A stretch of 64,000 nt of DNA from Scleroderma bovista (taxonomy: Eukaryota; Basidiomycota; Agaricomycetes; Boletales; Sclerodermataceae). Below are positions 1-64,000 of the stretch, one piece after another (the stretch's first letter is position 1; the number at the start of each line of letters is the position of its first letter). The notes beneath the pieces were generated by a model. The model saw only the letters and a program-made list of their open reading frames with translations. It was not told the origin of the DNA and did not search any database. Both the position numbers and the translations under genes were made by a program. The stretch spans positions 1 to 64,000 of the forward strand of contig JAYMGJ010000094.1 of assembly GCA_037178675.1 (NCBI GenBank). The letters run 5' to 3'.

Positions 1-2163
1 GGATCATTGCTATGGATGGAAATTTCAAAGCCAAACATATGTTGCTCAAACAAGCTCCAAACGAAGTCTGGTTGATGGATGGAAAAGGGTTCATGGTAAC
101 ATCACAGCCTTATAAGTCCTATTTAGCAGGAAGCGCAAATCGAGTGGAGGTATGACCTCTTTTACTTGAGCCGCGGTAATTCCTCATGTTGCCATTAGAA
201 ATCGGACTGTAGCAATCATCGTGCGGTCAATCAGGCCAATACTAGTCGAAGTCAGTTGGCATCAACTGGAATTGGTGGATGTGCCTGTGCTAGACATGGG
301 TGCTTTGTTCTGCATGCCATGGTTGATTTCCAAAAAGGAGAGCAGTATGTCCGCGGCTCCCATATAAAATCGCTTCATTGACCCGCAGATAGGCAAGTCA
401 ACATGGATTATTCCTTGGTGCATGCAGTGCATCACAGAATGGACCACCAACAGCGGGTGGTAAACTTCTATGACATCAATTGTCAATACAGCAAAAACCT
501 GTATCGGCATATAGAAGAGAACCGGTTTTTGTCTCTCCCACCCAGACTGAAGATTCAACCCGGCATTGGTATATGGCATGTCCATGGACATCAATCGGAA
601 TGTTTCATGAGGTATTCCCCTAATTTCATTCCTGGAGTAGGCAATGTGGACGGGAAAATAATGGAGACTCTCTGGTCGTCCTTAAATATTATTTCCCCCT
701 CCACCTGGGGAATGGCTGCCCCTCATCAGCAGGAAATGCTGGACTTCCAAATGAATGACAGTAATTTCTTGAAGATGGTCCGCATGCGTGAGTGATCCTT
801 AATTGCGGGTATTGCACCGGTATTCAAATATTCCAGCTTTGTCATTGAAGAGGAAACTAACTGCCGCCCAACGGAATCTTTCATCATTTCGTTATGCCTT
901 TGCTACTTTGGATACAACTGTACCTGAAGACATTCGTGATATTTGGAAGGCCCAAGAGTCGAAGGCACTTGTGGAGAGGCTATCCAATCCAACGGCCATG
1001 GATATATTTGAAGTTCGGTTAGAAAAGGGTATGTCCTCGTGTAATACATACAGAACAAGGCTGAAATCCCATGGCAAGCACCAAGTATTAAATCCATGGA
1101 GATTAGCCTCATAGAAATGCAAGCCGCGGCAGGGGCACTGCGAGGATCTGCCACATGGATGGCAAGGGCCTTGAAGGTGGAGGAGTCTCAGATAGTGCTC
1201 TTATTGGATGCACGCAGGATCCATTCAAGAACTACCGAAAGCCAAAGGCTTGACATTTCCCGCCGTCGCGACAGGCTACAGTCTCAAATCAATAGCTTGT
1301 TGCAGACCGCGGCACCATTTGTTGGGGCCGACTGGGACAGTGGACTTGATAGCCGTGACAATGGTGACCCAGGGAGTGATGAAGATGGTATTTTCGTTAC
1401 TGTATCCCCAGGGAATGCAGAACATGCCATACTGCCGCTGCCTTCCTATATGGGATTGCGGCGGTGCGGTGAATTGGAGTTGAATGGCCTGGTGGAGCAA
1501 GAACTTCAGCTCAGACAAGGCCAGGCCAATGATGCTCTGCATGAAATACGGCTTGCTCTCGCAGACAAGGCAATTTTATTTCGCACAGAGGTCCGACATG
1601 GGAAAAACTATGCTGTGACAACCCGCGCTTGGAAAAAGGTATCGGACCTGGACACCTTGGTCAAAAGATATTCCGCGGTCTATAATCAGTGTCGAAAGCA
1701 AATGGTTGCTTTGGGAGCTGACCAAAGCATTCTTGACTGGTATCAAATACTGAACAAGAAGGATCTCACAGTGAGTACCGTGGTGTCCGATCCCAATGCA
1801 AGGGGCCATCGCCATGACTCCTTGGCATGGTTCTGGACTATGGACATTCCAAAGGACACTGATAAAAATGATTGGATGTCAGAGTGTAAGCTTTGAAATC
1901 TTCGGTCATATATACCTACTTAACAATTTCAAATAGTTTACCGGGTTCATTGGTTACGGGCGAAGGCAAGACAAGATCGATGGACTGAGGAGGTGGACCT
2001 CATAATTTCAGAACAGGGTTGGACACATAACTTCTTCAGAAAGCGGGCAAACTTCTGGGAGGAAAAAGCAGCGAAAGCAGCATTGGACTGTGACCGCGGC
2101 ATGGCATGTTATTCAGCAAGGCAATATGACATGTACAACAAATTGAGTAAACTTTGCCAATAG
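1..2163 (+). CDS. KDZ-type transposase, 5'-partial
   Basis: C-terminal part of a Kyakuja-Dileera-Zisupton transposase, cut by the left edge. I place exons at <1-149, 199-344, 393-787, 837-1028, 1079-1885 and 1937-2163; all junctions are GT-AG and phases close, giving about 589 codons without a stop. Visible hallmarks are MDGNF (first catalytic Asp), the NNHRAVNQAN and GIGGCACARHGCF blocks, NFYDINCQYS (second acidic residue), GIGIWHVHGHQ and NVDGKIMETLWSSLN (Glu). The C-terminal block with LRQGQANDALHEIRLAL, the FLFRT-like ILFRTEVRHGK and a LAWFW end is the usual partner region of this family. The protein should cut and paste the element in the nucleus. It is followed by a minus-strand gene and a TET/JBP gene, the known company of KDZ elements in basidiomycetes. 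Four CCGCGG sites lie in its exons. Confidence 0.9.
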
Positions 2164-2473
2164 ATGATTGTTTGTATTATTTTTACATCCTGGGAATTGG
2201 AGATGATGAGTCGTGGCCGCGGTGTGCAAAGCTATGGTTGGCAAACATGCTGTGCCAATATTGGTGAATAGCACTTACCCTACCATGTCACCTAAGCCCA
2301 TTACCATCCAAGGCCATCCAAAATATCTCACAGGATACTTGAGTTACTATACCTTTATGCAGCCGTGGTGTTAATGGCTTCCCCAATAAGTATTCTTTTG
2401 ATTGTTCAGAAGCCACCCATTGAACACCACATGCATAATAATTCTACATTTTATGTGTCATTATGGAATACAT
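2164..2473. other. Convergent intergenic gap inside KDZ element
   Basis: This gap lies between the stop of the KDZ transposase (+) and the stop of the next gene (-). I see no coding evidence. It contains one CCGCGG at 2217 and is otherwise AT-rich. Confidence 0.6.
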
Positions 2474-3272
2474 TCAATGGTCTGTTCCCCTCCAAAGTTT
2501 GTCCGCGGACACCACCCACTTCTCCTCCAGCTCATCGGGAGAATCTGTTAGGTATTCCACCATGCTCATGCGGTCGACGAGATGATGTAATCGTGCATTT
2601 TGACAAAAGATCTTCTCATCCACTTCGTTCAAGAGATGCTGGGTTTGTAATTTGATATCCTCAATCCCCAACCCCGCGGTTTCATTGACTTTGAATAGGC
2701 TCGGAATGCCATAATCCCCTGGCTGCAATGAATGATGATTAGCAATGTGTTTTCATATCGTTGTGAACTCACCTGGTTCTGCAGAAAGAATTGCTGTGCC
2801 TCTCTGACTAGCTGGCTGAGTGTTTGCCGCGGTACCGCATTGCCAGGGATACCCCATACCCACCATTCTCCCAGTGTGGCCCGTGGACTGTGGACTCTGG
2901 CTTCCGCGGGATACGCCTTGAAGACCTCGATGGTTTTGATCTGGCACATCAACGTTGGTGCATCTGGGTCCCCAATAGACACCCATTCCATGACTTGAGC
3001 CGCAACCGCGGGAACCTGCATCACCAGCCCATGCTTGTTGCACACCGCAAGTAATCGCTCCAAAATTGCCTGCAGGATTGGTCAGCCCATTTGATGTGAT
3101 TGGAATTCAAGCATCGCACCACTTCCGCCAATACATGGGCATGCCAATCGATCTTCTCCCACAGCGAATCTTCCCCTCTCTGCTGCAAAGCATGTACGAA
3201 CCGACGGAATCTGATACCCGCATATTGTAAAGTAGCCGAGAGTGTGCGTGCGTGAATACTGGAGGAATCCAT
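2474..3272 (-). CDS. Uncharacterised KDZ-linked protein, 232 aa
   Basis: Three exons on the minus strand, 3272-3120, 3069-2773 and 2722-2474, join in phase to 232 aa. The first intron is 50 bp with a CTGAC-like branch point just before the acceptor; the second starts GTGAG. The protein is soluble and mixed alpha: the N-terminus (SLWEKIDWHAHVLAEV) and middle (AILERLLAVCNKHG, TLSQLVREAQQFFLQNQ) look helical, and the last exon is acidic (NEVDEKIF, DSPDELEEKW). I recognise no domain or catalytic motif. It sits between the KDZ transposase and the TET/JBP gene and carries five CCGCGG sites in its exons, so it belongs to the element rather than to the host. It may be an accessory transposition factor, but that is inference only. 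Confidence 0.7.
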
Positions 3273-4143
3273 GGGTGTAGAATGGGGAGTAATGATTGAT
3301 ATTTATAATTGATCCACCAACATTCCCACGTACGGCCTACCATTGTTTATCAAACAATGACCCCCCACCCAGTTGGCATTGATCAATATCACCCATTGCT
3401 CCCGCGGATATATAATTAGTTCATCCCTTTTCTCCTATCTATATGTGATTAGTATGTCTGGATTTCAATTAGATATCTAATCTCCCCGCGATGACATATA
3501 ACCGCGGTCGCAATATAAGTAATCTGCTGTGAATGCCAAATGTAAAGACAGAATTGGTCAGGGAATTGACACCTCATTATTGCCTTTTTCTAATATGAAT
3601 TGGCGATCTATTTTGGGAATCTCTCGCCGTGCCTAATGGCTGTGGCAAGTTGACCCATCAATAACAAATATCCCGCGAGATAACAATCATTCCAATGTTG
3701 GTATTATCCTCTCTTCTTTGTCAGATAATTTCTCTCCTCCTGCATTTGATATCAGCAATCAATCATATGTACTGATACATCACCATTGTCCGATCGGTCA
3801 CCGCGGCTGCGAGCAACCTCTCCCGTGGACTTTATACCAACCTGTGACATTTCAAATTGTATCAATTGCTCACCTTCTTATGTATTATTTACAGGTTTGG
3901 CCAATCAATGCTTACTGATGTGGGTTCCACCTGCGGCTGATCTTCTAACATGATTTGTATCTACATGTTGGCACCGCTCCAAAACAGTAAATTCCATTTC
4001 CTGTCTTTATTTTTCCTATATAATTTATTTATAGGTTTGAATTTCGTTGATTATCCAGCCATCACCCCTCAATCTACCCGCGGTCGCCACATAAATATTC
4101 TACAATATCCCAGCTTTGCTTGTGTCCTATTTAGCTCCCCTTC
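3273..4143. other. Upstream region of TET/JBP gene
   Basis: About 870 bp between two divergently oriented starts, so it should hold both promoters. Four CCGCGG copies lie here (3402, 3502, 3801, 4078). Short open stretches exist on the plus strand (for example 3718-3918), but I could not connect them to the TET/JBP gene with in-phase splice sites. Confidence 0.5.
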
Positions 4144-5403
4144 ATGGCTGCTCCTGTGTCTTACCCCACTGATTATCATCTTTCCTACCAAGTTGCTGGT
4201 TATATGTGATGCCGCTTTTGTTCCTTGGCATTCCTGGACTCTGGCACCGCGGCACCGCCTGTTCCCCTTGACCTCCCAGTTGACCTTTCTGTTGGGATGC
4301 ACCAGATGGTTGCAACTTTAGTGACTGCATATAATCATCGCAGTATGCCTTGTTCATGTCTCTTCCTCCAGTGCTCATCTGTGTCCAGTTGACTCTGGTG
4401 TTGACCTCATCCGGCTCGCTGAATCATTGGCATCCATGGAGCCTGGGACCACCGCGGATAGGGAGCAAGCCTTCCTTACCAAGTTCCCTGCTACTATTTC
4501 AGGTCTTATCGATGAACCAGCGATGATTTTGGGGGAGGGGGGAATTGTAGCTTTGTGGTATCTTCCTGGTGCCCTGGCACACCCAACACAGGTATGATCC
4601 GATACCTCTTTTGTTCATCATTTTCTATAATACCTGTAGACAAATATTCTGCAGGCATTAAGTCCACTCCATACACAACTATCCGCCAGTATAACTGGCC
4701 GGACATGGCGCTCTGACCCGCGGTACTTTCATCCGGCACAGGCCTTTGTGACTGGTTGTTTGGAGCTTTCTCCTGCAAGGCATCAAATGGGTCATTATGT
4801 GAGTGCTTACCATTCCTGCCATACATTCGTTAATGAAAATATATTCAGCATGAAAATGCTTCCATGTCCAGGGACCTTAATACCGCCGCGGGATTCCAGT
4901 GGTTACAAGCTATGGTTCAGCCGACCTCAATTATATCGGGTGCATTGTCAATCATGCATCCACAGCTGTATGACGATGGAATGCGAGGAATTAAACTATT
5001 GGGAGATTGGTCTTCCACAAACGACCCCGGCATGAACAGGGCCTTATCCCTCTGGCCCACCCCATTTACCAATATTTCCCTTATTGCAAACCGGTCCACC
5101 CCCCTCCACCGTGATCCCCAATCCCGTGCCAGTTGGTACGATGTCATAGTAAATGTGGGTGAATACACTGACTGTGTCATGGCCATCCCTACCCTCGGCA
5201 TCGAGCTGGTGTACAAGCCAGGTACCGTGGTCACATTCTCTGGGAGGCTTCTTAGGCACGGGGTAAATGCTGTAGAAGGAAACTGGCACTGTTTGACCTA
5301 CTATATGAGGGATAACATTCACCATTGGGTAAGGGTTCCAAGGTGTGCGGATTGGATGAGGATTGATAGTGTGGAGAGGTTGTTGAGGCCTACCATACTG
5401 TAA
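4144..5403 (+). CDS. TET/JBP-family 2OG-Fe(II) dioxygenase
   Basis: Five exons (4144-4198, 4280-4342, 4389-4591, 4655-4798, 4849-5403) join in phase to 339 aa. The family oxidises 5-methylcytosine in DNA using Fe(II) and 2-oxoglutarate. The double-stranded beta-helix lies in the last exon: the HxD iron motif is H242-R-D244 (LHRDPQS), and the distal His is H292 in GRLLRHGV, nine residues before the position where relatives I remember carry the 2-oxoglutarate-binding Arg. Here that position is Trp301 (TGG), a possible inactivating change. The upstream blocks ALWYLPGAL and TWRSDPRYFHPA are typical of basidiomycete members. KDZ elements of mushrooms are known to carry such genes. I chose the start as the first ATG that continues in phase; a longer N-terminus is possible. 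Confidence 0.85.
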
Positions 5404-5900
5404 ATACTGGAAAGGAATTTGTAGAGCTGGGATGTATATTACTATTGATATCTCTTCATAGGAGAATTAGCAAATGCACATGGAGTGGAATTTTAGAAAT
5501 GATATTGTGTGCTACAGGTGTCTGGCAACATTGCCGTGGCTACTCAGGGTTGCTTATTGGAGAAACAACACTTATTTCACCACGGGTTATCCATATGATA
5601 CATGGCTGTATGTATACCTGGTACATCAGTGGTGTCCCGCGGGTATGTCTAGGGCAATCATTGTTGTCTTGATTCCGCCGCGGATTCATTTTGTTGGGAC
5701 TACTTTGTGCATTTATTCTACTACCGCGGCTTCTTTCAGGTGCGGCATGTTGTTGCAGCCATTTTGACATACCTTACACCCAGATATCAGTCTCCATGAG
5801 CCCAACTATTACTGTCGGCCAGTCATATATGGGCCCATCCACGTTCGATAGAAACACCATATGTCAGCCTAGCCATGTCAATGCGGGTTAGAAATTATGT
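5404..5900. other. 3' flank of TET/JBP gene, non-coding
   Basis: No gene is recognised. Three CCGCGG copies lie close together at 5637, 5678 and 5724. The tandem-repeat tract starts after this. Confidence 0.5.
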
Positions 5901-5959
5901 GCCCTCCGTTGGGTCCGAGGCCGATGTTATTTTGGCCAACTGGTATTCCAGGTCACAAC

Positions 5960-6880
5960 AAATCTATAGCCCACCCTTGACACACCAGATGATGCAGGTA
6001 TCCACTGGCTCACCATATCTCATTGGACCCATCACACCTCAGCCCACCCGTACTACTCGGCATCACAAAATATGGGCTCACCTATACCTTAGTGACAGTT
6101 TTACCTTGGCTGGCCCATATGCTACGGCGCCGGGTAATAATAGCCTGTCCATCTCAAATGAGAACATCATAGTGTAAGCTCACTCGTGGTATACGACCTT
6201 AATAGATATGGGCTACCCTTGGTTCAGGGGACATTGCTATTTTGGCTGATGTACATGATGAGGGACAGTATATTCAAAGCCCACCCGTGCTACATGGGAT
6301 AATGGCATCATATATGGGCTAGCCCGTATCACATTGCAATCATCCATTCTCAGCCCACTCATGCTACTCGTGATGATAGAATATGGGCTCATTGGTATCT
6401 TAGGGACTATGCTATTTCAGCTCACTCATATTACATGGGCCCATATAATAACAGCCTGCCCATATGACATGGGATGGTATAATAGTGGCCCATCCATACC
6501 CCATGAGGAGGTCAATGTGTCAGCCCACTCGTGCTACTCGGGATGATGCAATATGGGCTCACCTATACCTTAGGTGAAGGTTATTTCGGCTCACTCATGT
6601 TACACGGGACCATATAATAGCAGCCTGCCCATGTGACATGGGATGGTATAATAGTGGCCCATCCATATCCCATGAGGAGATCAATATGTCAGCCCACTTG
6701 TGCTACTCAGGATGATGCAATATGGGCTCACCTATACCTTAGGTGAAGGTTATTTCGGCTCACTCATGTTGCATGGGACCATATAATAGCAGCCTGCCCA
6801 TGTGACATGGGATGGTATAATAGTGGCCCATCCATATCCCATGTCAGCCCAATATGGGCTCACCTGTACCTTAGGGGACA
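5960..6880. repeat. About 169-bp tandem repeats
   Basis: A unit that begins near ATGGGCTCACC recurs at 6383, 6553, 6722 and, shortened, 6853, spacing 170, 169 and 131 bp. Looser copies start near 6072 and 6208. Each unit contains CAGCCTGCCCAT, GACATGGGATGGTATAATAG and GTCAGCCCACTCGTGCTACTCGG-like pieces, many built from GCCCAT/ATGGGC half-palindromes. There is no CCGCGG here and no credible gene. Confidence 0.8.
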
Positions 6881-6899
6881 GACCCAGGGTGGCCCTATC

Positions 6900-8035
6900 C
6901 TCTGGTACTCAGCCCGCGGTGGGTACTCACTTGGGTAGTCAACCTGTGCTGTGTAATCAACACCAGTGGCTAGCTAACCTGCAGTGGGCAGCTAACCTGC
7001 AGTGGGTAGTCAACCCACCATGGGTGGTAGTGCAACCGCGGTTGGTAGTCAATCCGTGGTGGGGAATCACTCTACTGGGTAGTTAGCTTTGGGTGCGTAG
7101 CCAAGGGCAGTGGCTAGGTAATGGGTGGTTGGCAGCTAACCCGTGGTATGCATTGAACCCGCGGTATAACCTGCAGTGGGTCGTCAAGCCTGGGTAGGTA
7201 CTGGTTAGACCTGGGACCTTGGTTGGTGGCCAACCCACGGTGGGTCAGCAGTAGCTAGCTAACCCATGGTGGGTAGCCAACCCACGGTATGTATTGAACC
7301 CGCGGTGTCACCTGCATGGGATAATCAACCCACAATGGGCGGTCACCCCTGGGTAGGTACGTGGTTGGTAGTACGACCGCGGTTGGTAGTCAACCCGCGG
7401 TGGAGAGTCATCAGTGGGTAGCTAACCCATATTGGTCAGCTAACCTGCGGCATGTATTGAACCCGCGGTGTAACCTGCAGTAGGTGGTCAACCAGGGGTA
7501 GGTACGTGGTTAAAGCTGGGACCACGGTTTGTGGCCAACCCATGGTGGGTACTCACTCCACTGGTTAGTAAACCTGAACTATGTAGTCAACAAGGCCAGC
7601 TAACCCATGGTGGGCAGCTAACCTGCAGTAAGTATTGAACCCGCAGTTTTTGCAGTGGGAGTCGACCCACAATGGGCAGTCACCCCTGGGTTGGTAGTGC
7701 GACCGCGGTGTAGTCAACCCCCGCTGTGTAGTCAACAGTAGTGGGTGGATAACCGGTGTTGGGCAGCTAACCCGCGGTGTGACCTGCAGTGGATGGTCAA
7801 CCCTGGGTAGGTACATGGTTGGAAATAGTTGCTGGCCAACCTAACCCGCGCGAGTAGTTAACCCTGGTTAGTAGTGGGCCCATAGTGGGACCGTGGTTTG
7901 TAGTAATCCCGCGGCGTGTAGTAATCCTGCGGTGTGTGATGCCTGTATATGTATAGTCAGCTGTAGTAGTCCATCAATGGTAAGTAGTCAACCCGCGGTA
8001 GTCAACCCCAGTAGTTCACCCGCGGTAATGGAGCC
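6900..8035. repeat. Degenerate CCGCGG minisatellite array
   Basis: Irregular repeats of the type GTAGTCAACCCGCGGTGGGTA, unit roughly 30-60 bp. Twelve positions keep CCGCGG. At the same place in other units I read CTGCAG (6979, 6997, 7171, 7475, 7623, 7784), CCATGG (7018, 7264, 7540, 7605), CCACGG (7235, 7282, 7522), CCGTGG (7054, 7141, 7891), CTGCGG (7445, 7927) and CCGCAG (7641). All of these are CpG-transition derivatives of CCGCGG. The tract is likely the subterminal array of the KDZ element. Confidence 0.8.
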
Positions 8036-8822
8036 AGTTCTGCTGGTAGGTTGATTAGATTTGTTCCTACTGTATGCAGTAGTATCTATTTTTGCTAGCC
8101 CACCCCATACCTTTGCATTCCAGTAAATCTGGGCTCATCCATTAATGTGCACCCAGTAAGATTGTGGCCCACCAAGATGTCATGATGACAATTCCTATAT
8201 CCCTACCACAACCCCTCCTTAACTACCACCATAGCCCACCCATATCACATGGTAAAAAAATCATAGTGTGTAAGCCCACCCGTATTACTCGGTGATACTC
8301 CATCCATGGGCTCCTGTCCGCTGGCCCGTGACACTCAGCCGATTTTCACCTTCGGGTGGCCGTGTAAGACGGGACAAGGTAGGTACATTATGTGTTCATC
8401 CCTGCTGCCGTTTCCGGACTGATTTCCAAACAAACTGAGTTAGCTCAGGCATATGGTCAGTGAACGTCTTGAGGCCATCAGCAAACCTTCACATGACTAT
8501 CTGTGACTTTTTTGACTTTTTTAGGCATGGATAGTCAAATAAGTCTGGATAGCATTCAGACTTTTTTAAGTAGATCCTTCGTCTATCCAGACAACTTTTC
8601 TGACTATTTAGACCTTTGTGACTTTCCATTAGGGTGACCTTTTTGACTTATTCTCATTATTGTACAATCCAACTTTTTTTGCCATTTTTTATGCTTGCAA
8701 TTAGCTTGCATAGCTCACAAATAAATAGCACCAGTCATTGATTACAGCATGAGTAATACCAAAGCAATTAAACGAGTGTAGACATAGCAATGTCAGTATG
8801 AAAAGTGTGACAAGATGACTAC
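8036..8822. other. Probable right end of KDZ element and flank
   Basis: CCGCGG stops at 8025, while the GCCCACCCGT/ACTCGG vocabulary of the tandem repeats runs on to about 8350, so the element end probably lies near 8.3-8.4 kb. From 8500 the sequence becomes rich in GACTTTTTT and GACTA words. No terminal inverted repeat can be tested because the left end is outside the window. Confidence 0.4.
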
Positions 8823-10081
8823 TCATGCAAACAGACAGTAGCATCTTGTTCGGCAGCAGCTTTCTTCTTTTCTCTTGCTTTCACCTTCACCGTGGTAGAG
8901 TACAGCTGTAGTCACCTTCACAGCAGTCTCTTTCTTGGGCTGTGCCACAGGTGCAGGGTATCCGAACAGGCTTGGCCTGGCGTTTGACATAAACTCAAAT
9001 TTAGGCACCTGTATGACTTTAGCAGCTATGTAAACCTCAATAACAACCATACTGACCTTCAAATCCTCAAGGGGCTCAGCTATTGCATGATCATTGAAAT
9101 ATCAACACCATCACCTCCTTGTCCTTATCTTCATCTTTGTTGGGTTTTTGTATCATCTGTCAGGAGACGACAGCAGGTGTAATTGCAACACTAGAGGGGC
9201 GTTAGTTGAAGATGAGGGAAGTAATTGAGAGATGTGTACTACCCAGCTTGTCCTCGCAGTCAAATGTGCTTACAGCATTGAAAATCAAACCATAGTCACT
9301 CTCGAAAGAAGAGGACGCCATTCCACACCTAAGCCACTCAGACTGCAGGGCATGAAGGGGATACACTGGCTTGAGGGTGCCAAGGAGTGGGCCTGATGAG
9401 CATCTGGGATAGAAATGGAACCCAAACAAATCCGCCCGCTATACTATGGGGATCTAATAGAAGGTGGAAGCCCCCAATGCAGGTGTGACCAGTCAGAGAA
9501 GGAGTGGAAGTTGGAGATCCCAGTGCACTCACCGCAACACGATTTGCAGCATTGTTCAGGCATATTTTGCAAAGGTCTTGAGAAATAACAAAAACTTGAA
9601 GTGAGACAACCAAGGATGGGAGATGTGTGTTGGCATCAGCATTGGTTCTACGATGTCTTGGAAACCACGTACCACTCATTACTTTAGCAAAGGTCATTCG
9701 AGGTTGGCAGTGTGGGTGGCCAGACCTGGTGATGAAGGTGGGGGAGCGAGAAAGAGTTCAACATGCTGATGTAATTACACTTTGCGAAAAATTTTGCTAA
9801 GTCCCATTGATCATCAATATGTTCTCCTGTTCACATCCTCACCCACATCTGTCCTTGTCAAATGTTCTATCCTGGCTTCCAAGATGAGTACTCTTGTGTT
9901 TCATTCCTTCTATGTTAATAAATTCACTGATCATGTGTTTGAGATTGCATTCTAGCCAGCGCTGGGCTTGCAGTTCCATGCACTGCAAAACGCCTCTCAC
10001 CCTGGATAACTTATCCTCAACTGGTAAGCACTCGCACTCTTCTATTTTCCCTACTTCCAACATACTAATCAGAAGCCCCAA
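8823..10081 (-). other. Possible hypothetical gene or remnant, minus strand
   Basis: Three open stretches on the minus strand (10081-9839, 9697-9338, 9429-9202) have protein-like composition, with pieces such as HLPSLVVSLQVF, AVSALGSPTSTPSL and ESDYGLIFNAVSTF. Around 9340-9430 two frames overlap, so either an intron or a frameshift joins them. I recognise no domain, and no start or stop is certain. It could be a decayed repetitive open reading frame. Confidence 0.3.
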
Positions 10082-10165
10082 TCTGCAGCGTCTGTTTCAT
10101 GGAAACCTAACCCCTTCTACGGCCACAAGCACATATCACGCCCATATGCCAAATTCATTGTGTTG

Positions 10166-10303
10166 CCCTTGCCGTCGTCATCACCATCACCATCACCATC
10201 ACCATCACCATCACCATCACCATCACCATCACCATCACCATCACCATCACCATCACCATCACCATCACCATCACCATCACCATCACCATCACCATCACCA
10301 TCA
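10166..10303. repeat. CATCAC hexanucleotide microsatellite
   Basis: About 22 tandem copies of CATCAC. All six frames are open across it (His, Ile-Thr, Ser-Pro and complementary runs), so the long open frames spanning it are not evidence of coding. Confidence 0.95.
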
Positions 10304-10590
10304 CCTCCATTTCGGCCGCCACCGCCACCCCTCTCGCCCTCGACGCTTGGTGCAATCGCCTCACCTCTGCTCTCTACCTGTCCGAAGACAAATATTCGGC
10401 TTGGGGTCTCGATCACCGCAACTGGCATGTTCCATGGTATGTCACCATCACTGTCATCGACATTGACCCTTCTCCATTGTCTAGAATGCTTGGGCATCAT
10501 GATTTCAAATGCATTCGGTGAGTTCTGTGTCCTTGACTCGTTTCAACGTGTTCTGACGTTCTCCGTTTTGTCTGCAGCCATTTCCGTGTC
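10304..10590 (+). other. Dispersed repeat copy A (related to 38690-39010)
   Basis: Directly after the microsatellite, the words CACCTCC.TTTCGGC, TCTCGCCCTCGACGC, TCCGAAGAC, TTGACCCTTCTCCATTG and GTGAGTT...CTTGACTCG appear in the same order as at 38690-39010. One frame reads as a plausible protein (for example LTSALYLSEDKYSAW), but no full gene could be built. It may be an exon-intron fragment of a decayed gene family. Confidence 0.5.
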
Positions 10591-10742
10591 CGTTTCAATG
10601 CTGTGCATGTGCGTGCATACGTTCAACCCCTCCGCTTGGCTCCCGCAGCTGTCTGGCTCGTCTGAGTGCTGCCTTGCAGCCTCCATAGGTGAGTTTGGCG
10701 GTTTGGCCTTCTTTCGGGGTATATTAACGGTTTGCATCGTGT

Positions 10743-11035
10743 TTGCAGTCGTTATCGCGTCCATCTGAATGTGTGGCACCTATTCGCCTGCCCAGAGTTG
10801 CCACTGTCCTCTTCTGGCTTGACAGTGAAGCTGCCCTATTTCATCGCGTACGCCCTCCATCGGACGTAACTACACCCCTCAGTCACTTTTGCGGCCCTTG
10901 TCCTTCAACGGTTGAAGGCGCGTTTCCCCACCGCACAGGGACCATCAGGTTATCGCCTGTTTGTCTCCACATTCAGTCAGCCAGCAAGGTCATCTGCGAT
11001 TATATGTATTCCAACTCATCACCCACCTCCTCTGC
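10743..11035 (+). pseudogene. Pho80-like cyclin pseudogene fragment
   Basis: One frame reads YFIAYALHRT, then a TAA stop at about 10868, then TFAALVLQRLKARFPTAQG and YRLFVSTF. After one frame change near 10975 it continues ASKVICDYMYSNS. This order (ALHRT, LLQRLKARFP, GHRLFISAF, ASKVICDDTYSNKSW) is the cyclin N-terminal box of basidiomycete Pho80-type cyclins, recognised from memory. The in-frame stop and frameshift make it a pseudogene. The C-terminal half of the box is missing. Confidence 0.6.
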
Positions 11036-11944
11036 GTCACCCCCCACACCAGCTGGCATCGCACCCGCACACACTTGCACAGTGTGACCCTACCCCCCAT
11101 GCATGTATGTACTTGTTTTCTCTCTTTTCGTTAACTGACTATTATTACATGTCCCCTACACACTCACCCGCACCTCCAACCATGCCCACGCTCATAGGTG
11201 CAACCGCAACCAACCAAAAACCCAACGCAAGATGTGACCCCCTCACACCTGAATGACATGACAACGAGACAGTATGTTTATTTTTTGTCTTATAAGTACT
11301 AATACCAATATACTTCCCAACACACAGTACCACACACGAACACACACTGGGACCGTGCCTGTCACCCGCACGAGTCGGAGACAATAAGATGGCAGTGCAA
11401 CTCGCTAGCATGGCATGACAAGGTGATCGCTTGGCCAATGCCAGCGAAGTGCGATGCGACCACCACCACCAGCAATGCCACTACTGACGATGTTTGTCAC
11501 CGCCACCACGTACTAAGTCCTCTACCACACCATCATACTACCATTAACATAGGCCACCATTTGCATCCTTCAATGACTGAGAGCGCGCAAAGCCCTTTTG
11601 GCCAAAATTGTGTCAGCATCTTCATCGCCGGGGCCTTCGCCTCCCCAGCAGTGTGATAATACTGTACATATATAGTCACTTTTACTTTACTTGCGTGCGA
11701 ACCTAACTTCAACTGTCTTTGCAGGAAGGACTGCACTGCGACGACAGGAAACTAGAGGACATAAAAATCAATTTATTGCATTAGATGTACCTCTGTGATG
11801 GCTACCTCCACCATGTATCATTAAGTTGTATAATAGTAGTGTCTATCTGTACCTTTCTGACATTCTGGCAATTTTGCAAACTTTTTTGACTTTTCATGAC
11901 ATTATTATGACTTGCTGGACTTAATTTACTTTCTCCGAGTTACG
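11036..11944. other. No gene recognised
   Basis: Left flank of the Harbinger element. The sequence is rich in CAC and ACA words with no supported coding region. From about 11870 there are GACTTTT-type words like those at 8500-8650. Confidence 0.5.
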
Positions 11945-12075
11945 TTAGGCCTGGTTTGGATACCAATTCGAAAAGAAAAAAAGAAAAAAACAACAATCAC
12001 ATGACCCTGGCATGTGATGATGACAAATGTGTGTGACTAGGTGGTACTACAGTCTTCCTATCACCCACCATCACT

Positions 12076-13385
12076 ATGTCAAGCGCCTCCTCTGATCACT
12101 CTCTGCGCTCAAAAGGAGCTATTGACCCTAAAGAACTGGCATCTGCAGAAAAATCCAGTCAGAGGAAGACACGAGCAAAATGGACAGAAGACGAAGAACT
12201 TGCCTTGGTCCTTTTCTTACAGAAGCATGTGCCTGCCGCTGGCGATGGACTCAACTTCGCCAAGAAACACTTCAATGCTGTAGCTCAGCACCTAAAGGAG
12301 AGTTTTGATAATCAGTCTGGTGGCGAGAAGAATGCCAATGCATGCCAATGGAAGTGGGGTGGGGTATGTATATCTTATCTACACACAATCTTAGGACCTA
12401 CCGCTAAAATATCACATCTAAGGGAGGAGTACTTTGTGGTGATAGACCTCAAGAATGCCTCTGGATTTTCTTGGAGCGATACTAATGGAGCCGGTATGGA
12501 GAAATCAGATCCCATATGGAAAGATTATGTGAAGGTATGTCATTACTTTGCCACTTGAAAATGACATTCATTCTAGCTGCGATGTAGGCGCACAACCGTG
12601 CAAGACGTTTCAGAGACAAAGGTTTCCACCTATTCGATATCATGGAGAGAATGATGCTGTCAAAAGGCAAGGGTGGACACATATTCCGTCCTGGCAACAG
12701 GCGCCCCAAGACGGCAACTCAAAGCAGTCCTATGGCCGTGGAAAATTCCCCTGTAGCTCAGGGCCAAGGTTCGATGGCGCCACCCACAGTTCACTCTATG
12801 AACTCAGGCCAGGGCTCGATGCCTCCCCCCTCAGTTGATCGCACTCCCACATCCGCCTCCTTGCCTTCCAGTTCCACTGGAATCCCCATCACTCGTGGTG
12901 TTTCTTCTCCACCGTCTGCACCATCCACATTTTTGACAGGTTCGGATCGTGGTTCTGACTCATCATCTGTTTTGACAAGTGTGAGCCGGGGCAAGCGCAA
13001 GGCTGGTCTGATTTCCGGTCCTGAGTCAGTTGTGGATAGCATTGCTTCCCGGAAGCGTTCCCGTGGGCCCTCAGCTACCACTTCCATGCAGCAGGAGAAC
13101 CTGCAAATGATGAAGCAGCTCACGCACAACGTTGAAGAGATGACGAAGTCCTTGGCCACTTCTGGAATCACTACGAACAATGACATCTGGAAACAGGCTG
13201 TTGCAGTCCTCAGCACTCATGAAACCGAACTCACAGCGGATGAGATCCTGGAGATTGGCGAGTATCTCATGGCTGCGGAGAATAAACAACAAGCTCTCCT
13301 TTTTGCCGGTCTAGGGGAAGTGCCTCGAAAGCGCTGGTTGGAGAAGCGTCTCAGAGAAATGGCCACAGCAAGGAACTCAGGCTGA
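12076..13385 (+). CDS. Harbinger Myb/SANT-like DNA-binding protein
   Basis: Exons 12076-12358, 12395-12534 and 12588-13385 give 406 aa in phase; the first donor is GTGGGG, the second GTATGT. The N-terminus has a trihelix/Myb-like domain: RAKWTEDEELALVLFLQ (about residues 35-51), CQWKW, LREEYFVVIDLKNASGFSW and WKDYVK, ending with the ARRFRDKGFHLFD block. The rest is Ser/Pro-rich with a basic patch (KRKAGL, RKRSRG) that can serve as a nuclear signal, and a helical C-terminus. In PIF/Harbinger elements the Myb-like partner brings the transposase to the element ends. It is convergent with the transposase. Unlike the transposase, it has no visible break, though the exact first intron is my choice. 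Confidence 0.82.
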
Positions 13386-13490
13386 CCATCTGCATGTACA
13401 TCTTCCTCTCCTTTCTGTCTGTCATGTCTGTGTCTGCCCATACCATTGACAATTGTGTGTACACCAATGTAGTAACTAGTATGGGTTCAT

Positions 13491-14872
13491 TTAAGATGGC
13501 AATGCAATCCCCCTTCGTGCACACTCAGCGACATAATCACTCCACATGAGTTGTGTAATTTCATCGTGCCGATGGCTTGCGCGAGCTGACTCGTCCCCCA
13601 CCTGCACAATGGGCTCATCCTCCTCCTGTGGGGGCCCATCTCTCTCAGAAAACTGCACCAATGACCAATCAAAGTCCGGATCGTCAAACGCATCATCGTC
13701 AAAGCGATTGACAAAATTGTGGATGGCACACAATGCTGTGGGTAGGCGAGCTTGGATGTCCATACTGTATTCTGGGGGGATGTTCAGGATGTGCCACTGG
13801 CATTTTAATACCCCAAATATACGTTCAATGATGTTTCGGAGTGCAGCATGTCACAAATTATAAAGTTCCTGGGCATTTGTAGGCCTACTAGTATTGGCTA
13901 GATAATACTGGGATAAATGGTGGACGACATACCCACTGTTCCCCTCGCGCCATTCCCTCAGATGATAGCGCACCCCACGGTACGGTACAAGAAGTGCATC
14001 GCAAGAGGCGAATCCGGCGTCCCCCAGGAGGTACCTCTCATGAGGCACCTGTATATCATTTGCAACCGCATCCCTCCACAACGCACTGTCAGACACAGAC
14101 CCATCCCATCCACACAATGAATATATAAAGTTGAAGTTGAAGTCGCATGCGAAGAGGCAGTTTTGCGAGAGATACCCCTTCCTGTTATGCATGAATGCGT
14201 GGTCATCAGTTGACGAGAAGACTCGAATATGTGAACCGTCCACCGCCCCAATACACTTGTCGAAGAACTTGAAATGAAAATCGCCGGTGATCTTCTGCAA
14301 TATGGGAGTTTGGGACGTTGGGAAGTGTACCTGTGCGCTGTAGAAATCTGTTGATGAGAAGAACATGACCAGTTGTTTGAAATATCTAGTAATGGGGGCG
14401 TGTAAGAAATGGTGGTGATCCTGAGTAGGACTTACTTGGTTACAGTATCCGTTGAACACTGGAATTGCTCACCAACAAGGCGCGATGAAAGGCCAGTGAC
14501 ACAAGTGTAGAGAAAAATTCCAAGTTGTTCTTCAATGGTTACACCGCGTTTTGATTGCACGATGCCATTCTGCTGGAGGATGTGGACAAGTGCTGAAAAA
14601 ACTTCGAGGGAGACACCGAAGTTCGTTTTGATGCGATCAGGATGACCATTCATGAGTTCGAGAACCCATGCATAGCCAGTGAGGACGGACGTGTGGTAGG
14701 GAATACGTGGGGCCCTGGAGAAGAGTAGGATAGAGTATTGTATGATATGAGTGACGAGGATGGTTAGAAGGGTCACTAAGCATTTACGACGAGCTTGGAA
14801 TTCTAAGAGGGCATTGAGCTGGCCAGGCTGCAGTTGCGATTCCAGATCACTGTTGACATTGATGTCCATCAT
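13491..14872 (-). pseudogene. Harbinger DDE transposase with in-frame stop
   Basis: Exon 1 (14872-14436) and exon 2 (14385-13491) span 444 codons in phase. The DDE_Tnp_4 catalytic core is clear: GAVDGSHIRV (first Asp), YLLGDAGF (second Asp), and NIIERIFGVLK (Glu). Just before the Glu block, TGA at 13853-13851 interrupts the reading between QELYNL and HAALRNIIERIF. The family has Arg there, so CGA to TGA at a CpG is the simplest explanation. The truncated product lacks the third catalytic residue, so this copy cannot transpose by itself. The first exon begins inside or just next to the right terminal repeat. Confidence 0.9.
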
Positions 14873-14993
14873 GGTCGTAGATTGATTGCTGGCACCCTGC
14901 CAGCTCTTGATCACAGCATATCCCATCACGTGCCAGGGTCATGTGACTGTTGTTTTTTTCTTTTTTTCTTTTCGAATTGGTATCCAAACCAGG

Positions 14994-16245
14994 TGTCATA
15001 TCCATACTTTTCCCAGTCGCAACTCTGGTCTAACCCTGGCCCGCCTGACCTCTCCTTAGGCATAGATGCAACTCCGGATCTAGTCCGGCCATCTCCAGCC
15101 CCATAGCTGCACTCCAGCTCAACTCCGGTCACTACGTCCATCTCCACCTCAGGACTAACCCCTGTCTTCCTCTAGACAGATCCACGGTCTAACTCCTCCA
15201 TGTCGGACCTGTACCTACCATTAGTCGCTACTCCAGTTTCAGTCCGGCCACTCCCTTTGTCTGGTCTGCGACCTAGCCCAACTCTGGCTGGTACATCCAA
15301 CTCCGGCTCAGGTCTGCTCCTGTTCCGCTCCACTCCCTCTGATAGGTCAACCAATGGCCTTGGACATTTCCATGTCCAACTCCGGACCTTCCTCCGGCTA
15401 CTCCGCCCTTCCTCCACCTGTGCACTCCCTCTGCTCGTGCACTCCCTCCGCTCTTGCACTTCCTCCGGTCCCGCTTCCTCCAGTCCTGGACATCGCTCCG
15501 GACTTAACATTAGTTAAGTCCACCTCTGACCCTTACCTGTCCTCTTCCGACCTAGTTCCCTTGTCCCTGCTTTTCCTCCGTCGTCCCTGTAACTCTAGTT
15601 CCCTGTGTCTGCTTCCGCTCCGGTTTATTTTCCTGTCCCTGGTTTGTTTTCCTGTACCTGCTTTATTTTCCTGTCCGTTTCTGCTCTGTCCCTTGTCCCA
15701 ACTAAGGTGTTTACTTGTCACCATATATACTCACCTCTAGTCTCTTTACTATATAAACTACCATACTCCGGCCTAGTAGATCCTTAGATCAAATCTCGAC
15801 TAAGATACTCCCCACTCTGTACTACCCACCATGCTCTCCTAATCCCATCTTGTTCTCCTGAACTCCAGCCAACTCCGGCCTCCATCCTATCTCATCCCCT
15901 TGGTCCTATGTCTGATCCTAGCAAGTCTCCTACTTGCACGAGGGCAAAAGCCACCTCTGTCCCAGACTCAACACTAGACCTCTCAGGACTTATCCCACCT
16001 CTGGGATGTCCTTCGCTCCGGACGAGCTGTGCTCAACTCCGGACCACTTTCCCGCGGTCCGGACTTACTCCGCAAAAACCCGGACTTACTCCCTGTGCTC
16101 CTCTAGTGCCCGGACTTCGTTCATTTGACCCGGACTTGACTCTCTGCACTAACTAGCACCTACTAGTGTCTGGACTTACTTCCTCATTAGTTCCCTGCAC
16201 CTCTGGACCTCCTAGTAAGATCGTCGAGGAGAACCGGTTTTGACA
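14994..16245 (+). mobile_element. Solo LTR 1, inserted in Harbinger repeat
   Basis: A 1,252-bp unit starting TGTCATATCC and ending GGTTTTGACA, flanked by the 5-bp duplication CCAGG (14989-14993 and 16246-16250). Sense is taken as plus because a TATATAAAC box lies near 15750 and because the 3' end resembles the Gypsy LTR end CTTGACA. It is dense in CCGG. Short open frames inside are mirrored in LTR 2 and are not genes. Confidence 0.92.
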
Positions 16246-16269
16246 CCAGGCCTTAGTTACGTGCGCTGG

Positions 16270-17553
16270 TGTCAAGACCGGTTCTCCTCGACGATCTTAC
16301 TAGGAGGTCCAGAGGTGCAGGGAACTAATGAGGAGGTAAGTCCAGACACTAGTAGGTGCTAGTTAGTGCGGAGAGTCAAGTCCGGGTCAAACGAACGAAG
16401 TCCAGGCACTAGAGAAGCACAGGGAGTAAGTCCGGGTTTTTGCGGAGTAAGTCCGGACCGCGGGAAAGTGGTCCGGAGTTGAGCACAGCTTGTCCGGAGC
16501 GAAGGACATCCCAGAGGTGGGATAAGTCCTGAGAGGTCTAGCGTTGAGTCTGGGACAGAGGTGGCTTTTGCCCTCGTGCAAGTAGGAGACTTGCTAGGAT
16601 CGGACATAGGACCAAGGGGACGAGATAGGACGGAGGCCGGAGTTGGCCGGAGTTCAGGAGAACAAGATGGGATTAGGAGAGCATGGTGGGTAGTACAGAG
16701 TGGGAGTATCTTAGTCGAGATTTGATCTAAGGATCTACTAGGCCGGAGTACGGTAGTTTATATAGTAACGAGCTAGAGGTGAGTATATACGGTGACAAGT
16801 AAACACCTTAGTCGGGACAAGGGATGGAGCAGAAGCAGACAGGAAAATAAACCAGGTACAAGAAAATAAAGCAGGGACAGGAAAATAAACCGGAGCGGAA
16901 GCAGACACGGGGAACTAGAGTTACAGGGACGACGGAGGAAAAGCAGGGACAAGGGAACTAGGTCGGAAGAGGACAGGTAAGGGTCAGAGGTGGACTTAAC
17001 TAATGTTAAGTCCGGAGCGATGTCCAGGACCGGAGGAAGTGGAACCGGAGGAAGTGCACGACCGGAGGAAGTGCAAGAGCGGAGGGAGTGCACGAGCGGA
17101 GGGAGTGCACGAGCGGAGGGAGTGCACAGGTGGAGGAAGGGCGGAGTAGCCGGAGGAAGGTCCGGAGTTGGACATGGAAATGTCCTAAGCCTTTGGTGGA
17201 CCTGACAGAGGAAGTGGAGCAGGAGCAGGAGCAGAACTGAGCCGGAGTTGGATGTACCAGCCGGAGTTGGGCTACGTCGCAGGCAAGGCTAAGGGAGTGG
17301 CCGGACTGAAACCGGAGTAGCGACTAGTGGTAGGTACAGGTCCGACACGGAGGAGTTAGACCGCGGATCTGTCTGTAGGGAGACAGGGGTTAGTCCTGAG
17401 GTGGAGATGGACGTAGTGACCGGAGTTGGGCTGGAGTGCAGCTATAGGGCTGGAGATGGCCGGACTAGATCCGGAGTTGCATCTATGCCTAAGGAGAGGT
17501 CAGGCAGGCCATGGTTAGACTGGAGTTGCGACTGGAAAAGTATGGATATGACA
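16270..17553 (-). mobile_element. Solo LTR 2, same family, inverted
   Basis: A 1,284-bp unit starting TGTCAAGACC and ending GGATATGACA on the plus strand, the reverse complement of LTR 1 over its whole length, with its own duplication GCTGG (16265-16269 and 17554-17558). Only 24 bp separate it from LTR 1. The two together look like a 2.5-kb hairpin but are two separate insertions. Confidence 0.92.
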
Positions 17554-17558
17554 GCTGG

Positions 17559-17993
17559 CTGCCTTGCCAAAAAAAAGTCCAATAAGTGCTAAATGTCCCG
17601 AAAGGCACAAATAAAGCCATAATAGCTCGGATAGTATCTTGCAGATTTGCTGATGAGTCTGTCTCCAATGCATGCAACACATGTATTCCCTTGCTCAGGT
17701 GTTGGAGTGTAGACCCTCTCATCTGTGTTGTTGCGCTGATCTGGACTTGCACTCGTCTGGGACCAACTCGAGGTTCTATAGTGAAGCTCAGACAGAGCTA
17801 TGACCACAGGTAAACCACACTACGCTTGTGAAATGCATCGTGGCATGTACATAACAAGGCAAAGGAAACGTTTCAAGGCTTTCCAGCACTTGAAACTGCA
17901 CGACTAAACTACGTTGCATTCAACTAGTCCCCCCAAGAATCACAAAGGTCAAGTTCGGCCTTGTTTACCTTTGGGGGGGGGAAATACACATAC
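17559..17993. other. Spacer between solo LTR 2 and Gypsy element
   Basis: Host or older repeat sequence with no recognised gene. A G8 run lies near 17973. CATAC at 17989-17993 is the left copy of the Gypsy target duplication. Confidence 0.6.
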
Positions 17994-18635
17994 TGTCAAG
18001 TCCGGGTCTACTCTGGTAGGGGGTCCGGTCAAGTCCGGACGAGCGTGGACGAAGGAGGAGGGCAGAGGGCTGGACGAGGGATTAGTCCGGCCGGAGTTGG
18101 TGACCGCTTGGATTCAACGACAAGGACGACGTGCGTTGATCCCTTGCGTAGGTTCCGGTCAAGGTGATAGAGACGGAGACAGAGACAGAGACAGGCAGAG
18201 ACTGGAGTAGTGACTAAGTTGATTTCAGACTGAGGTGTACAAGGTAAACTAGAGGGTACTTATACTAAGTGAGAACTAGGGTCGAGTACATACGGTGACA
18301 AGTAAACAGCCTAAAAGGCGGACAAGGGACAACCGGAGGAAGTACTAGGTCAGGTCCAATGAAAATAAAGTCAGGTCCGGGTAAAATAAACCAGGTCTGG
18401 TGAAAATGCTACAAGGTATAGGATATATCGAGTTCATGGAGAACTCACGTCAAGACAGGGTAAACGGCGAAGTGTGGTAACGAGCGAATGGAGCATAGAC
18501 CAAGGGTCGTGCTTAACGGAAGGTTATCTGTGTGAGCGCGACCAGAGTAGGAGACGAGCGACCGGAGTAGAGCTGTAGAGCTGCGATGTGACCGGAGTGA
18601 GTGGATAAGGCCCGGAGTTGGGCATGGTCGTAACA
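17994..18635 (-). repeat. Gypsy 3' LTR
   Basis: Paired with 25210-25850. By eye the two differ at roughly 25-30 positions, at least 13 of them C/T or G/A within a CpG (for example TCTGG against TCCGG, CATGG against CACGG). Ends are TG...CA in sense orientation. Confidence 0.95.
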
Positions 18636-18800
18636 GTATCCCCCTTTTAGGGGCCGAACCCATGAGGCCCCAATGAGGCTGTCGTGTGGTCGCCTAGAAC
18701 AATGCGGAGTCCAGAGTGATTGTCTGAGTACGAAATTTGGATCTATAAAGATCAAACCGGTTCTTGCTTTTACCCCCAGTTTCCTGCCATTAATCAAAAC

Positions 18801-19837
18801 ATGTTGAACACTGCTAAGTCCACCACCCCCACTGTTCCCTCTGCGGTCAAGTCCAAGGACTGGACCAAGGCGCCAACACCGGAGCTCCAGTCCGGTAGCG
18901 AAGACGAGGCGTCCGTCCTCGATGCCAAAACAAAGGAGAGGCGTCGACGCAAGCAGGTCAAGAGAGAGGAGAAGCAACGCCGGGAAGAGGCAGAGCGACG
19001 AGCACGAGAGGAGGCGGAACGCAAGGCGAAAGAGGAGGCGGAGCGCCAGGTGCGCGAGCAGGCGGAGAAGGAACGAGCGGAGGTGCAGCGAAGGGCTGCA
19101 GAGGTAGTGGCGAGGCAGAGAGCGATGGCGCAGGAGGCGTCGAAGAAGAGAGCGAGGGAAGAGCCGGAGGCGGGTCCGAGTGGAGACCGGAGCGACAATG
19201 TCCGGTAAGTATTTTTTTTTTAAATTTTATTCCCTTGTTACTTTATTAATTTTTTGGCAGGTGCATTCGCTGTGCGAAGCACAAGGCCAAGTGCGAACGA
19301 GACCCGGAAAAACCCAAGCAGCGCGCGTGCATGAAATGCGCAGGGCTCAAGGAGCAGTGTGAGTGGCCGGAGGTGGGTGGTCCGGGTCCGGTAGGGGATA
19401 AGGGGAAGGGCAAAGCGAAGGAGAAGGAGGTGGCGACGTCACCGTGAGGAGGCGAGAAGCGCAAGAAGAAGAAGATGGCGGCGAAGGTTGCCGACGACGA
19501 CGACATCATCGAAGTACCAGGGCCGTCTGGGAAATGGTCCAGGTTTGACCCTGGGCCGTTCCTGGAACGACTGGACCGGTTGACCGGGGCCGTTGAGGAG
19601 ATGACCGGGCAAATGCGCCGGGTCGCAGATGCCACTCGCTCGGTGGCGAGGGGAAATGAGCGGCTGATGGCCGGCCTCGAGACTTTTCTCGAGGAGTGTT
19701 GTTTCTTTACGGCGCCCTGGGACGAGGATGAGGAGTCGGAGGACAGTGAGGCGGAGGTCGACCCGGAGGAGGTCGAACAAGAAGTCCAGGGGCTCCATGA
19801 GGAACAGGAGAACCCTGGCAGCGGTGTGCCGGAGTAG
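18801..19837 (+). pseudogene. Antisense Zn2Cys6-like coiled-coil gene in Gypsy
   Basis: Exon 1 (18801-19204; an upstream ATG at 18720 is also in frame) and exon 2 (19261-19837) are joined by a clean 56-bp intron, GTAAGT...GCAG. Exon 1 encodes a long charged coiled coil of E/R/A repeats (EEAERRAREEAERKAKEEAE type). Exon 2 opens with two CX2CX6C halves, CIRCAKHKAKC and CMKCAGLKEQC, the spacing of a fungal Zn(II)2Cys6 DNA-binding cluster. TGA at 19445 interrupts the frame between CVATSP-like VATSP and GGEKRKKKK; the same frame then runs on for 130 codons to 19837, so CGA to TGA is likely. The gene is convergent with pol and lies between pol and the 3' LTR. Its function is unknown; it might regulate or target the element. 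Confidence 0.7.
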
Positions 19838-20006
19838 GTGGTCCGGTCCGGACTCCTTGTAAATAGAAAATGTAATTTAGTTTTACTTTTTTGTTTATAG
19901 AGAAAAGTGCCTTGAGTTTTAGTGAGTGATATTACATGAGACAGAGTGAAACAGACAGGGGAAACAGACAAGAGAAACAGATAAGAGAACGGAGGCGAGA
20001 GTAATA

Positions 20007-23000
20007 CTACATGGACGCAAGTGGTCCGGGTTTGTCCGGATACCGGACATGGTAATCTTCTAAGAGTTCCATAGCGTTGCCAAGTTCAGTGGCGAGAAGC
20101 CATGACGTTTCTTCGTCAGTCCCTTCGTAACCGGACCATCGTACCAAGTAAAGTAGCTTGCATGATCTGCGTCGACGGTCAACCTTGGAGTCGAGGATCT
20201 CAGAGATCTCGAACTCCGGTTCACCATCTACTTCGACCGGTGGCGGAGGAGGTTGTATCCGGTCCGGTATGGTGTTGGGTATGGCCGGTTCAAGTTGGGA
20301 GACATGGAAGACAGGATGAACGGCGCGCATGGAATCTGGAAGGCGTAGCGTAAAAGAGAGAGAGCCTACTTGTGCTATGATAGTGTAAGGCCCCAGATTC
20401 TTTTCTGATAGCTTTTTGGATGGTTGAGTCGACCGGAAGTATTTGGCTTTAACGTATACTTGGTCGCCAACCTTGAAGTCCGGTGCCGGAGTACGTTTGG
20501 CATCAGCCGGACCTTGGTAGCGAAGTTGCGTGTTGGCCATTTCTTCTCGAAGGTATTGATGCAGCGACTCAAGGTCGACTGCGTAATCACGAGCCCGTTC
20601 AGAGGTCATATCGCGTTCTGGGTAGACGGAGATGTTGGGATGATAACCTTTGTTGGCGAAGAATGGTGAGACTCCGGTGGTAGCACTAGGTGCGTTGTTG
20701 TAAGTGAACTCCGCCAGTGGGAGTAGGTCCGCCCAGTTGTCCTGCTGGTAGTTGCAGTAGATCCGGAGGTACTGTTCCAGTGTCTGGTTAGACCGCTCTG
20801 TCTGGCCATCGCCCTCTGGGTGGTAACTGGAGGTGAAATGGAGGCGCATGTCGAGAGCCTTCCCAAGTGACCGGAAGAAGTGTGAGACGAACTCAGTTCC
20901 TCGATCTGAGGTGACGTGGGCGGGAACACCGTGCTTGGAGAATACGTGGAGCAAGAAGAGTTTTGCGAGCTCCGGGCTAGTGATGGTGTCGTGAGTAGGA
21001 ATGAAAATGGCTTGTTTAGAAAGCCTGTCTACTATGACCAGGATGGCTGTAAAGTCAGTGGATGAAGGGAGTTGCTCTATGAAGTCCATCGAGATGGAAT
21101 TCCAGGGCTTCTCTGGTACGGGAAGCTGTTTCAGCAGCCCGTAGGGTCTATGGTGCGGTGTCTTAGCTCTTGCGCAAGAAGTACAGGACCGGACGTAGTC
21201 TTTGACGAAGGTCCTGAGACCGGGCCAAGTATACTCACGCCGGATTAGTTCTAGAGTCCGGTTTTGCCCAAAGTGACCAGCGAGTGGGTGATCGTGTCGA
21301 TACCGGAGCACCCGGAGACGGAGGTCATCCAAGTCCGGTACGTATATACGACCGTCTAGTCGAAGGAAACCAGCCTCGTCGGTGGACCAGCGAGAGTCTG
21401 GTGGATCTGCGAGGTGGACCTGGGCAATGGGATCAGAGGGTAGTGCAGAGAGGATGTCGCTGTGGAGTGTTTCCACGTCCATGATTGGGACTGCACGGAG
21501 GACCGGAAACTCTAGATAAGTAGCGCGAAGAGAATTAGAGAGTTGTTCTTGAGTGAACACTGGCCTAAGGTTTTGGGGGTTGACCCGGGCGTAGCCACTA
21601 TCCCCCTCTTTGGGGTAGACGTCCCATCGTCTAGTGAGAGCGTTGGGCTTGGCACCGAGCTTACCAGGGCGGAAGCGAATGACAAGATTAAATTGTGATA
21701 AAAACTCGGACCACCGGGCTTGCCGGCGGGAAAGTACCTTTGAGGTGGAGAAATACTCGAGGTTCTTGTGGTCCGTGACAACGTCTATAGGGGAGGCGGA
21801 GCCTTCGAGGTAATGGCGCCAGTTCCGGAAAGCTTCGAAAATAGCAAGTAGTTCCTTATCGTGGGTGTCGTAGTTTAACTCCGGAGCAGTTAAAGTCCGG
21901 GAGTAGTATGCGACCGGACGAATCTCTCCGTCGGCGCAAGTGATAGACAAGATGCCAGCGACAGCGTAGTCAGAGGCATCAGTTTCCACAATAATAGGGG
22001 TGTCCGGAATGAAGTGGGTAAGGATGGGCGCGGTAGTGAAGGCGTGCTTGAGAGCATTGAAAGAGCGTCAACATTCCTCAGAGAAGTTCCAAGGAGCATC
22101 CTTCCGGGTGAGCCAGGTGAGAGGGACCACAATGTCCGAGTAGTTGAATATAAACCGGCGGTAGAAATTGGCGAAGCCTAGGAAGGACTGGATGTCCTTT
22201 ACCTTTCGAGGTTCAGGCCAGTCGGAGATGGTCTGGATTTTGTCCGGAGACATAGTTAGACCGTCAGGAGATAGGCGGTAGCCAAGATACTCTACCGAGT
22301 CCGAGTGGAACTCGCATTTCTCCGGTTTGGCGAAGAGGCCATGCAACCGGAGACGGCGGAGCACTTCCCGGACGTGCTGCTGGTGGGACTCCATATCCTC
22401 GGAGTAGATGAGGATGTCGTCGAGGTACATGACGACGCAAACGTCCAGCATGTCAGCGAAGATGGTGTTGACAAAGCGCTGGAAGGCTGCAGGGGCGTTA
22501 GTGAGGCCAAAGGGCATTACTAACCACTCGTAAGACCCATAGCGCGTACGGAAGGCGGTCTTCCATTCATCGCCTGGAGCAATCCGGACTAAATGGTACG
22601 CGTGCCGGAGATCGATCTTTGAATAGATTTTAGCACGGCTGGGTGAGTCCAATAGATCAGAGATTAGGGGGAGTGGATAGCGATCCTTTTTGGTGATTTT
22701 GTTTAGGCCTCGGAAGTCAACGCAGAGGCGGAGTGAGCCGTCCTTCTTTTTTACGAAGAGGACCGGAGCAGCGTGGGAGGAAGCGGTAGGACGGATGAAA
22801 CCTGTATTGAGATTCTCGTCGATGAAGGTCCGGAGAGCAGAGAGCTCAACTGGAGACAGTGAGTAGAGAGTTCCCAGAGGAGGGGAGGTACCTTCTTCAA
22901 GGTCGATCTTCAAGTCGTAGTCGCGATGCGGGGGAAGTTCAGAGGCCTTCGCCTTACTGAACACATCCGCATAATCGCGATACTCCGGAGGGACGATGTC

Positions 23001-23722
23001 CAAGTCCGGCGGAGTAGAGGCGGAGGAAGAACGAGCCTTTGCTGTGTCAGAAGGACGCAGCTGAAGTTGGTATTTGGTGGATCCTTCTAATTTGCACGCA
23101 CGCACGAATGCGGCTGCGTTAATCAGAGAGATGTGGGGAGGGGTGCAAACCGGAGTGTCGACAGATGGCGCGAGGCCGGGGTCAGATTGGCTGGAGAGGC
23201 CGGAGACAGGGTTACCGGACTGAACCGGAGAGGGAGTCGACGGGGGCGCTAGCAAACTTGGTGCAAGGGTCCGGAAAGTTAAACTGCTCAGTACCCAGTC
23301 AATCAACGGATTGTAGCGGGTGAGCCAGTTATGTCCAAGGACAATCGAGCATTCAGAATCTAACGGAGCGAGGTAAAAAGTCATAGGGGTGACATCACCG
23401 GATGCGGGGAATTTCACTGATAAATCGACAGCTTGAGTGATTACAAAGTTTGATGTACCGTCAAAGAGCCGGAGTGTAATCGGAGGAACGGAGTAGGTGG
23501 TAATATTGTTTTTGTGCGCGAATTGTATATCTACAAAGCAATGCGTGGACCCGGAGTCCACAAGAGTGTGGGTTTTAGGTAAGTCAAATGGTAAGAGGAT
23601 AACATGTGGCATAAGGGAATTAGGATCGTAAAGAGCGGACGCGTTGAGGCGAGCCTCCTTGGGTGCACTTCTGGAGTCAACGCAGCTCACCGGTTGTGCG
23701 GAGGTCCGGGAGCTGCTTACTC
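20007..23722 (-). pseudogene. Gypsy pol: PR, RT, RNase H, integrase, chromodomain
   Basis: The frame enters at the gag-pol slip site (23729-23723) and is open to 22071, then TGA at 22070-22068, then open again to 20007. Domains in order: aspartic protease LVDSGSTHCFVD; reverse transcriptase with LCVDFRGLNKIT, YLDDILIYS (YxDD) and the LGFANFYRRFI end; RNase H starting METDASDYAVAG; integrase with the zinc-binding HX3H/CX2C region (CTSCARAKTPHH), DDE residues in SMDFIEQ, TSDRGTEF and EGDGQTERSN; and a C-terminal chromodomain (LYLVRWSGYEG...ETSWL) that defines chromoviruses and usually steers integration to heterochromatin. The single TGA lies between RT and RNase H in a context that fits CGA to TGA. 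About 1,230 codons. Confidence 0.93.
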
Positions 23723-25140
23723 TTTTTTTGACTCGGAGTTGGCACCCGAGTTAGTAGAGTCCGTCTTACCGGACTCTGCAGCGATGGCCGCAGCGCGAGC
23801 CTTGGCCTTTTTGGTCTTTTTTGGACAGTTGTCCGCGAAATGACCGGTACCTCCGCAGAACATGCAGAGGTTGTTGTCCAGATGCCTTTTGCGCTCGTCT
23901 GCGGTTAGCTTCCCGTCCTTACCAAGCTTGTTGGTTAGGTCTGGTCTGGAACCGGAGGAGGACTGGTTGCTGGTCGTCTTGGACGAGCCAGAGTTGGCGG
24001 GGCTGGGGGAGTTTCCGGTCTTGGATTTCTCCTGACCGGGTTAGGGGAGTTGCCTCCGGAGTTGGAGGGCTTGGTTGGGGATGAGGTGGACTGGGTCTTT
24101 GTCGTACGAGAGATCTCGTCTTTGCGCTCCCAATAGCACGCGTCGATCTCTTGACAAAGGGCCCTAAGCCCATGTAGAGTCAGGGGCTTCCCAACTCGAG
24201 CTATCTCGTCCTTGAGGTGATCCGGGAGACCGGACTAGAATAGGCGGCGGAGCGCGCCATCTCCGTAGTCCTGGACCTGGGAGGCGAGTCGGTTGAAGTC
24301 CACGATATACCACGTAACACGGTGTGCGTCCTTCATCCGGAGATGCTCGAGCTGATGTTCAGCATCAGCGATGGGGTCGTGAGGTCCAAAGGTGTTCTGG
24401 AGCTCAGCGACAAAGTGGACCCAACTGTCCATCCAGAGTGGACGGTCAGCCGGATCGCCGGAGTGCAGTAGGTCCGGTTCAAACCATTCTAGGGTCATCC
24501 CTTTTAGATATGATTGGGCGAAAGTTACCTTTGCCCTATCAAGGCGGAATGCCTTGGCTCGATCCTGGAAACAGAGCTCACACTGGACCAAGAAGGTCCT
24601 GAGCTTTTTGGGATCCGTACCGTCGAAGGTGTCCGGTTCGCAGACCTTGGCACGGGAGGAAGAGGAGTCGTTGGTCCGGCAGGAGGAGCGGGAGAGGCGA
24701 TTGACGGCGACTGCTAGGTTTTGGAAAACAGCTAGACCAGGGTCTAGCTCGTCCATGGCGTCGACGAAGTCATCGTCATCGTCATCATCGTTGTCGCCAT
24801 CTCCGGGGTCGTCCGGATCACCTCCGGGTCCGTCCTCAGGGCCAAACCACTGGTGTCGGGCAGGTTCACAACGGTAAGGGAATCGATCACCAGAAACGGA
24901 TTCGTGGTGACCTAAGTCTGCAGAACCACGAAGGCTCTGAGACGCAGCATCTCGACACGGAGTCAAAGGCGCTGTAGGGTTTCGAGCTGTAAAGCTCCGG
25001 AATTGGCTAACTGAAGCCGGAGGTTGCCTGCGGTTAGACAGGGCTTGATGAGCAGCAGAGAGGTGGAGGTCGTCTACTGCACCTGCTTCTTCAGCAAGTG
25101 CTGCAGCGGTACAAGCACGAGAGCGCGTAGTCATAGTCAT
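23717..25140 (-). pseudogene. Gypsy gag with stop and frameshift
   Basis: Starts at ATG 25140, 70 bp inside the 5' LTR. Acidic N-terminal region, then the capsid-like block (FLVQCELCFQDR, TFAQSYLKGMTLEWFE, FVAELQNTFG) up to TAG at 24237-24235. The same frame continues after the stop with GLPDHLKDEIARVG and reaches about 24040, where one missing base shifts the frame. The last part encodes a zinc knuckle, CMFCGGTGHFADNC (CX2CX4HX4C), near 23857-23816 and ends at TAA 23719. So at least one nonsense codon and one single-base deletion break the gene. Confidence 0.9.
23723..23729 (-). promoter_or_regulatory. Likely -1 frameshift site between gag and pol
   Basis: Seven A residues on the minus strand, read A_AAA_AAA in gag frame, lie one codon before the gag stop. 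A -1 slip there leads directly into the open pol frame. This fits the X_XXY_YYZ rule; no downstream structure was tested. Confidence 0.6.
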
Positions 25141-25209
25141 AAGAAATAGAAGCTAGTTTGCGTACGGGGTATGGAACAGTGAACCCACACAAGTGTGAGT
25201 CTGAAATAC

Positions 25210-25850
25210 TGTCAAGTCCGGGTCTACTCCGGTAGGGGGTCCGGTCAAGTCCGGACGAGCGCGGACGAAGGAAGAGGGCAGAGGGCTGGACAAGGGATTA
25301 GTCCGGCCGGAGTTGGTGACCGCTTGGATTCAATGACAAGGACGACGTGCGTTGATCCCTTGCGTAGGTTCCGGTCAAGGTGATAGAGACGGAGACAGAG
25401 ACGGAGACAGGCAGAGACTGGAGTAGTGACTAAGTTGATTTCAGACTGAGGAGTACAGGATAAACTACAGAGTACTTATACTAAGTAGAACTAGGGTCGA
25501 GTACATACGGTGACAAGTAAACAGCCTAAAAGGCGGACAAGGGACAACCGGAGGAAGGACTAGGTCAGGTCCGGTGAAAATAAAGTCAGGACCGGGTAAA
25601 ATAAATCAGGTCCGGTGAAAATGCTACAAGGTATAGGATATATCGAGTTCACGGAGAACTCACGTCAAGACAGGGTAAACGGCGAAGTGTGGTAACGAGC
25701 GAATGGAGCATAGACCAAGGGTCGTGCTTAACGGAAGGTTATCTGCGTGAGTGCGACCGGAGTAGGAGACGAGCGACCGGAGTAGAGCTGTAGAGCTGCG
25801 ATGCGACCGGAGTGACCGGATAAGGCCCAGAGTTGGGCATGGTCGTAACA
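25210..25850 (-). repeat. Gypsy 5' LTR
   Basis: Sense direction TGTTACGACC (25850) to ACTTGACA (25210). Contains 15 CCGG tetramers in 641 bp by my count. The leader to the gag ATG is 69 bp; I could not identify a clear tRNA primer-binding site in it. Confidence 0.95.
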
Positions 25851-25855
25851 CATAC

Positions 25856-26142
25856 CATGGGAACAATATGATACTTTGATCGCCGATGAACTATTGGACA
25901 TGTGTATGATAATACTATTCTGATACTGTATCATCATTGGTAGAATTGTGGGTAATAGGATCACGGAAGACTATGAGGGAATGAATTTGCCCTCTTGAAT
26001 CATGTGAGGCATTGGTACTGGTAACTAGCGACAACTGCGAAGTCGCACTTCGGGTATTCAAGATGAGCTGACAGCCAGTAATGCAAGCCAGGCAACACAA
26101 GAAATTTGATGAGACAAAGATGGACTCAATAGACTAAAACTG
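25856..26142. other. 3' flank of DUF6533 gene
   Basis: No gene seen. AT-rich, directly after the Gypsy target duplication. Confidence 0.5.
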
Positions 26143-27530
26143 TCAGGTTTCGGTTGTCCTGAAATAAAGAAGGAAACCTACAAGTTTAGCAAGCAATAGC
26201 GGAATGCAAACAAGCAGATAAAGCAACATTCTGGTGGTGTCAGTTAACTTCCATTGTCCAGTGGTAGTACTCACAAGGAAGTATATCACATTTCCTTCTA
26301 TAAGAACAACTCTAAGGTGTCGAGCTCCATTCCGAGTTGCTGGCGAGGAACATCTATAGCACTGAAGGGCAGCCCATAGAGCAAGGGAAAGTAATAGAAG
26401 CTCGTAAGTGAAGCCTACAGAAAAAATGATATATAAATCGATATGTTGTGTGAGTAAATTGCCAGTGGCTCGAGACATCCAAGGTAGCAATTAGTAGTTT
26501 CCACTAAGATGATCACTGGAAATCAATGACTGACCTCTGAAAATGCCTGTTACAAACATGACAGCATTTTCTATGATGAAACCTAACACCATAACGAACA
26601 TTACTCTCTTTGAACGGTTGTAAAGAGCATAAAGCCACATTTGGAGAACGACTGAAAGTGTGAGACTGCAGCATTAAATAGTTATGAAGAACACCTACTT
26701 TGCACAAGTATATATTGCACTAGGACAACCCAGCCTTCGAAGATAAGGAATGTATGGTTGCCTATGCAGATTTGATTGAATGATGAAAACACTCATCTAA
26801 AGTTCTTGCTTACAGCTGCCATCAGAGCTGGTGATAGTATAAGTTGACTATATCCTAAGGCTAGATGATGAGGAACTCACAACTATCAAGATAGTCAATT
26901 ATCAGCTGTGAATTATATGAACTTAGTGCTTGCCTCGATCGAGTTATTCCAAATTGAAAGGAGTACTGGCCTCCATGAGTGTTATGTAAACCTTGAACAA
27001 TTACAATGACCTACCTCCAGTACAAAGCCTATCAATGGCCCTTTGGCTCAAGCACTATTGAAATGGACCCAGTGAAGGACGCACAGGATGGCTATAATAC
27101 CAAAGTATCGCAACTGAGACCATTTATGTAATTCAAGAAACAAAGTCAGGCCCATGGTATATGTATTTACATAAGGCTTACCACGAGATATATCAGGGTG
27201 GCTGCTGACATGGGTTTTTTCTGTACAATCTCGGACGTCAAATGCTGCCCGGTCCAAGCAAGGGAGTTGGGGTACCCAAATATACTCGACCTTTCCAGAA
27301 GACATTGGGACAATTGATCAGATTTGACACCAAATAGAGGTTCTTTACCTCCTTGGCAAATGTAATTGCTGATCAACATGATCAGTTTCAGAAACATCAA
27401 GTGAGTAGCACATATCCTGACCACAATCATACAGTATCAGGGCAGGAGGTACCACTGTAGAGATCAAATTTAACAGGACGACATCACTGGGACTGAATTT
27501 TTCCGATAATGCTGTATATGCACTTTGCAA
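26143..27530 (-). CDS. DUF6533-type seven-helix membrane protein
   Basis: Intron-rich gene of the DUF6533 family, predicted multi-pass membrane proteins common in Agaricomycetes and of unknown function. Exons I can fix: 27530-27422 (SDVVLLNLISTVVPPALILYDC), 27368-27349, 27290-27276, 27220-27182 and one starting 27113. Spliced together they read the family signature ...AITFAKEVEYIW, then KKPMSAATLIYLV and LRYFGII. Further on come LTLSVVLQMWLYALYNRSKR (about 26672-26540) and the C-terminal helix block YELLLLSLALWAALQCYR ending with VVLIEGNVIYFLV. Exons of 20 and 15 nt are present. The exons between 27060 and 26680 I could not resolve. No nonsense codon was found in the parts I could read. Confidence 0.72.
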
Positions 27531-27590
27531 TAAGTACCGTGTCTAACATGTGACTATCTGACAAGGATAGTCATGCATGGCCTTATAAGT

Positions 27591-28035
27591 CTTTATAAGG
27601 CTTTAAGCTTCACACAAGATTTCTAGGTAATGGTAACCTAACACATTATGATAGGCATGGTAATACACAAACTATCAGTTCTGTAAGCCCATTCAGTCTA
27701 TGTCAGATAACACTTGATCACACTTCTCATGTCCTTAAACAAGGACATGATTTATCAGATTGGCTGAACCCTGTATTGATCATAAGTTGGATAATGTTAT
27801 ATATGGTTGTATAAGGCTTTGAGCTTGACACAAAAATTATAGGTGATGGCAACCTAACACATTATGATAGGCATGGTAATACACAAACTATAAGTTCTGT
27901 ATGTCCATTCATTTCATGTCAGATAACACTTTGACCACACTTCTCATGAGTTTAAACAGGGACATGATTTATCAGATTGGTTGAATTGCATGAGTTGGAT
28001 AATGTCACATATGGCTGTATAAGGCTTTCAACATG
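27591..28035. repeat. About 210-bp tandem duplication
   Basis: ATAAGGCTTT begins copies at 27595, 27811 and, partial, 28018 (spacing 216 and 207 bp). The copies share GGTAACCTAACACATTATGATAGGCATGG-like and TCAGATAACACTT text. It lies upstream of the DUF6533 gene. Confidence 0.85.
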
Positions 28036-28164
28036 AAGTTTATGGACTTTGTTGTAACAAGCATAAAATACCACTATTTATTAATTATGTAATTGCTAAC
28101 CACTGTGGGTCAGATTTTCAGAGATAAAGTTTAGTGACTTACCTCATGCAATTACCATATGAGA

Positions 28165-28295
28165 TAAACAATAGCAACTTAGCTGATCCGGCGAAATGCA
28201 ACTTACCTAACCCTGATCCAATGAAATGTAACTTACCTGACCCTGCTCCAACCCGATTCAGTGTAACAGTAACTTACCTGACCCAGCTTCAACTC
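28165..28295. repeat. About 32-bp tandem repeats
   Basis: Four imperfect units of the type AACTTACCTGACCCTGATCC, the first weaker (AACTTAGCTGATCCGG). No coding evidence. Confidence 0.75.
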
Positions 28296-28660
28296 GAAGA
28301 TCGAAGTCACAGACAAGAGTGAAGAACCTAAACAGTTCCTTCCAGGAGGGTTTATATATAACATGGGTACTGTACAGTTCTTACTGATCATTTCCCGCGC
28401 TTTGACCATTTCTACTTTAGGGTACATTTGCAAATTCAGTACACCTGCCGGTCACACTCGACAGCACCTTGGACAATGGTGGGGATACGGTTGTTGTCAT
28501 CGCTGGACAACAGCACTTGACAGCGCTTAGCCGACCACCCAGCCTGTCCGACTCTGTGCCAGTCTGTCGGACTCCCGGAGTGCCAGTCTGGTTGTCACTC
28601 GATTCAAATATTCAGTAGAGAAAAAAAAGTATATTAGGACTAAAGAAAACTAGAGTGCTA
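28296..28660. other. No gene recognised
   Basis: Contains repeated short words such as CGACAGCACCTTGGAC, ACAGCACTTGACAGC and CAGTCTG. No supported coding region. Confidence 0.4.
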
Positions 28661-28663
28661 ATC

Positions 28664-29912
28664 ACAAATGACTAAATAATATATTTATACGACCGGGCCC
28701 GTGGTTGTCGAACGCAGGGGAGGGCGATCGTCGACGCTGCGCTGGCGCGATGGCCAGCGTTGCTGTGGCTGGGAGGTTGGTGGGCGTCGGGGGCGTCATT
28801 GTCGGATGACGCTGGGATGGGAGTCATCCCGTCGTCGCGCCGTTGCGCCGTCGCCGTCGACGCTGGGGATGTGGGTGGTCGCATCGCCGCCGTCGACGCT
28901 GGGGGTGGTGGCGGGGTCGTTGTCGTTGTCGTCGTGGTCAGTGTTGATGGCCACGGCGACGACGTTGACGGTGGGGGTCGTCGTCATCAGTGGCCACCTC
29001 GACGACGTTGGTGGTGGGGCCGTCGTTGCCCTCGCGTTGGTGGTGGCCGTCGACGCTGGTGGTGGAGCGGTGGTGGTGGCCTAGCCGTCGTCGTCGTCGT
29101 CTGGTCGACGACGCTGCTGGTGGTGGTGGTGGTTGGTGTCGTCGCCATCGGCCGTGGTGGGGTCGTTGTCGTCGTCGTTGCTGATGGTGGTCGATCGACG
29201 ACGCTGGTGGTGACGGTGGCTGTGGGCGAGGCGTGTAGTGACGCGGTAAATACTATTAGGAAATGTTGATAGTTCAATATGCTGATATAATCGTTACACA
29301 AACACACGCACACACATACTTGAAAATTTTTGAAGTCTCTCATTCTCATTTTCATCCGTCGACCACCACCCGACAGTCACCACCACCACCGTCAACGCGA
29401 CCACCACCACCACCGTCAACGCGACCACCACCACCCACCACCGTCGATGACGACGTGGCCACCACCCACCAACGTCGACCACCACCACCACCATCAACGC
29501 GACCACCACCACCAACAGCGTCGACAACGACAACGTGGCCACCACCACCAACGTCGACGACGCGACCGCCACCACCACCAGCCTCGTCGACGACGACCCC
29601 ACCAGCAGCGTCAACGACGCGACGACCACCACCAATGGCCACAACGACGCCACCGGCGTCGTCGACGACACGGACACCACCACCAACGTCGACGAGGCCA
29701 CCACCAACGACAACCGCCACCCCACCAGCAGCGTCGACGATGACACGACCACCCCACCAGCAGCATCGACGACGACCCACCCCACCACCAGCGACGACGA
29801 CGATAACAATGACCACCTCGCCGCGGTCGCCGCCACTACCCCCATCACCTGCGTCGACATTGCGGCCATCGATGACGACGACAACCACCTCGGTATATAT
29901 AATACTTAGTCT
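28664..29912. repeat. Inverted GTC/CAC minisatellite arms
   Basis: Left arm (28690-29240) is built of GTCGTC, GGTGGT and GTCGACG words, right arm (29345-29895) of the complementary GACGAC, ACCACC and CGTCGAC words, with about 100 bp of unrelated AT-rich sequence between. Outer ends are also inversely similar: GACTAAATAATATATTTATACGACC at left against GACTAAGTATTATATATACC-type at right. This suggests a palindromic element rather than a simple satellite. Long open frames on both strands are low-complexity by-products. Confidence 0.7.
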
Positions 29913-30659
29913 TTGTTCTGTAGTTTATTGAATTAATATAAATTGGTTAACATTAACATTGAATGAATTGAGTGCTTGAAAAGTTTCAAGTACAGGCAGT
30001 AAAGGTAATATGGATGCTGTTGATAGTGCTACTGGGACAGTCTGGACAGTGCTAGCCAGTTAGGTACCTTGCTAGGAGTAGCTGGGGCTCTGGGGTAACT
30101 GGCCAGTACTGTCCAGTGCTGTCCAGGGGAGGGTTGGTTTGCTGATGCAACCTGCTTTCTCAACAGACTCATTCTCAGGCACGAATACGCCGATACTATT
30201 GACACTAATTGCCTTCCATCGATCTGGACGCCTGGGCAATTCAACTTCAGAATGCACTCTGTGTTCTCGACTTTGAGAGTGCATCGTGAGTTGTGCCCAA
30301 ATAGGCAATATAGGAAATGAGCTCTCCGCACGAAATGTAGCCTAGTTGATATGTTGTGAGCACAGCCTTCCATGGCCACATATAGAACATGTCTATTTTA
30401 TATTATTTGAAGATGACTGCATGGTCTTACCATACCCCTACTATGAAAGTACCTGTATTTCAGATCCTTCTGTCTGTTGATCATGTTGAAAATGTACTTT
30501 CCTATTCCACCATGCACCATACTATGCAAGCTGATAGTCATTGGCTCTGCAAGAGTGATCTACCCCAGGAACTACAATATTTATGTACAGTTATTGGTCA
30601 ATACAAACTTTGCAGTCTTGTCTAACACTGTATCATAGGGGGAGAAATTGATAATGGCC
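29913..30659. other. No gene recognised
   Basis: Around 30000-30140 there are repeated TGGACAGTGCTAGCC and CTGTCCAGTGCTGTCC words. No supported gene. Confidence 0.4.
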
Positions 30660-30679
30660 ATATAATTATCTTTTCACAA

Positions 30680-30835
30680 ATTGCATTATGTCAGTCATGC
30701 TGAATTGGACAGCTGTTGGTAACTTAATGACATGGATCATATAATGTCAATTAATTATTTTTTCATGAGTTGCATTATGTCAGTCATGCTGAATTAGATA
30801 GCTGTTGGTAACTTAATGACAAGATCATATATCAG
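30680..30835. repeat. 89-bp tandem duplication
   Basis: TTGCATTATGTCAGTCATGC starts at 30681 and again at 30770; the copies run on with GCTGTTGGTAACTTAATGAC. Two units, few differences. Confidence 0.85.
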
Positions 30836-33457
30836 TATGTCATGAGGCTGAATATATGATATATATGATCAAGTTATTTGTTTTGTAATCATAGCTTATC
30901 ATGGATCGACGGTCCCCGTGATGGAGAATTTCATAAAGCGAGCTGATTACTTGTCAGTGTATTGGCCATTTGATTAGTTTGTGTCATGTCGACGAGCTGT
31001 GAGGCAAGAAAGTGGGAGAAGTTGGCGCTAAGGCATAATGTGACTTATATGTACCCCCCAGTGGCAGTCTTACCAAGTTATGCCACAAGGTTTAAACTTT
31101 CGCCTTTGCTGTGCGAGTTAAAACAGATTTGGAAACAAGCCATGCTGAATGCCGGGCGCCTGGGCTCGAAGTCATGCCAATTGATGCAGAAAGCACAGCA
31201 CAACACACGTACGGGCACAGCTGCCAGGGCAACAGACACCTTCCTTCCCAGAGAAAAGGCTGCGTAGGGAGAAAATCAAAGTCACAGTTACGGACGATGC
31301 AGGAAGCACAGCACAACATCGTACTAACACGGCACAACCGGCGCACATGGTCAGAACCTCCACTCCACCTGTATAGTGACGACAATAACAACGACAATGT
31401 TGTTATACAGCTGCTGTAGCGGAATCCCGAATACTTTCACATCCAACCTTACTGCATGGCCCCCTTGGCTGGCATACATCGCTCGATCCTGCACTCAACA
31501 GGTAAGAAAATATGACAGTGCGTACTAGTGCTTATGTGCAGCGTGCCTTGGAACGGGCGACCAACGGGTTCATCTACTAGGTTGCACGACGATACTCTCT
31601 CCCGAAGGTAAGTCATACTATTCCTTCTAACGGTGGTTGCATCAAAGTATGTAAAGCATCATAATAGATCATGTATACATTCACATGATGGTAAACTACG
31701 TGTAGACGGTTGCCCTATGACACTGCCGCATCTGTAACAAAAACGGACCCAGATATAGAGATGGTGCGCGACTCTTCAGCAGTCGACAGAAAGATTTTCC
31801 ATTCCTTTTGAAAGCTCCGCATCGACCAAAGCGTTCTTGATCTCCAGCGCTCGACTGACATTTCTAGGTGCAATTTTAATTCTTCCCTGTCAACGCTTGG
31901 GTCTATGGGACTATTTGAATGGTTTCCGGCTCACTGCGTGGCACGCACATATCCCAGGCAAGCCGTTTCGCCGCGTTCTCGAGCTGTGCTGACATTTGCA
32001 GGTACAAATCTGATCCTTTCGCATCGCCGCCTACGTCCAACGACCCAGTATGGACGCTCTGAAGGATGTATGGGTGGCCCATACGACAAGTTTTCATTTT
32101 GCAATCGCTGGTCTTGACACGCGTGCTGAATTTCTTAGCCGCTGTGCTTCCTCGACTCACTCTCAGTCGATGCTGCTGTGCTTGTTGTGCTGTTGTCACC
32201 ACCGTCGCTTCCCGAGTTTGCTTATGTATGTAGCCATTTCTCTCTCTCTCACTCTGCGGGCTGACGAGGTATTTATGACATCTGTTTGTACCTGAGCGCG
32301 TATGTAGTCAGCCAATCTATTTCCAATCCAGACCCCTGGCAGAGGAAGATAGTCACTCGTTCATCAACTGAGTCCACAGAACTTGACGTTGATGTCCAAG
32401 CAAGAAGGTGCTTCTACCGCACACGCCGAGTCACTTACTGAACCGCCTGAAACCCCCAATGCATATCCAGGAGCGTCACATGCACGTCCACACGACTGGG
32501 TCTGATCCACAGGTTCATCACTTCTAGCTTACTGCGAGCACACAGTACGGCGCGCCGTATATACATTCTCACTGTGTGTGCAATCGCAGCTCTTCCCATA
32601 GCAGCTCATCAGAGACACATTGCTTGTCCAGAAATCGCTGAATTCGAGAACTTGAAGCTTGTTCAATGATTTCGCCATCCCTTACAGCATCCTTGATAGG
32701 AATATCTACCAGTGCCAATGCCAAGCTGTGAAGACCAAAACGATCATCAGGTGTCCTTCCGACTCATGCCGTGGGATTGTCCGTTGCCGTCCAGTGGAGC
32801 TTCTTTCCATTCCGAGGTTAGTCCTTTGCTATATGCGTTGATTGACAGAGTAGAGTGCTCCGACGATACTATATGGATATTATGAGCAGCATAGGGTACA
32901 GTAATTCATGTCGTGAATGTGCAGGGTGAATGGTGGTAAAAGAGTATTGTACTGAGTGGAGTGGCGCACCCCGAATTTCAAACCACTCGAGCTTGCCGCT
33001 TATAGTTATCCGGGAGATCATTCCGAAACCCCAAATGCAGTGAGTCGCTCGTTCGCGTTAGCCCCGACTCGACGAATCACAGCTGTGACCACACGCACAG
33101 CGCATGCTGGCAGGAACCACCACGGGTCGACGGAACGTGCCTCATGGTACGCATGACGCAACGGGCCAAAGTACCGATGGCGGCGGCGGGACTCCGCTGG
33201 ATGATTATTAGAGAACAGTGCTTTGTGAATGTGAACATGAATGAATGAATGTAAGGATGAAATATATATATAATATATCGGACGCGGTCGATGATGATGA
33301 CGAGATTTGGGGGAGTTCATAAAGTCAGACCCTATCCCCACCATTTCTGACACGTATGAGCGACGACTCGATCCACAACGAATGCATAAAGGAGAGGTAT
33401 CTTACCATGCCCAAACCCAAAACCCAAAACACAACGAGCCATTCCCGCAGCGGGGGA
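30836..33457. other. 2.6 kb without recognised gene
   Basis: Several candidate splice signals and short open stretches occur (for example 31900-32200 on both strands), but I could not assemble a frame or recognise any family. It may contain an unknown multi-exon gene or non-coding RNA. The last 300 bp is the 3' flank of the small membrane protein gene. Confidence 0.4.
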
Positions 33458-33865
33458 TCACGTCGAAGGATACGCCCCTCTCAGCCTCACCCTCCCGTCC
33501 TTAAGCCGCTCGGTGATAACAGGACTCGCAGCCGGCCGATACTTGAACTCCTTTGAATACCTACACCCCCACACACAACGAGTGGATAATCCCGCGGGGG
33601 GAAAAAAAACGCATGGTATTCAGACGCACCGAGAAGCATAAATAATCTCCGGTGTCGCGTTCTGTTTAGACGGTCTGATGGCGTACGAGAGCCAGAAAAG
33701 GAAGATGATGAATAGAATGAGCGCGATGCGTTTCCAGGCGGCGGGTGGGGGTCTGTCGAAGCGGGGATCGATGGGTCGAGCGCGCGTAGACGCTGCCTCC
33801 GCGTCGTCCGCGTCGTCCGCGTCGCGTGGGGATGCGGGGAGGCGCTGGTACTTGGCAGCTGGCAT
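33458..33865 (-). CDS. Small single-pass membrane protein, 112 aa
   Basis: Exon 1 (33865-33630) and exon 2 (33560-33458), joined by a 69-bp GTGCGT...GTAG intron, give 112 aa. The N-terminus is hydrophilic (MPAAKYQRLPASPRD, then Asp/Ala-rich), followed by WKRIALILFIIFLFWLSYAI, one clear transmembrane helix at about residues 45-64. The C-terminal exon encodes YSKEFKYRPAASPVITERL and DGRVRLRGA, a conserved-looking tail that supports the splice. I recall similar small proteins in other Agaricomycetes but no function. The gene is head to head with the INO80 subunit gene, 234 bp between start codons. Confidence 0.78.
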
Positions 33866-34099
33866 CGACGACGAGGACGAGGACGGTGAGTGAGAGTGAA
33901 GAAGTGGATGGGCGGAGTTTGAAAAGCGGGGGCCCGACTGCGCCTGAAGTTGGAGTCGAAAAAAATAATAATGTCCGAGGAAGAACTTGGCGGACTGACG
34001 GATGAAAATGCGAGCGGTGCGTCTCTCGTCTCTCACAGCTACCAGGCCCTGACGACTCGCGGCTGACTCTACCACATCGACATCCATCGTATCATAGAC
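33866..34099. promoter_or_regulatory. Divergent promoter, membrane protein / Ies2
   Basis: 234 bp between two ATGs in opposite directions must hold both promoters and 5' leaders. No specific operator is evident. Confidence 0.55.
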
Positions 34100-35320
34100 A
34101 TGGCGTATGACTCGGACATTGACATGGCTGTCGATACCAAGGCGGATGAGGAGGAGCGAGATGACGATAATGATGTCGAGCCTGACGAAGGCGACGAGGT
34201 TCGTTTTCTGTCCCTCTCCCGCCACGCTGACCGCGCCAACTTTTGCCCCCCACAGGACCCTCTAGACGTGGAATCGGAAGAACTCACCCCGCCGCCGTCC
34301 CCGTCACGACCGCGTCTCAAGATCAAACTAAAGCTACCCCAGATACTCAGTCCGAACGAACCATCGAGCAGGGCTGCGTCGACTCCGAGTGGGGAAGGAC
34401 AGAGCCAACCACCCTTTCGCCGCGGTATATCCAAGGGTACGGTGGTAATTGTCTTGATATCCGTTTGCTGAGTATGGGTTTTCAGATGACTATGTTGAAT
34501 CAGAGGACGATGATGAGGTGGTTGGGGGATCTACGCGGCCAATGACCTCTCGCCAAGCTGTGTTGGCCAGCGTAGTTGACTCATCTCACGTTTCATTGTG
34601 TATGGCAGACAGGTCCCGTTTTAAACAGCTACTCGTTTTCTAACGCGCTACACAGCAGAGTCGTCGAGAAAGAAGAAACAGCTAACGGAAGAGGAAATTG
34701 CACTCCGGCGAGAAGAGACCGCTCGCAAGCGAAGGAACCTTTCTGAAAAGAAACTCGAAGACGAAAAGGTCGGTCCTTTTTTCCCCATTCTCCGGATAGT
34801 CTAGCTTGCCAACCCCCATCATGATTTGGCTCGCACGCATACACGGACATACGAGTAGATGGAAACCATCAACCGCCTGTTGAAGAAGCAGTCCAAGTCA
34901 AAGAATAAACGTAACGTTCTGTCAACTGCGGACGATCGGACGCCAGTCTCAGTCACGCCTGCCGTGGTCGCGTCAACACGTGACGGGTCACCGCCGCCAT
35001 TAGACGGGGATGTGCAAGAGGCTGTCGAAATCACACCTACTATGTACAGGTGGATCTCGACCACCAGGCCACCTGTCGAGGGGATGGTGACTGAACCAGC
35101 GGAGATGAAGATGAGACTGATGTTTTCTGTTCCTGTGTGTGCCCTTCCGCCAAACATCCAGGCCCAGGTGGGTGGTCAGGTGAACGCGCCTGTAGCGATG
35201 AAGGCCATCTGTGACGTGAGTGGGTGTAGACGGGACCGGAAGTATCGGCTGGTGAAGGAGTGGCAGAAGGGTGCGTGTGGGATAGATCATTTGAAGCTTC
35301 TTGAACGCCAGACGGTATAG
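34100..35320 (+). CDS. INO80 complex subunit, Ies2/PAPA-1 type
   Basis: Five exons (34100-34198, 34256-34424, 34486-34599, 34656-34768, 34859-35320) close in phase to 318 aa. The N-terminus is acidic, followed by RPRLKIKLKLP and a second acidic patch (YVESEDDDE). The PAPA-1-like core reads EEEIALRREETARKRRNL, then SEKKLEDEK and METINRLLKKQS, with the intron falling exactly between them. The C-terminus has the cysteine-containing end CDVSGC...RKYRLVKEWQKGACGIDHLK, as in INO80 complex subunit B and yeast Ies2. The protein should act in the nucleus in ATP-dependent nucleosome remodelling by INO80. No break was seen. Confidence 0.87.
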
Positions 35321-36439
35321 CATACCCCCTTTAGTTCTAGTGACCTAGGAGAACAACTGCGAGGTTTGGATTCAACGTTGTGTGGTCTCACCATTGCATG
35401 GGGATTGTCTCGGATCGAGTGGTCGTCTCGGATCATCTTTGCAGAACGGATCTCAGCTCGAGTCCACCCCCTTTTGCGAGCACGGATGCAGTTCCCCTGC
35501 CAGCGCGTAAGAAGCGTCGTCCTAGTAGTAGAGAACAGGACGTTCTTCTGCAGGGAGGGGCCGCCGTGCGAGGATGGAATTTGCAAAGCTGCATCACGCA
35601 CGAGCGGACCATTTTTGCGAAAATGGGCACGTTCCAAACTCCCAAAGTAAAATTAGCCTATTACCTTTGGGATTTGGACACCCCCACCCCGTTTGTTTAA
35701 GACCGCTATGCGTGAACATAAAACCGTGTCTCTGTCCCCGTCAGTCCTTCGTCTCCCTGCGCTCACTTACTGTCCCGCTCCCAAAAACGCGAAGAATTAC
35801 TACAGTCCCCTGATGGCGTTCAACTCGATCGATAATGGCAGTCGCAGCCCCAGTCGCAGCCGATCGTTCTCGCAGCAGGTGTCTGCGATCGCGGCGAGAC
35901 TTGGACGCGTCGTAGTAGAGGACGGCCACGTCCCACGGGCCAGTTTCGAGACAGAGTCGCCACCTGCGTGTAAGTGTCCAGGATCAGACTAGTCCCATCC
36001 TTTATACCCTCTCAGGGGGAGATAACAAGCTTTTTGGAGGTGACGCGGATAGGCACCTGGGGCGCTTGCGCTGAGCCTGAACGCTGATAAGCTCTCGCTA
36101 GTAGAGGCTAGCCAGCTGTCAGCGAGATAAGACAGCTCCTATTTACACATAGTCCCAGCTTATACGCTTACTCGCACTCCCATGTCGTGGACGTGCTCAA
36201 CGTTGACCATGGCAGTTGGCGGGCACGCTCTGTAGCCGGCCCCCAGGGCCTTATCCATTTTTGTGTCCTCAGGGCAGACACAGCTGACAGCGATGACGGA
36301 TCTTGTCTGGCGTCACACCTTTAAAGAGGCTCAGGCTTTCTTGGCTCTTTGTCCTCACTTCCATATCACACCACTCTTCTCTCTGCTGCTTGCTTCGTCG
36401 TCTTTGATCTTCGACCGCAAGGGTTATTACTCATCGCAT
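35321..36439. other. Leading part of first DUF3602 duplication unit
   Basis: Mostly upstream sequence. From about 35900 the text (CGTCCCACGGGCCAGTTTCGAG, AAGTGTCCAGGATCAGACTA, CAACGTTGACCATGGCAG) recurs upstream of the other two paralogues near 38150-38290, 39790-39900 and 41690-41960. Short open stretches at 35380-35990 are not convincing genes. Confidence 0.5.
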
Positions 36440-37477
36440 ATGGCAGATACTCCTAACAGCGACAACCGCTCCCTGTCTCGAGGACGGGACGTCTTTGTGG
36501 GTTATCTTTTGCGATAAAGGATTGGCCATTGATCCGTTCTGCTCTCTAGCAATCCTCCGGAAGAGGTGGAGCCGGCAATATCAGGCGTGCCTCCCTATCC
36601 CGTGAGCCTCGTCCGTTCGACGGCCCCGACGACATCTCCCAAACCCGTGGACGCGAGCCCGCTGTACACCCAGACAGGGTATGTTGACATCAGCTACTCT
36701 CTTCAACTCGCGCTCACTCGTTCTGCTCGCTGTAGGTCTACTCTGTGGGAAGGGGCGGTGCCGGCAATATGCGCTCTCCGTCTCGGGATCCCGCGAGATT
36801 CCCACACGATCCCTCCGTTCCGTCCGTTCACGAAGACCTCGTTGCGGAATCGCCCTATGAGCAACGTATCCTCAGGGAACATGCTGCGGCCGAAGAGGTG
36901 GTGAGTTGCCAATCAGGGACACTGTGACGGACTGACTCATCGGGGGGACGCACAGCACCACACGGGGCGTGGCGGTGTAGGCAACATCACCCGCTCGCGT
37001 TCTCGCTCTCGTGGTCCTGTGGTCACGCTGCACTCGACGGGCAGAGGCGGTGCTGGCAATATGCTCTCGGGCGAGACCCGGCCCAGCACGGAGGTCGTTC
37101 TTGATCAGGAAGAACGCAAGAGGCATTGCCATGGACACGTCGGGGGAATGTCAGTTTTCCATTTTGATTTGCTACATACGTATCAGTGTTGCTAAAACGT
37201 TACCTCATATCCGAACAGTCACTCCACCGGCCGAGGAGGTGTCGCGAATCTGACAGACGCCCACGGCCCCGACGTCGAGCACGTCCACCACCACACCGGC
37301 GAATACGAGTCTTCCGGACGCGGCGGCTCGGGCAATATCCGCTCCCCGTCCCAGCCGCGCGCGCCTGGGTCGCGTGACCCGAGCAAGGAGAAGCCGCACG
37401 GTGTTGCCGCGCTGTGGAACAAGATGGCGCATCCGGGATCGCACCCGCCGCATGGACAGGCTGGTGTGGGACAGTAG
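36440..37477 (+). CDS. DUF3602 (GRGGxGN repeat) protein, copy 1
   Basis: Exons 36440-36490, 36550-36678, 36736-36900, 36956-37149 and 37219-37477 give 265 aa. The protein has six GRGG-type motifs: GRGGAGNI, GRGGAGNM, GRGGVGNI, GRGGAGNM, GRGGVANL and GRGGSGNI. Such repeats define DUF3602, the family of yeast Par32, a phosphoprotein linked to TORC1 and ammonium uptake; the role here is not known. It starts MADTPNSDNRS and ends with a SRDPSKEKPHG...WNKMAHPGSHPPHG tail. All introns are short with canonical ends. This is the best preserved of three tandem copies. Confidence 0.88.
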
Positions 37478-40109
37478 GGGGGGGTCCCTCAGGAGCGAAC
37501 TATGTCACGGGAAATTTTGGACTGCGCATGCTATAATACATAGGAAAAAAATCTGTTCGAATCCCCCTTTATCCCACCTCAGCTGTATATGTATCTCTGT
37601 TCGTTGACGTACTAACCTGGTCTTATTGTACCCTACCCTTTGGTCATTTCCTACCATCTTATTTGATTATTGATATTTCACTTCATGAGTCAAATTGGCA
37701 TCTGTGCCATACCCTCAGCGGTATGGCAAGAGAGGATCGGTGCTGGCGTGCTCCCGAAAGGGACATTCTCGCCCGGCTGGCCTGTGGGGCTTCGCTGACA
37801 AAGAAGCCTCCTTGTCCCCACCCGCCTTCACCCAGTTTTTCAGACCATCCTTGCGTCGGGTCGCTGCCAGCTCACACCCTTCGGCCCACTCCCCTCGTAT
37901 GTGGTAGATGGTAGTTCACCTAAACAGCCCCGGAAGGGCGGCGGTCGGGGTAGCGGTTTACGAGAGTTTTCGCAGGCTCGAAACCGCACGCCCAAACCCG
38001 CCCCTTTACCTGTCCCTGTGTGTACTGTACGCGGCCCCGATCTTAGGAGAGGGGCGTCCGACGGACACGACAAACAGATTTGACCGCCCGGGATACCTCT
38101 CTACGCACACAGACTATACTTCGGGGGGTAGTCTGGGCAACTGCCCTGCTTGGACGCGTCATACACGAGACAGTTTCGAGACGGGGTCGAGCCACCTGCT
38201 TGTAAGTGTCCAGGCTCTCTGAGACAGTCAGACTACAGTCGCTCGTCCGATCCTATATATACACTGTCGGACAAGCCCGAGGCTCTCAGGGAGAGATCAT
38301 GGAGGTGAGGCAGAAAAGCACCTGGGCCCTTCAGTTGGTGGCTGTGAGCGAGGTAAGGCAGCTCCTATTGCACCAGAATAAGGATTGTCAGTAAAAACTT
38401 GTGCAACACCACCCAAACTTATCGCCAAATCACTTTCTATAGGTGACTGTTATGGCATTTATCCTACAAAGATCAGTGCCGATGTGAAGACGCCCTGATA
38501 TCCTGACGAGGATTAGAACCACAACTGTCGCCGTCACGGTCACCATGTAATGATGTTGTATGGACACACTGCACAGTGGCCAGTGATGGTTCGCGGGTGG
38601 CTCGGACAACAGGTAAGCCACTTCTTCCACAATGCATGGCTTTGACGCATATTGCTGTCTACTATCTCTGGCAGCCACTGCCCCGTTGCGCTTTGTCTGC
38701 CACCACCATCACCTCCGTTTCGGCTGTCATCGCTGTTGCCAGCTGTCTCGCCCTCGACGCACGCCGCGGTTGTGTTGTCTGCGCCCTCCACTCATCCGAA
38801 GACGATCCGTCGACTTGGGACCTTGATTGGCACGTTTCGCAGTGCTTATAGTACATCAACTTACGTTGTCGATGCTGACCTTTTTCCATTGATTGGCAGG
38901 CTCAGCTTGCAGGATTTTGCGCCATTACTACATAGGTGAGTTTCGCATTCTCGACCCGATTCAACCCATTCTGACATTCATCACTTCGCAGCTTGTGCGT
39001 CGTTTGCAACTCCGTATATGATGAAATGAAATGAAATAAAAATACGGCCGACTACGCTAAACAAGCTCAGGCCAAATAAGACCTCGCCGGCACTAACAGT
39101 AACAAAGAGTAAAGGAAAGAGTAGACAAAGGAAACCACGAGATACAGGCTGAAGACACTACAGCAGATAAGACAGGTGCTCAGGTCTGTATGCCCACTTC
39201 AATGGTCACGAGCGATGACATCACTAGCCACTGGCACCTCCACTTCAATGACGGTTGGCGGCCACAACAACTCAGTAGCCAAGGGCATGACGTCATAATG
39301 CAAACAATGGCCAACACCTCCACTGTTGTGATCGATGACAATGACTGTGGGCGTGGGCAGTGCTGCGGTGACAAATGTTGACAACAATCACCTGTGGAGC
39401 AAGCAACACCAACAGCACGATCAGTACGATGATGACAGCCCCCCACCGTGATCATGCCACCTGGCCACCACAGCCATGCGATGTCGACAACACCCACAAC
39501 TACCCGCACAGTCACGACAACGACAGCTCTGGCCCAGCTTCAGCGTCGTCACAGCCAGTGGTAAGAAAGTAACAATCACCAGACAACAGCTTACGGGTTC
39601 ATTGATTATCGACCACCAGAAAAGATAGGCAGATTAGAATCACCATATTCGCAGTTTATCATGCAATGAGAACACTATACCAATTGGATCAGTGTCTAAT
39701 CGGGGACCAAATCATTACTATTGGAGACTGAATCCTTCAAAGTCACGGACGACGAAAAAGATATGACTAATTTCCAGTTCCAGATAGTCGTTCAGACGCT
39801 CCGATTACTTGTGGACATGCACAACGTTGACCATGGCGGGCACGGCCAGCGCGGGCTTTGTGTCCTCGACGCAGACACGGCTGACCTAGGTAATTGCAAT
39901 GACGGATCTTGTCCATTCATTTGCCGAGTATGTACCCTCTTTCACTCGACTGACTCTGGAATCACACTTAAAAGAGCCCATGGTTTCTCAGCCCTTTTTG
40001 TCCTCAGAATCCATATCGCACCACTTTCTTCACTGCGCGTGCTTCGTCGTCTTTGATCATCGCTGCCACCGCAAATACTAGTCCGGGTTACTGATCAAAA
40101 TCTTGGAAT
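37478..40109. other. Spacer between DUF3602 copies 1 and 2
   Basis: Includes the 3' flank of copy 1, a partial repeat of the unit's leading segment (38140-38330, with GAGACAGTTTCGAGACGGGG and CTGTCGGACAAGCCCGAGG), the dispersed repeat described at 38690-39010, an AAATG-type run near 39020, and about 700 bp of unrecognised sequence. No gene is supported. Confidence 0.5.
38690..39010 (+). other. Dispersed repeat copy B (related to 10304-10590)
   Basis: Shares in order CACCACCATCACCTCCGTTTCG, TCTCGCCCTCGACGCACG, TCCGAAGAC, GACCTTTTTCCATTGA and a GTGAGTTTCGC...CTCGACCCGATTCAACCC donor-side segment with 10304-10590. Divergence is substantial. It could be a relic of a multi-exon gene family or of a transposon. 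Confidence 0.45.
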
Positions 40110-41146
40110 ATGGCAGATACTCCTAACAGCGAGAACCGCTTCCTAGGTCGAGGACAACGGAGCGTTTTCGTGAGTCTTTGCGGTAAAGGATTTTTGGACG
40201 GGGTCATTGATGGTTCTGCTCTACAGCAACCCCCCGGAAGAGCTGGAGTCGGCAGTATGATGCCTTCCTCCCAATTCCGTGGGCGTCCCACGGCCCCGAT
40301 GGTGTCTCCCGATCCCGCGTACCCAACATTTGGAATTTGGACCAGTGGCTATCCAGTGGTACCGCACCCCGACAGTGTAAGTTACGTTAGCCACTCCATC
40401 TCTTTACTCGCGCTCACTCGTTGTTGCCGTAGCTCTTCCCCGATGTCGTAGGAAGAGGTGGTGCCGGCAATATACGCGATCCGTCTGGTGATCCCGGGAG
40501 ATTCCCACACGATCCGTTAGCGCGCAAAGACGTCATTGCGGAATCAATTCATGACCCGCGTGTCATGAGGGAGCATGCTGGGGCCAGAACGGTGAGTCAC
40601 ATCCTCCTCCGCATCCGCATCGGGGAGACTGACATCAGGGACGCATAGCACCACACGGGGCGTGACGATGTAGGCAACATTACCCACTCGCGCTCCCGTT
40701 CTCGTAGTTCTGAGTTCACGCTGCGCTCGATTGGCAGAGGCGGCGTTGGCAACATTCGTCATGCAGAGAACCTCGACGGTCTTTACCAAGAAGAAGAACG
40801 CAGGAATCCACCCACAGAGGGAATCATGTCAGTTTCAACATCACCCTCACGCACTACTATGTAGCAGTGTGCTAATGTTATATCCAATAGTCACTCCACC
40901 GGCCGAGGAGGTATCGTGAATCTTACGGACGCCGTGATCCCCAATGAGCCTCTGCACCACCGCACAGGCCAGTACGAGTCTTCCGGACATGGCGGCTCGG
41001 ACAACATCGGGTACCCGTCCCAGACACGCAGGCCTGGCTCGCGTGACCCGAGCAAGGAGGGGCATGATGCTGCTGTGCTGCGGAACAAGATGGCGCATCC
41101 TGGGTCGCACCCACATGGACGTGTTGGACAGCAAGGGGGTCCCTGA
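40110..41146 (+). CDS. DUF3602 protein, copy 2
   Basis: Exons 40110-40163, 40227-40376, 40433-40591, 40649-40827 and 40891-41146 give 265 aa, the same length as copy 1, and every intron lies at the same place. The reading frame is intact, but the motifs have drifted: GRAGVGSM, GRGGAGNI, GRDDVGNI, GRGGVGNI, GRGGIVNL and GHGGSDNI. Only two of the six keep a full GRGGxGN. The C-terminal SRDPSKEG...NKMAHPGSHPHG tail is kept. It may have relaxed or altered function. Copy 3 follows at 42234 in the same orientation. Confidence 0.82.
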
Positions 41147-42233
41147 AAAAGCTGGAATGGACTGCTGAAAAAGCTGGAATGGACTGCGCACACTATTGGA
41201 AAATCCACCCAACATATGTTCATATTTGTTCTCTCTTTTTTCCCTATGTATGTACTATCTTCGTTCGTTGACATACACGTACCCCTAGCTATCCTTGGAC
41301 ATTTCCCACCATCTCATTTGATGATTGATGTTCACAAGCAAGGCCAGTGCACGTTCATGAGTCGAGCTTTAGATATGAGGATTGGCAGAAGGGTACATGA
41401 TGGGAAATTGCTGCTGACTCGACAGACTGCGTGGGTCTTATACACTCACGACACTCCATCTGCCTGCACTTTGGCCTGCACGCTGTCCGTACACAGACAC
41501 GCCGATGGCGAACTTTCTGTACCTCAAGAAGTGTTCTGTGTCACTAAGTCTTTGAATTCACTAGCACCAGGTTCGACTATGCGCAACCTATCGATTGAAC
41601 TTCCTCTCGCACGCCCTCGTCTGCGCCCTCGGACTTTATGTACTAATATTTCCCGACCCAGACAAGTCAACTGTTTGGATCTGTATCGTGTACAGTAAGT
41701 GTCCAGGATCAGACTACAGTCGCCCGTCCATCCTTTATATATACTCGGACAAGCCCGAGGCAGGGGGAGATCACAGAGGTGAGGAGGCGCTTGCGCTGAG
41801 CCTGATTGCTGATAAGCTATAGGTGACTGTCAGCGAGATAAGGCAGCTCCTATTGCATATCGTTCCAGCTTATAGTCGTTTCAGACATTCCGATTACTCG
41901 CATTCCTATGTCGTGGACGTGCACAACGTTGACCATGGCAGCTGCTGGCGGGCATGACCAGCCCAGGGTTTTGTGTCCTCGGCGCAGACAGGGCTGCCAG
42001 GTCCCAGCTGATAGCAACTTGAATGACAGATCGTTGTGCATTCATTTGCTGAGTATCTGCCCTCTTTAGCTAGACTGGCTCTGGAATCATACTTAAAAGA
42101 GCCCAAGGTTTCTCAGCCCAAATATTGTGCTCACCTCCATATCGCACCACTTTCGTCACTGCTGCTTGCTTCATCGTCTTTGATCATCGCTGTCGACGCA
42201 AATAGTTCGGGTTACTGATCAAAATCTTGGGAT
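41147..42233. other. Spacer between DUF3602 copies 2 and 3
   Basis: 3' flank of copy 2 followed, from about 41690, by the leading segment of the duplication unit (AAGTGTCCAGGATCAGACTA; GGACGTGCACAACGTTGACC). No separate gene is supported. Confidence 0.55.
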
Positions 42234-43067
42234 ATGGCAGATACTCCTAACAGTGAGCGCTCTCGATCTCGAGGACGGGAAGGCTTAGTGGGTTATTTTT
42301 GCGATAAAAAGATTTTTGGACGGGTCACTGATGGTTCTGCTCTACAGCAATCCTCTGGAAGAGGTGGAATCGGCAATATTAGGCAATCCTCCCAATCCCG
42401 TGATTCCCGTCCGTACGACGGCTTCGATGACTTCTCCCAAAGCCGTGGACGTGAACCCGATGTACGCTCCGACGGGGTATGTTACATTTGCCACGCCATC
42501 TCTTTAACAGTGCCCACTCCCTGTTGTCGTAGGTCTACTCTGTAGGAAGAGGCGGTGCCGGCAATTTGCGCTCTCCGTCTCGTGATTCCGCGAGACTCCC
42601 ACAACACGAAGACCTCATTGATGCTTATGAGGCTGAGGAGGAGCGTATCAGAATGGAGTATGCTGCGGACGAAGCGCACGTGGTGGGTACATCCTCCTCC
42701 GCATTCGCCGATCGGGGAGACTGAGCATCGGGACGCACAGCACTCTACGGGGCGTGGCGGTGCAGGCAACATTACCTCCTCGCGCTCCCGTTCTCGTGGT
42801 CCTGCGGTCTCGACTGGCAGAGGCGGTGCTGGCAATATAGTCAAGGAGACACTTAGCACGGATGTCGTTTCTGATCAAAAAGAGCGCAAGATGCCTTTCC
42901 ACGCCGGGCAAAAGTCAGTCTTACTCTCATGTGCTATGTAGCAGTGTACTAACGTGATATTCCGAAATCTGAACGGTTATTTCCTTAGCTCTCTTACGGA
43001 CCTCCGCCGGCGCCGCCGGTCCTCGTCCTCGTCCCAGTCCCGTTCTCGTTCCCGCGGGCACGCGTGA
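42234..43067 (+). CDS. DUF3602 protein, copy 3, shortened C-terminus
   Basis: Exons 42234-42287, 42348-42476, 42533-42682, 42741-42913 and 42989-43067 give 194 aa. The first four exons match copies 1 and 2 (GRGGIGNI, GRGGAGNL, GRGGAGNI, GRGGAGNI). Exon 5 has lost the HSTGRGGV block, has an Arg/Ser-rich start (RRRRRSSSSSQSRSRSR), and is one frame off: the old tail (TRDPSKEE) is still readable in another frame after the TGA at 43065. So the C-terminus was lost by a small indel or acceptor change. This is either a truncated functional form or a young pseudogene. Confidence 0.7.
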
Positions 43068-43556
43068 CCCGAGCAAGGAGGAATATGATTCGTGTTGTGC
43101 TGTGGAAAATGCCGCATCCTCGATCGCTCCCGCAAGTATCTAGCTTTGGACAGCAAGGGGGTCCCTGAGTAAACTGGAATGGTCTGCACGCTATAGGAAA
43201 ATCAACCCAACAAATATTCTCTCTTTTCCCCCTCATCCCACCTCAGCTGTAAATGTATCTCGTTCGCTGACGTACATCTGGTCTATTGTACCTTACCCTT
43301 GGTCATCTTATTTGATGATGATGTACACTTAGGGCAGGCCACTGCGCCCTGTCGTGTGCACGTTCGTGAGTCAAGCTTTAGAGCACCAATCGTGTAAAAG
43401 TACCGTCAATTTAAACTACAAGCAGGATGGTCATGCGCCATCGTTCATAATGGGAACAAATAATGAACGTGAAAGGTATCATAATCATCAAAATCTTGGT
43501 CATGATCATGGGTATCCAATGCCCTTAATGCCTAATATTCAGCCCCCCAGCTGGTA
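43068..43556. other. 3' flank of DUF3602 copy 3 / DUF4048 gene
   Basis: Convergent spacer. Begins with downstream text shared with copies 1 and 2 (CTCATCCCACCTCAGCTGTA). No gene seen. Confidence 0.5.
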
Positions 43557-45671
43557 TCACCAATTCCAATTATCATCGTCATCAAACTTTGAGGACACGG
43601 CTTTCTGCGTTCCTGTTCCGCGCGACACATCATCAGTCAGAGTAGCAGCAGGGACGACGGCCAACTTGACTGCGTCGGGAACCATCACGTGCCCCATACG
43701 GACGGTGTCGTCGCCGTCGTCGTCATCGAGAAGGTCGTTAGTTCGTGCGATATTCGTGCTGGCAGAAAGGGGCGTGCGGAGGGACGAGGTGCTCGATGAG
43801 GGGGAGGGAGAAACAGAGTCCGAGAGTGCGGACATGATCGACTGCGACACGTCCGCGAAGAGAACGGACGCCCGTTTTTGGCTCTTGGAGAGTCTGTTTC
43901 ATGAGTAGGGAATTATATCGCGTCAAACCTCATTGCATGAAAGAAAGATGAATGCAATAGACGCACGTTTCTGCGCTTTGGAATTTCTTTCCAACACTCC
44001 CAATCCACGATGACACCGGTCCACCAACGCTCGGGCCCATCGCGAACGAGCCTAGACCAGGGACTGAAGATGCCGGAGGAAAGGCTGTCGCCAGTGACGT
44101 GCGGCGCGAGTATTTCACGTCCCTTGTGCTTGGAGTGGGCAGCGGGCGAGGCGAGGCAGAAGACAAATTTGTGGGTAATGCGGTGTGTTTAAATGCGGAA
44201 GGCGGAGGATTTGAGGTCTGGCGCGAGGACAACGCGGTTTGCGGTCCAGTTGGGTGAGATATGTCCGATGCGCTCCCGTGCATCATCCCGTCGGTGCGCT
44301 GTTCTGCCGATTTGTGCCGCAAGTTCGTAGAATCGGTTGAACCCTCACGCGATCGAGACCGGGTAGTTCGCCTGTGTAGACTGGCGCTGCGGCGACCAGA
44401 GGGCGCCGCATCCATGCTACTTGACCGCACATCATCTACAGCACCGGCACCTCCGCCTGCTCCTTCACCTTCACAGAAAGAAGATACGGAGCTCGTCGAG
44501 ATGCGCCAGTTGCTGAGCCCAGACGAAGTGTCTGCCGAAACGGACACAGAAGAATCGCTTTCGTGCTGGGAATGTGTCGCTGTACGCGGCTTCGCAGGTC
44601 TCTGTAGCGGATCTGAGACTGCGCTACTGGTGGCTCCGAGATCAGTGAGCCCAGCCGCGATCTTGCGGACGCCTTCTTTGAATCCGTCCAATGCTAAACC
44701 TCCTAGGGCGACATTTGTACTGGAGACGGAAACAGGGTTGTCGTAACCGCCTCCTCCTGCCACAACACTGCGGTTGACAATTCGTTCCCATCTGCGCTTC
44801 ACTGTTAAGGGGGAATGTGTCAGTTGGTTGTATGGGTAGCACGAAGATGGGGGAGCAGATACCCACAGTCTGCCAGTTCCTTCTCATGCACAGCGAGTTG
44901 TTCCCGCAGCTCAAGACATTTCCTCTCTTTCTGTGCGATAAAGTGCAATAAATCTGCATGTCTGGTTCATAGTTGTGGGTAACATGTTTAGCATTCAGCA
45001 TTTCCTTCAGGCGGACGGAGCAAGCAGCTATAGTAAAGGACTCACTTCTCAACCAATGTCAATGGCTCTCTCTCCTTTGCACCAACCTCCTCCAACGACT
45101 CCCTATTTGAATTTGGTAGATCATTCATCACGAGACTCTCCCTCTTGCCTCCCATCCTGCCAGCATTCAGAGAAACGCGGGGCCCATCTCCCTCGAGCAT
45201 ACGACCACGACTTGGGGGACTAGATACTGAACTGGGACCAGCCCTGGTCAGACTACGTCGATGTTTCTGACCCTCTATTCGTTCCCAGGGAGAGGGCGAA
45301 GAGGGCGTGAAGTACGCAATCGAAGATTGTCTCCTCTTGGCCTTCACACCTGCGCTCGCGGGTGTCATCGTGCTGTGACCATGCTCCTCTCTTCTTGCCA
45401 CAGCTACTGCGAAGGAAGTCAGAGAGGGAGAAGCGCTCTGCATAACGTCGTCATTCCAGGACTCGTTTTGCGACGCGACTGTCACCGCTGTTTTTGGTGC
45501 TTTGGGCGTTTTTAGTCGTATTCGTGTGGTTGCCGACGCGTTTCCGCTGAGCAATAATATAGGCGAAGTTGGCGGTGATGGTAAGGCAGAGTGTGGAATA
45601 TCTGGCGGTTTGATTAGTGGTGCATCGAGTGTTAAATGTGTCGTGGCAGTGAGTTGGAGCGGTGAGGACAT
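43557..45671 (-). CDS. DUF4048-type protein, 630 aa
   Basis: Four exons on the minus strand, 45671-45046, 44961-44867, 44801-43967 and 43893-43557, join in phase to 630 aa. The protein is Ser/Pro-rich and mostly disordered. It has a central coiled-coil segment built across exons 1-3: HADLLHFIAQKERKCLELRE, then EQLAVHEKELADLKRRWERI. The C-terminus has KRASVLFADVSQSIMSALS and ends in an acidic DDDDNWNW tag. This order (helical ERKxLELRExL core, KRxSVL motif, acidic WNW end) is what I remember from Agaricomycete proteins labelled DUF4048. No function is known. The long Ser-rich stretches suggest phosphorylation. Confidence 0.75.
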
Positions 45672-46486
45672 GGTGGTCGTTGTTCAACTTGAGGGCAAAT
45701 GGTTACAAAAGATTCCGGGATGTCTAGCATCGAAAACAACCAGTAGGAACACTATGGTACATGCACTACACTCAATCAGACGAGTGGTCCAGACTGGTTC
45801 GTCCACGCGAAGTGACGTAGTCGAGTCGACCATTTCGCTACGGGGTGGTTAGGCTACAACTTCAATCTGGCAACCCACACAACTTCGGCTCGGAATCGGA
45901 TCGCAGGCTTCGTGCAATTCGCCAACTTCTTTGCTAGCATGAAAATCCTTAGCTTAAGATGGGTGGAAAGAGTGGCCTGGGCTTCCGCCTAGCACTGCAT
46001 TTGAGACGGATGAGTGCGATATTTTCCCGTGACGGTGAGTAAAATTGAGTCTTGATCCCGAGCACAGCATGATCATTCAAAGCACATATTTTCGAAGTTG
46101 GAACTGGTTTATTCCATGCGGCTCCGAAAGCGACTCGAGCGGCTATCTTTATTCCTGTCTTCCCATTGGCCTGAACATAGCCCTGGTGAATGGTCATGGA
46201 CAAACTCCCTGGGGCAGTGCTATGTAGCTCCATCGAAGGGTCCCGGGTCCGCTCCCGGATCAGTGGCCAGTGCAGTTTGATGATCGGAATACTTGCAAAG
46301 GCGGCGCCCATGACGGCTCCAAAATACCTGATTTGAAGGCGTCAATCATGGATTGGGCAGTGAATTCTCCACTATCACCGCCAGTCACCAGCAGTCACCG
46401 TTATAAATCTAGACAACCAGTGAGCTACTGACCAGACCACCTACCACATATTACGCCCTTTCTTCTTCCAAGTGTTGATCACCACT
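45672..46486. other. Upstream region of GH3 copy 1
   Basis: Begins as the DUF4048 5' flank. From about 45955 it is the start of the segmental duplication (AAAGAGTGGCCTGGGCTTC is also at 56419). Holds the GH3 promoter and leader; the ATGACCACTGC start is at 46487. Confidence 0.6.
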
Positions 46487-48930
46487 ATGACCACTGCAGG
46501 CCAGTTTCCACCTCAGCCAATTTCGCACCTCCCGTCAGAGCTTCTAGCAAGCCTACAGGAGCGTACTCATGCAGTACTCTCATACCTCGTCAACGCCAAC
46601 TCGATTTCGACATACTTCAAGGATGCGGACTCTCTTTCGGCCTTCCGGGATGCTCTCGGTCTGACCACCCACGGACAGCTGGACAGCGACCTGCTATCTA
46701 ACCCAGACCTCTTATTCAATGCATACCACGATACCGTCACATTAACCGATGATCGCAACTATCGCCCCTTCGTCTCGCGCTTCTTCGAACAGCCATGCAA
46801 AACTTCTACTGTAGAGAATCTTATGGCCCCTGGCATGCCGTTCTTCATCGTTCATTCTTCAGGCACTTCGGGTGGGGCCCCAAAGTGTTATCCCAAATAT
46901 CGCCACCCAGAACATATGTCGACGTCCACGTCGCATGTCATGACTGCTACCGCCCCAGTCAGCAAAAGCGGTGGAAAGAACTGTCTACTGTATTCCCTCA
47001 TCAGCCGACAAGTGGTCACATCATTGAGCGATGATGGAGAGGTGGACAGGCGCATGCCTGTCTGCCTCATGTCCACGGGTACCGTCCGCATGTTCAACGA
47101 TATGGTGAATTTGGGTTTATTGGCGATTTCAATTTACGTATTGACTGTGTCGCCAGGTGGTTGACAGGGACGCCATCTACCAGACAGCGAAGAGTGCGTA
47201 TGCTCCCTGATCTTGTGGGCGGTACTGATCGATTATCTTTCCAGTCCCAAACCACTCCTCACCAATGGCCGTCTCATATATACTAAACTACAAGTCCATG
47301 CTATTCGTGCACGCATTGTTTGCTGTGCAGGAGCGCCAACTCGAGTTGATCAATGCCATGTTCACAACGGTGCTTCGCGATTTCTGTCAGGTCATCGGAA
47401 GCAGCTGGGATACCATCTTGGATTGTATCGAGTCGGGGACTGTACCGGCCCTGGATGGGATCGATCATGTGAGAGAACATCTTGAGGTGAATTGATTTTT
47501 GCCCCCATTTTCGCTGTGCCCCTGTCTCATTAATCTCCTTATCTACCAAACAACAGCGCTACTTCAAAGCTGACCCTGAGCGGGCTGCGGAACTGAGGGA
47601 GATTGATACAAATGCATCCGGATGGTTGACGAAAGTCTGGCCTGGCTTGCACAGCGCTTTCGCCATTTCTAGCGGGCAGTTCGTTATGGCTGTTCCTGAG
47701 GTGTGTTTCTCAATGTTTTGATGGCGCTGAATACCGAAAATTTGTGCACAGATTCGGCATTACATCGGGCCTGATATCCCTCTGCACTCACTTGGTATCA
47801 CTTGCAGTGAAGCCTTTCTTGCTCTTCCATATGATCAGCGGGATCCAAATCTGTACAAGATCGTTGGATCAGATGACATCATTGAATTCCTTCCCGAACA
47901 CACCCCGGAAGAGTCGCAATACGTGGTCCAATCGGTGCGCTTTGCAATAATGTCTGATCAATTGCCAAACTTAACATTCATTATTATCAGTGGAATGTCG
48001 AAGTAGGGAAGAGATATGAAATTATCTTGACGACCAGAGATGGGTTTTGGCGGTTCCGTCTCAACGATATCGTGGAGGTGGTTGGATTTGACCCCCGTGA
48101 CGGGCAACCCATTATCCACTACATAGAGGTGCGCTCGAAATCTCATTTGCAACATCCAAGTTACTCATACATCCCTTTTAGCGCCGAGAGTAAGGACCAG
48201 GACCAACTCTTTATACATCTTCATGCTAATATGATTTTTTTCCGTTAGTGGTGGCTTGCGGATCGCCAACGAGATAACGACGGAGGACCAACTTCGTCAG
48301 GTGGTCATCGCATCATCGAAGATACTTGGGACTGTCTCCGAGTTCTGTGCTGCACCAGATTTTCGCATGACCATGTCCCGATACGCTTTCTATGTCGAGT
48401 TGCAGAATGAGATCCGTGAGTGCCCTCCCACCTCCCCAACCGCAAGGTTACTGATTTGAACTGGGCTTCCTAGCTCCAAGTGCATCGACTGTTCCCCAGC
48501 TCGTTCATGATGCCCTCTCCGAGTACAACGGCAACTACCTAAAAGAAAATCTCTACGGCAGAATTGACAAACCGGTTGTCCGTATCCTTCGCCGAGGGAC
48601 GTTCGGGGAATTTAGAGAATGGAAGGCTTGCAAGGACAACATCGCTGCAGGGCAGATCAAAGTGCCAGCTGTGGTGTATAACCCAGAGATATTGCAATTC
48701 TTAGACGAGCGCGTGATCCAAGAGTTTTCAGCATGATAGTATTGTGTTACTAATTCTCGTGTAATCATAGAGGTATTTAACTCGTTTTTGTATGCTATGT
48801 ATACCAAGTTACATCCGAATATTGGCTATCCTCCATAGATTCAAATGGCCATTCATATCAGGGGCTTGGCGGAATATGATGGCGGTGGTAGTCAGCGGCT
48901 AACAATGTACTACTATGAGTGGAGTACCAG
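45955..48930. repeat. Segmental duplication, copy 1 (GH3 region)
   Basis: Matches 56413-59525: shared upstream text, nine identical exon positions and about 200 bp of shared 3' flank (GGGCTTGGCGGAATAT and following). The copies are about 10.5 kb apart in direct orientation. Confidence 0.85.
46487..48736 (+). CDS. GH3-family acyl-adenylating enzyme, copy 1
   Basis: Nine exons: 46487-47104, 47157-47193, 47245-47486, 47557-47700, 47752-47934, 47991-48128, 48182-48189, 48249-48415 and 48474-48736, closing to 599 aa without a stop. The adenylate-forming P-loop SSGTSGG is at residues 124-130 (GAPK follows). The GH3 C-terminal half shows YDQRDPNLYKIVGSDDIIEF, then GKRYEIILTTRDGFWRFRL and NDIVEVVGF, matching the YRYRLGDVV-type motif of plant GH3. 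Plant members join amino acids to auxin or jasmonate through an acyl-adenylate; the substrate in fungi is unknown. Exon 7 is only 8 nt, needed to keep the IERRDGGLRIANE block in frame. I prefer the ATG at 46487, conserved in copy 2. Confidence 0.87.
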
Positions 48931-49327
48931 AGAGTGGTCAATAGCTCCGCTGTGGAAAAAGCCGTAGTTCGGAGACCACTTTACAAGTGTACTACCAGCT
49001 CTCTACTGACAAGGTGAATGACACAGTCATTCGTATTGACATGCGCCAAGGAGGTCAGTTTGGCGTGCACCGGCTGGCGGTATATCTACTGAAACCACGG
49101 TATGGTACATTCATCTTTGCGCTTCGCAATTGCCCGCGACTCACAACCGTGAATGTCGACTAGCACTTCGTCTCCCTGGCCCCAAAGTCAGATTCTATTA
49201 GATGAAGATAGTCATTTCACTAAAATTACTAGGACTGGTGATTACAGCAGCAATTTGAGACGCCCGATGTTATTCGGGTGAGGAACGACTGTCTTCTTTC
49301 GAGTCTTTCGTTTGTCTAGGGGAGACT
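48931..49327. other. Spacer GH3 copy 1 to MFS gene
   Basis: Contains one copy of a short dispersed repeat (48942-49025) also found downstream of the MFS gene. The rest is the MFS promoter region. Confidence 0.5.
48942..49025. repeat. Short repeat flanking MFS gene, left copy
   Basis: AGCTCCGCTGTGGAAAAAGC...ACAAGGTGAATGACAC text also occurs at 51694-51793 in the same orientation with about 15-20% differences. The pair brackets the MFS gene. Confidence 0.65.
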
Positions 49328-51556
49328 ATGCCTGGTCCCGATTATCATCCAGGGCGAAAACATTTCCTCTTGACGATGCCATTCCAGCCCACGATGACCT
49401 TGGTCACTGACATCGAACAAAAAAACGTAGACTTTCTCAGCACATCTCGCGTTGCTGCTTTGTTGGGATCTGTTCTCGTTGCGCTCTGTTCTGGCACAAA
49501 CTATGTCTGTGCAATTCAATTGTCATTGATCCATTTTTATCCTAACACTCGTTATTACAGATTTATTCCGGTGGGTTCACGTTTATGATGGAATTCTCGC
49601 GTGTGTTCTGAGCCAAGTTGGTGCCTAGTATATGCACCGCAGCTTGGAGCTCGGCTTCACTTGACGCACACCCAGCTCAATGTCGTTGGGCTCGCGGGTA
49701 ATGGTGTGTAGTCGCTCTCCAGCCCAAAGTTAAGCGTATATTAACATACGTAGCTGGCACATACATTGCTGGCCCTATAGTGGGCCGCATTGTAGATACG
49801 CATGGCCCTCGGATACCCCTCATGGGGGCTTTCGTATGTTGTCTTGCGGGATACGCAGGGATAAAGCGCATGTTTGACAATGGCGTTGCTGCTGATACAA
49901 CTCTCTCCTCGGGGTATTTTGCTATGCTTGTTTTGTGTTCATCATTCACTGGCTTTGGCGCCATCGGTGGCCTGTCTTCCGCCATCAATACAACAGCCAA
50001 GAGCTTTCCCCCATCAATGGTATGTTCCTTCTTTCCACTTTTGAAGAGCACTGTGTTGGCGAGCACCGGTGATGACCGTTCTGTGGGAGGAGTGTAATTA
50101 GTGAAAATGATCTCTCACGACGTGTTTCCTCAGCATGCGTCAACGACTGGCTTGGTCATCTCTGGTTTCGGGCTCTCGGCCTTCTTTTTCTCGACCATTG
50201 CGCGCACCTTCTTTCCAGGTGATACGTCGGCGTTATTGCTCCTCCTGGTCCTCACTACTTCACTGCCCATGCTGGCGGCACTATTTGTTGTGCGACCTAT
50301 ACCCCTTCCGTCAGTTCATCTACTTCCGAAGGTGAGCCAATCCGAGGACCGCGATCCAGTTTTCAATGAAGCGGCCGTGCCTTCCATCCATTCTATTCAT
50401 GCAGTTGACACCGTGGAATCAGAGAGTCGTCAGCCTCTTCTTGACAATCAGAGGAGGGCTAGTTATTGTGCTGTACCCGAATCATTGATGGTTACAGAAG
50501 TGGGGCTAGCCAATGGTCAGAGTTATTTAGAGCCGAAAGAATTGCCAGACATATATGGTGTCCAGCTTCTTAGAACCCCAGACTTTTACCTCCTCGTTAT
50601 GATTGTATCACTATGTAAGTCTGTTCAAGCTCAAGCTCAGCTTCACTTTCTAATGACCTTTTTGCAGTGGTGGGAGTGGGATTAATGTGTTGGTTTTCCT
50701 TGTATCACCCGAGCGGGTTGGATGGCTTTTGACAATCTCAATGCAGATATTAATAATGTTGGCTCGATCGCCCTGGCTCTCTACACCAACACAAGCCCCG
50801 CCTATGATGAAATAGAAGCCTCTGCATGGCAAACCACCCAGGTATCCATCCTGAGTATCTGCAACTGGGCCGGTCGGATACTAATAGGTGGCATATCCTC
50901 TGTATCGTCCCTTGCCTTGCTGAAACCCCTTGTAGGCCTGGTCTCGGACTTCATGCGGACCCGTCTCCACATGCGCCGTGCATACAGTTTGTGTATCGTG
51001 TCCTCGTTATTCATAATCTCCCAGTTGGCAGCAATTAGCGTGTCGAACATCAATGCACTGTGGATTGCAAGTGCCATGGTAGGAGTTGCATATGGCAGCT
51101 GCTCTGGGGTGCTCCCCTCGATTGTCATAGAGTGGTTTGGGCTAGGTGAGTGTAGAATCTCGTCTATTTCGTGTACAAAGCCATCTTTGTACTGATAAAC
51201 GTGAACCATCAACAACAGCCCATCAATCGGAAAACTGGGGATGGGTGATACTGTCGCCACTCCCATCCGTAAATCTTTTTGCAATCATGTTCGGGCGAAA
51301 CCTCGACGCGCACACTCTGGACCAAGACTCAAATACGACTACGCATATTCAACATGCTATCCCTCCGTTTAGCAAGCTGATTTTCCGGAACATGTCGGAG
51401 CGTCAGTGTCTAATCGGTCGAGAGTGTTATGTGTCAAGTTTTAGAGTCACACTTATGATCTCTGTGGTTTCGCTGGTGCTGAGTGTAGTGGCTGTGATTC
51501 GAGATGGACGGCGGAACCAGGCGGAGGCGAGGAGAAATGAGCAAGTATGTGGGTGA
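49328..51556 (+). CDS. MFS transporter, Mch1/nodulin-like type
   Basis: Nine exons (49328-49504, 49561-49570, 49629-49703, 49754-50019, 50134-50614, 50668-50688, 50747-50887, 50936-51145, 51219-51556) give 572 aa in phase. Twelve or so hydrophobic segments. The N-terminal signature runs RVAALLGSVLVALCSGTNY, then IYSVYAPQLGARLHLTHTQL and NVVGLAGN, and includes GRIVDTHGPRIPL, the MFS DRxGR-like loop. A long hydrophilic loop (about residues 245-310) is followed by GLMYINNVGSIALAL and RILIGLVSDFMRTR. These features match the nodulin-like/Mch1 branch of fungal MFS, probably vacuolar or plasma membrane; the substrate is unknown. Exons of 10 and 21 nt are required. ATG 49376 is an alternative start. 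Confidence 0.85.
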
Positions 51557-51693
51557 GGGGAGTCATTCAGATTGGAGTCCATACTACACTACACTAGAGC
51601 CCAATATCCAATATCACCCTTGTTCACAAGGTCGCTGCACGTGGAAATTGTACGTAGACGCTTTTTCGACATCCGCGCAAATGCCTGTAACAA

Positions 51694-51793
51694 AGCTCCG
51701 CTGTGGAAAATGCTGTAGTTCAGAGACTTTCAGCAGCTTCACATGTACAAGAGTACGAGCCCTCTAATGATGTACAAGGTGAATGGCACATTT
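51694..51793. repeat. Short repeat flanking MFS gene, right copy
   Basis: Copy of 48942-49025; AGCTCCGCTGTGGAAAATGC and GTACAAGGTGAATGGCAC are the best matching parts. Confidence 0.65.
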
Positions 51794-51799
51794 ATGATT

Positions 51800-52299
51800 A
51801 CACACTTAGACACTCACCTCTACGATAGTTCAGCACACATCTGCATGTAAGGTCTAGCATAGGGCTCGTCCCTCCATATGACCATAAATTGGATTTTAAA
51901 AAAAAAAAAAATGTTTGGCCACTATTGGGGAGGGTGGTTTCTGATGATGTAGTAGATGGCGTACTCGTAAACTTGATGACGGTCTCCGACGGCTTTGTTC
52001 TGGTACAACTAATCAAACCGTCAAAATTACACCCCTTCAACCATGGATCGGGATTGCCCGACTGTTGGAGACTATTTAAATCGTGGGATTACGCTTTATC
52101 ATTCTAGCCAACGGTAAACACGTTGTGAACGACCCCAACGGATGCCCCCTTCATTGAGGTTTGTCGGGACTACGCAGACCTTCTCGATGTCCTCTCAGTT
52201 GTAGGTGCTTCTCGTACTTTGCAGATATCCAATACTGACCGTTGAACTATCATTATCAGTGATATTGATGTTTCATTCACTGTCATAGCTTTCAGTGAG
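51800..52299. other. Spacer before second DUF6533 gene
   Basis: Contains an A13-type run near 51898. May hold the first exon or exons of the DUF6533 gene, which I could not place. Confidence 0.4.
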
Positions 52300-53620
52300 A
52301 TCCTGATACTCCCATTGTTATTTCGCCTGTTACACGTCCTGAAACTCGTGTGCAGCATTACTAATTTACGACTACACACTCACGATCGCACGAGAGATAG
52401 AGCTATTTTGGAAAAGGCCCAAAAGATCATGGGGGTTTGCCCTCTTCGTTTCCAATCGATATATCTCCATCCTAGGCCATGCACCAACAGGGGTGCATTC
52501 GTTCTGGTCACCGGAAATACAATCAGACTATAGCGTTCGTCCTCCAGTAGACTCGCAATCTATCCCGTATTTTGACATGCAATCACGTTTTCTCTGAAAC
52601 TAGTGGTGAGCTGAACCCGATTTATTCACTTCCTGGATATTGATTTACACAGCACAATACCAGGTGTGAATCCATACGCCTCATTGACCAGTTGGTAATC
52701 GTTGTCGTCCAAGTAATTGGATCAGGTGCGTAGTTCACTCTCGTACCTTATTTTCGTTATTGTGACGAACCATAGTTACCATGACTATGCGTGTCTATGC
52801 TCTTTATCAACGTAGCCGGCTAGTTTTGATCCCACTTCTGGTGCTTTGGGTTGGTGCACTAGTCGTTGGCTGTGTACGTGTGTTATCTCAGTGGAGGATT
52901 GTCCGATGGCTGCTTAGGCGACAAAAAGTGGGCAGTGTTCTCCAGTAACTTCTCTTCATCTGCGGATATTGGAACTCCTTCGCAACGGACAGGGAATGTC
53001 GGCTGCCCCTCCGATTCATATTTAACATCTGATCAGTAGGCCTTCCTTGTACTATGTTTGTAATCTGTGTTAACATCCCACAGAGCCGTGTGTATGTGAC
53101 TCCAGTCGATCTTCCAACAGCAAATTTTAACTTTAGTCGCGCTGTGTTATGAATACCATCACATTCAGATATAGCAATTGCATGGAGCGGACAACTCATT
53201 TATGACTTTGCTATCTTCTTACTGACCCTCGTGCGGTCTCTGCGGATTCGGAAACAGACGCCCCGGAGTATAGCAGACATCCTGCTACGAGATGGTGTGT
53301 CCATCGAACTCGCCCATCCGCTGCAACTTACACCTTTAAATGCTAGGTTCCCTGTACTTTGCGTGTGTTGACGTTGGTTTTGTGTGAAGTTCTGTTGCTG
53401 ATGAGATGCCGTCTGCTCAGGGTAATGTGTGGAGCCAATGTGGCGAATATAGCCGTGTTATTGGTGAGCTGTCGAGTCGCATCTCTTTCCACTTTCCTAA
53501 ATTCAACCTGGATTAGTTGGCAAAGGTGAGTTTTCAACGACCTCTTAGCACTGAATGATGGTAGATCCTTTTCTTCCAGAACTCTCTCAAATCTGTCTTT
53601 GCTCCTTTGACCAATGTGTC
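52300..53620 (+). CDS. Second DUF6533-type membrane protein gene
   Basis: The plus strand shows the whole series of family blocks, each between plausible splice sites. From 52356: LLIYDYTLTIAREIELFWKR then PKRSWGFALFVSNRYISILG. Near 52672-52730: IRLIDQLVIVVVQVIGS. From about 52776: TMRVYALYQRSRLVLIPLL. Near 53190-53295: LIYDFAIFLLTLVRSLRIRK and SIADILLRDG. Then SLYFA joined to VMCGANVANIAVLL near 53420-53465. The order is that of DUF6533 proteins: conserved N-terminal helix pair, RVYALY motif, C-terminal LLRDGxLYF. The start exon and exact end are unresolved, and the limits given are approximate. No nonsense codon was seen within the recognised blocks. Confidence 0.65.
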
Positions 53621-54632
53621 AGTCTTCGTCAGTCAACAACTGATTACATATCTGGATCAACCACCATAGGATCTCTGCCATACTGATTTCAAGGCTTATG
53701 TTGAACCTGCGGGATCTAAAGGTAATGGATCCAATGGGATCTTCACCACATGCATTATCGCACACAAACATGGCATTTGCCATGTCACCTACTGGTACTA
53801 GTGCTGGAGTAATGCCATGACCGATGCTGATATTCATGTGAGTGGACTGTAACTACTTCAAGTTGATATGATGAAACAGACTTTTAAGATGGGAAAAACA
53901 GTGTGTGCTTGCAATTATATCTCATTGTGGATGTGGATGCAATGATTCTGTGAGTAATCAGAATGGATGGGTACAATTATGTGCCACATAACTTAAGGTG
54001 CAGCAGGTATGGCAAAGTTAAAGTCGAGGGATCAAACATGCTCGTCAGAAATACGGATGCCAATGGTCTAAATTGGCTGACCGCCGCAATAGCTGGCTGG
54101 TGCGGCCTTCAAATCACAACCACAACCAACTAGGAGGAAAAGGTGTTTTGGGCCCACTCGGAGGTGTCCAGCAGAGCACATGTATTTACTTCAGTTGTTG
54201 TTATAAATATAAGAACGATTCTACCTATGGATGTACAGCATGGGCAATGTAGCTATAAGAGTTTGCACAATCTTTGTTGACGTTCGAAGGTGCGAAAGTG
54301 ATGGCGTCGACAACAGGCGCGAGAGAGAGAGCTGTTGAATGACATTGCATATACGAGATGAAGCGGGAATTGCTTTCGTTGCGCCACTGTGAAGGTGAGC
54401 GAGGAATTTCAACTTCCTTAAAATTCAGCTCGCCGAACTCATGGGGAGCTACAGTGGCTTTGGCCCCTCGTCGACGGTGAAGCTGCAGGGACAGACCAGT
54501 GAGATCGGCGCTGTCGACTGGACAAATGATATGGTCGCTTCCAAGTTGCGCCGATGACAGGACTGTTTGTATATCAAAATTGCATATTACAGTGTGGGTA
54601 TCACAAACCGCAACCAATCGAAAATAAGACAA
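53621..54632. other. No gene recognised; 3' side of transposase
   Basis: About 1 kb with short open stretches only. If the Harbinger-type transposase has a terminal repeat on this side, it should be between 54050 and 54600; I saw no convincing partner for the 56120-56400 side. Confidence 0.4.
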
Positions 54633-56118
54633 TCAGGTATGCTCACATCCAAGAAATAGCAGTTCGCCTAACAGCTCCATCCGAAATTGCTGACCTGGCG
54701 TTCCCACAGATTCTTCAATTATGTCCGTGTCGCCGTCTTCCTGACCCTTTCCTTCATCCATTGCCCACTCACTTGAGGACTTGACGCCCATTTCCTTCTC
54801 GAAACGGATGATCATGTTGTGCAAGATGATGCAACATATTACCCAATATACTGCTACATGGACATCTTTGTCATCCCGTATCTTCAAGCGCATCTCACGG
54901 AGGCTTTGAAATCGGCCCTTCAAGGCGGCAAATGCGTGCCCAACACGTACGTGGATCTTTCAGCGCTATCAACACGGATACTGGGATGGTGAAGTAGGTA
55001 CATACCTTCGAAAGATATTTGTTATATAGATTCTGATCTCGAGATAGTTGCCCACTCTCAGGTTTTTTAAACGGAACAGTGCACCATGATTCCATTGAGT
55101 ACGCGCTGTCCGCCCAAATCCAATGATCGCGGGGAATCAGCCTTTCTGGATTCGATGCGATGGATGTGTCCTGAAATGCCCATGCGTCATCGACGCTTCC
55201 AGGGTGACCAAGTCCGTAATCAACCACAAGCAGGTTGTGTGGCATTATGACGAGCTACGGCGTGTAAGTCCCCATTTCACATGCGTTTGGAGTACGTACC
55301 TGACAGTGCAACGAATACCTACACTTTCTATCGTAGAAACATTCCCCAAAGGGGTGGGGTTTTTCGAAGAGCGGAATGGATGAACCGTCTACAGCGAATA
55401 TGCCATTCCTCCAGGCTGGACACGTCCGTGACTCGGTGAAGGTGCGAGCCCGTTCCATATCCTCCGAGTCGTGAGGGGGAATTTTAATGAACGTATCGTG
55501 CTTATCCAGTATCGCAGCCATCACCCTGTGGGAAAAATTGACAACCGATCCTTCGCTAAATCCGGCCCACTGGGCCACATCCTCCAGCGTCGCTGCATTC
55601 CCGTAATGTCCTGCGCGGAAGAGGAAAACTGCCAATTGAACCGCAACGGGCGCCTGACGGTTCTCCGAGTTACTATGGAATATAGGATGACAGCTGATTT
55701 GATTAAGAATACGGTCAAAAATTTCTGGCCAAACGCGAAGGCGCCCGAGGAATAGGTGGGGCCGATGGTTGACGAAATGGTCGAGTAGGCACAGCTGGGA
55801 CGCCCGCATCATCGGTACAGCAAGTTTTACAAGAACGCGCGCACGTTCTACTTCATCCTTGAGAGCGCCAATTGCGTTTACGAACCGAGAATACTGCCCA
55901 TCTCGCTCCATTGTCAAGTCATCGGAAGCGCTGGAGTCAGAATCGGTCGAGATCGGAGAGGGTGGGGTCATGGACGAGTCGGAATCGCTGAAGGTCGAGG
56001 GCGAGCCACTGTTGCTACTAGGATGGAGTTCACGACGTGTATTTTCTACCCACCTTGCCACTTGCAAGCTAGTTTCATCGAGTTGTTGGAGACCTTCACG
56101 GAGAGATCTGCGCAGCAT
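54633..56118 (-). CDS. Harbinger-type (DDE_Tnp_4) transposase, intact frame
   Basis: Three exons, 56118-55300, 55254-55006 and 54956-54633, give 463 aa in phase with no stop. The N-terminus is Ser/Asp-rich and disordered. The helical domain has LAVFLFRAGHYGNAATLEDVA then AQWAGFSEGSV, a helix-turn-helix-like block. Catalytic blocks are FAVDGSSIPL (first Asp) and WIWADSAY (second Asp). At the third position the sequence is VRVGHAFAALKGRF where relatives I remember have VRVEHAF, so the catalytic Glu appears to be Gly (GGG). The family is shared with the element at 13491-14872 but the sequence is very different. No Myb partner or clear terminal repeats are seen, so it may be a dead transposon gene or a domesticated HARBI1-like protein. 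Confidence 0.8.
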
Positions 56119-57065
56119 AGATGCTAAGGACTACACGAAGGTCTACAATTTTCAGAGAGTCCGAGTGGGTGCCGCACCATTCGGCGGGTCGGAGTTGAAA
56201 ATAATAACCTCGTTTGAATGTGCCCACAGAAGCCTCCAGAGCACTCACTACGGAGACGACTTTATTGCTGCCCATCCGGATCCAGAAATAAAGTCGTTTC
56301 CATGAGTGACTGCCGGAGTGCGTCCAGAGTACCTCCAGAGCGGTTCCAATTAAATATATGGTCAACGGCTGGCTTCCGTCTTAGCGCAACAGTCCCGACC
56401 TCCATATGTAGTGGAAACTGGAAAGAGTGGCCTGGGCTTCGATGATCCAGCACTGCATTTGAGATGGATGATCCTTATGGCGGTGAGTCTTGAAAGCCTG
56501 ACTCTTGGACCAGGCGTTCCACCAGACTCTTGGCATCATCCCGAGCACAGCATGATTCAAGCACATTCCCTGGCAGGAACTGTAAGGTATGTATCTAAGG
56601 CCTCCTGTGGCCTGCCTCTATCCCCGGCGCACGAATGCCCCACCGGCCAGAACTGTAAGGTCCCCCGGTGGTCCGCCGCGTTCCCAGGAACTGGTTTATG
56701 CGGTCAGGAGGGGCTTGGCATGAAGCGGACATCCGACTCCAAAGGCGGGCGGCTATCTTTATTACTGTCTTCCCAGTGGCCCAAACATAGCCCATGATGG
56801 CACATTGTCATGGACAAGCCCAGTAGTGCTAAGGTCCCGCATCAGTGGCCAGTGCAGTTTGCTGATCCGAATGCTTGCAAAGCCGACGCCGAGCTCAACC
56901 ATGACGGCAATTAATGAAGCTGACAAAGTACTGTACCTGATGCCAAGGCGTCCATGAGCCATGGATTGGGCGGTTATAAATCTAGACAACCAGTGAGCCA
57001 TTGATCAAACCACCTACCACATATTACTCCCATTTTCACCTTTCTTCTTCCAAGTGTTGATCACT
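56119..57065. other. Spacer and GH3 copy 2 upstream region
   Basis: From 56413 this is the second copy of the segmental duplication. The part 56540-56760 contains text (CCACCAGACTCTTGGCATC; GGCACGAATGCCCCACC region) not present upstream of copy 1. No separate gene. Confidence 0.55.
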
Positions 57066-59525
57066 ATGACCACTGCAGGCCAGTTTCCACCTCAGCCGAT
57101 TTCGCACCTCCCGTCAGAGCTTCTAGAAAGCCTCCAAGAGCGCACTCATGCAGTACTCTCATACCTCGTCAACGCCAACTCGATTTCGACATACTTCAAG
57201 GATGCCGACTCTCTTTCGGCCTTCCGGGATGCTCTCGGTCTGACCACCCACGGACAGCTGGACAGCGACCTGCTATCTAACCCAGACCTCTTATTCAATG
57301 CATACCACGATACCGTCACATTAACCGATGATCGCAACTATCGCCCCTTCGTCTCGCGCTTCTTCGAACAGCCATGCAAAACTTCTGCTGTCGAGAATCT
57401 TATGGCCCCTGGCATGCCGTTCTTCATCGTTCATTCGTCGGGCACTTCGGGCGGGACTCCGAAGTCTTATCCCAAGTATCGTCACCCAGACCATATGTCG
57501 ACGTCCACGTCGCATGTCATGACTGCTACCGCCCCAGTCAGCAAAAGCGGTGGAAAGAACTGTCTACTGTATTCCCTCATCAGCCGACAAGTGGTCACAT
57601 CATTGAGCGATGATGGAGAGGTGGACAGGCGCATGCCTGTCTGCATCATGTCCACAGGTACTGTCCGCATGTTCAACGATATGGTGAAATTGGGTTTATT
57701 GGCGATTTCAATTTACGTATTGACTGTGTTTTCAGGTGGTTGACAGAGACGCCATCTACCAGACATTGAAGAGTGAGTATGCTCCTTGATCTTGTGGGTG
57801 GTATTGATCGATCCTCTTTCTAGTCCCAAACCACTCCTCACCGATGGCTGTCTCGTATATACCAAACTACAAGTCCATGCTATTCATACACGCATTGTTT
57901 GCTGTACAGGAACGCCAACTTGAGTTGATCAATGCCATGTTCACAACGGTGTTTCGTGATTTCTGCCACGTCGTCGGAAGCAGCTGGGATACCATCTTGG
58001 ATTGTATCGAGTCGGGGACTGTACCGGCCCTGGATGGAACCGACCATGTAAGAGAACATCTTGAGGTAAGTTGATCTTTGCGCGCGTTTTCGCTGTGCAC
58101 CTGTCTCATCGATATCCACCAAACAACAGCGCTACTTCAAAGCTGATCCTGAGCGGGCTGCGGAACTAAGGGAGATTGATACAAATGCATCCGGATGGTT
58201 GACGAAAGTCTGGTCTGACTTGCACACCGTTTTCGCCATTTCTAGCGGGCAGTTCGTTATGGCAGTTCCTGAGGTGTGTTTCTCAGTGTTTGAATGGTGC
58301 TGAATACCGACAGTTTGTGCACAGATTCGGCATTACATTGGGCCTGATATCCCTCTGCATTCCCTTGGTATCACTTGCAGTGAAGCCTTTCTTGCTCTTC
58401 CATATGATCAGCGGGATCCAAATCTGTACAAGATTGTTGGATCAGATGACATCATTGAATTCCTTCCCGAACACGCCCCGGAAGAGTCGCAATACGTGAT
58501 CCAATCGGTGTGCTTTGCAATGATGTCTCATCAATCACCAAGTTTAACGTTCATTATTATCAGTGGAATGTCGAAGTCGGAAAGAGATATGAGATTATCT
58601 TGACGACAAGAGATGGTTTTTGGCGGTTCCGTCTTAACGATATCGTGGAGGTGGTTGGATTTGACCCCCGTGACGGGCAACCCATTATCCACTACATAGA
58701 GGTACGCTCGGAATTTCATTTGCAACATCCAAGCTGCTCATACATCTCTTTTAGCGCCGAGAGTAAGGACCAGGACCAACTCTTTACACATCTTCATGCT
58801 AATATGATTCCTTTCTATTAGTGGTGGCTTGCGGGTCGCCAACGAGATAACGACGGAGGACCAACTTCGTCAGGTGGCTATCGCATCATCGAAGATACTT
58901 GGGACTGTCTCCGAGTTTTGTGCTGCAGCAGATTTTCGAATGGTCATCCCCCGATACGCTTTCTACGTCGAGTTGCAGAATGAGATCCGTGAGTGCCACC
59001 CGGGGCCCCACCTCCCCAATCATAAGGTTACTGATTGAACTGGCCTTCCTAGCTCCAAGCGCATCGACTGCTCCGCAGCTTGTCCATGATGTCCTCTCTG
59101 AGCACAACGACAACTACCGAACAGAAAGTCTCTACGGCAAAATTGGCAAACCGGTTGTCCGTATCCTTCGCCGAGGGACGTTTGGGGAATATAGAGAATG
59201 GAAAGTTCGCAAGGACAACATCGCTGCAGGGCAGATCAAAGTACCGGCTGTGGTGTATCACCCAGAGATATTGCAGTTCTTGGACGAGCGTGAGGTCCAA
59301 GAGTTTTCAGCATGACAGCACTTTGTTAATCCTCGTGTAAGAGGTCCTCATATGGTGGGAGGTATTTACAGTAACTCGTTTTTTGTACGCTATTTATACC
59401 AAGTTATGTACATCCAAATACTGGCTATGCTCCATCGATTTGGTCATTCATGTCAGGGCTTGGCGGAATATTATAACAGTGATAGTCGGCGAACAATGTA
59501 TGTTGGAGGAGCACCAGAGGGTGGT
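56413..59525. repeat. Segmental duplication, copy 2 (GH3 region)
   Basis: Direct repeat of 45955-48930; see that entry for shared text. The coding exons are nearly identical and the introns have more differences. Confidence 0.85.
57066..59315 (+). CDS. GH3-family acyl-adenylating enzyme, copy 2
   Basis: Exons 57066-57683, 57736-57772, 57824-58065, 58130-58273, 58325-58507, 58564-58701, 58755-58762, 58822-58988 and 59053-59315 have exactly the same lengths as in copy 1 and also give 599 aa. The SSGTSGG loop is retained, followed by TPKSYPKYRHPD instead of APKCYPKYRHPE; a handful of substitutions occur elsewhere (LLESLQ for LLASLQ, YQTLK for YQTAK, REWKVRKD for REWKACKD). Both copies therefore look functional, and most intron sites are conserved, including the 8-nt exon 7. 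Tandem retention suggests dosage or a slightly different substrate. It is followed at 59694 by the convergent ATP synthase subunit gene. Confidence 0.87.
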
Positions 59526-59693
59526 CGTGAGCTGCCTGCAGACATTTCGGGTGGAAGTTGACTTGTTACATTCTATTGGTTGCAACGGGAGACGACTTCG
59601 TGCACGTCAATAGTGCGCTAGCAGACAGCGAGGAAAGCAAGGGCCTTCTATGCGGTATCACATGTCCAGTCTACATGAGGCTCTCCCTATTGT
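59316..59693. other. 3' flank of GH3 copy 2
   Basis: Shared with the 3' flank of copy 1 up to about 59525; after that unique. No gene. Confidence 0.6.
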
Positions 59694-60155
59694 TCAATGA
59701 TGCGACGACCCTCCGCTCTCCTTCTCAGCTTCTGCAATGAAGTTCTTGATGCTGTTCATCCTAGCCCGTCAGAAAATCGATGATCCGGTCATCAACAATG
59801 ATGCACGAAACAAACAGACTTACAATTCCTCTTCCTCTCTATTGAAAGTTTGGTTCGACCGCACGAAAACACGTTCGCAATGAGCATGTCCGTATGTGTA
59901 ATGGAAGAAAAGAGAGAACACGCACTTTGATGCAGCGTTGATTGGAACGGCCTCGGACACCCTCTCAGCGATTGGTTTGCTGGCTGCGCTGGCGTCCTTG
60001 TTGCCCATAGCAGAGTATGCAGTAGCAGCAGTCGCGAAGAGTGTGCCAAGGGTGAGGTACTCAGTTTTGATGGCACGGCCGAAGATGACGCTGTGTGTCA
60101 AGCTGGTAAGGTGTCTGGTCAGTGACGATCGATAAATGAGCACGCACTAGGACAT
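59694..60155 (-). CDS. atp19: Mitochondrial ATP synthase subunit K (Atp19-like)
   Basis: Four exons on the minus strand, 60155-60148, 60090-59926, 59838-59824 and 59760-59694, close to 84 aa. The N-terminus MSYVIFGRAIKTEYLTLGTL carries the Atp19 signature (short start, GR.IK.EYLTLGT hydrophobic segment); the middle is Ala/Ser-rich with SAVPINAASK-like text and the tail reads SIKNFIAEAEKES. Subunit K is a small inner-membrane protein of the F1Fo ATP synthase needed for dimer stability. The first exon is 8 nt (ATGTCCTA) and the third 15 nt, so automated calls may miss both. The gene is head to head with the Rrg7 gene. Confidence 0.78.
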
Positions 60156-60281
60156 GGCGACGAAGTACGGACGTGTGCGGGAAACGAAGCGTTGGAACGA
60201 AAAGTGAAGTTGACGGAACCGGGAACTTCCGAGTGAATGTAGCACCAGCCAACTTGGTGACCCCAGCAAGAGACCAAGACA
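60156..60281. promoter_or_regulatory. 126-bp divergent promoter, Atp19-like / Rrg7-like
   Basis: Only 126 bp separate the two ATGs in opposite directions. Both products are expected in mitochondria, so shared control is plausible. No HAP-type CCAAT box was positively identified in the spacer; ACCAGCCAACTTGG lies at about 60243-60256. Confidence 0.6.
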
Positions 60282-61061
60282 ATGCTTGCAACTTATCGCA
60301 GGCTGTCGCAACTCTCAACTGTCCACAAAGGCACTGCCTTTGAGCGCCGATCTCTGCAGCTGTTGCATGATCATTTCTCCATGCTTCTGCGTTGCGTTGG
60401 CGGTAAGTCAGATGGGGGGATTGACCTCGTAGGCTGGTGGTGGCTCCCTATGTCTGTCGCGGATGCAGCCCCTCCGTCACGCACAGATTCTCTTTCCCGA
60501 CGACGTCTCCGCGTCCTCGCACAATGCAAGGCGGAGAAGAAGAAGTTTGGTCCCAACTATGTCCGAGAAATGGAGGGCGTGTGGCACGCCCATGTCCATC
60601 CCCCGACCCGTGTTTCTTACTCCCACTCGCCTTCCCAATCTCGGAATCCACCAATGGGCGCACATGTATCTCTTTCCGAACAAAGGCACGATGAACACCA
60701 TCCATGTATTGCCCTTCTCATCTCAGAAAGCCTCTTCACACAAAGCACGCTTCGGCGCGCCCTCTCTTCCAATGTTCCGTTTTTGCTTCTTTACTTTCCT
60801 CCTGGTTCTTCCTCGATTACCCCATCCTCGTCCACATCGGACTCGGTGATAATTTCTCCTGCCATCGGTGCTGTATATCCCAATCCCGCACTGATGCATC
60901 TCATTTCGCCTTTGGAGATTCGATGGGAGAGACCAAGTGATTTGGGGGGTGCACCTCCTGAGATGGTATTTGAGGGAAGTGGGCGGCCGGGTCTCTGGTT
61001 GCATGGCCAGAGGATTTCGAGCTGGACTACAGATCAAAATGGAGATGCATATATGGCCTAG
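60282..61061 (+). CDS. Rrg7-like mitochondrial nuclease-fold protein (DUF2034)
   Basis: Single exon, 259 aa, start at the first ATG (MLATYRRLSQLSTVHKGTAFE); the Arg/Ser-rich start suits a mitochondrial presequence. The conserved core is GTAFERRSLQLL at about residues 17-28, GGKSDGGIDLVGWW at 40-53, LAQCKAEKKKFGP at about 79-91, then YVREMEGV and further on CIALLISES. Glu, Asp and QxK are arranged as in PD-(D/E)xK restriction-endonuclease-like folds, and this set defines DUF2034, the family of yeast Rrg7 (required for respiratory growth). The molecular function in mitochondria is not settled. The C-terminal part of the protein is less conserved. Confidence 0.82.
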   Translation: MLATYRRLSQLSTVHKGTAFERRSLQLLHDHFSMLLRCVGGKSDGGIDLVGWWWLPMSVADAAPPSRTDSLSRRRLRVLAQCKAEKKKFGPNYVREMEGVWHAHVHPPTRVSYSHSPSQSRNPPMGAHVSLSEQRHDEHHPCIALLISESLFTQSTLRRALSSNVPFLLLYFPPGSSSITPSSSTSDSVIISPAIGAVYPNPALMHLISPLEIRWERPSDLGGAPPEMVFEGSGRPGLWLHGQRISSWTTDQNGDAYMA

Positions 61062-63490
61062 TTTTGTGCATGAGAATTTCAACTTTGGCTGTTAAGTTTA
61101 CCCCCTCGCAGCGAGGCTATGCGGTATGTGCTCGAGTAACTTGATACTGACGATCATATTCATCACTTGTGCACGTAGAGATGACGCGGTAAGCAAGCAA
61201 CCCCAATGAACCCTGCCAACGACAAGATCACAGTACAGGGTCCCAGGGCTTGCGATTATAGGTGGGTGAAAGCCAATAAACAAACGGCTCAGAATGATAA
61301 GACGTTTTCGCAGATGCCTACTGATACGGTTGTAATAGACATGTGCGTATCCGATACTCGTTCGAGTGTCTCCATAATTGCAGGTTCAGGCGATCAATGG
61401 GCGCGCTTCAAAAGCAGCCTAGGGTACCATTGCCACACTTCTCTATTCGCGGCAATAGTCAACTCTATAGTATCCCTCTATCATAAGACTTGCTTAAATC
61501 TCTGTTCGTGTCGATATTAGGAATGGCAGTGGTATGGGAGAAGTAGTACCTAAAGTAAGATGCTGGATGGTTTTCAATGTGGGTAATAGTGGGGTAAGCC
61601 ATATCAAGATTGATTATTAAAGTCCACGCACTCATTTCAGGTATCTCGGACAATCAACACATTGGTTCATGTCGATACTCGTCCATATAAGAACAGTCTA
61701 CATAGGGCATAGTGCCCTGCAAATATTAAATTTTCCAAATTTTCGGCATTACAAAAGGGCGAACGCAGCGAACGCGACCGTCAACGAAGCACTGGGGAAA
61801 TGCGTAATCAATTGTATACAGAAGCCTGTGTACCTTCATGCGCGGGATTTGTCACGGATCGACTGGTTCGTTTTCGTCCTCCGTCATTTGAAACCAGGTA
61901 AGATTACTGGCCTTCAGCGCCGTGCGGTGATGAGCCCCATGTACGCCTTGGACCTATACTGACCATGGCCCTTGCATGTCACTCGCTTTGCTTTTGGTGA
62001 TTTTGATGAAGTTAGTGTTTTTTTTTCCTCGGACAGGAGCGTCTTCTGGTATCGAATGAAAACTTCCAATGACGATGTTCCAAGTCCTATTGGACTCTGG
62101 CTCGACGTTACAGTTATTCGGTCCTGGAGTTATTTGCACTTGAAGCTCTTTGACGACATTTCCTTCTTGTTGAATGGATCCCAATGTGTGGGAGAACAAA
62201 ACAGCCCCATTGAATGACGCTGGCCCAGATGAGAACCCCCTCTACATAATCAAATTGGCTGCAAATGGCACAAGTTGGCTCCAAGTTCTATAGTCTCGGC
62301 CGGGCAGACCAGGATCCGGACATTGTTCTCAAAGAGCCATAGACTGGCATGGAACGCTCCTTTCGAAAATGCCGAGGGGAGAATCAAGGAGCAGTGGGCC
62401 TAGTAAAAAAGGCCACCGTAATTGGCTACGTGCTGTGAATGATCTAACACAGGGAGACGATGGATACAGTCTACCCGATCCTTTCCTACCCCCAAGGACA
62501 TCCCAAAGGTAAGTCGTACCCCTGGTTTTGGATTCACGAATAGTTTGGTACAACAGATACCAAATGCTGCCAGAATGTACAAAGGCAACTGCACGGCACT
62601 TGAAGGATCCTACATCTTGATGGAAAGTAATGACCCTGGATGAGCATTCAGAGGTCATCTGTGCTCCTTCTACCCAAAGACAGGTGTGGGTCGTGTTCCA
62701 ATTTTGGAGTAGAGATCATTTTGTGTCTACATCACAAGCAGGGCCAAGTTCCTGCGACCACATCCCCTGAGCACTAGTCTATTCTCAGCAACATCGATGT
62801 TTTAGTGCCTTCCCCACAGTCCGACATATGCTAATCCGTGCCACCGCAAATCATGACAGGTGTAGCAACTCGAGCAGCAATTCGCACACTGTCGATCATG
62901 GTGTCAATAACAAGTCTAGGGCATTCAATCCACTATCACATATCTTGAGGACAGCAGCTGTGAGTTGTTTACCAAGTGGTTGTCTCAGAAACTCACTTGA
63001 CGTCCGAGCAGCGAACTGTGCAGTGAACCGAACCTTTTGTAAGTTGTATTTGTGAATCTGGCATTCAGAAGTGTAACGCCCACCGGTTAACATGGGGATC
63101 GAACATCAGATGGCAGGGTTAAATGCAATGCAATAGAATTGCTGCATTGCGACCTCGTGGCAGGAATTGAGACAAGAACAGCAGAATCATTACAAGCTGA
63201 CGTTAAACTAGGGATCACCTACTCGAGGAATGCCCTAGTGGCAATCACCGATAGCCAAAAATATTACAAAAAAATAGGTAAGGCGTACGGGGACGTTGAA
63301 TACATCGGATCGCGCATTATTACCTATCCACCGTGCATCGATACTCATACAACATCACGGATCAAAGAAAGCTAGTTTAACATACGGGAATCACAATGGA
63401 AAAGAGCAACAATGCTAAAGAACACATACGTGGATATATGCATGGGTTAAGCTCGACTCAGCAAGGCGGATTCACCATCATGGTTGAACC
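61062..63490. other. 2.4 kb without recognised gene
   Basis: Several open stretches of 60-100 codons exist on both strands (for example 61972-62217 +, 62329-62658 -), none with a family I recognise or splice sites that extend it. A weak DSGST-like word at about 62090 in one frame is not enough to call a protease. Confidence 0.4.
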
Positions 63491-64000
63491 CTACGCATTG
63501 GCCGGCTTTGCGCACACCCTGCGGTGTTCGTCCCAATCCTTCTTCTGATGCTCGGGAGAGCAGTATTTGACGAGCCTACACTTGCTGCAGACGAGGCCGT
63601 TTTTGATGGTCGTATTGTTGCACTCCCTATTACTTTGAGAGCCCTCACTGCTACTCTCGCTGTCTCCCTGTCTGGTCTCCTCGCTAAAGGCAACGTTGCA
63701 ATCAACCCAGTTGCACATTTCCTTCGGCCTGACTTTCTTCCCGTACTTCCCTCCCCTTTTCACGGATAGGATAGCTGCTCCTTCCTCGCCCCGCCTCGGA
63801 AAACGGACCATCTCACAGTCGTCGTTGCAACAAGGATTTGGGCAGCCGCTCGGGAAGTCGTAAAAGATGTCTTCTGCCGGTACGAATAGCGGATGCGTGA
63901 ATAAAATTTGGGAATACGAGGTCGTCTGATGGGAAAATAAGATAATAAAAGGTGGCCGTTTCTCGTACAGTATGGCACGGAATATGAGGTCGATCTGGGG
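63491..64000 (-). CDS. MYND zinc-finger protein, C-terminal part
   Basis: Open frame from the window edge (64000) to TAG at 63493-63491, 169 codons, 5' end outside the window. The sequence includes YEKRPPFIILFSHQ, HPLFVPAEDIFYDFP and a CPNPCCNDDC cluster. The end is a MYND finger: MCNWVDC, then after a Ser/Glu/Asn-rich insert GLVCSKCRLVKYCSPEHQKK followed by DWDEHRRVC, giving CX4C...CX2C...YCX...HX3C zinc ligands. MYND domains mediate protein contacts. The insert between the first two and later Cys pairs is unusually long, about 43 residues. The upstream domain cannot be identified from this piece. Confidence 0.8.
   Translation of the reverse strand, partial: PQIDLIFRAILYEKRPPFIILFSHQTTSYSQILFTHPLFVPAEDIFYDFPSGCPNPCCNDDCEMVRFPRRGEEGAAILSVKRGGKYGKKVRPKEMCNWVDCNVAFSEETRQGDSESSSEGSQSNRECNNTTIKNGLVCSKCRLVKYCSPEHQKKDWDEHRRVCAKPANA

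Follow-up and report, generated by a model that had tools for sequence, protein, structure and literature searches.

A family-specific CpG palindrome fills a TET-bearing KDZ transposon of Scleroderma bovista and may direct its own anti-silencing

In the mushroom Scleroderma bovista, a transposon encoding both a KDZ transposase and a TET/JBP dioxygenase carries the hexamer CCGCGG at high density through its exons, introns, spacers and subterminal repeats. We propose, with a probability of roughly one half, that CCGCGG is a family-specific self-recognition word that steers an element-encoded anti-silencing activity. All comparisons between families were made within this one host genome.

Results

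CCGCGG is concentrated in one part of the window

The window, a stretch of 64,000 nucleotides (C94:1-64000), holds 43 copies of CCGCGG, 35 at 171-8025 and 8 elsewhere. The original prediction of a concentration in this interval is borne out: dinucleotide shuffles of 171-8025 (n=300) yield a mean of 0.74 copies and a maximum of 4, and positions 8395-64000 contain 8 copies where shuffles give 9.6. Across the 51.8 Mb of the genome the word occurs 7,400 times, or once per 7.0 kb, and the reversed control GGCGCC 7,239 times. When all 64 hexamer palindromes were counted, as had been suggested with that prediction, CCGCGG lay 29-fold above the rest of the window, followed by TAGCTA (8.1-fold, 4 copies) and CCATGG (4.8-fold, 11 copies). 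Among CpG palindromes ACCGGT comes second, at 2.3-fold with 4 copies, and most others have 0-1 copies, so CpG palindromes in general are not enriched to a like degree, an outcome in favour of the prediction. The surrounding DNA is indeed not GC-rich (G+C is 0.479 at 1-8025 and 0.505 in the rest of the window), which rules out G+C-rich composition as the source; CpG observed/expected at 1-8100 is 0.55.

The word extends through the body of the element instead of being restricted to its ends, also as predicted. Twenty-three copies lie in unique sequence (171-5729), 12 of the 35 in coding sequence and 11 in introns or spacers by hand-made exon spans, and the remaining 12 in a right subterminal repeat array (6914-8025). 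Shuffles of the unique part (1-5800) give 0.46 copies against the observed 23, which rules out a tandem-repeat origin of the body copies. Regular spacing was not found (CV 0.99 versus 0.98 for random placement).

The element is a Kyakuja-like transposon of about 20 kb

These copies belong to the right-hand ~8.4 kb (1-8394, forward strand) of a TET-bearing KDZ transposon whose left part is missing, the contig beginning inside the element. Its right end, ...GTACATTATGTG, falls at 8394, where likeness to five other copies stops. The span 171-8025 first assigned to the element therefore had to be corrected, since the true right end is 8394 and the left side is cut by the contig start. A full family copy, C21:22099-42322, measures 20,224 bp (~20.2 kb) and is flanked on both sides by the 7-bp target duplication GTAGCAG; C86, the other copy read at both ends, has no target duplication. 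About 50 bases of the right terminus (8325-8394, forward strand) recur in inverted orientation where C21 begins on its left, apart from a few mismatches. A supposed left end at C145:118680, which lacks a duplication, and an element size of 10.3 kb were dropped: CCGCGG words occur at C21:41.5-42 kb, so the element extends further.

TET-bearing Kyakuja elements of Agaricomycetes combine a KDZ transposase with TET/JBP, make a 7-bp target duplication and have CA..TG termini without terminal inverted repeats (Kojima 2025, PMC12730594). C21 shares the gene pair, the 7-bp duplication and the right-end TG, but it begins with GACC and has the ~50-base inverted stretch, so that its ends are not of the 5'-CA..TG-3' kind lacking inverted repeats. 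Because its termini deviate in this way, we call the element Kyakuja-like.

Three genes are recognizable in the window. The C-terminal exons of the KDZ transposase (382-2162, forward strand; hand-made bounds) include the KDZ domain (388-765), which matches PF18758 with E 8.7e-28 and 97.9 bits against a cut-off of 26.6. Ahead of this domain, in a region outside the window, copy C145 encodes a CxC cysteine cluster (PF18803 CxC2, E 3.1e-27). A small protein, P3 (2474-3272, reverse strand; three exons, about 232-243 aa), was found by tblastn in each of the six further TET-bearing loci examined (L047-L052) and has four homologues in the protein collection, the longest of which has one stretch unlike the other three. 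The TET/JBP exons (4325-5403, forward strand; hand-made bounds) lie between the element ends and match PF12851 with E 6.7e-18 and 64.9 bits against a cut-off of 34.9. Their product resembles the active enzyme CcTet (7vpn, E 1.2e-21); a text search of the CcTet structure paper (PMC11040006) finds no mention of sequence preference.

TET-bearing families fall into two word classes

All seven other family copies fetched (L032-L038) carry the word, with 19-47 CCGCGG each, in agreement with the expectation that the enrichment would extend to other copies. In stretches of 17.2 kb, copy C145 has 70 and copy C21 has 58, and 22 other CpG palindromes number 0-9 each in these stretches. Pairs of CCGCGG 60-90 bp apart number 242, compared with 46 for the reversed control, and the word is densest in arrays near both ends (10 in C145 16,001-17,000; another 10 in the piece from the left end of C21).

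Transposons of the CACTA, Mutator and Ac kinds carry subterminal transposase-binding repeats, in which a short word recurs many times close to each end. The KDZ transposase could likewise bind CCGCGG, the body copies aiding end pairing or cis-preference, and the terminal arrays and the CxC2 cluster of the transposase would suit this idea. However, CCGCGG is spread through body and exons too, and end recognition does not need dozens of copies over 20 kb and within exons. Further, the word is rare in 29 of 29 sampled KDZ loci with no TET within 10 kb among the matches listed: 6 copies in 99,169 bases, compared with 12 in a matching 3.4 kb of family A, the sampled stretches being 2.1-3.7 kb around the KDZ domain, several of them near-identical, with the element ends outside. 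TET-bearing families themselves divide into the CCGCGG clade and a group enriched in CCGG, a split that agrees with the gene trees (support 0.92, 0.99 and 1.0); the transposase tree parts the classes as well as the TET tree does, a point in favour of a transposase site. Together, the loci with no TET listed nearby and the CCGG families rule out one word common to all KDZ elements. The prediction thus stands in that CCGCGG belongs to this element and falls in so far as it made the word a general KDZ property. Because the sampled loci with no TET listed nearby lack the enrichment and other TET families are enriched in CCGG, a docking word for anti-silencing becomes more likely and a plain transposase word less so; we regard the latter as distinctly unlikely. 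One locus without a listed TET, L002, has 10 CCGG where 2.0 are expected.

A host CpG-binding or chromatin factor might instead read clusters of either word as unmethylated CpG islands, elements gathering such words to stay open. Both words contain CpG, and two element classes carry CpG-palindrome words. Yet sister families in one nucleus use different words, and CCGG shows no enrichment in family A (20 in L032 against 30.4 expected), so we consider a host reader very unlikely.

The pattern fits selection in an active lineage

The claim that codon use cannot explain the word is upheld in copy C145, whose coding sequence holds 14 CCGCGG against 1.58 in synonymous-codon shuffles, an approximately ninefold excess that no shuffle reached. 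In the same copy, 12 of the 14 sites of the favoured kind, [S/T/P/A]-Ala-[A/V/D/E/G], hold CCGCGG. Between subfamilies A and B, which are 85% identical, 21 of 26 CCGCGG sites are kept where 11.8 are expected locally (P 5.5e-5), and CpGs inside the word are kept in 45 of 52 cases compared with 103 of 174 for other CpGs. In coding blocks of one B copy alone, 4 of 7 CCGCGG are kept from A to B, similar to the 0.70 of other hexamers, and in the more distant C766 none of six positions is kept.

In eight resting copies, 55 of 422 CpGs within CCGCGG have decayed, as have 158 of 1,408 others (P 0.30), and about 213 of about 310 between-copy differences are CpG transitions. A reading of CCGCGG as a methylation landmark that is itself under protection accordingly finds no support: its CpGs decay like any others. 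With 23 copies in unique sequence where shuffles give 0.46, retention alone cannot account for the word. CCGG positions mostly turn over between the copies compared. Slower decay of CCGG was not found in family A (20/132 versus 262/1,787); four C324-type copies show 4/148 for CCGG and 25/500 overall.

These figures bear on whether the words are a by-product of mutation or composition, through CpG decay that spares them, codon bias or the spread of repeat units. The prevalence of CpG transitions, the low CpG observed/expected of the tabulated TET-bearing loci (0.37-0.69) and a turnover of CCGG such as compositional bias predicts could be read that way. Against it stand the ordinary decay of CCGCGG, the unspared CCGG context, the excess in unique sequence and the shortfall of the codon shuffles. 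For CCGCGG a by-product is already disfavoured, and overall we judge it very unlikely. The word decays normally in resting copies yet is conserved between A and B, a combination that fits selection in the active lineage and does not fit a bias of mutation.

CCGG fills a retrotransposon elsewhere in the window

A Ty3/Gypsy retrotransposon at 17990-25850 (reverse strand), with LTRs at 17990-18635 and 25206-25850 and coding for gag, protease, RT, RNase H and integrase, contains 121 CCGG (15.4 per kb). A 2.57-kb inverted palindrome nearby (14989-17558) contains 42. No TET was found in the Ty3/Gypsy element, which therefore counts against word filling being exclusive to TET carriers.

One protein of each word-filled element, the family A transposon and the Ty3/Gypsy, has cysteine spacing like that of Zn2Cys6 (Gal4-type) regulators, which usually bind pairs of CGG triplets (PMC5559640). 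CCGCGG is an everted CGG pair with no spacer and CCGG an overlapping pair, both facing outward. We know of no Zn2Cys6 proteins that use spacing 0 or overlapping pairs. An element-encoded protein of this type could thus act at CCGCGG as an activator, boundary or copy-number factor, with TET incidental, which would also account for a CCGG word in an element lacking TET. The Ty3/Gypsy cluster scores 17.0 bits against the Zn_clus profile, under the cut-off of 21, and its single-sequence model (pLDDT 69.5) has no PDB fold match; the family A cluster has no Pfam match at E<=10 and a sole, weak PDB match to GAL4 (1aw6, E 1.3). Thus the triplets and cysteine spacing agree with known regulators, but both matches fall under accepted thresholds. 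A search of the stretches sampled from CCGG families, which may end short of the gene, found no cluster of this type, and an activator would not need sites that fill exons. We therefore hold this alternative to be rather unlikely.

Discussion

We favour a self-recognition word for anti-silencing. An element-made protein would bind CCGCGG wherever it is present and recruit the TET/JBP dioxygenase along all 20 kb of the element, where oxidation of host cytosine methylation would keep the element's genes on; candidate readers are TET itself, the CxC2 transposase, P3 and the upstream Zn2Cys6-like protein. Because docking would depend on word density, selection on transposing copies could have multiplied CCGCGG in subterminal arrays, spacers and introns and brought it to nearly all of the most permissive codon positions, and silent copies would afterwards lose it through 5mC deamination. 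Sister TET-bearing families use CCGG instead, and with a different CpG palindrome the systems would not cross-activate. The binding, the recruitment, the demethylation and the identity of the reader are inferred.

Several observations count against this reading: the CCGG-filled Ty3/Gypsy, the CCGG enrichment of L002, the 0/6 kept in C766, the turnover of most CCGG positions and the 4/7 kept in coding blocks with one B copy. In published 5hmC/5fC maps the oxidised marks fall on both retrotransposons and DNA transposons (PMC8889193), and TET action has been supposed not to be target-specific (Kojima 2025, PMC12730594); we weigh both against it as well. The main text of the latter paper mentions neither CCGCGG nor CpG, and the literature titles and abstract openings listed report no such word for TET-bearing transposons.

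The closest parallel is VANDAL/VANC of Arabidopsis, a sequence-specific anti-silencing system in which binding and demethylation were shown for VANC (Hosaka 2017, PMC5735166; Sasaki 2023, PMC10398659). Here too a DNA transposon carries an accessory gene, a short motif is dense within one family but scarce outside it, the motif differs between relatives and some copies form tandem arrays; the KDZ/TET element thus has a family-specific short motif at high density. VANC motifs, however, lie mainly in noncoding tandem repeats in one orientation (PMC5735166, PMC10398659), whereas CCGCGG is a palindrome with a CpG, stands in exons in 12 of 35 cases and is not confined to noncoding tandem repeats. 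The element also encodes a TET dioxygenase, and binding is here our proposal. On our best reading by analogy, the differences would be the TET effector and a word inside exons.

A broader possibility, which we put forward tentatively and consider doubtful, is that unrelated classes of fungal transposons write private CGG-based CpG palindromes through their bodies, exons included, nearly saturating permissive codon sites. Read by an element-encoded protein, such words would confine 5mC oxidation or activation to their own kind, as a clade-specific code (CCGCGG, CCGG) that retrotransposons evolved in parallel or copied to hitch-hike.

The favoured reading touches on whether transposon-borne TET enzymes of mushrooms act genome-wide or on their own element, and a family-specific, selection-kept word makes TET targeting directly testable. 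If true, sequence-specific anti-silencing would have arisen independently a second time, here with an effector whose chemistry is known, and selfish regulatory DNA would be dictating the choice of codons, and perhaps of residues, in the proteins that the element itself encodes.

CCGCGG is spread along a TET-bearing KDZ transposon

The window opens within a KDZ (Kyakuja-like) transposon, family A, which carries a KDZ transposase (PF18758), a TET/JBP gene (PF12851; E 1.2e-21 to structure 7vpn of the active fungal enzyme CcTet) and, on the strand opposite to both, a third gene, P3. The original prediction counted CCGCGG correctly: the window holds 43 copies, 35 of them within 171-8025, where 300 dinucleotide shuffles gave a mean of 0.74 and a maximum of 4. 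The unique part, 1-5800, has 23 against 0.46 expected from dinucleotide shuffles, and the remainder, 8395-64000, has 8 against 9.6 expected (60 shuffles). Base composition is ruled out as the cause by a G+C content of 0.479 and a CpG observed/expected ratio of 0.55 in the word-rich part.

Genome-wide (51.8 Mb) the abundance of the word is ordinary, at 7,400 copies, the reversed control GGCGCC having 7,239. The copies cluster: 242 pairs lie 60-90 bases from each other, where GGCGCC has 46. A hand tally of the 50 pair places listed among these 242 put 37 on C20, C21, C64 or C86, at most 20 kb from a listed KDZ/TET match, 11 on C19, C30 and C59 with none so near among the matches listed, and one each on C14 and C23. 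The genome has at least 150 Tet_JBP and at least 166 KDZ matches.

The element's right end lies at window position 8394, where the sequence common to five other copies runs as far as GTACATTATGTG and diverges beyond; its left part falls outside the contig, before its start. A full copy (C21:22099-42322; 20,224 bp) is flanked by the 7-bp duplication GTAGCAG, and about 50 bases at its left end recur inverted, with a few mismatches, at the window's right end. Both ends of copy C86 were read, and no target duplication was seen. The word extends along the element: copy C145 has 70 over 17.2 kb and C21 has 58 over 17.2 kb (C21:39601-41399 lying outside the reading), with 22 other CpG palindromes occurring 0-9 times there, and the C21 left-end piece adds 10. 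C145 has a 1.6-kb word-free gap (between the words at 3914 and 5514 of the stretch read) over the 5' part of an adjoining minus-strand gene and the transposase start. Outside the element, the word is absent from 1,093 bases to the right of C145 and 1,099 to the right of C21.

The prediction that codon use of any one gene cannot explain the words was upheld by synonymous-codon shuffles of the C145 exons (500 per gene), none of which reached the observed count: the transposase has 5 words against 0.48, P3 5 against 0.68 and TET 4 against 0.42. Twelve of these 14 words take the phase NCC GCG GNN, which least constrains the amino acids. At [S/T/P/A]-Ala-[A/V/D/E/G] sites the word is present in 12/14 cases in C145 and 7/13 in the more decayed copy C202.

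TET-bearing families fall into two word classes

We scored 45 of 69 fetched loci in one table, the others being flanks or near-identical copies. Among 30 KDZ-centred loci, 29 (L001-L029) have no Tet_JBP within 10 kb among the matches listed (compared by hand; nearest 11.4 kb, L003). These hold 6 CCGCGG in 99,169 bases and none in 23 of the 29 loci, several of these 29 being near-identical to each other; the corresponding 3.4 kb in family A contains 12. The remaining locus, with a TET 4 kb away, has 2 against 0.10 expected.

The TET-bearing families divide by word (observed/expected). CCGCGG fills A (45/0.98, at L032), B (32/0.66; 85% identical to A), C288 (14/0.46), C766 (11/0.39) and C64 (4/0.16 in 3.4 kb). 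CCGG fills C539 (59/13.0; ACCGGT 15/0.8), C188 (75/22.2, in part arrays), C143 (28/7.1 in 3.4 kb) and C324 (85/28.5), to which C17, C441 and C700 are near-identical. Coding parts are enriched for CCGG against codon shuffles in C324 (23 vs 12.8, P <0.002), C188 (19 vs 11.4, P 0.004) and C539 (15 vs 9.2, P 0.010). The four CCGCGG families included stand apart from the three CCGG ones in unrooted trees of the KDZ domain, of the C-terminal part of the transposase and of TET (support 0.92, 0.99 and 1.0); the CCGG group is not necessarily a clade. CCGG positions are mostly unshared among its families; density rather than place therefore persists. Exceptions are L002, with no TET among the matches listed (CCGG 10/2.0, CpG observed/expected 0.19), and L015, L016 and L020 (CCGG about 1.5-fold).

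Words decay within copies and are retained between subfamilies

CpG transitions account for about 213 of the roughly 310 departures from the majority sequence among eight family-A copies aligned over window 1-6674. Word CpGs decay like others (55/422 cells vs 158/1,408, P 0.30), and contexts show no sparing (CCGC 79/415, GCGG 38/333, CCGG 20/132, all CpGs 282/1,919), so the word is unshielded in resting copies. Of 27 sites compared between A and B, 26 could be aligned, and at 21 of these the word survives exactly in one or more of the three B copies, against 11.8 predicted from neighbouring hexamers (P 5.5e-5); word CpGs are retained at 45/52 vs 103/174 for others (P 2e-4). Coding blocks of single copies give a mixed picture: words kept (other hexamers in brackets) were 4/7 (0.70) from A to B, 4/6 (0.30) from A to C288, 4/4 (0.29) from C288 to A, 1/4 (0.28) from B to C288 and 0/6 (0.15) from A to C766, counts lowered because each copy has shed words through decay. 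Taken from sequence comparison, the word pattern appears to reflect selection rather than mutation.

A Ty3/Gypsy element is also filled with CCGG

CCGG is dense in two further parts of the window, a Ty3/Gypsy element at 17990-25850 with LTRs 96% identical (121 copies, 15.4 per kb) and a 2.57-kb inverted palindrome at 14989-17558 with arms 92% alike (42 copies, 16.3 per kb); the three remaining parts have 1.3-2.1 per kb, and GGCC is even at 3.4-5.1 per kb across all five. A perfect CATCAC repeat of 21 copies lies at 10179-10305. The gag-pol frames have 64 CCGG against 34.4 in codon shuffles (0/500 as high). No TET was found in the three frames scanned, which encode gag, protease, RT, RNase H and integrase. 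Filling with CCGG thus also occurs outside TET-bearing elements, which weakens a TET-only reading and suggests that this element either hitch-hikes on CCGG-reading TETs or has its own reader. In the genome as a whole, CCGG copies spaced 20-50 bases from each other form 18,860 pairs, no excess over the reversed control (20,044).

An antisense frame of the Gypsy element has a Zn2Cys6-like cluster at 19262 (Zn_clus 17.0 bits, below the cut-off of 21). At ~8805 of locus L037 (C258:1267-10586) a frame resembling it lies beside the truncated family-A copy, so an element related to the Gypsy one may have inserted into that copy.

Candidate readers and a putative anti-silencing role

The C145 transposase starts with a CxC2 cluster, and a reading frame far upstream (L066, C145:118400-121499, 886-1788, minus strand) has a CX2CX6CX7CX2CX6C cluster; Pfam profiles did not recognize the latter gene, and its sole PDB match is GAL4 (E 1.3). 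According to PMC5559640, Zn2Cys6 proteins usually bind inverted, direct or everted pairs of CGG triplets. Because CCGCGG is an everted CGG pair with zero spacer and CCGG an overlapping one, the cluster proteins are candidate readers; the profile matches hint weakly that these would be Zn2Cys6-like.

TET+ Kyakuja are described by Kojima 2025 (PMC12730594), who supposes that their action is not target-specific; a search of the main text found neither CCGCGG nor CpG, and in the open-licence literature searched we found no TET-bearing transposon reported to carry such words. Oxidised methylcytosine has been mapped on retrotransposons too (PMC8889193), an argument that part of the action, at least, is untargeted. 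Among working models, VANC on VANDAL elements, an Arabidopsis sequence-specific anti-silencing system (PMC5735166), comes closest. Its motif is confined mainly to noncoding repeats; since the words here are not so confined and reader binding is only putative, we do not class family A as a VANC-type member. The best account, to which we give about even odds, is that element-encoded anti-silencing machinery would dock, by putative binding, on a private word.
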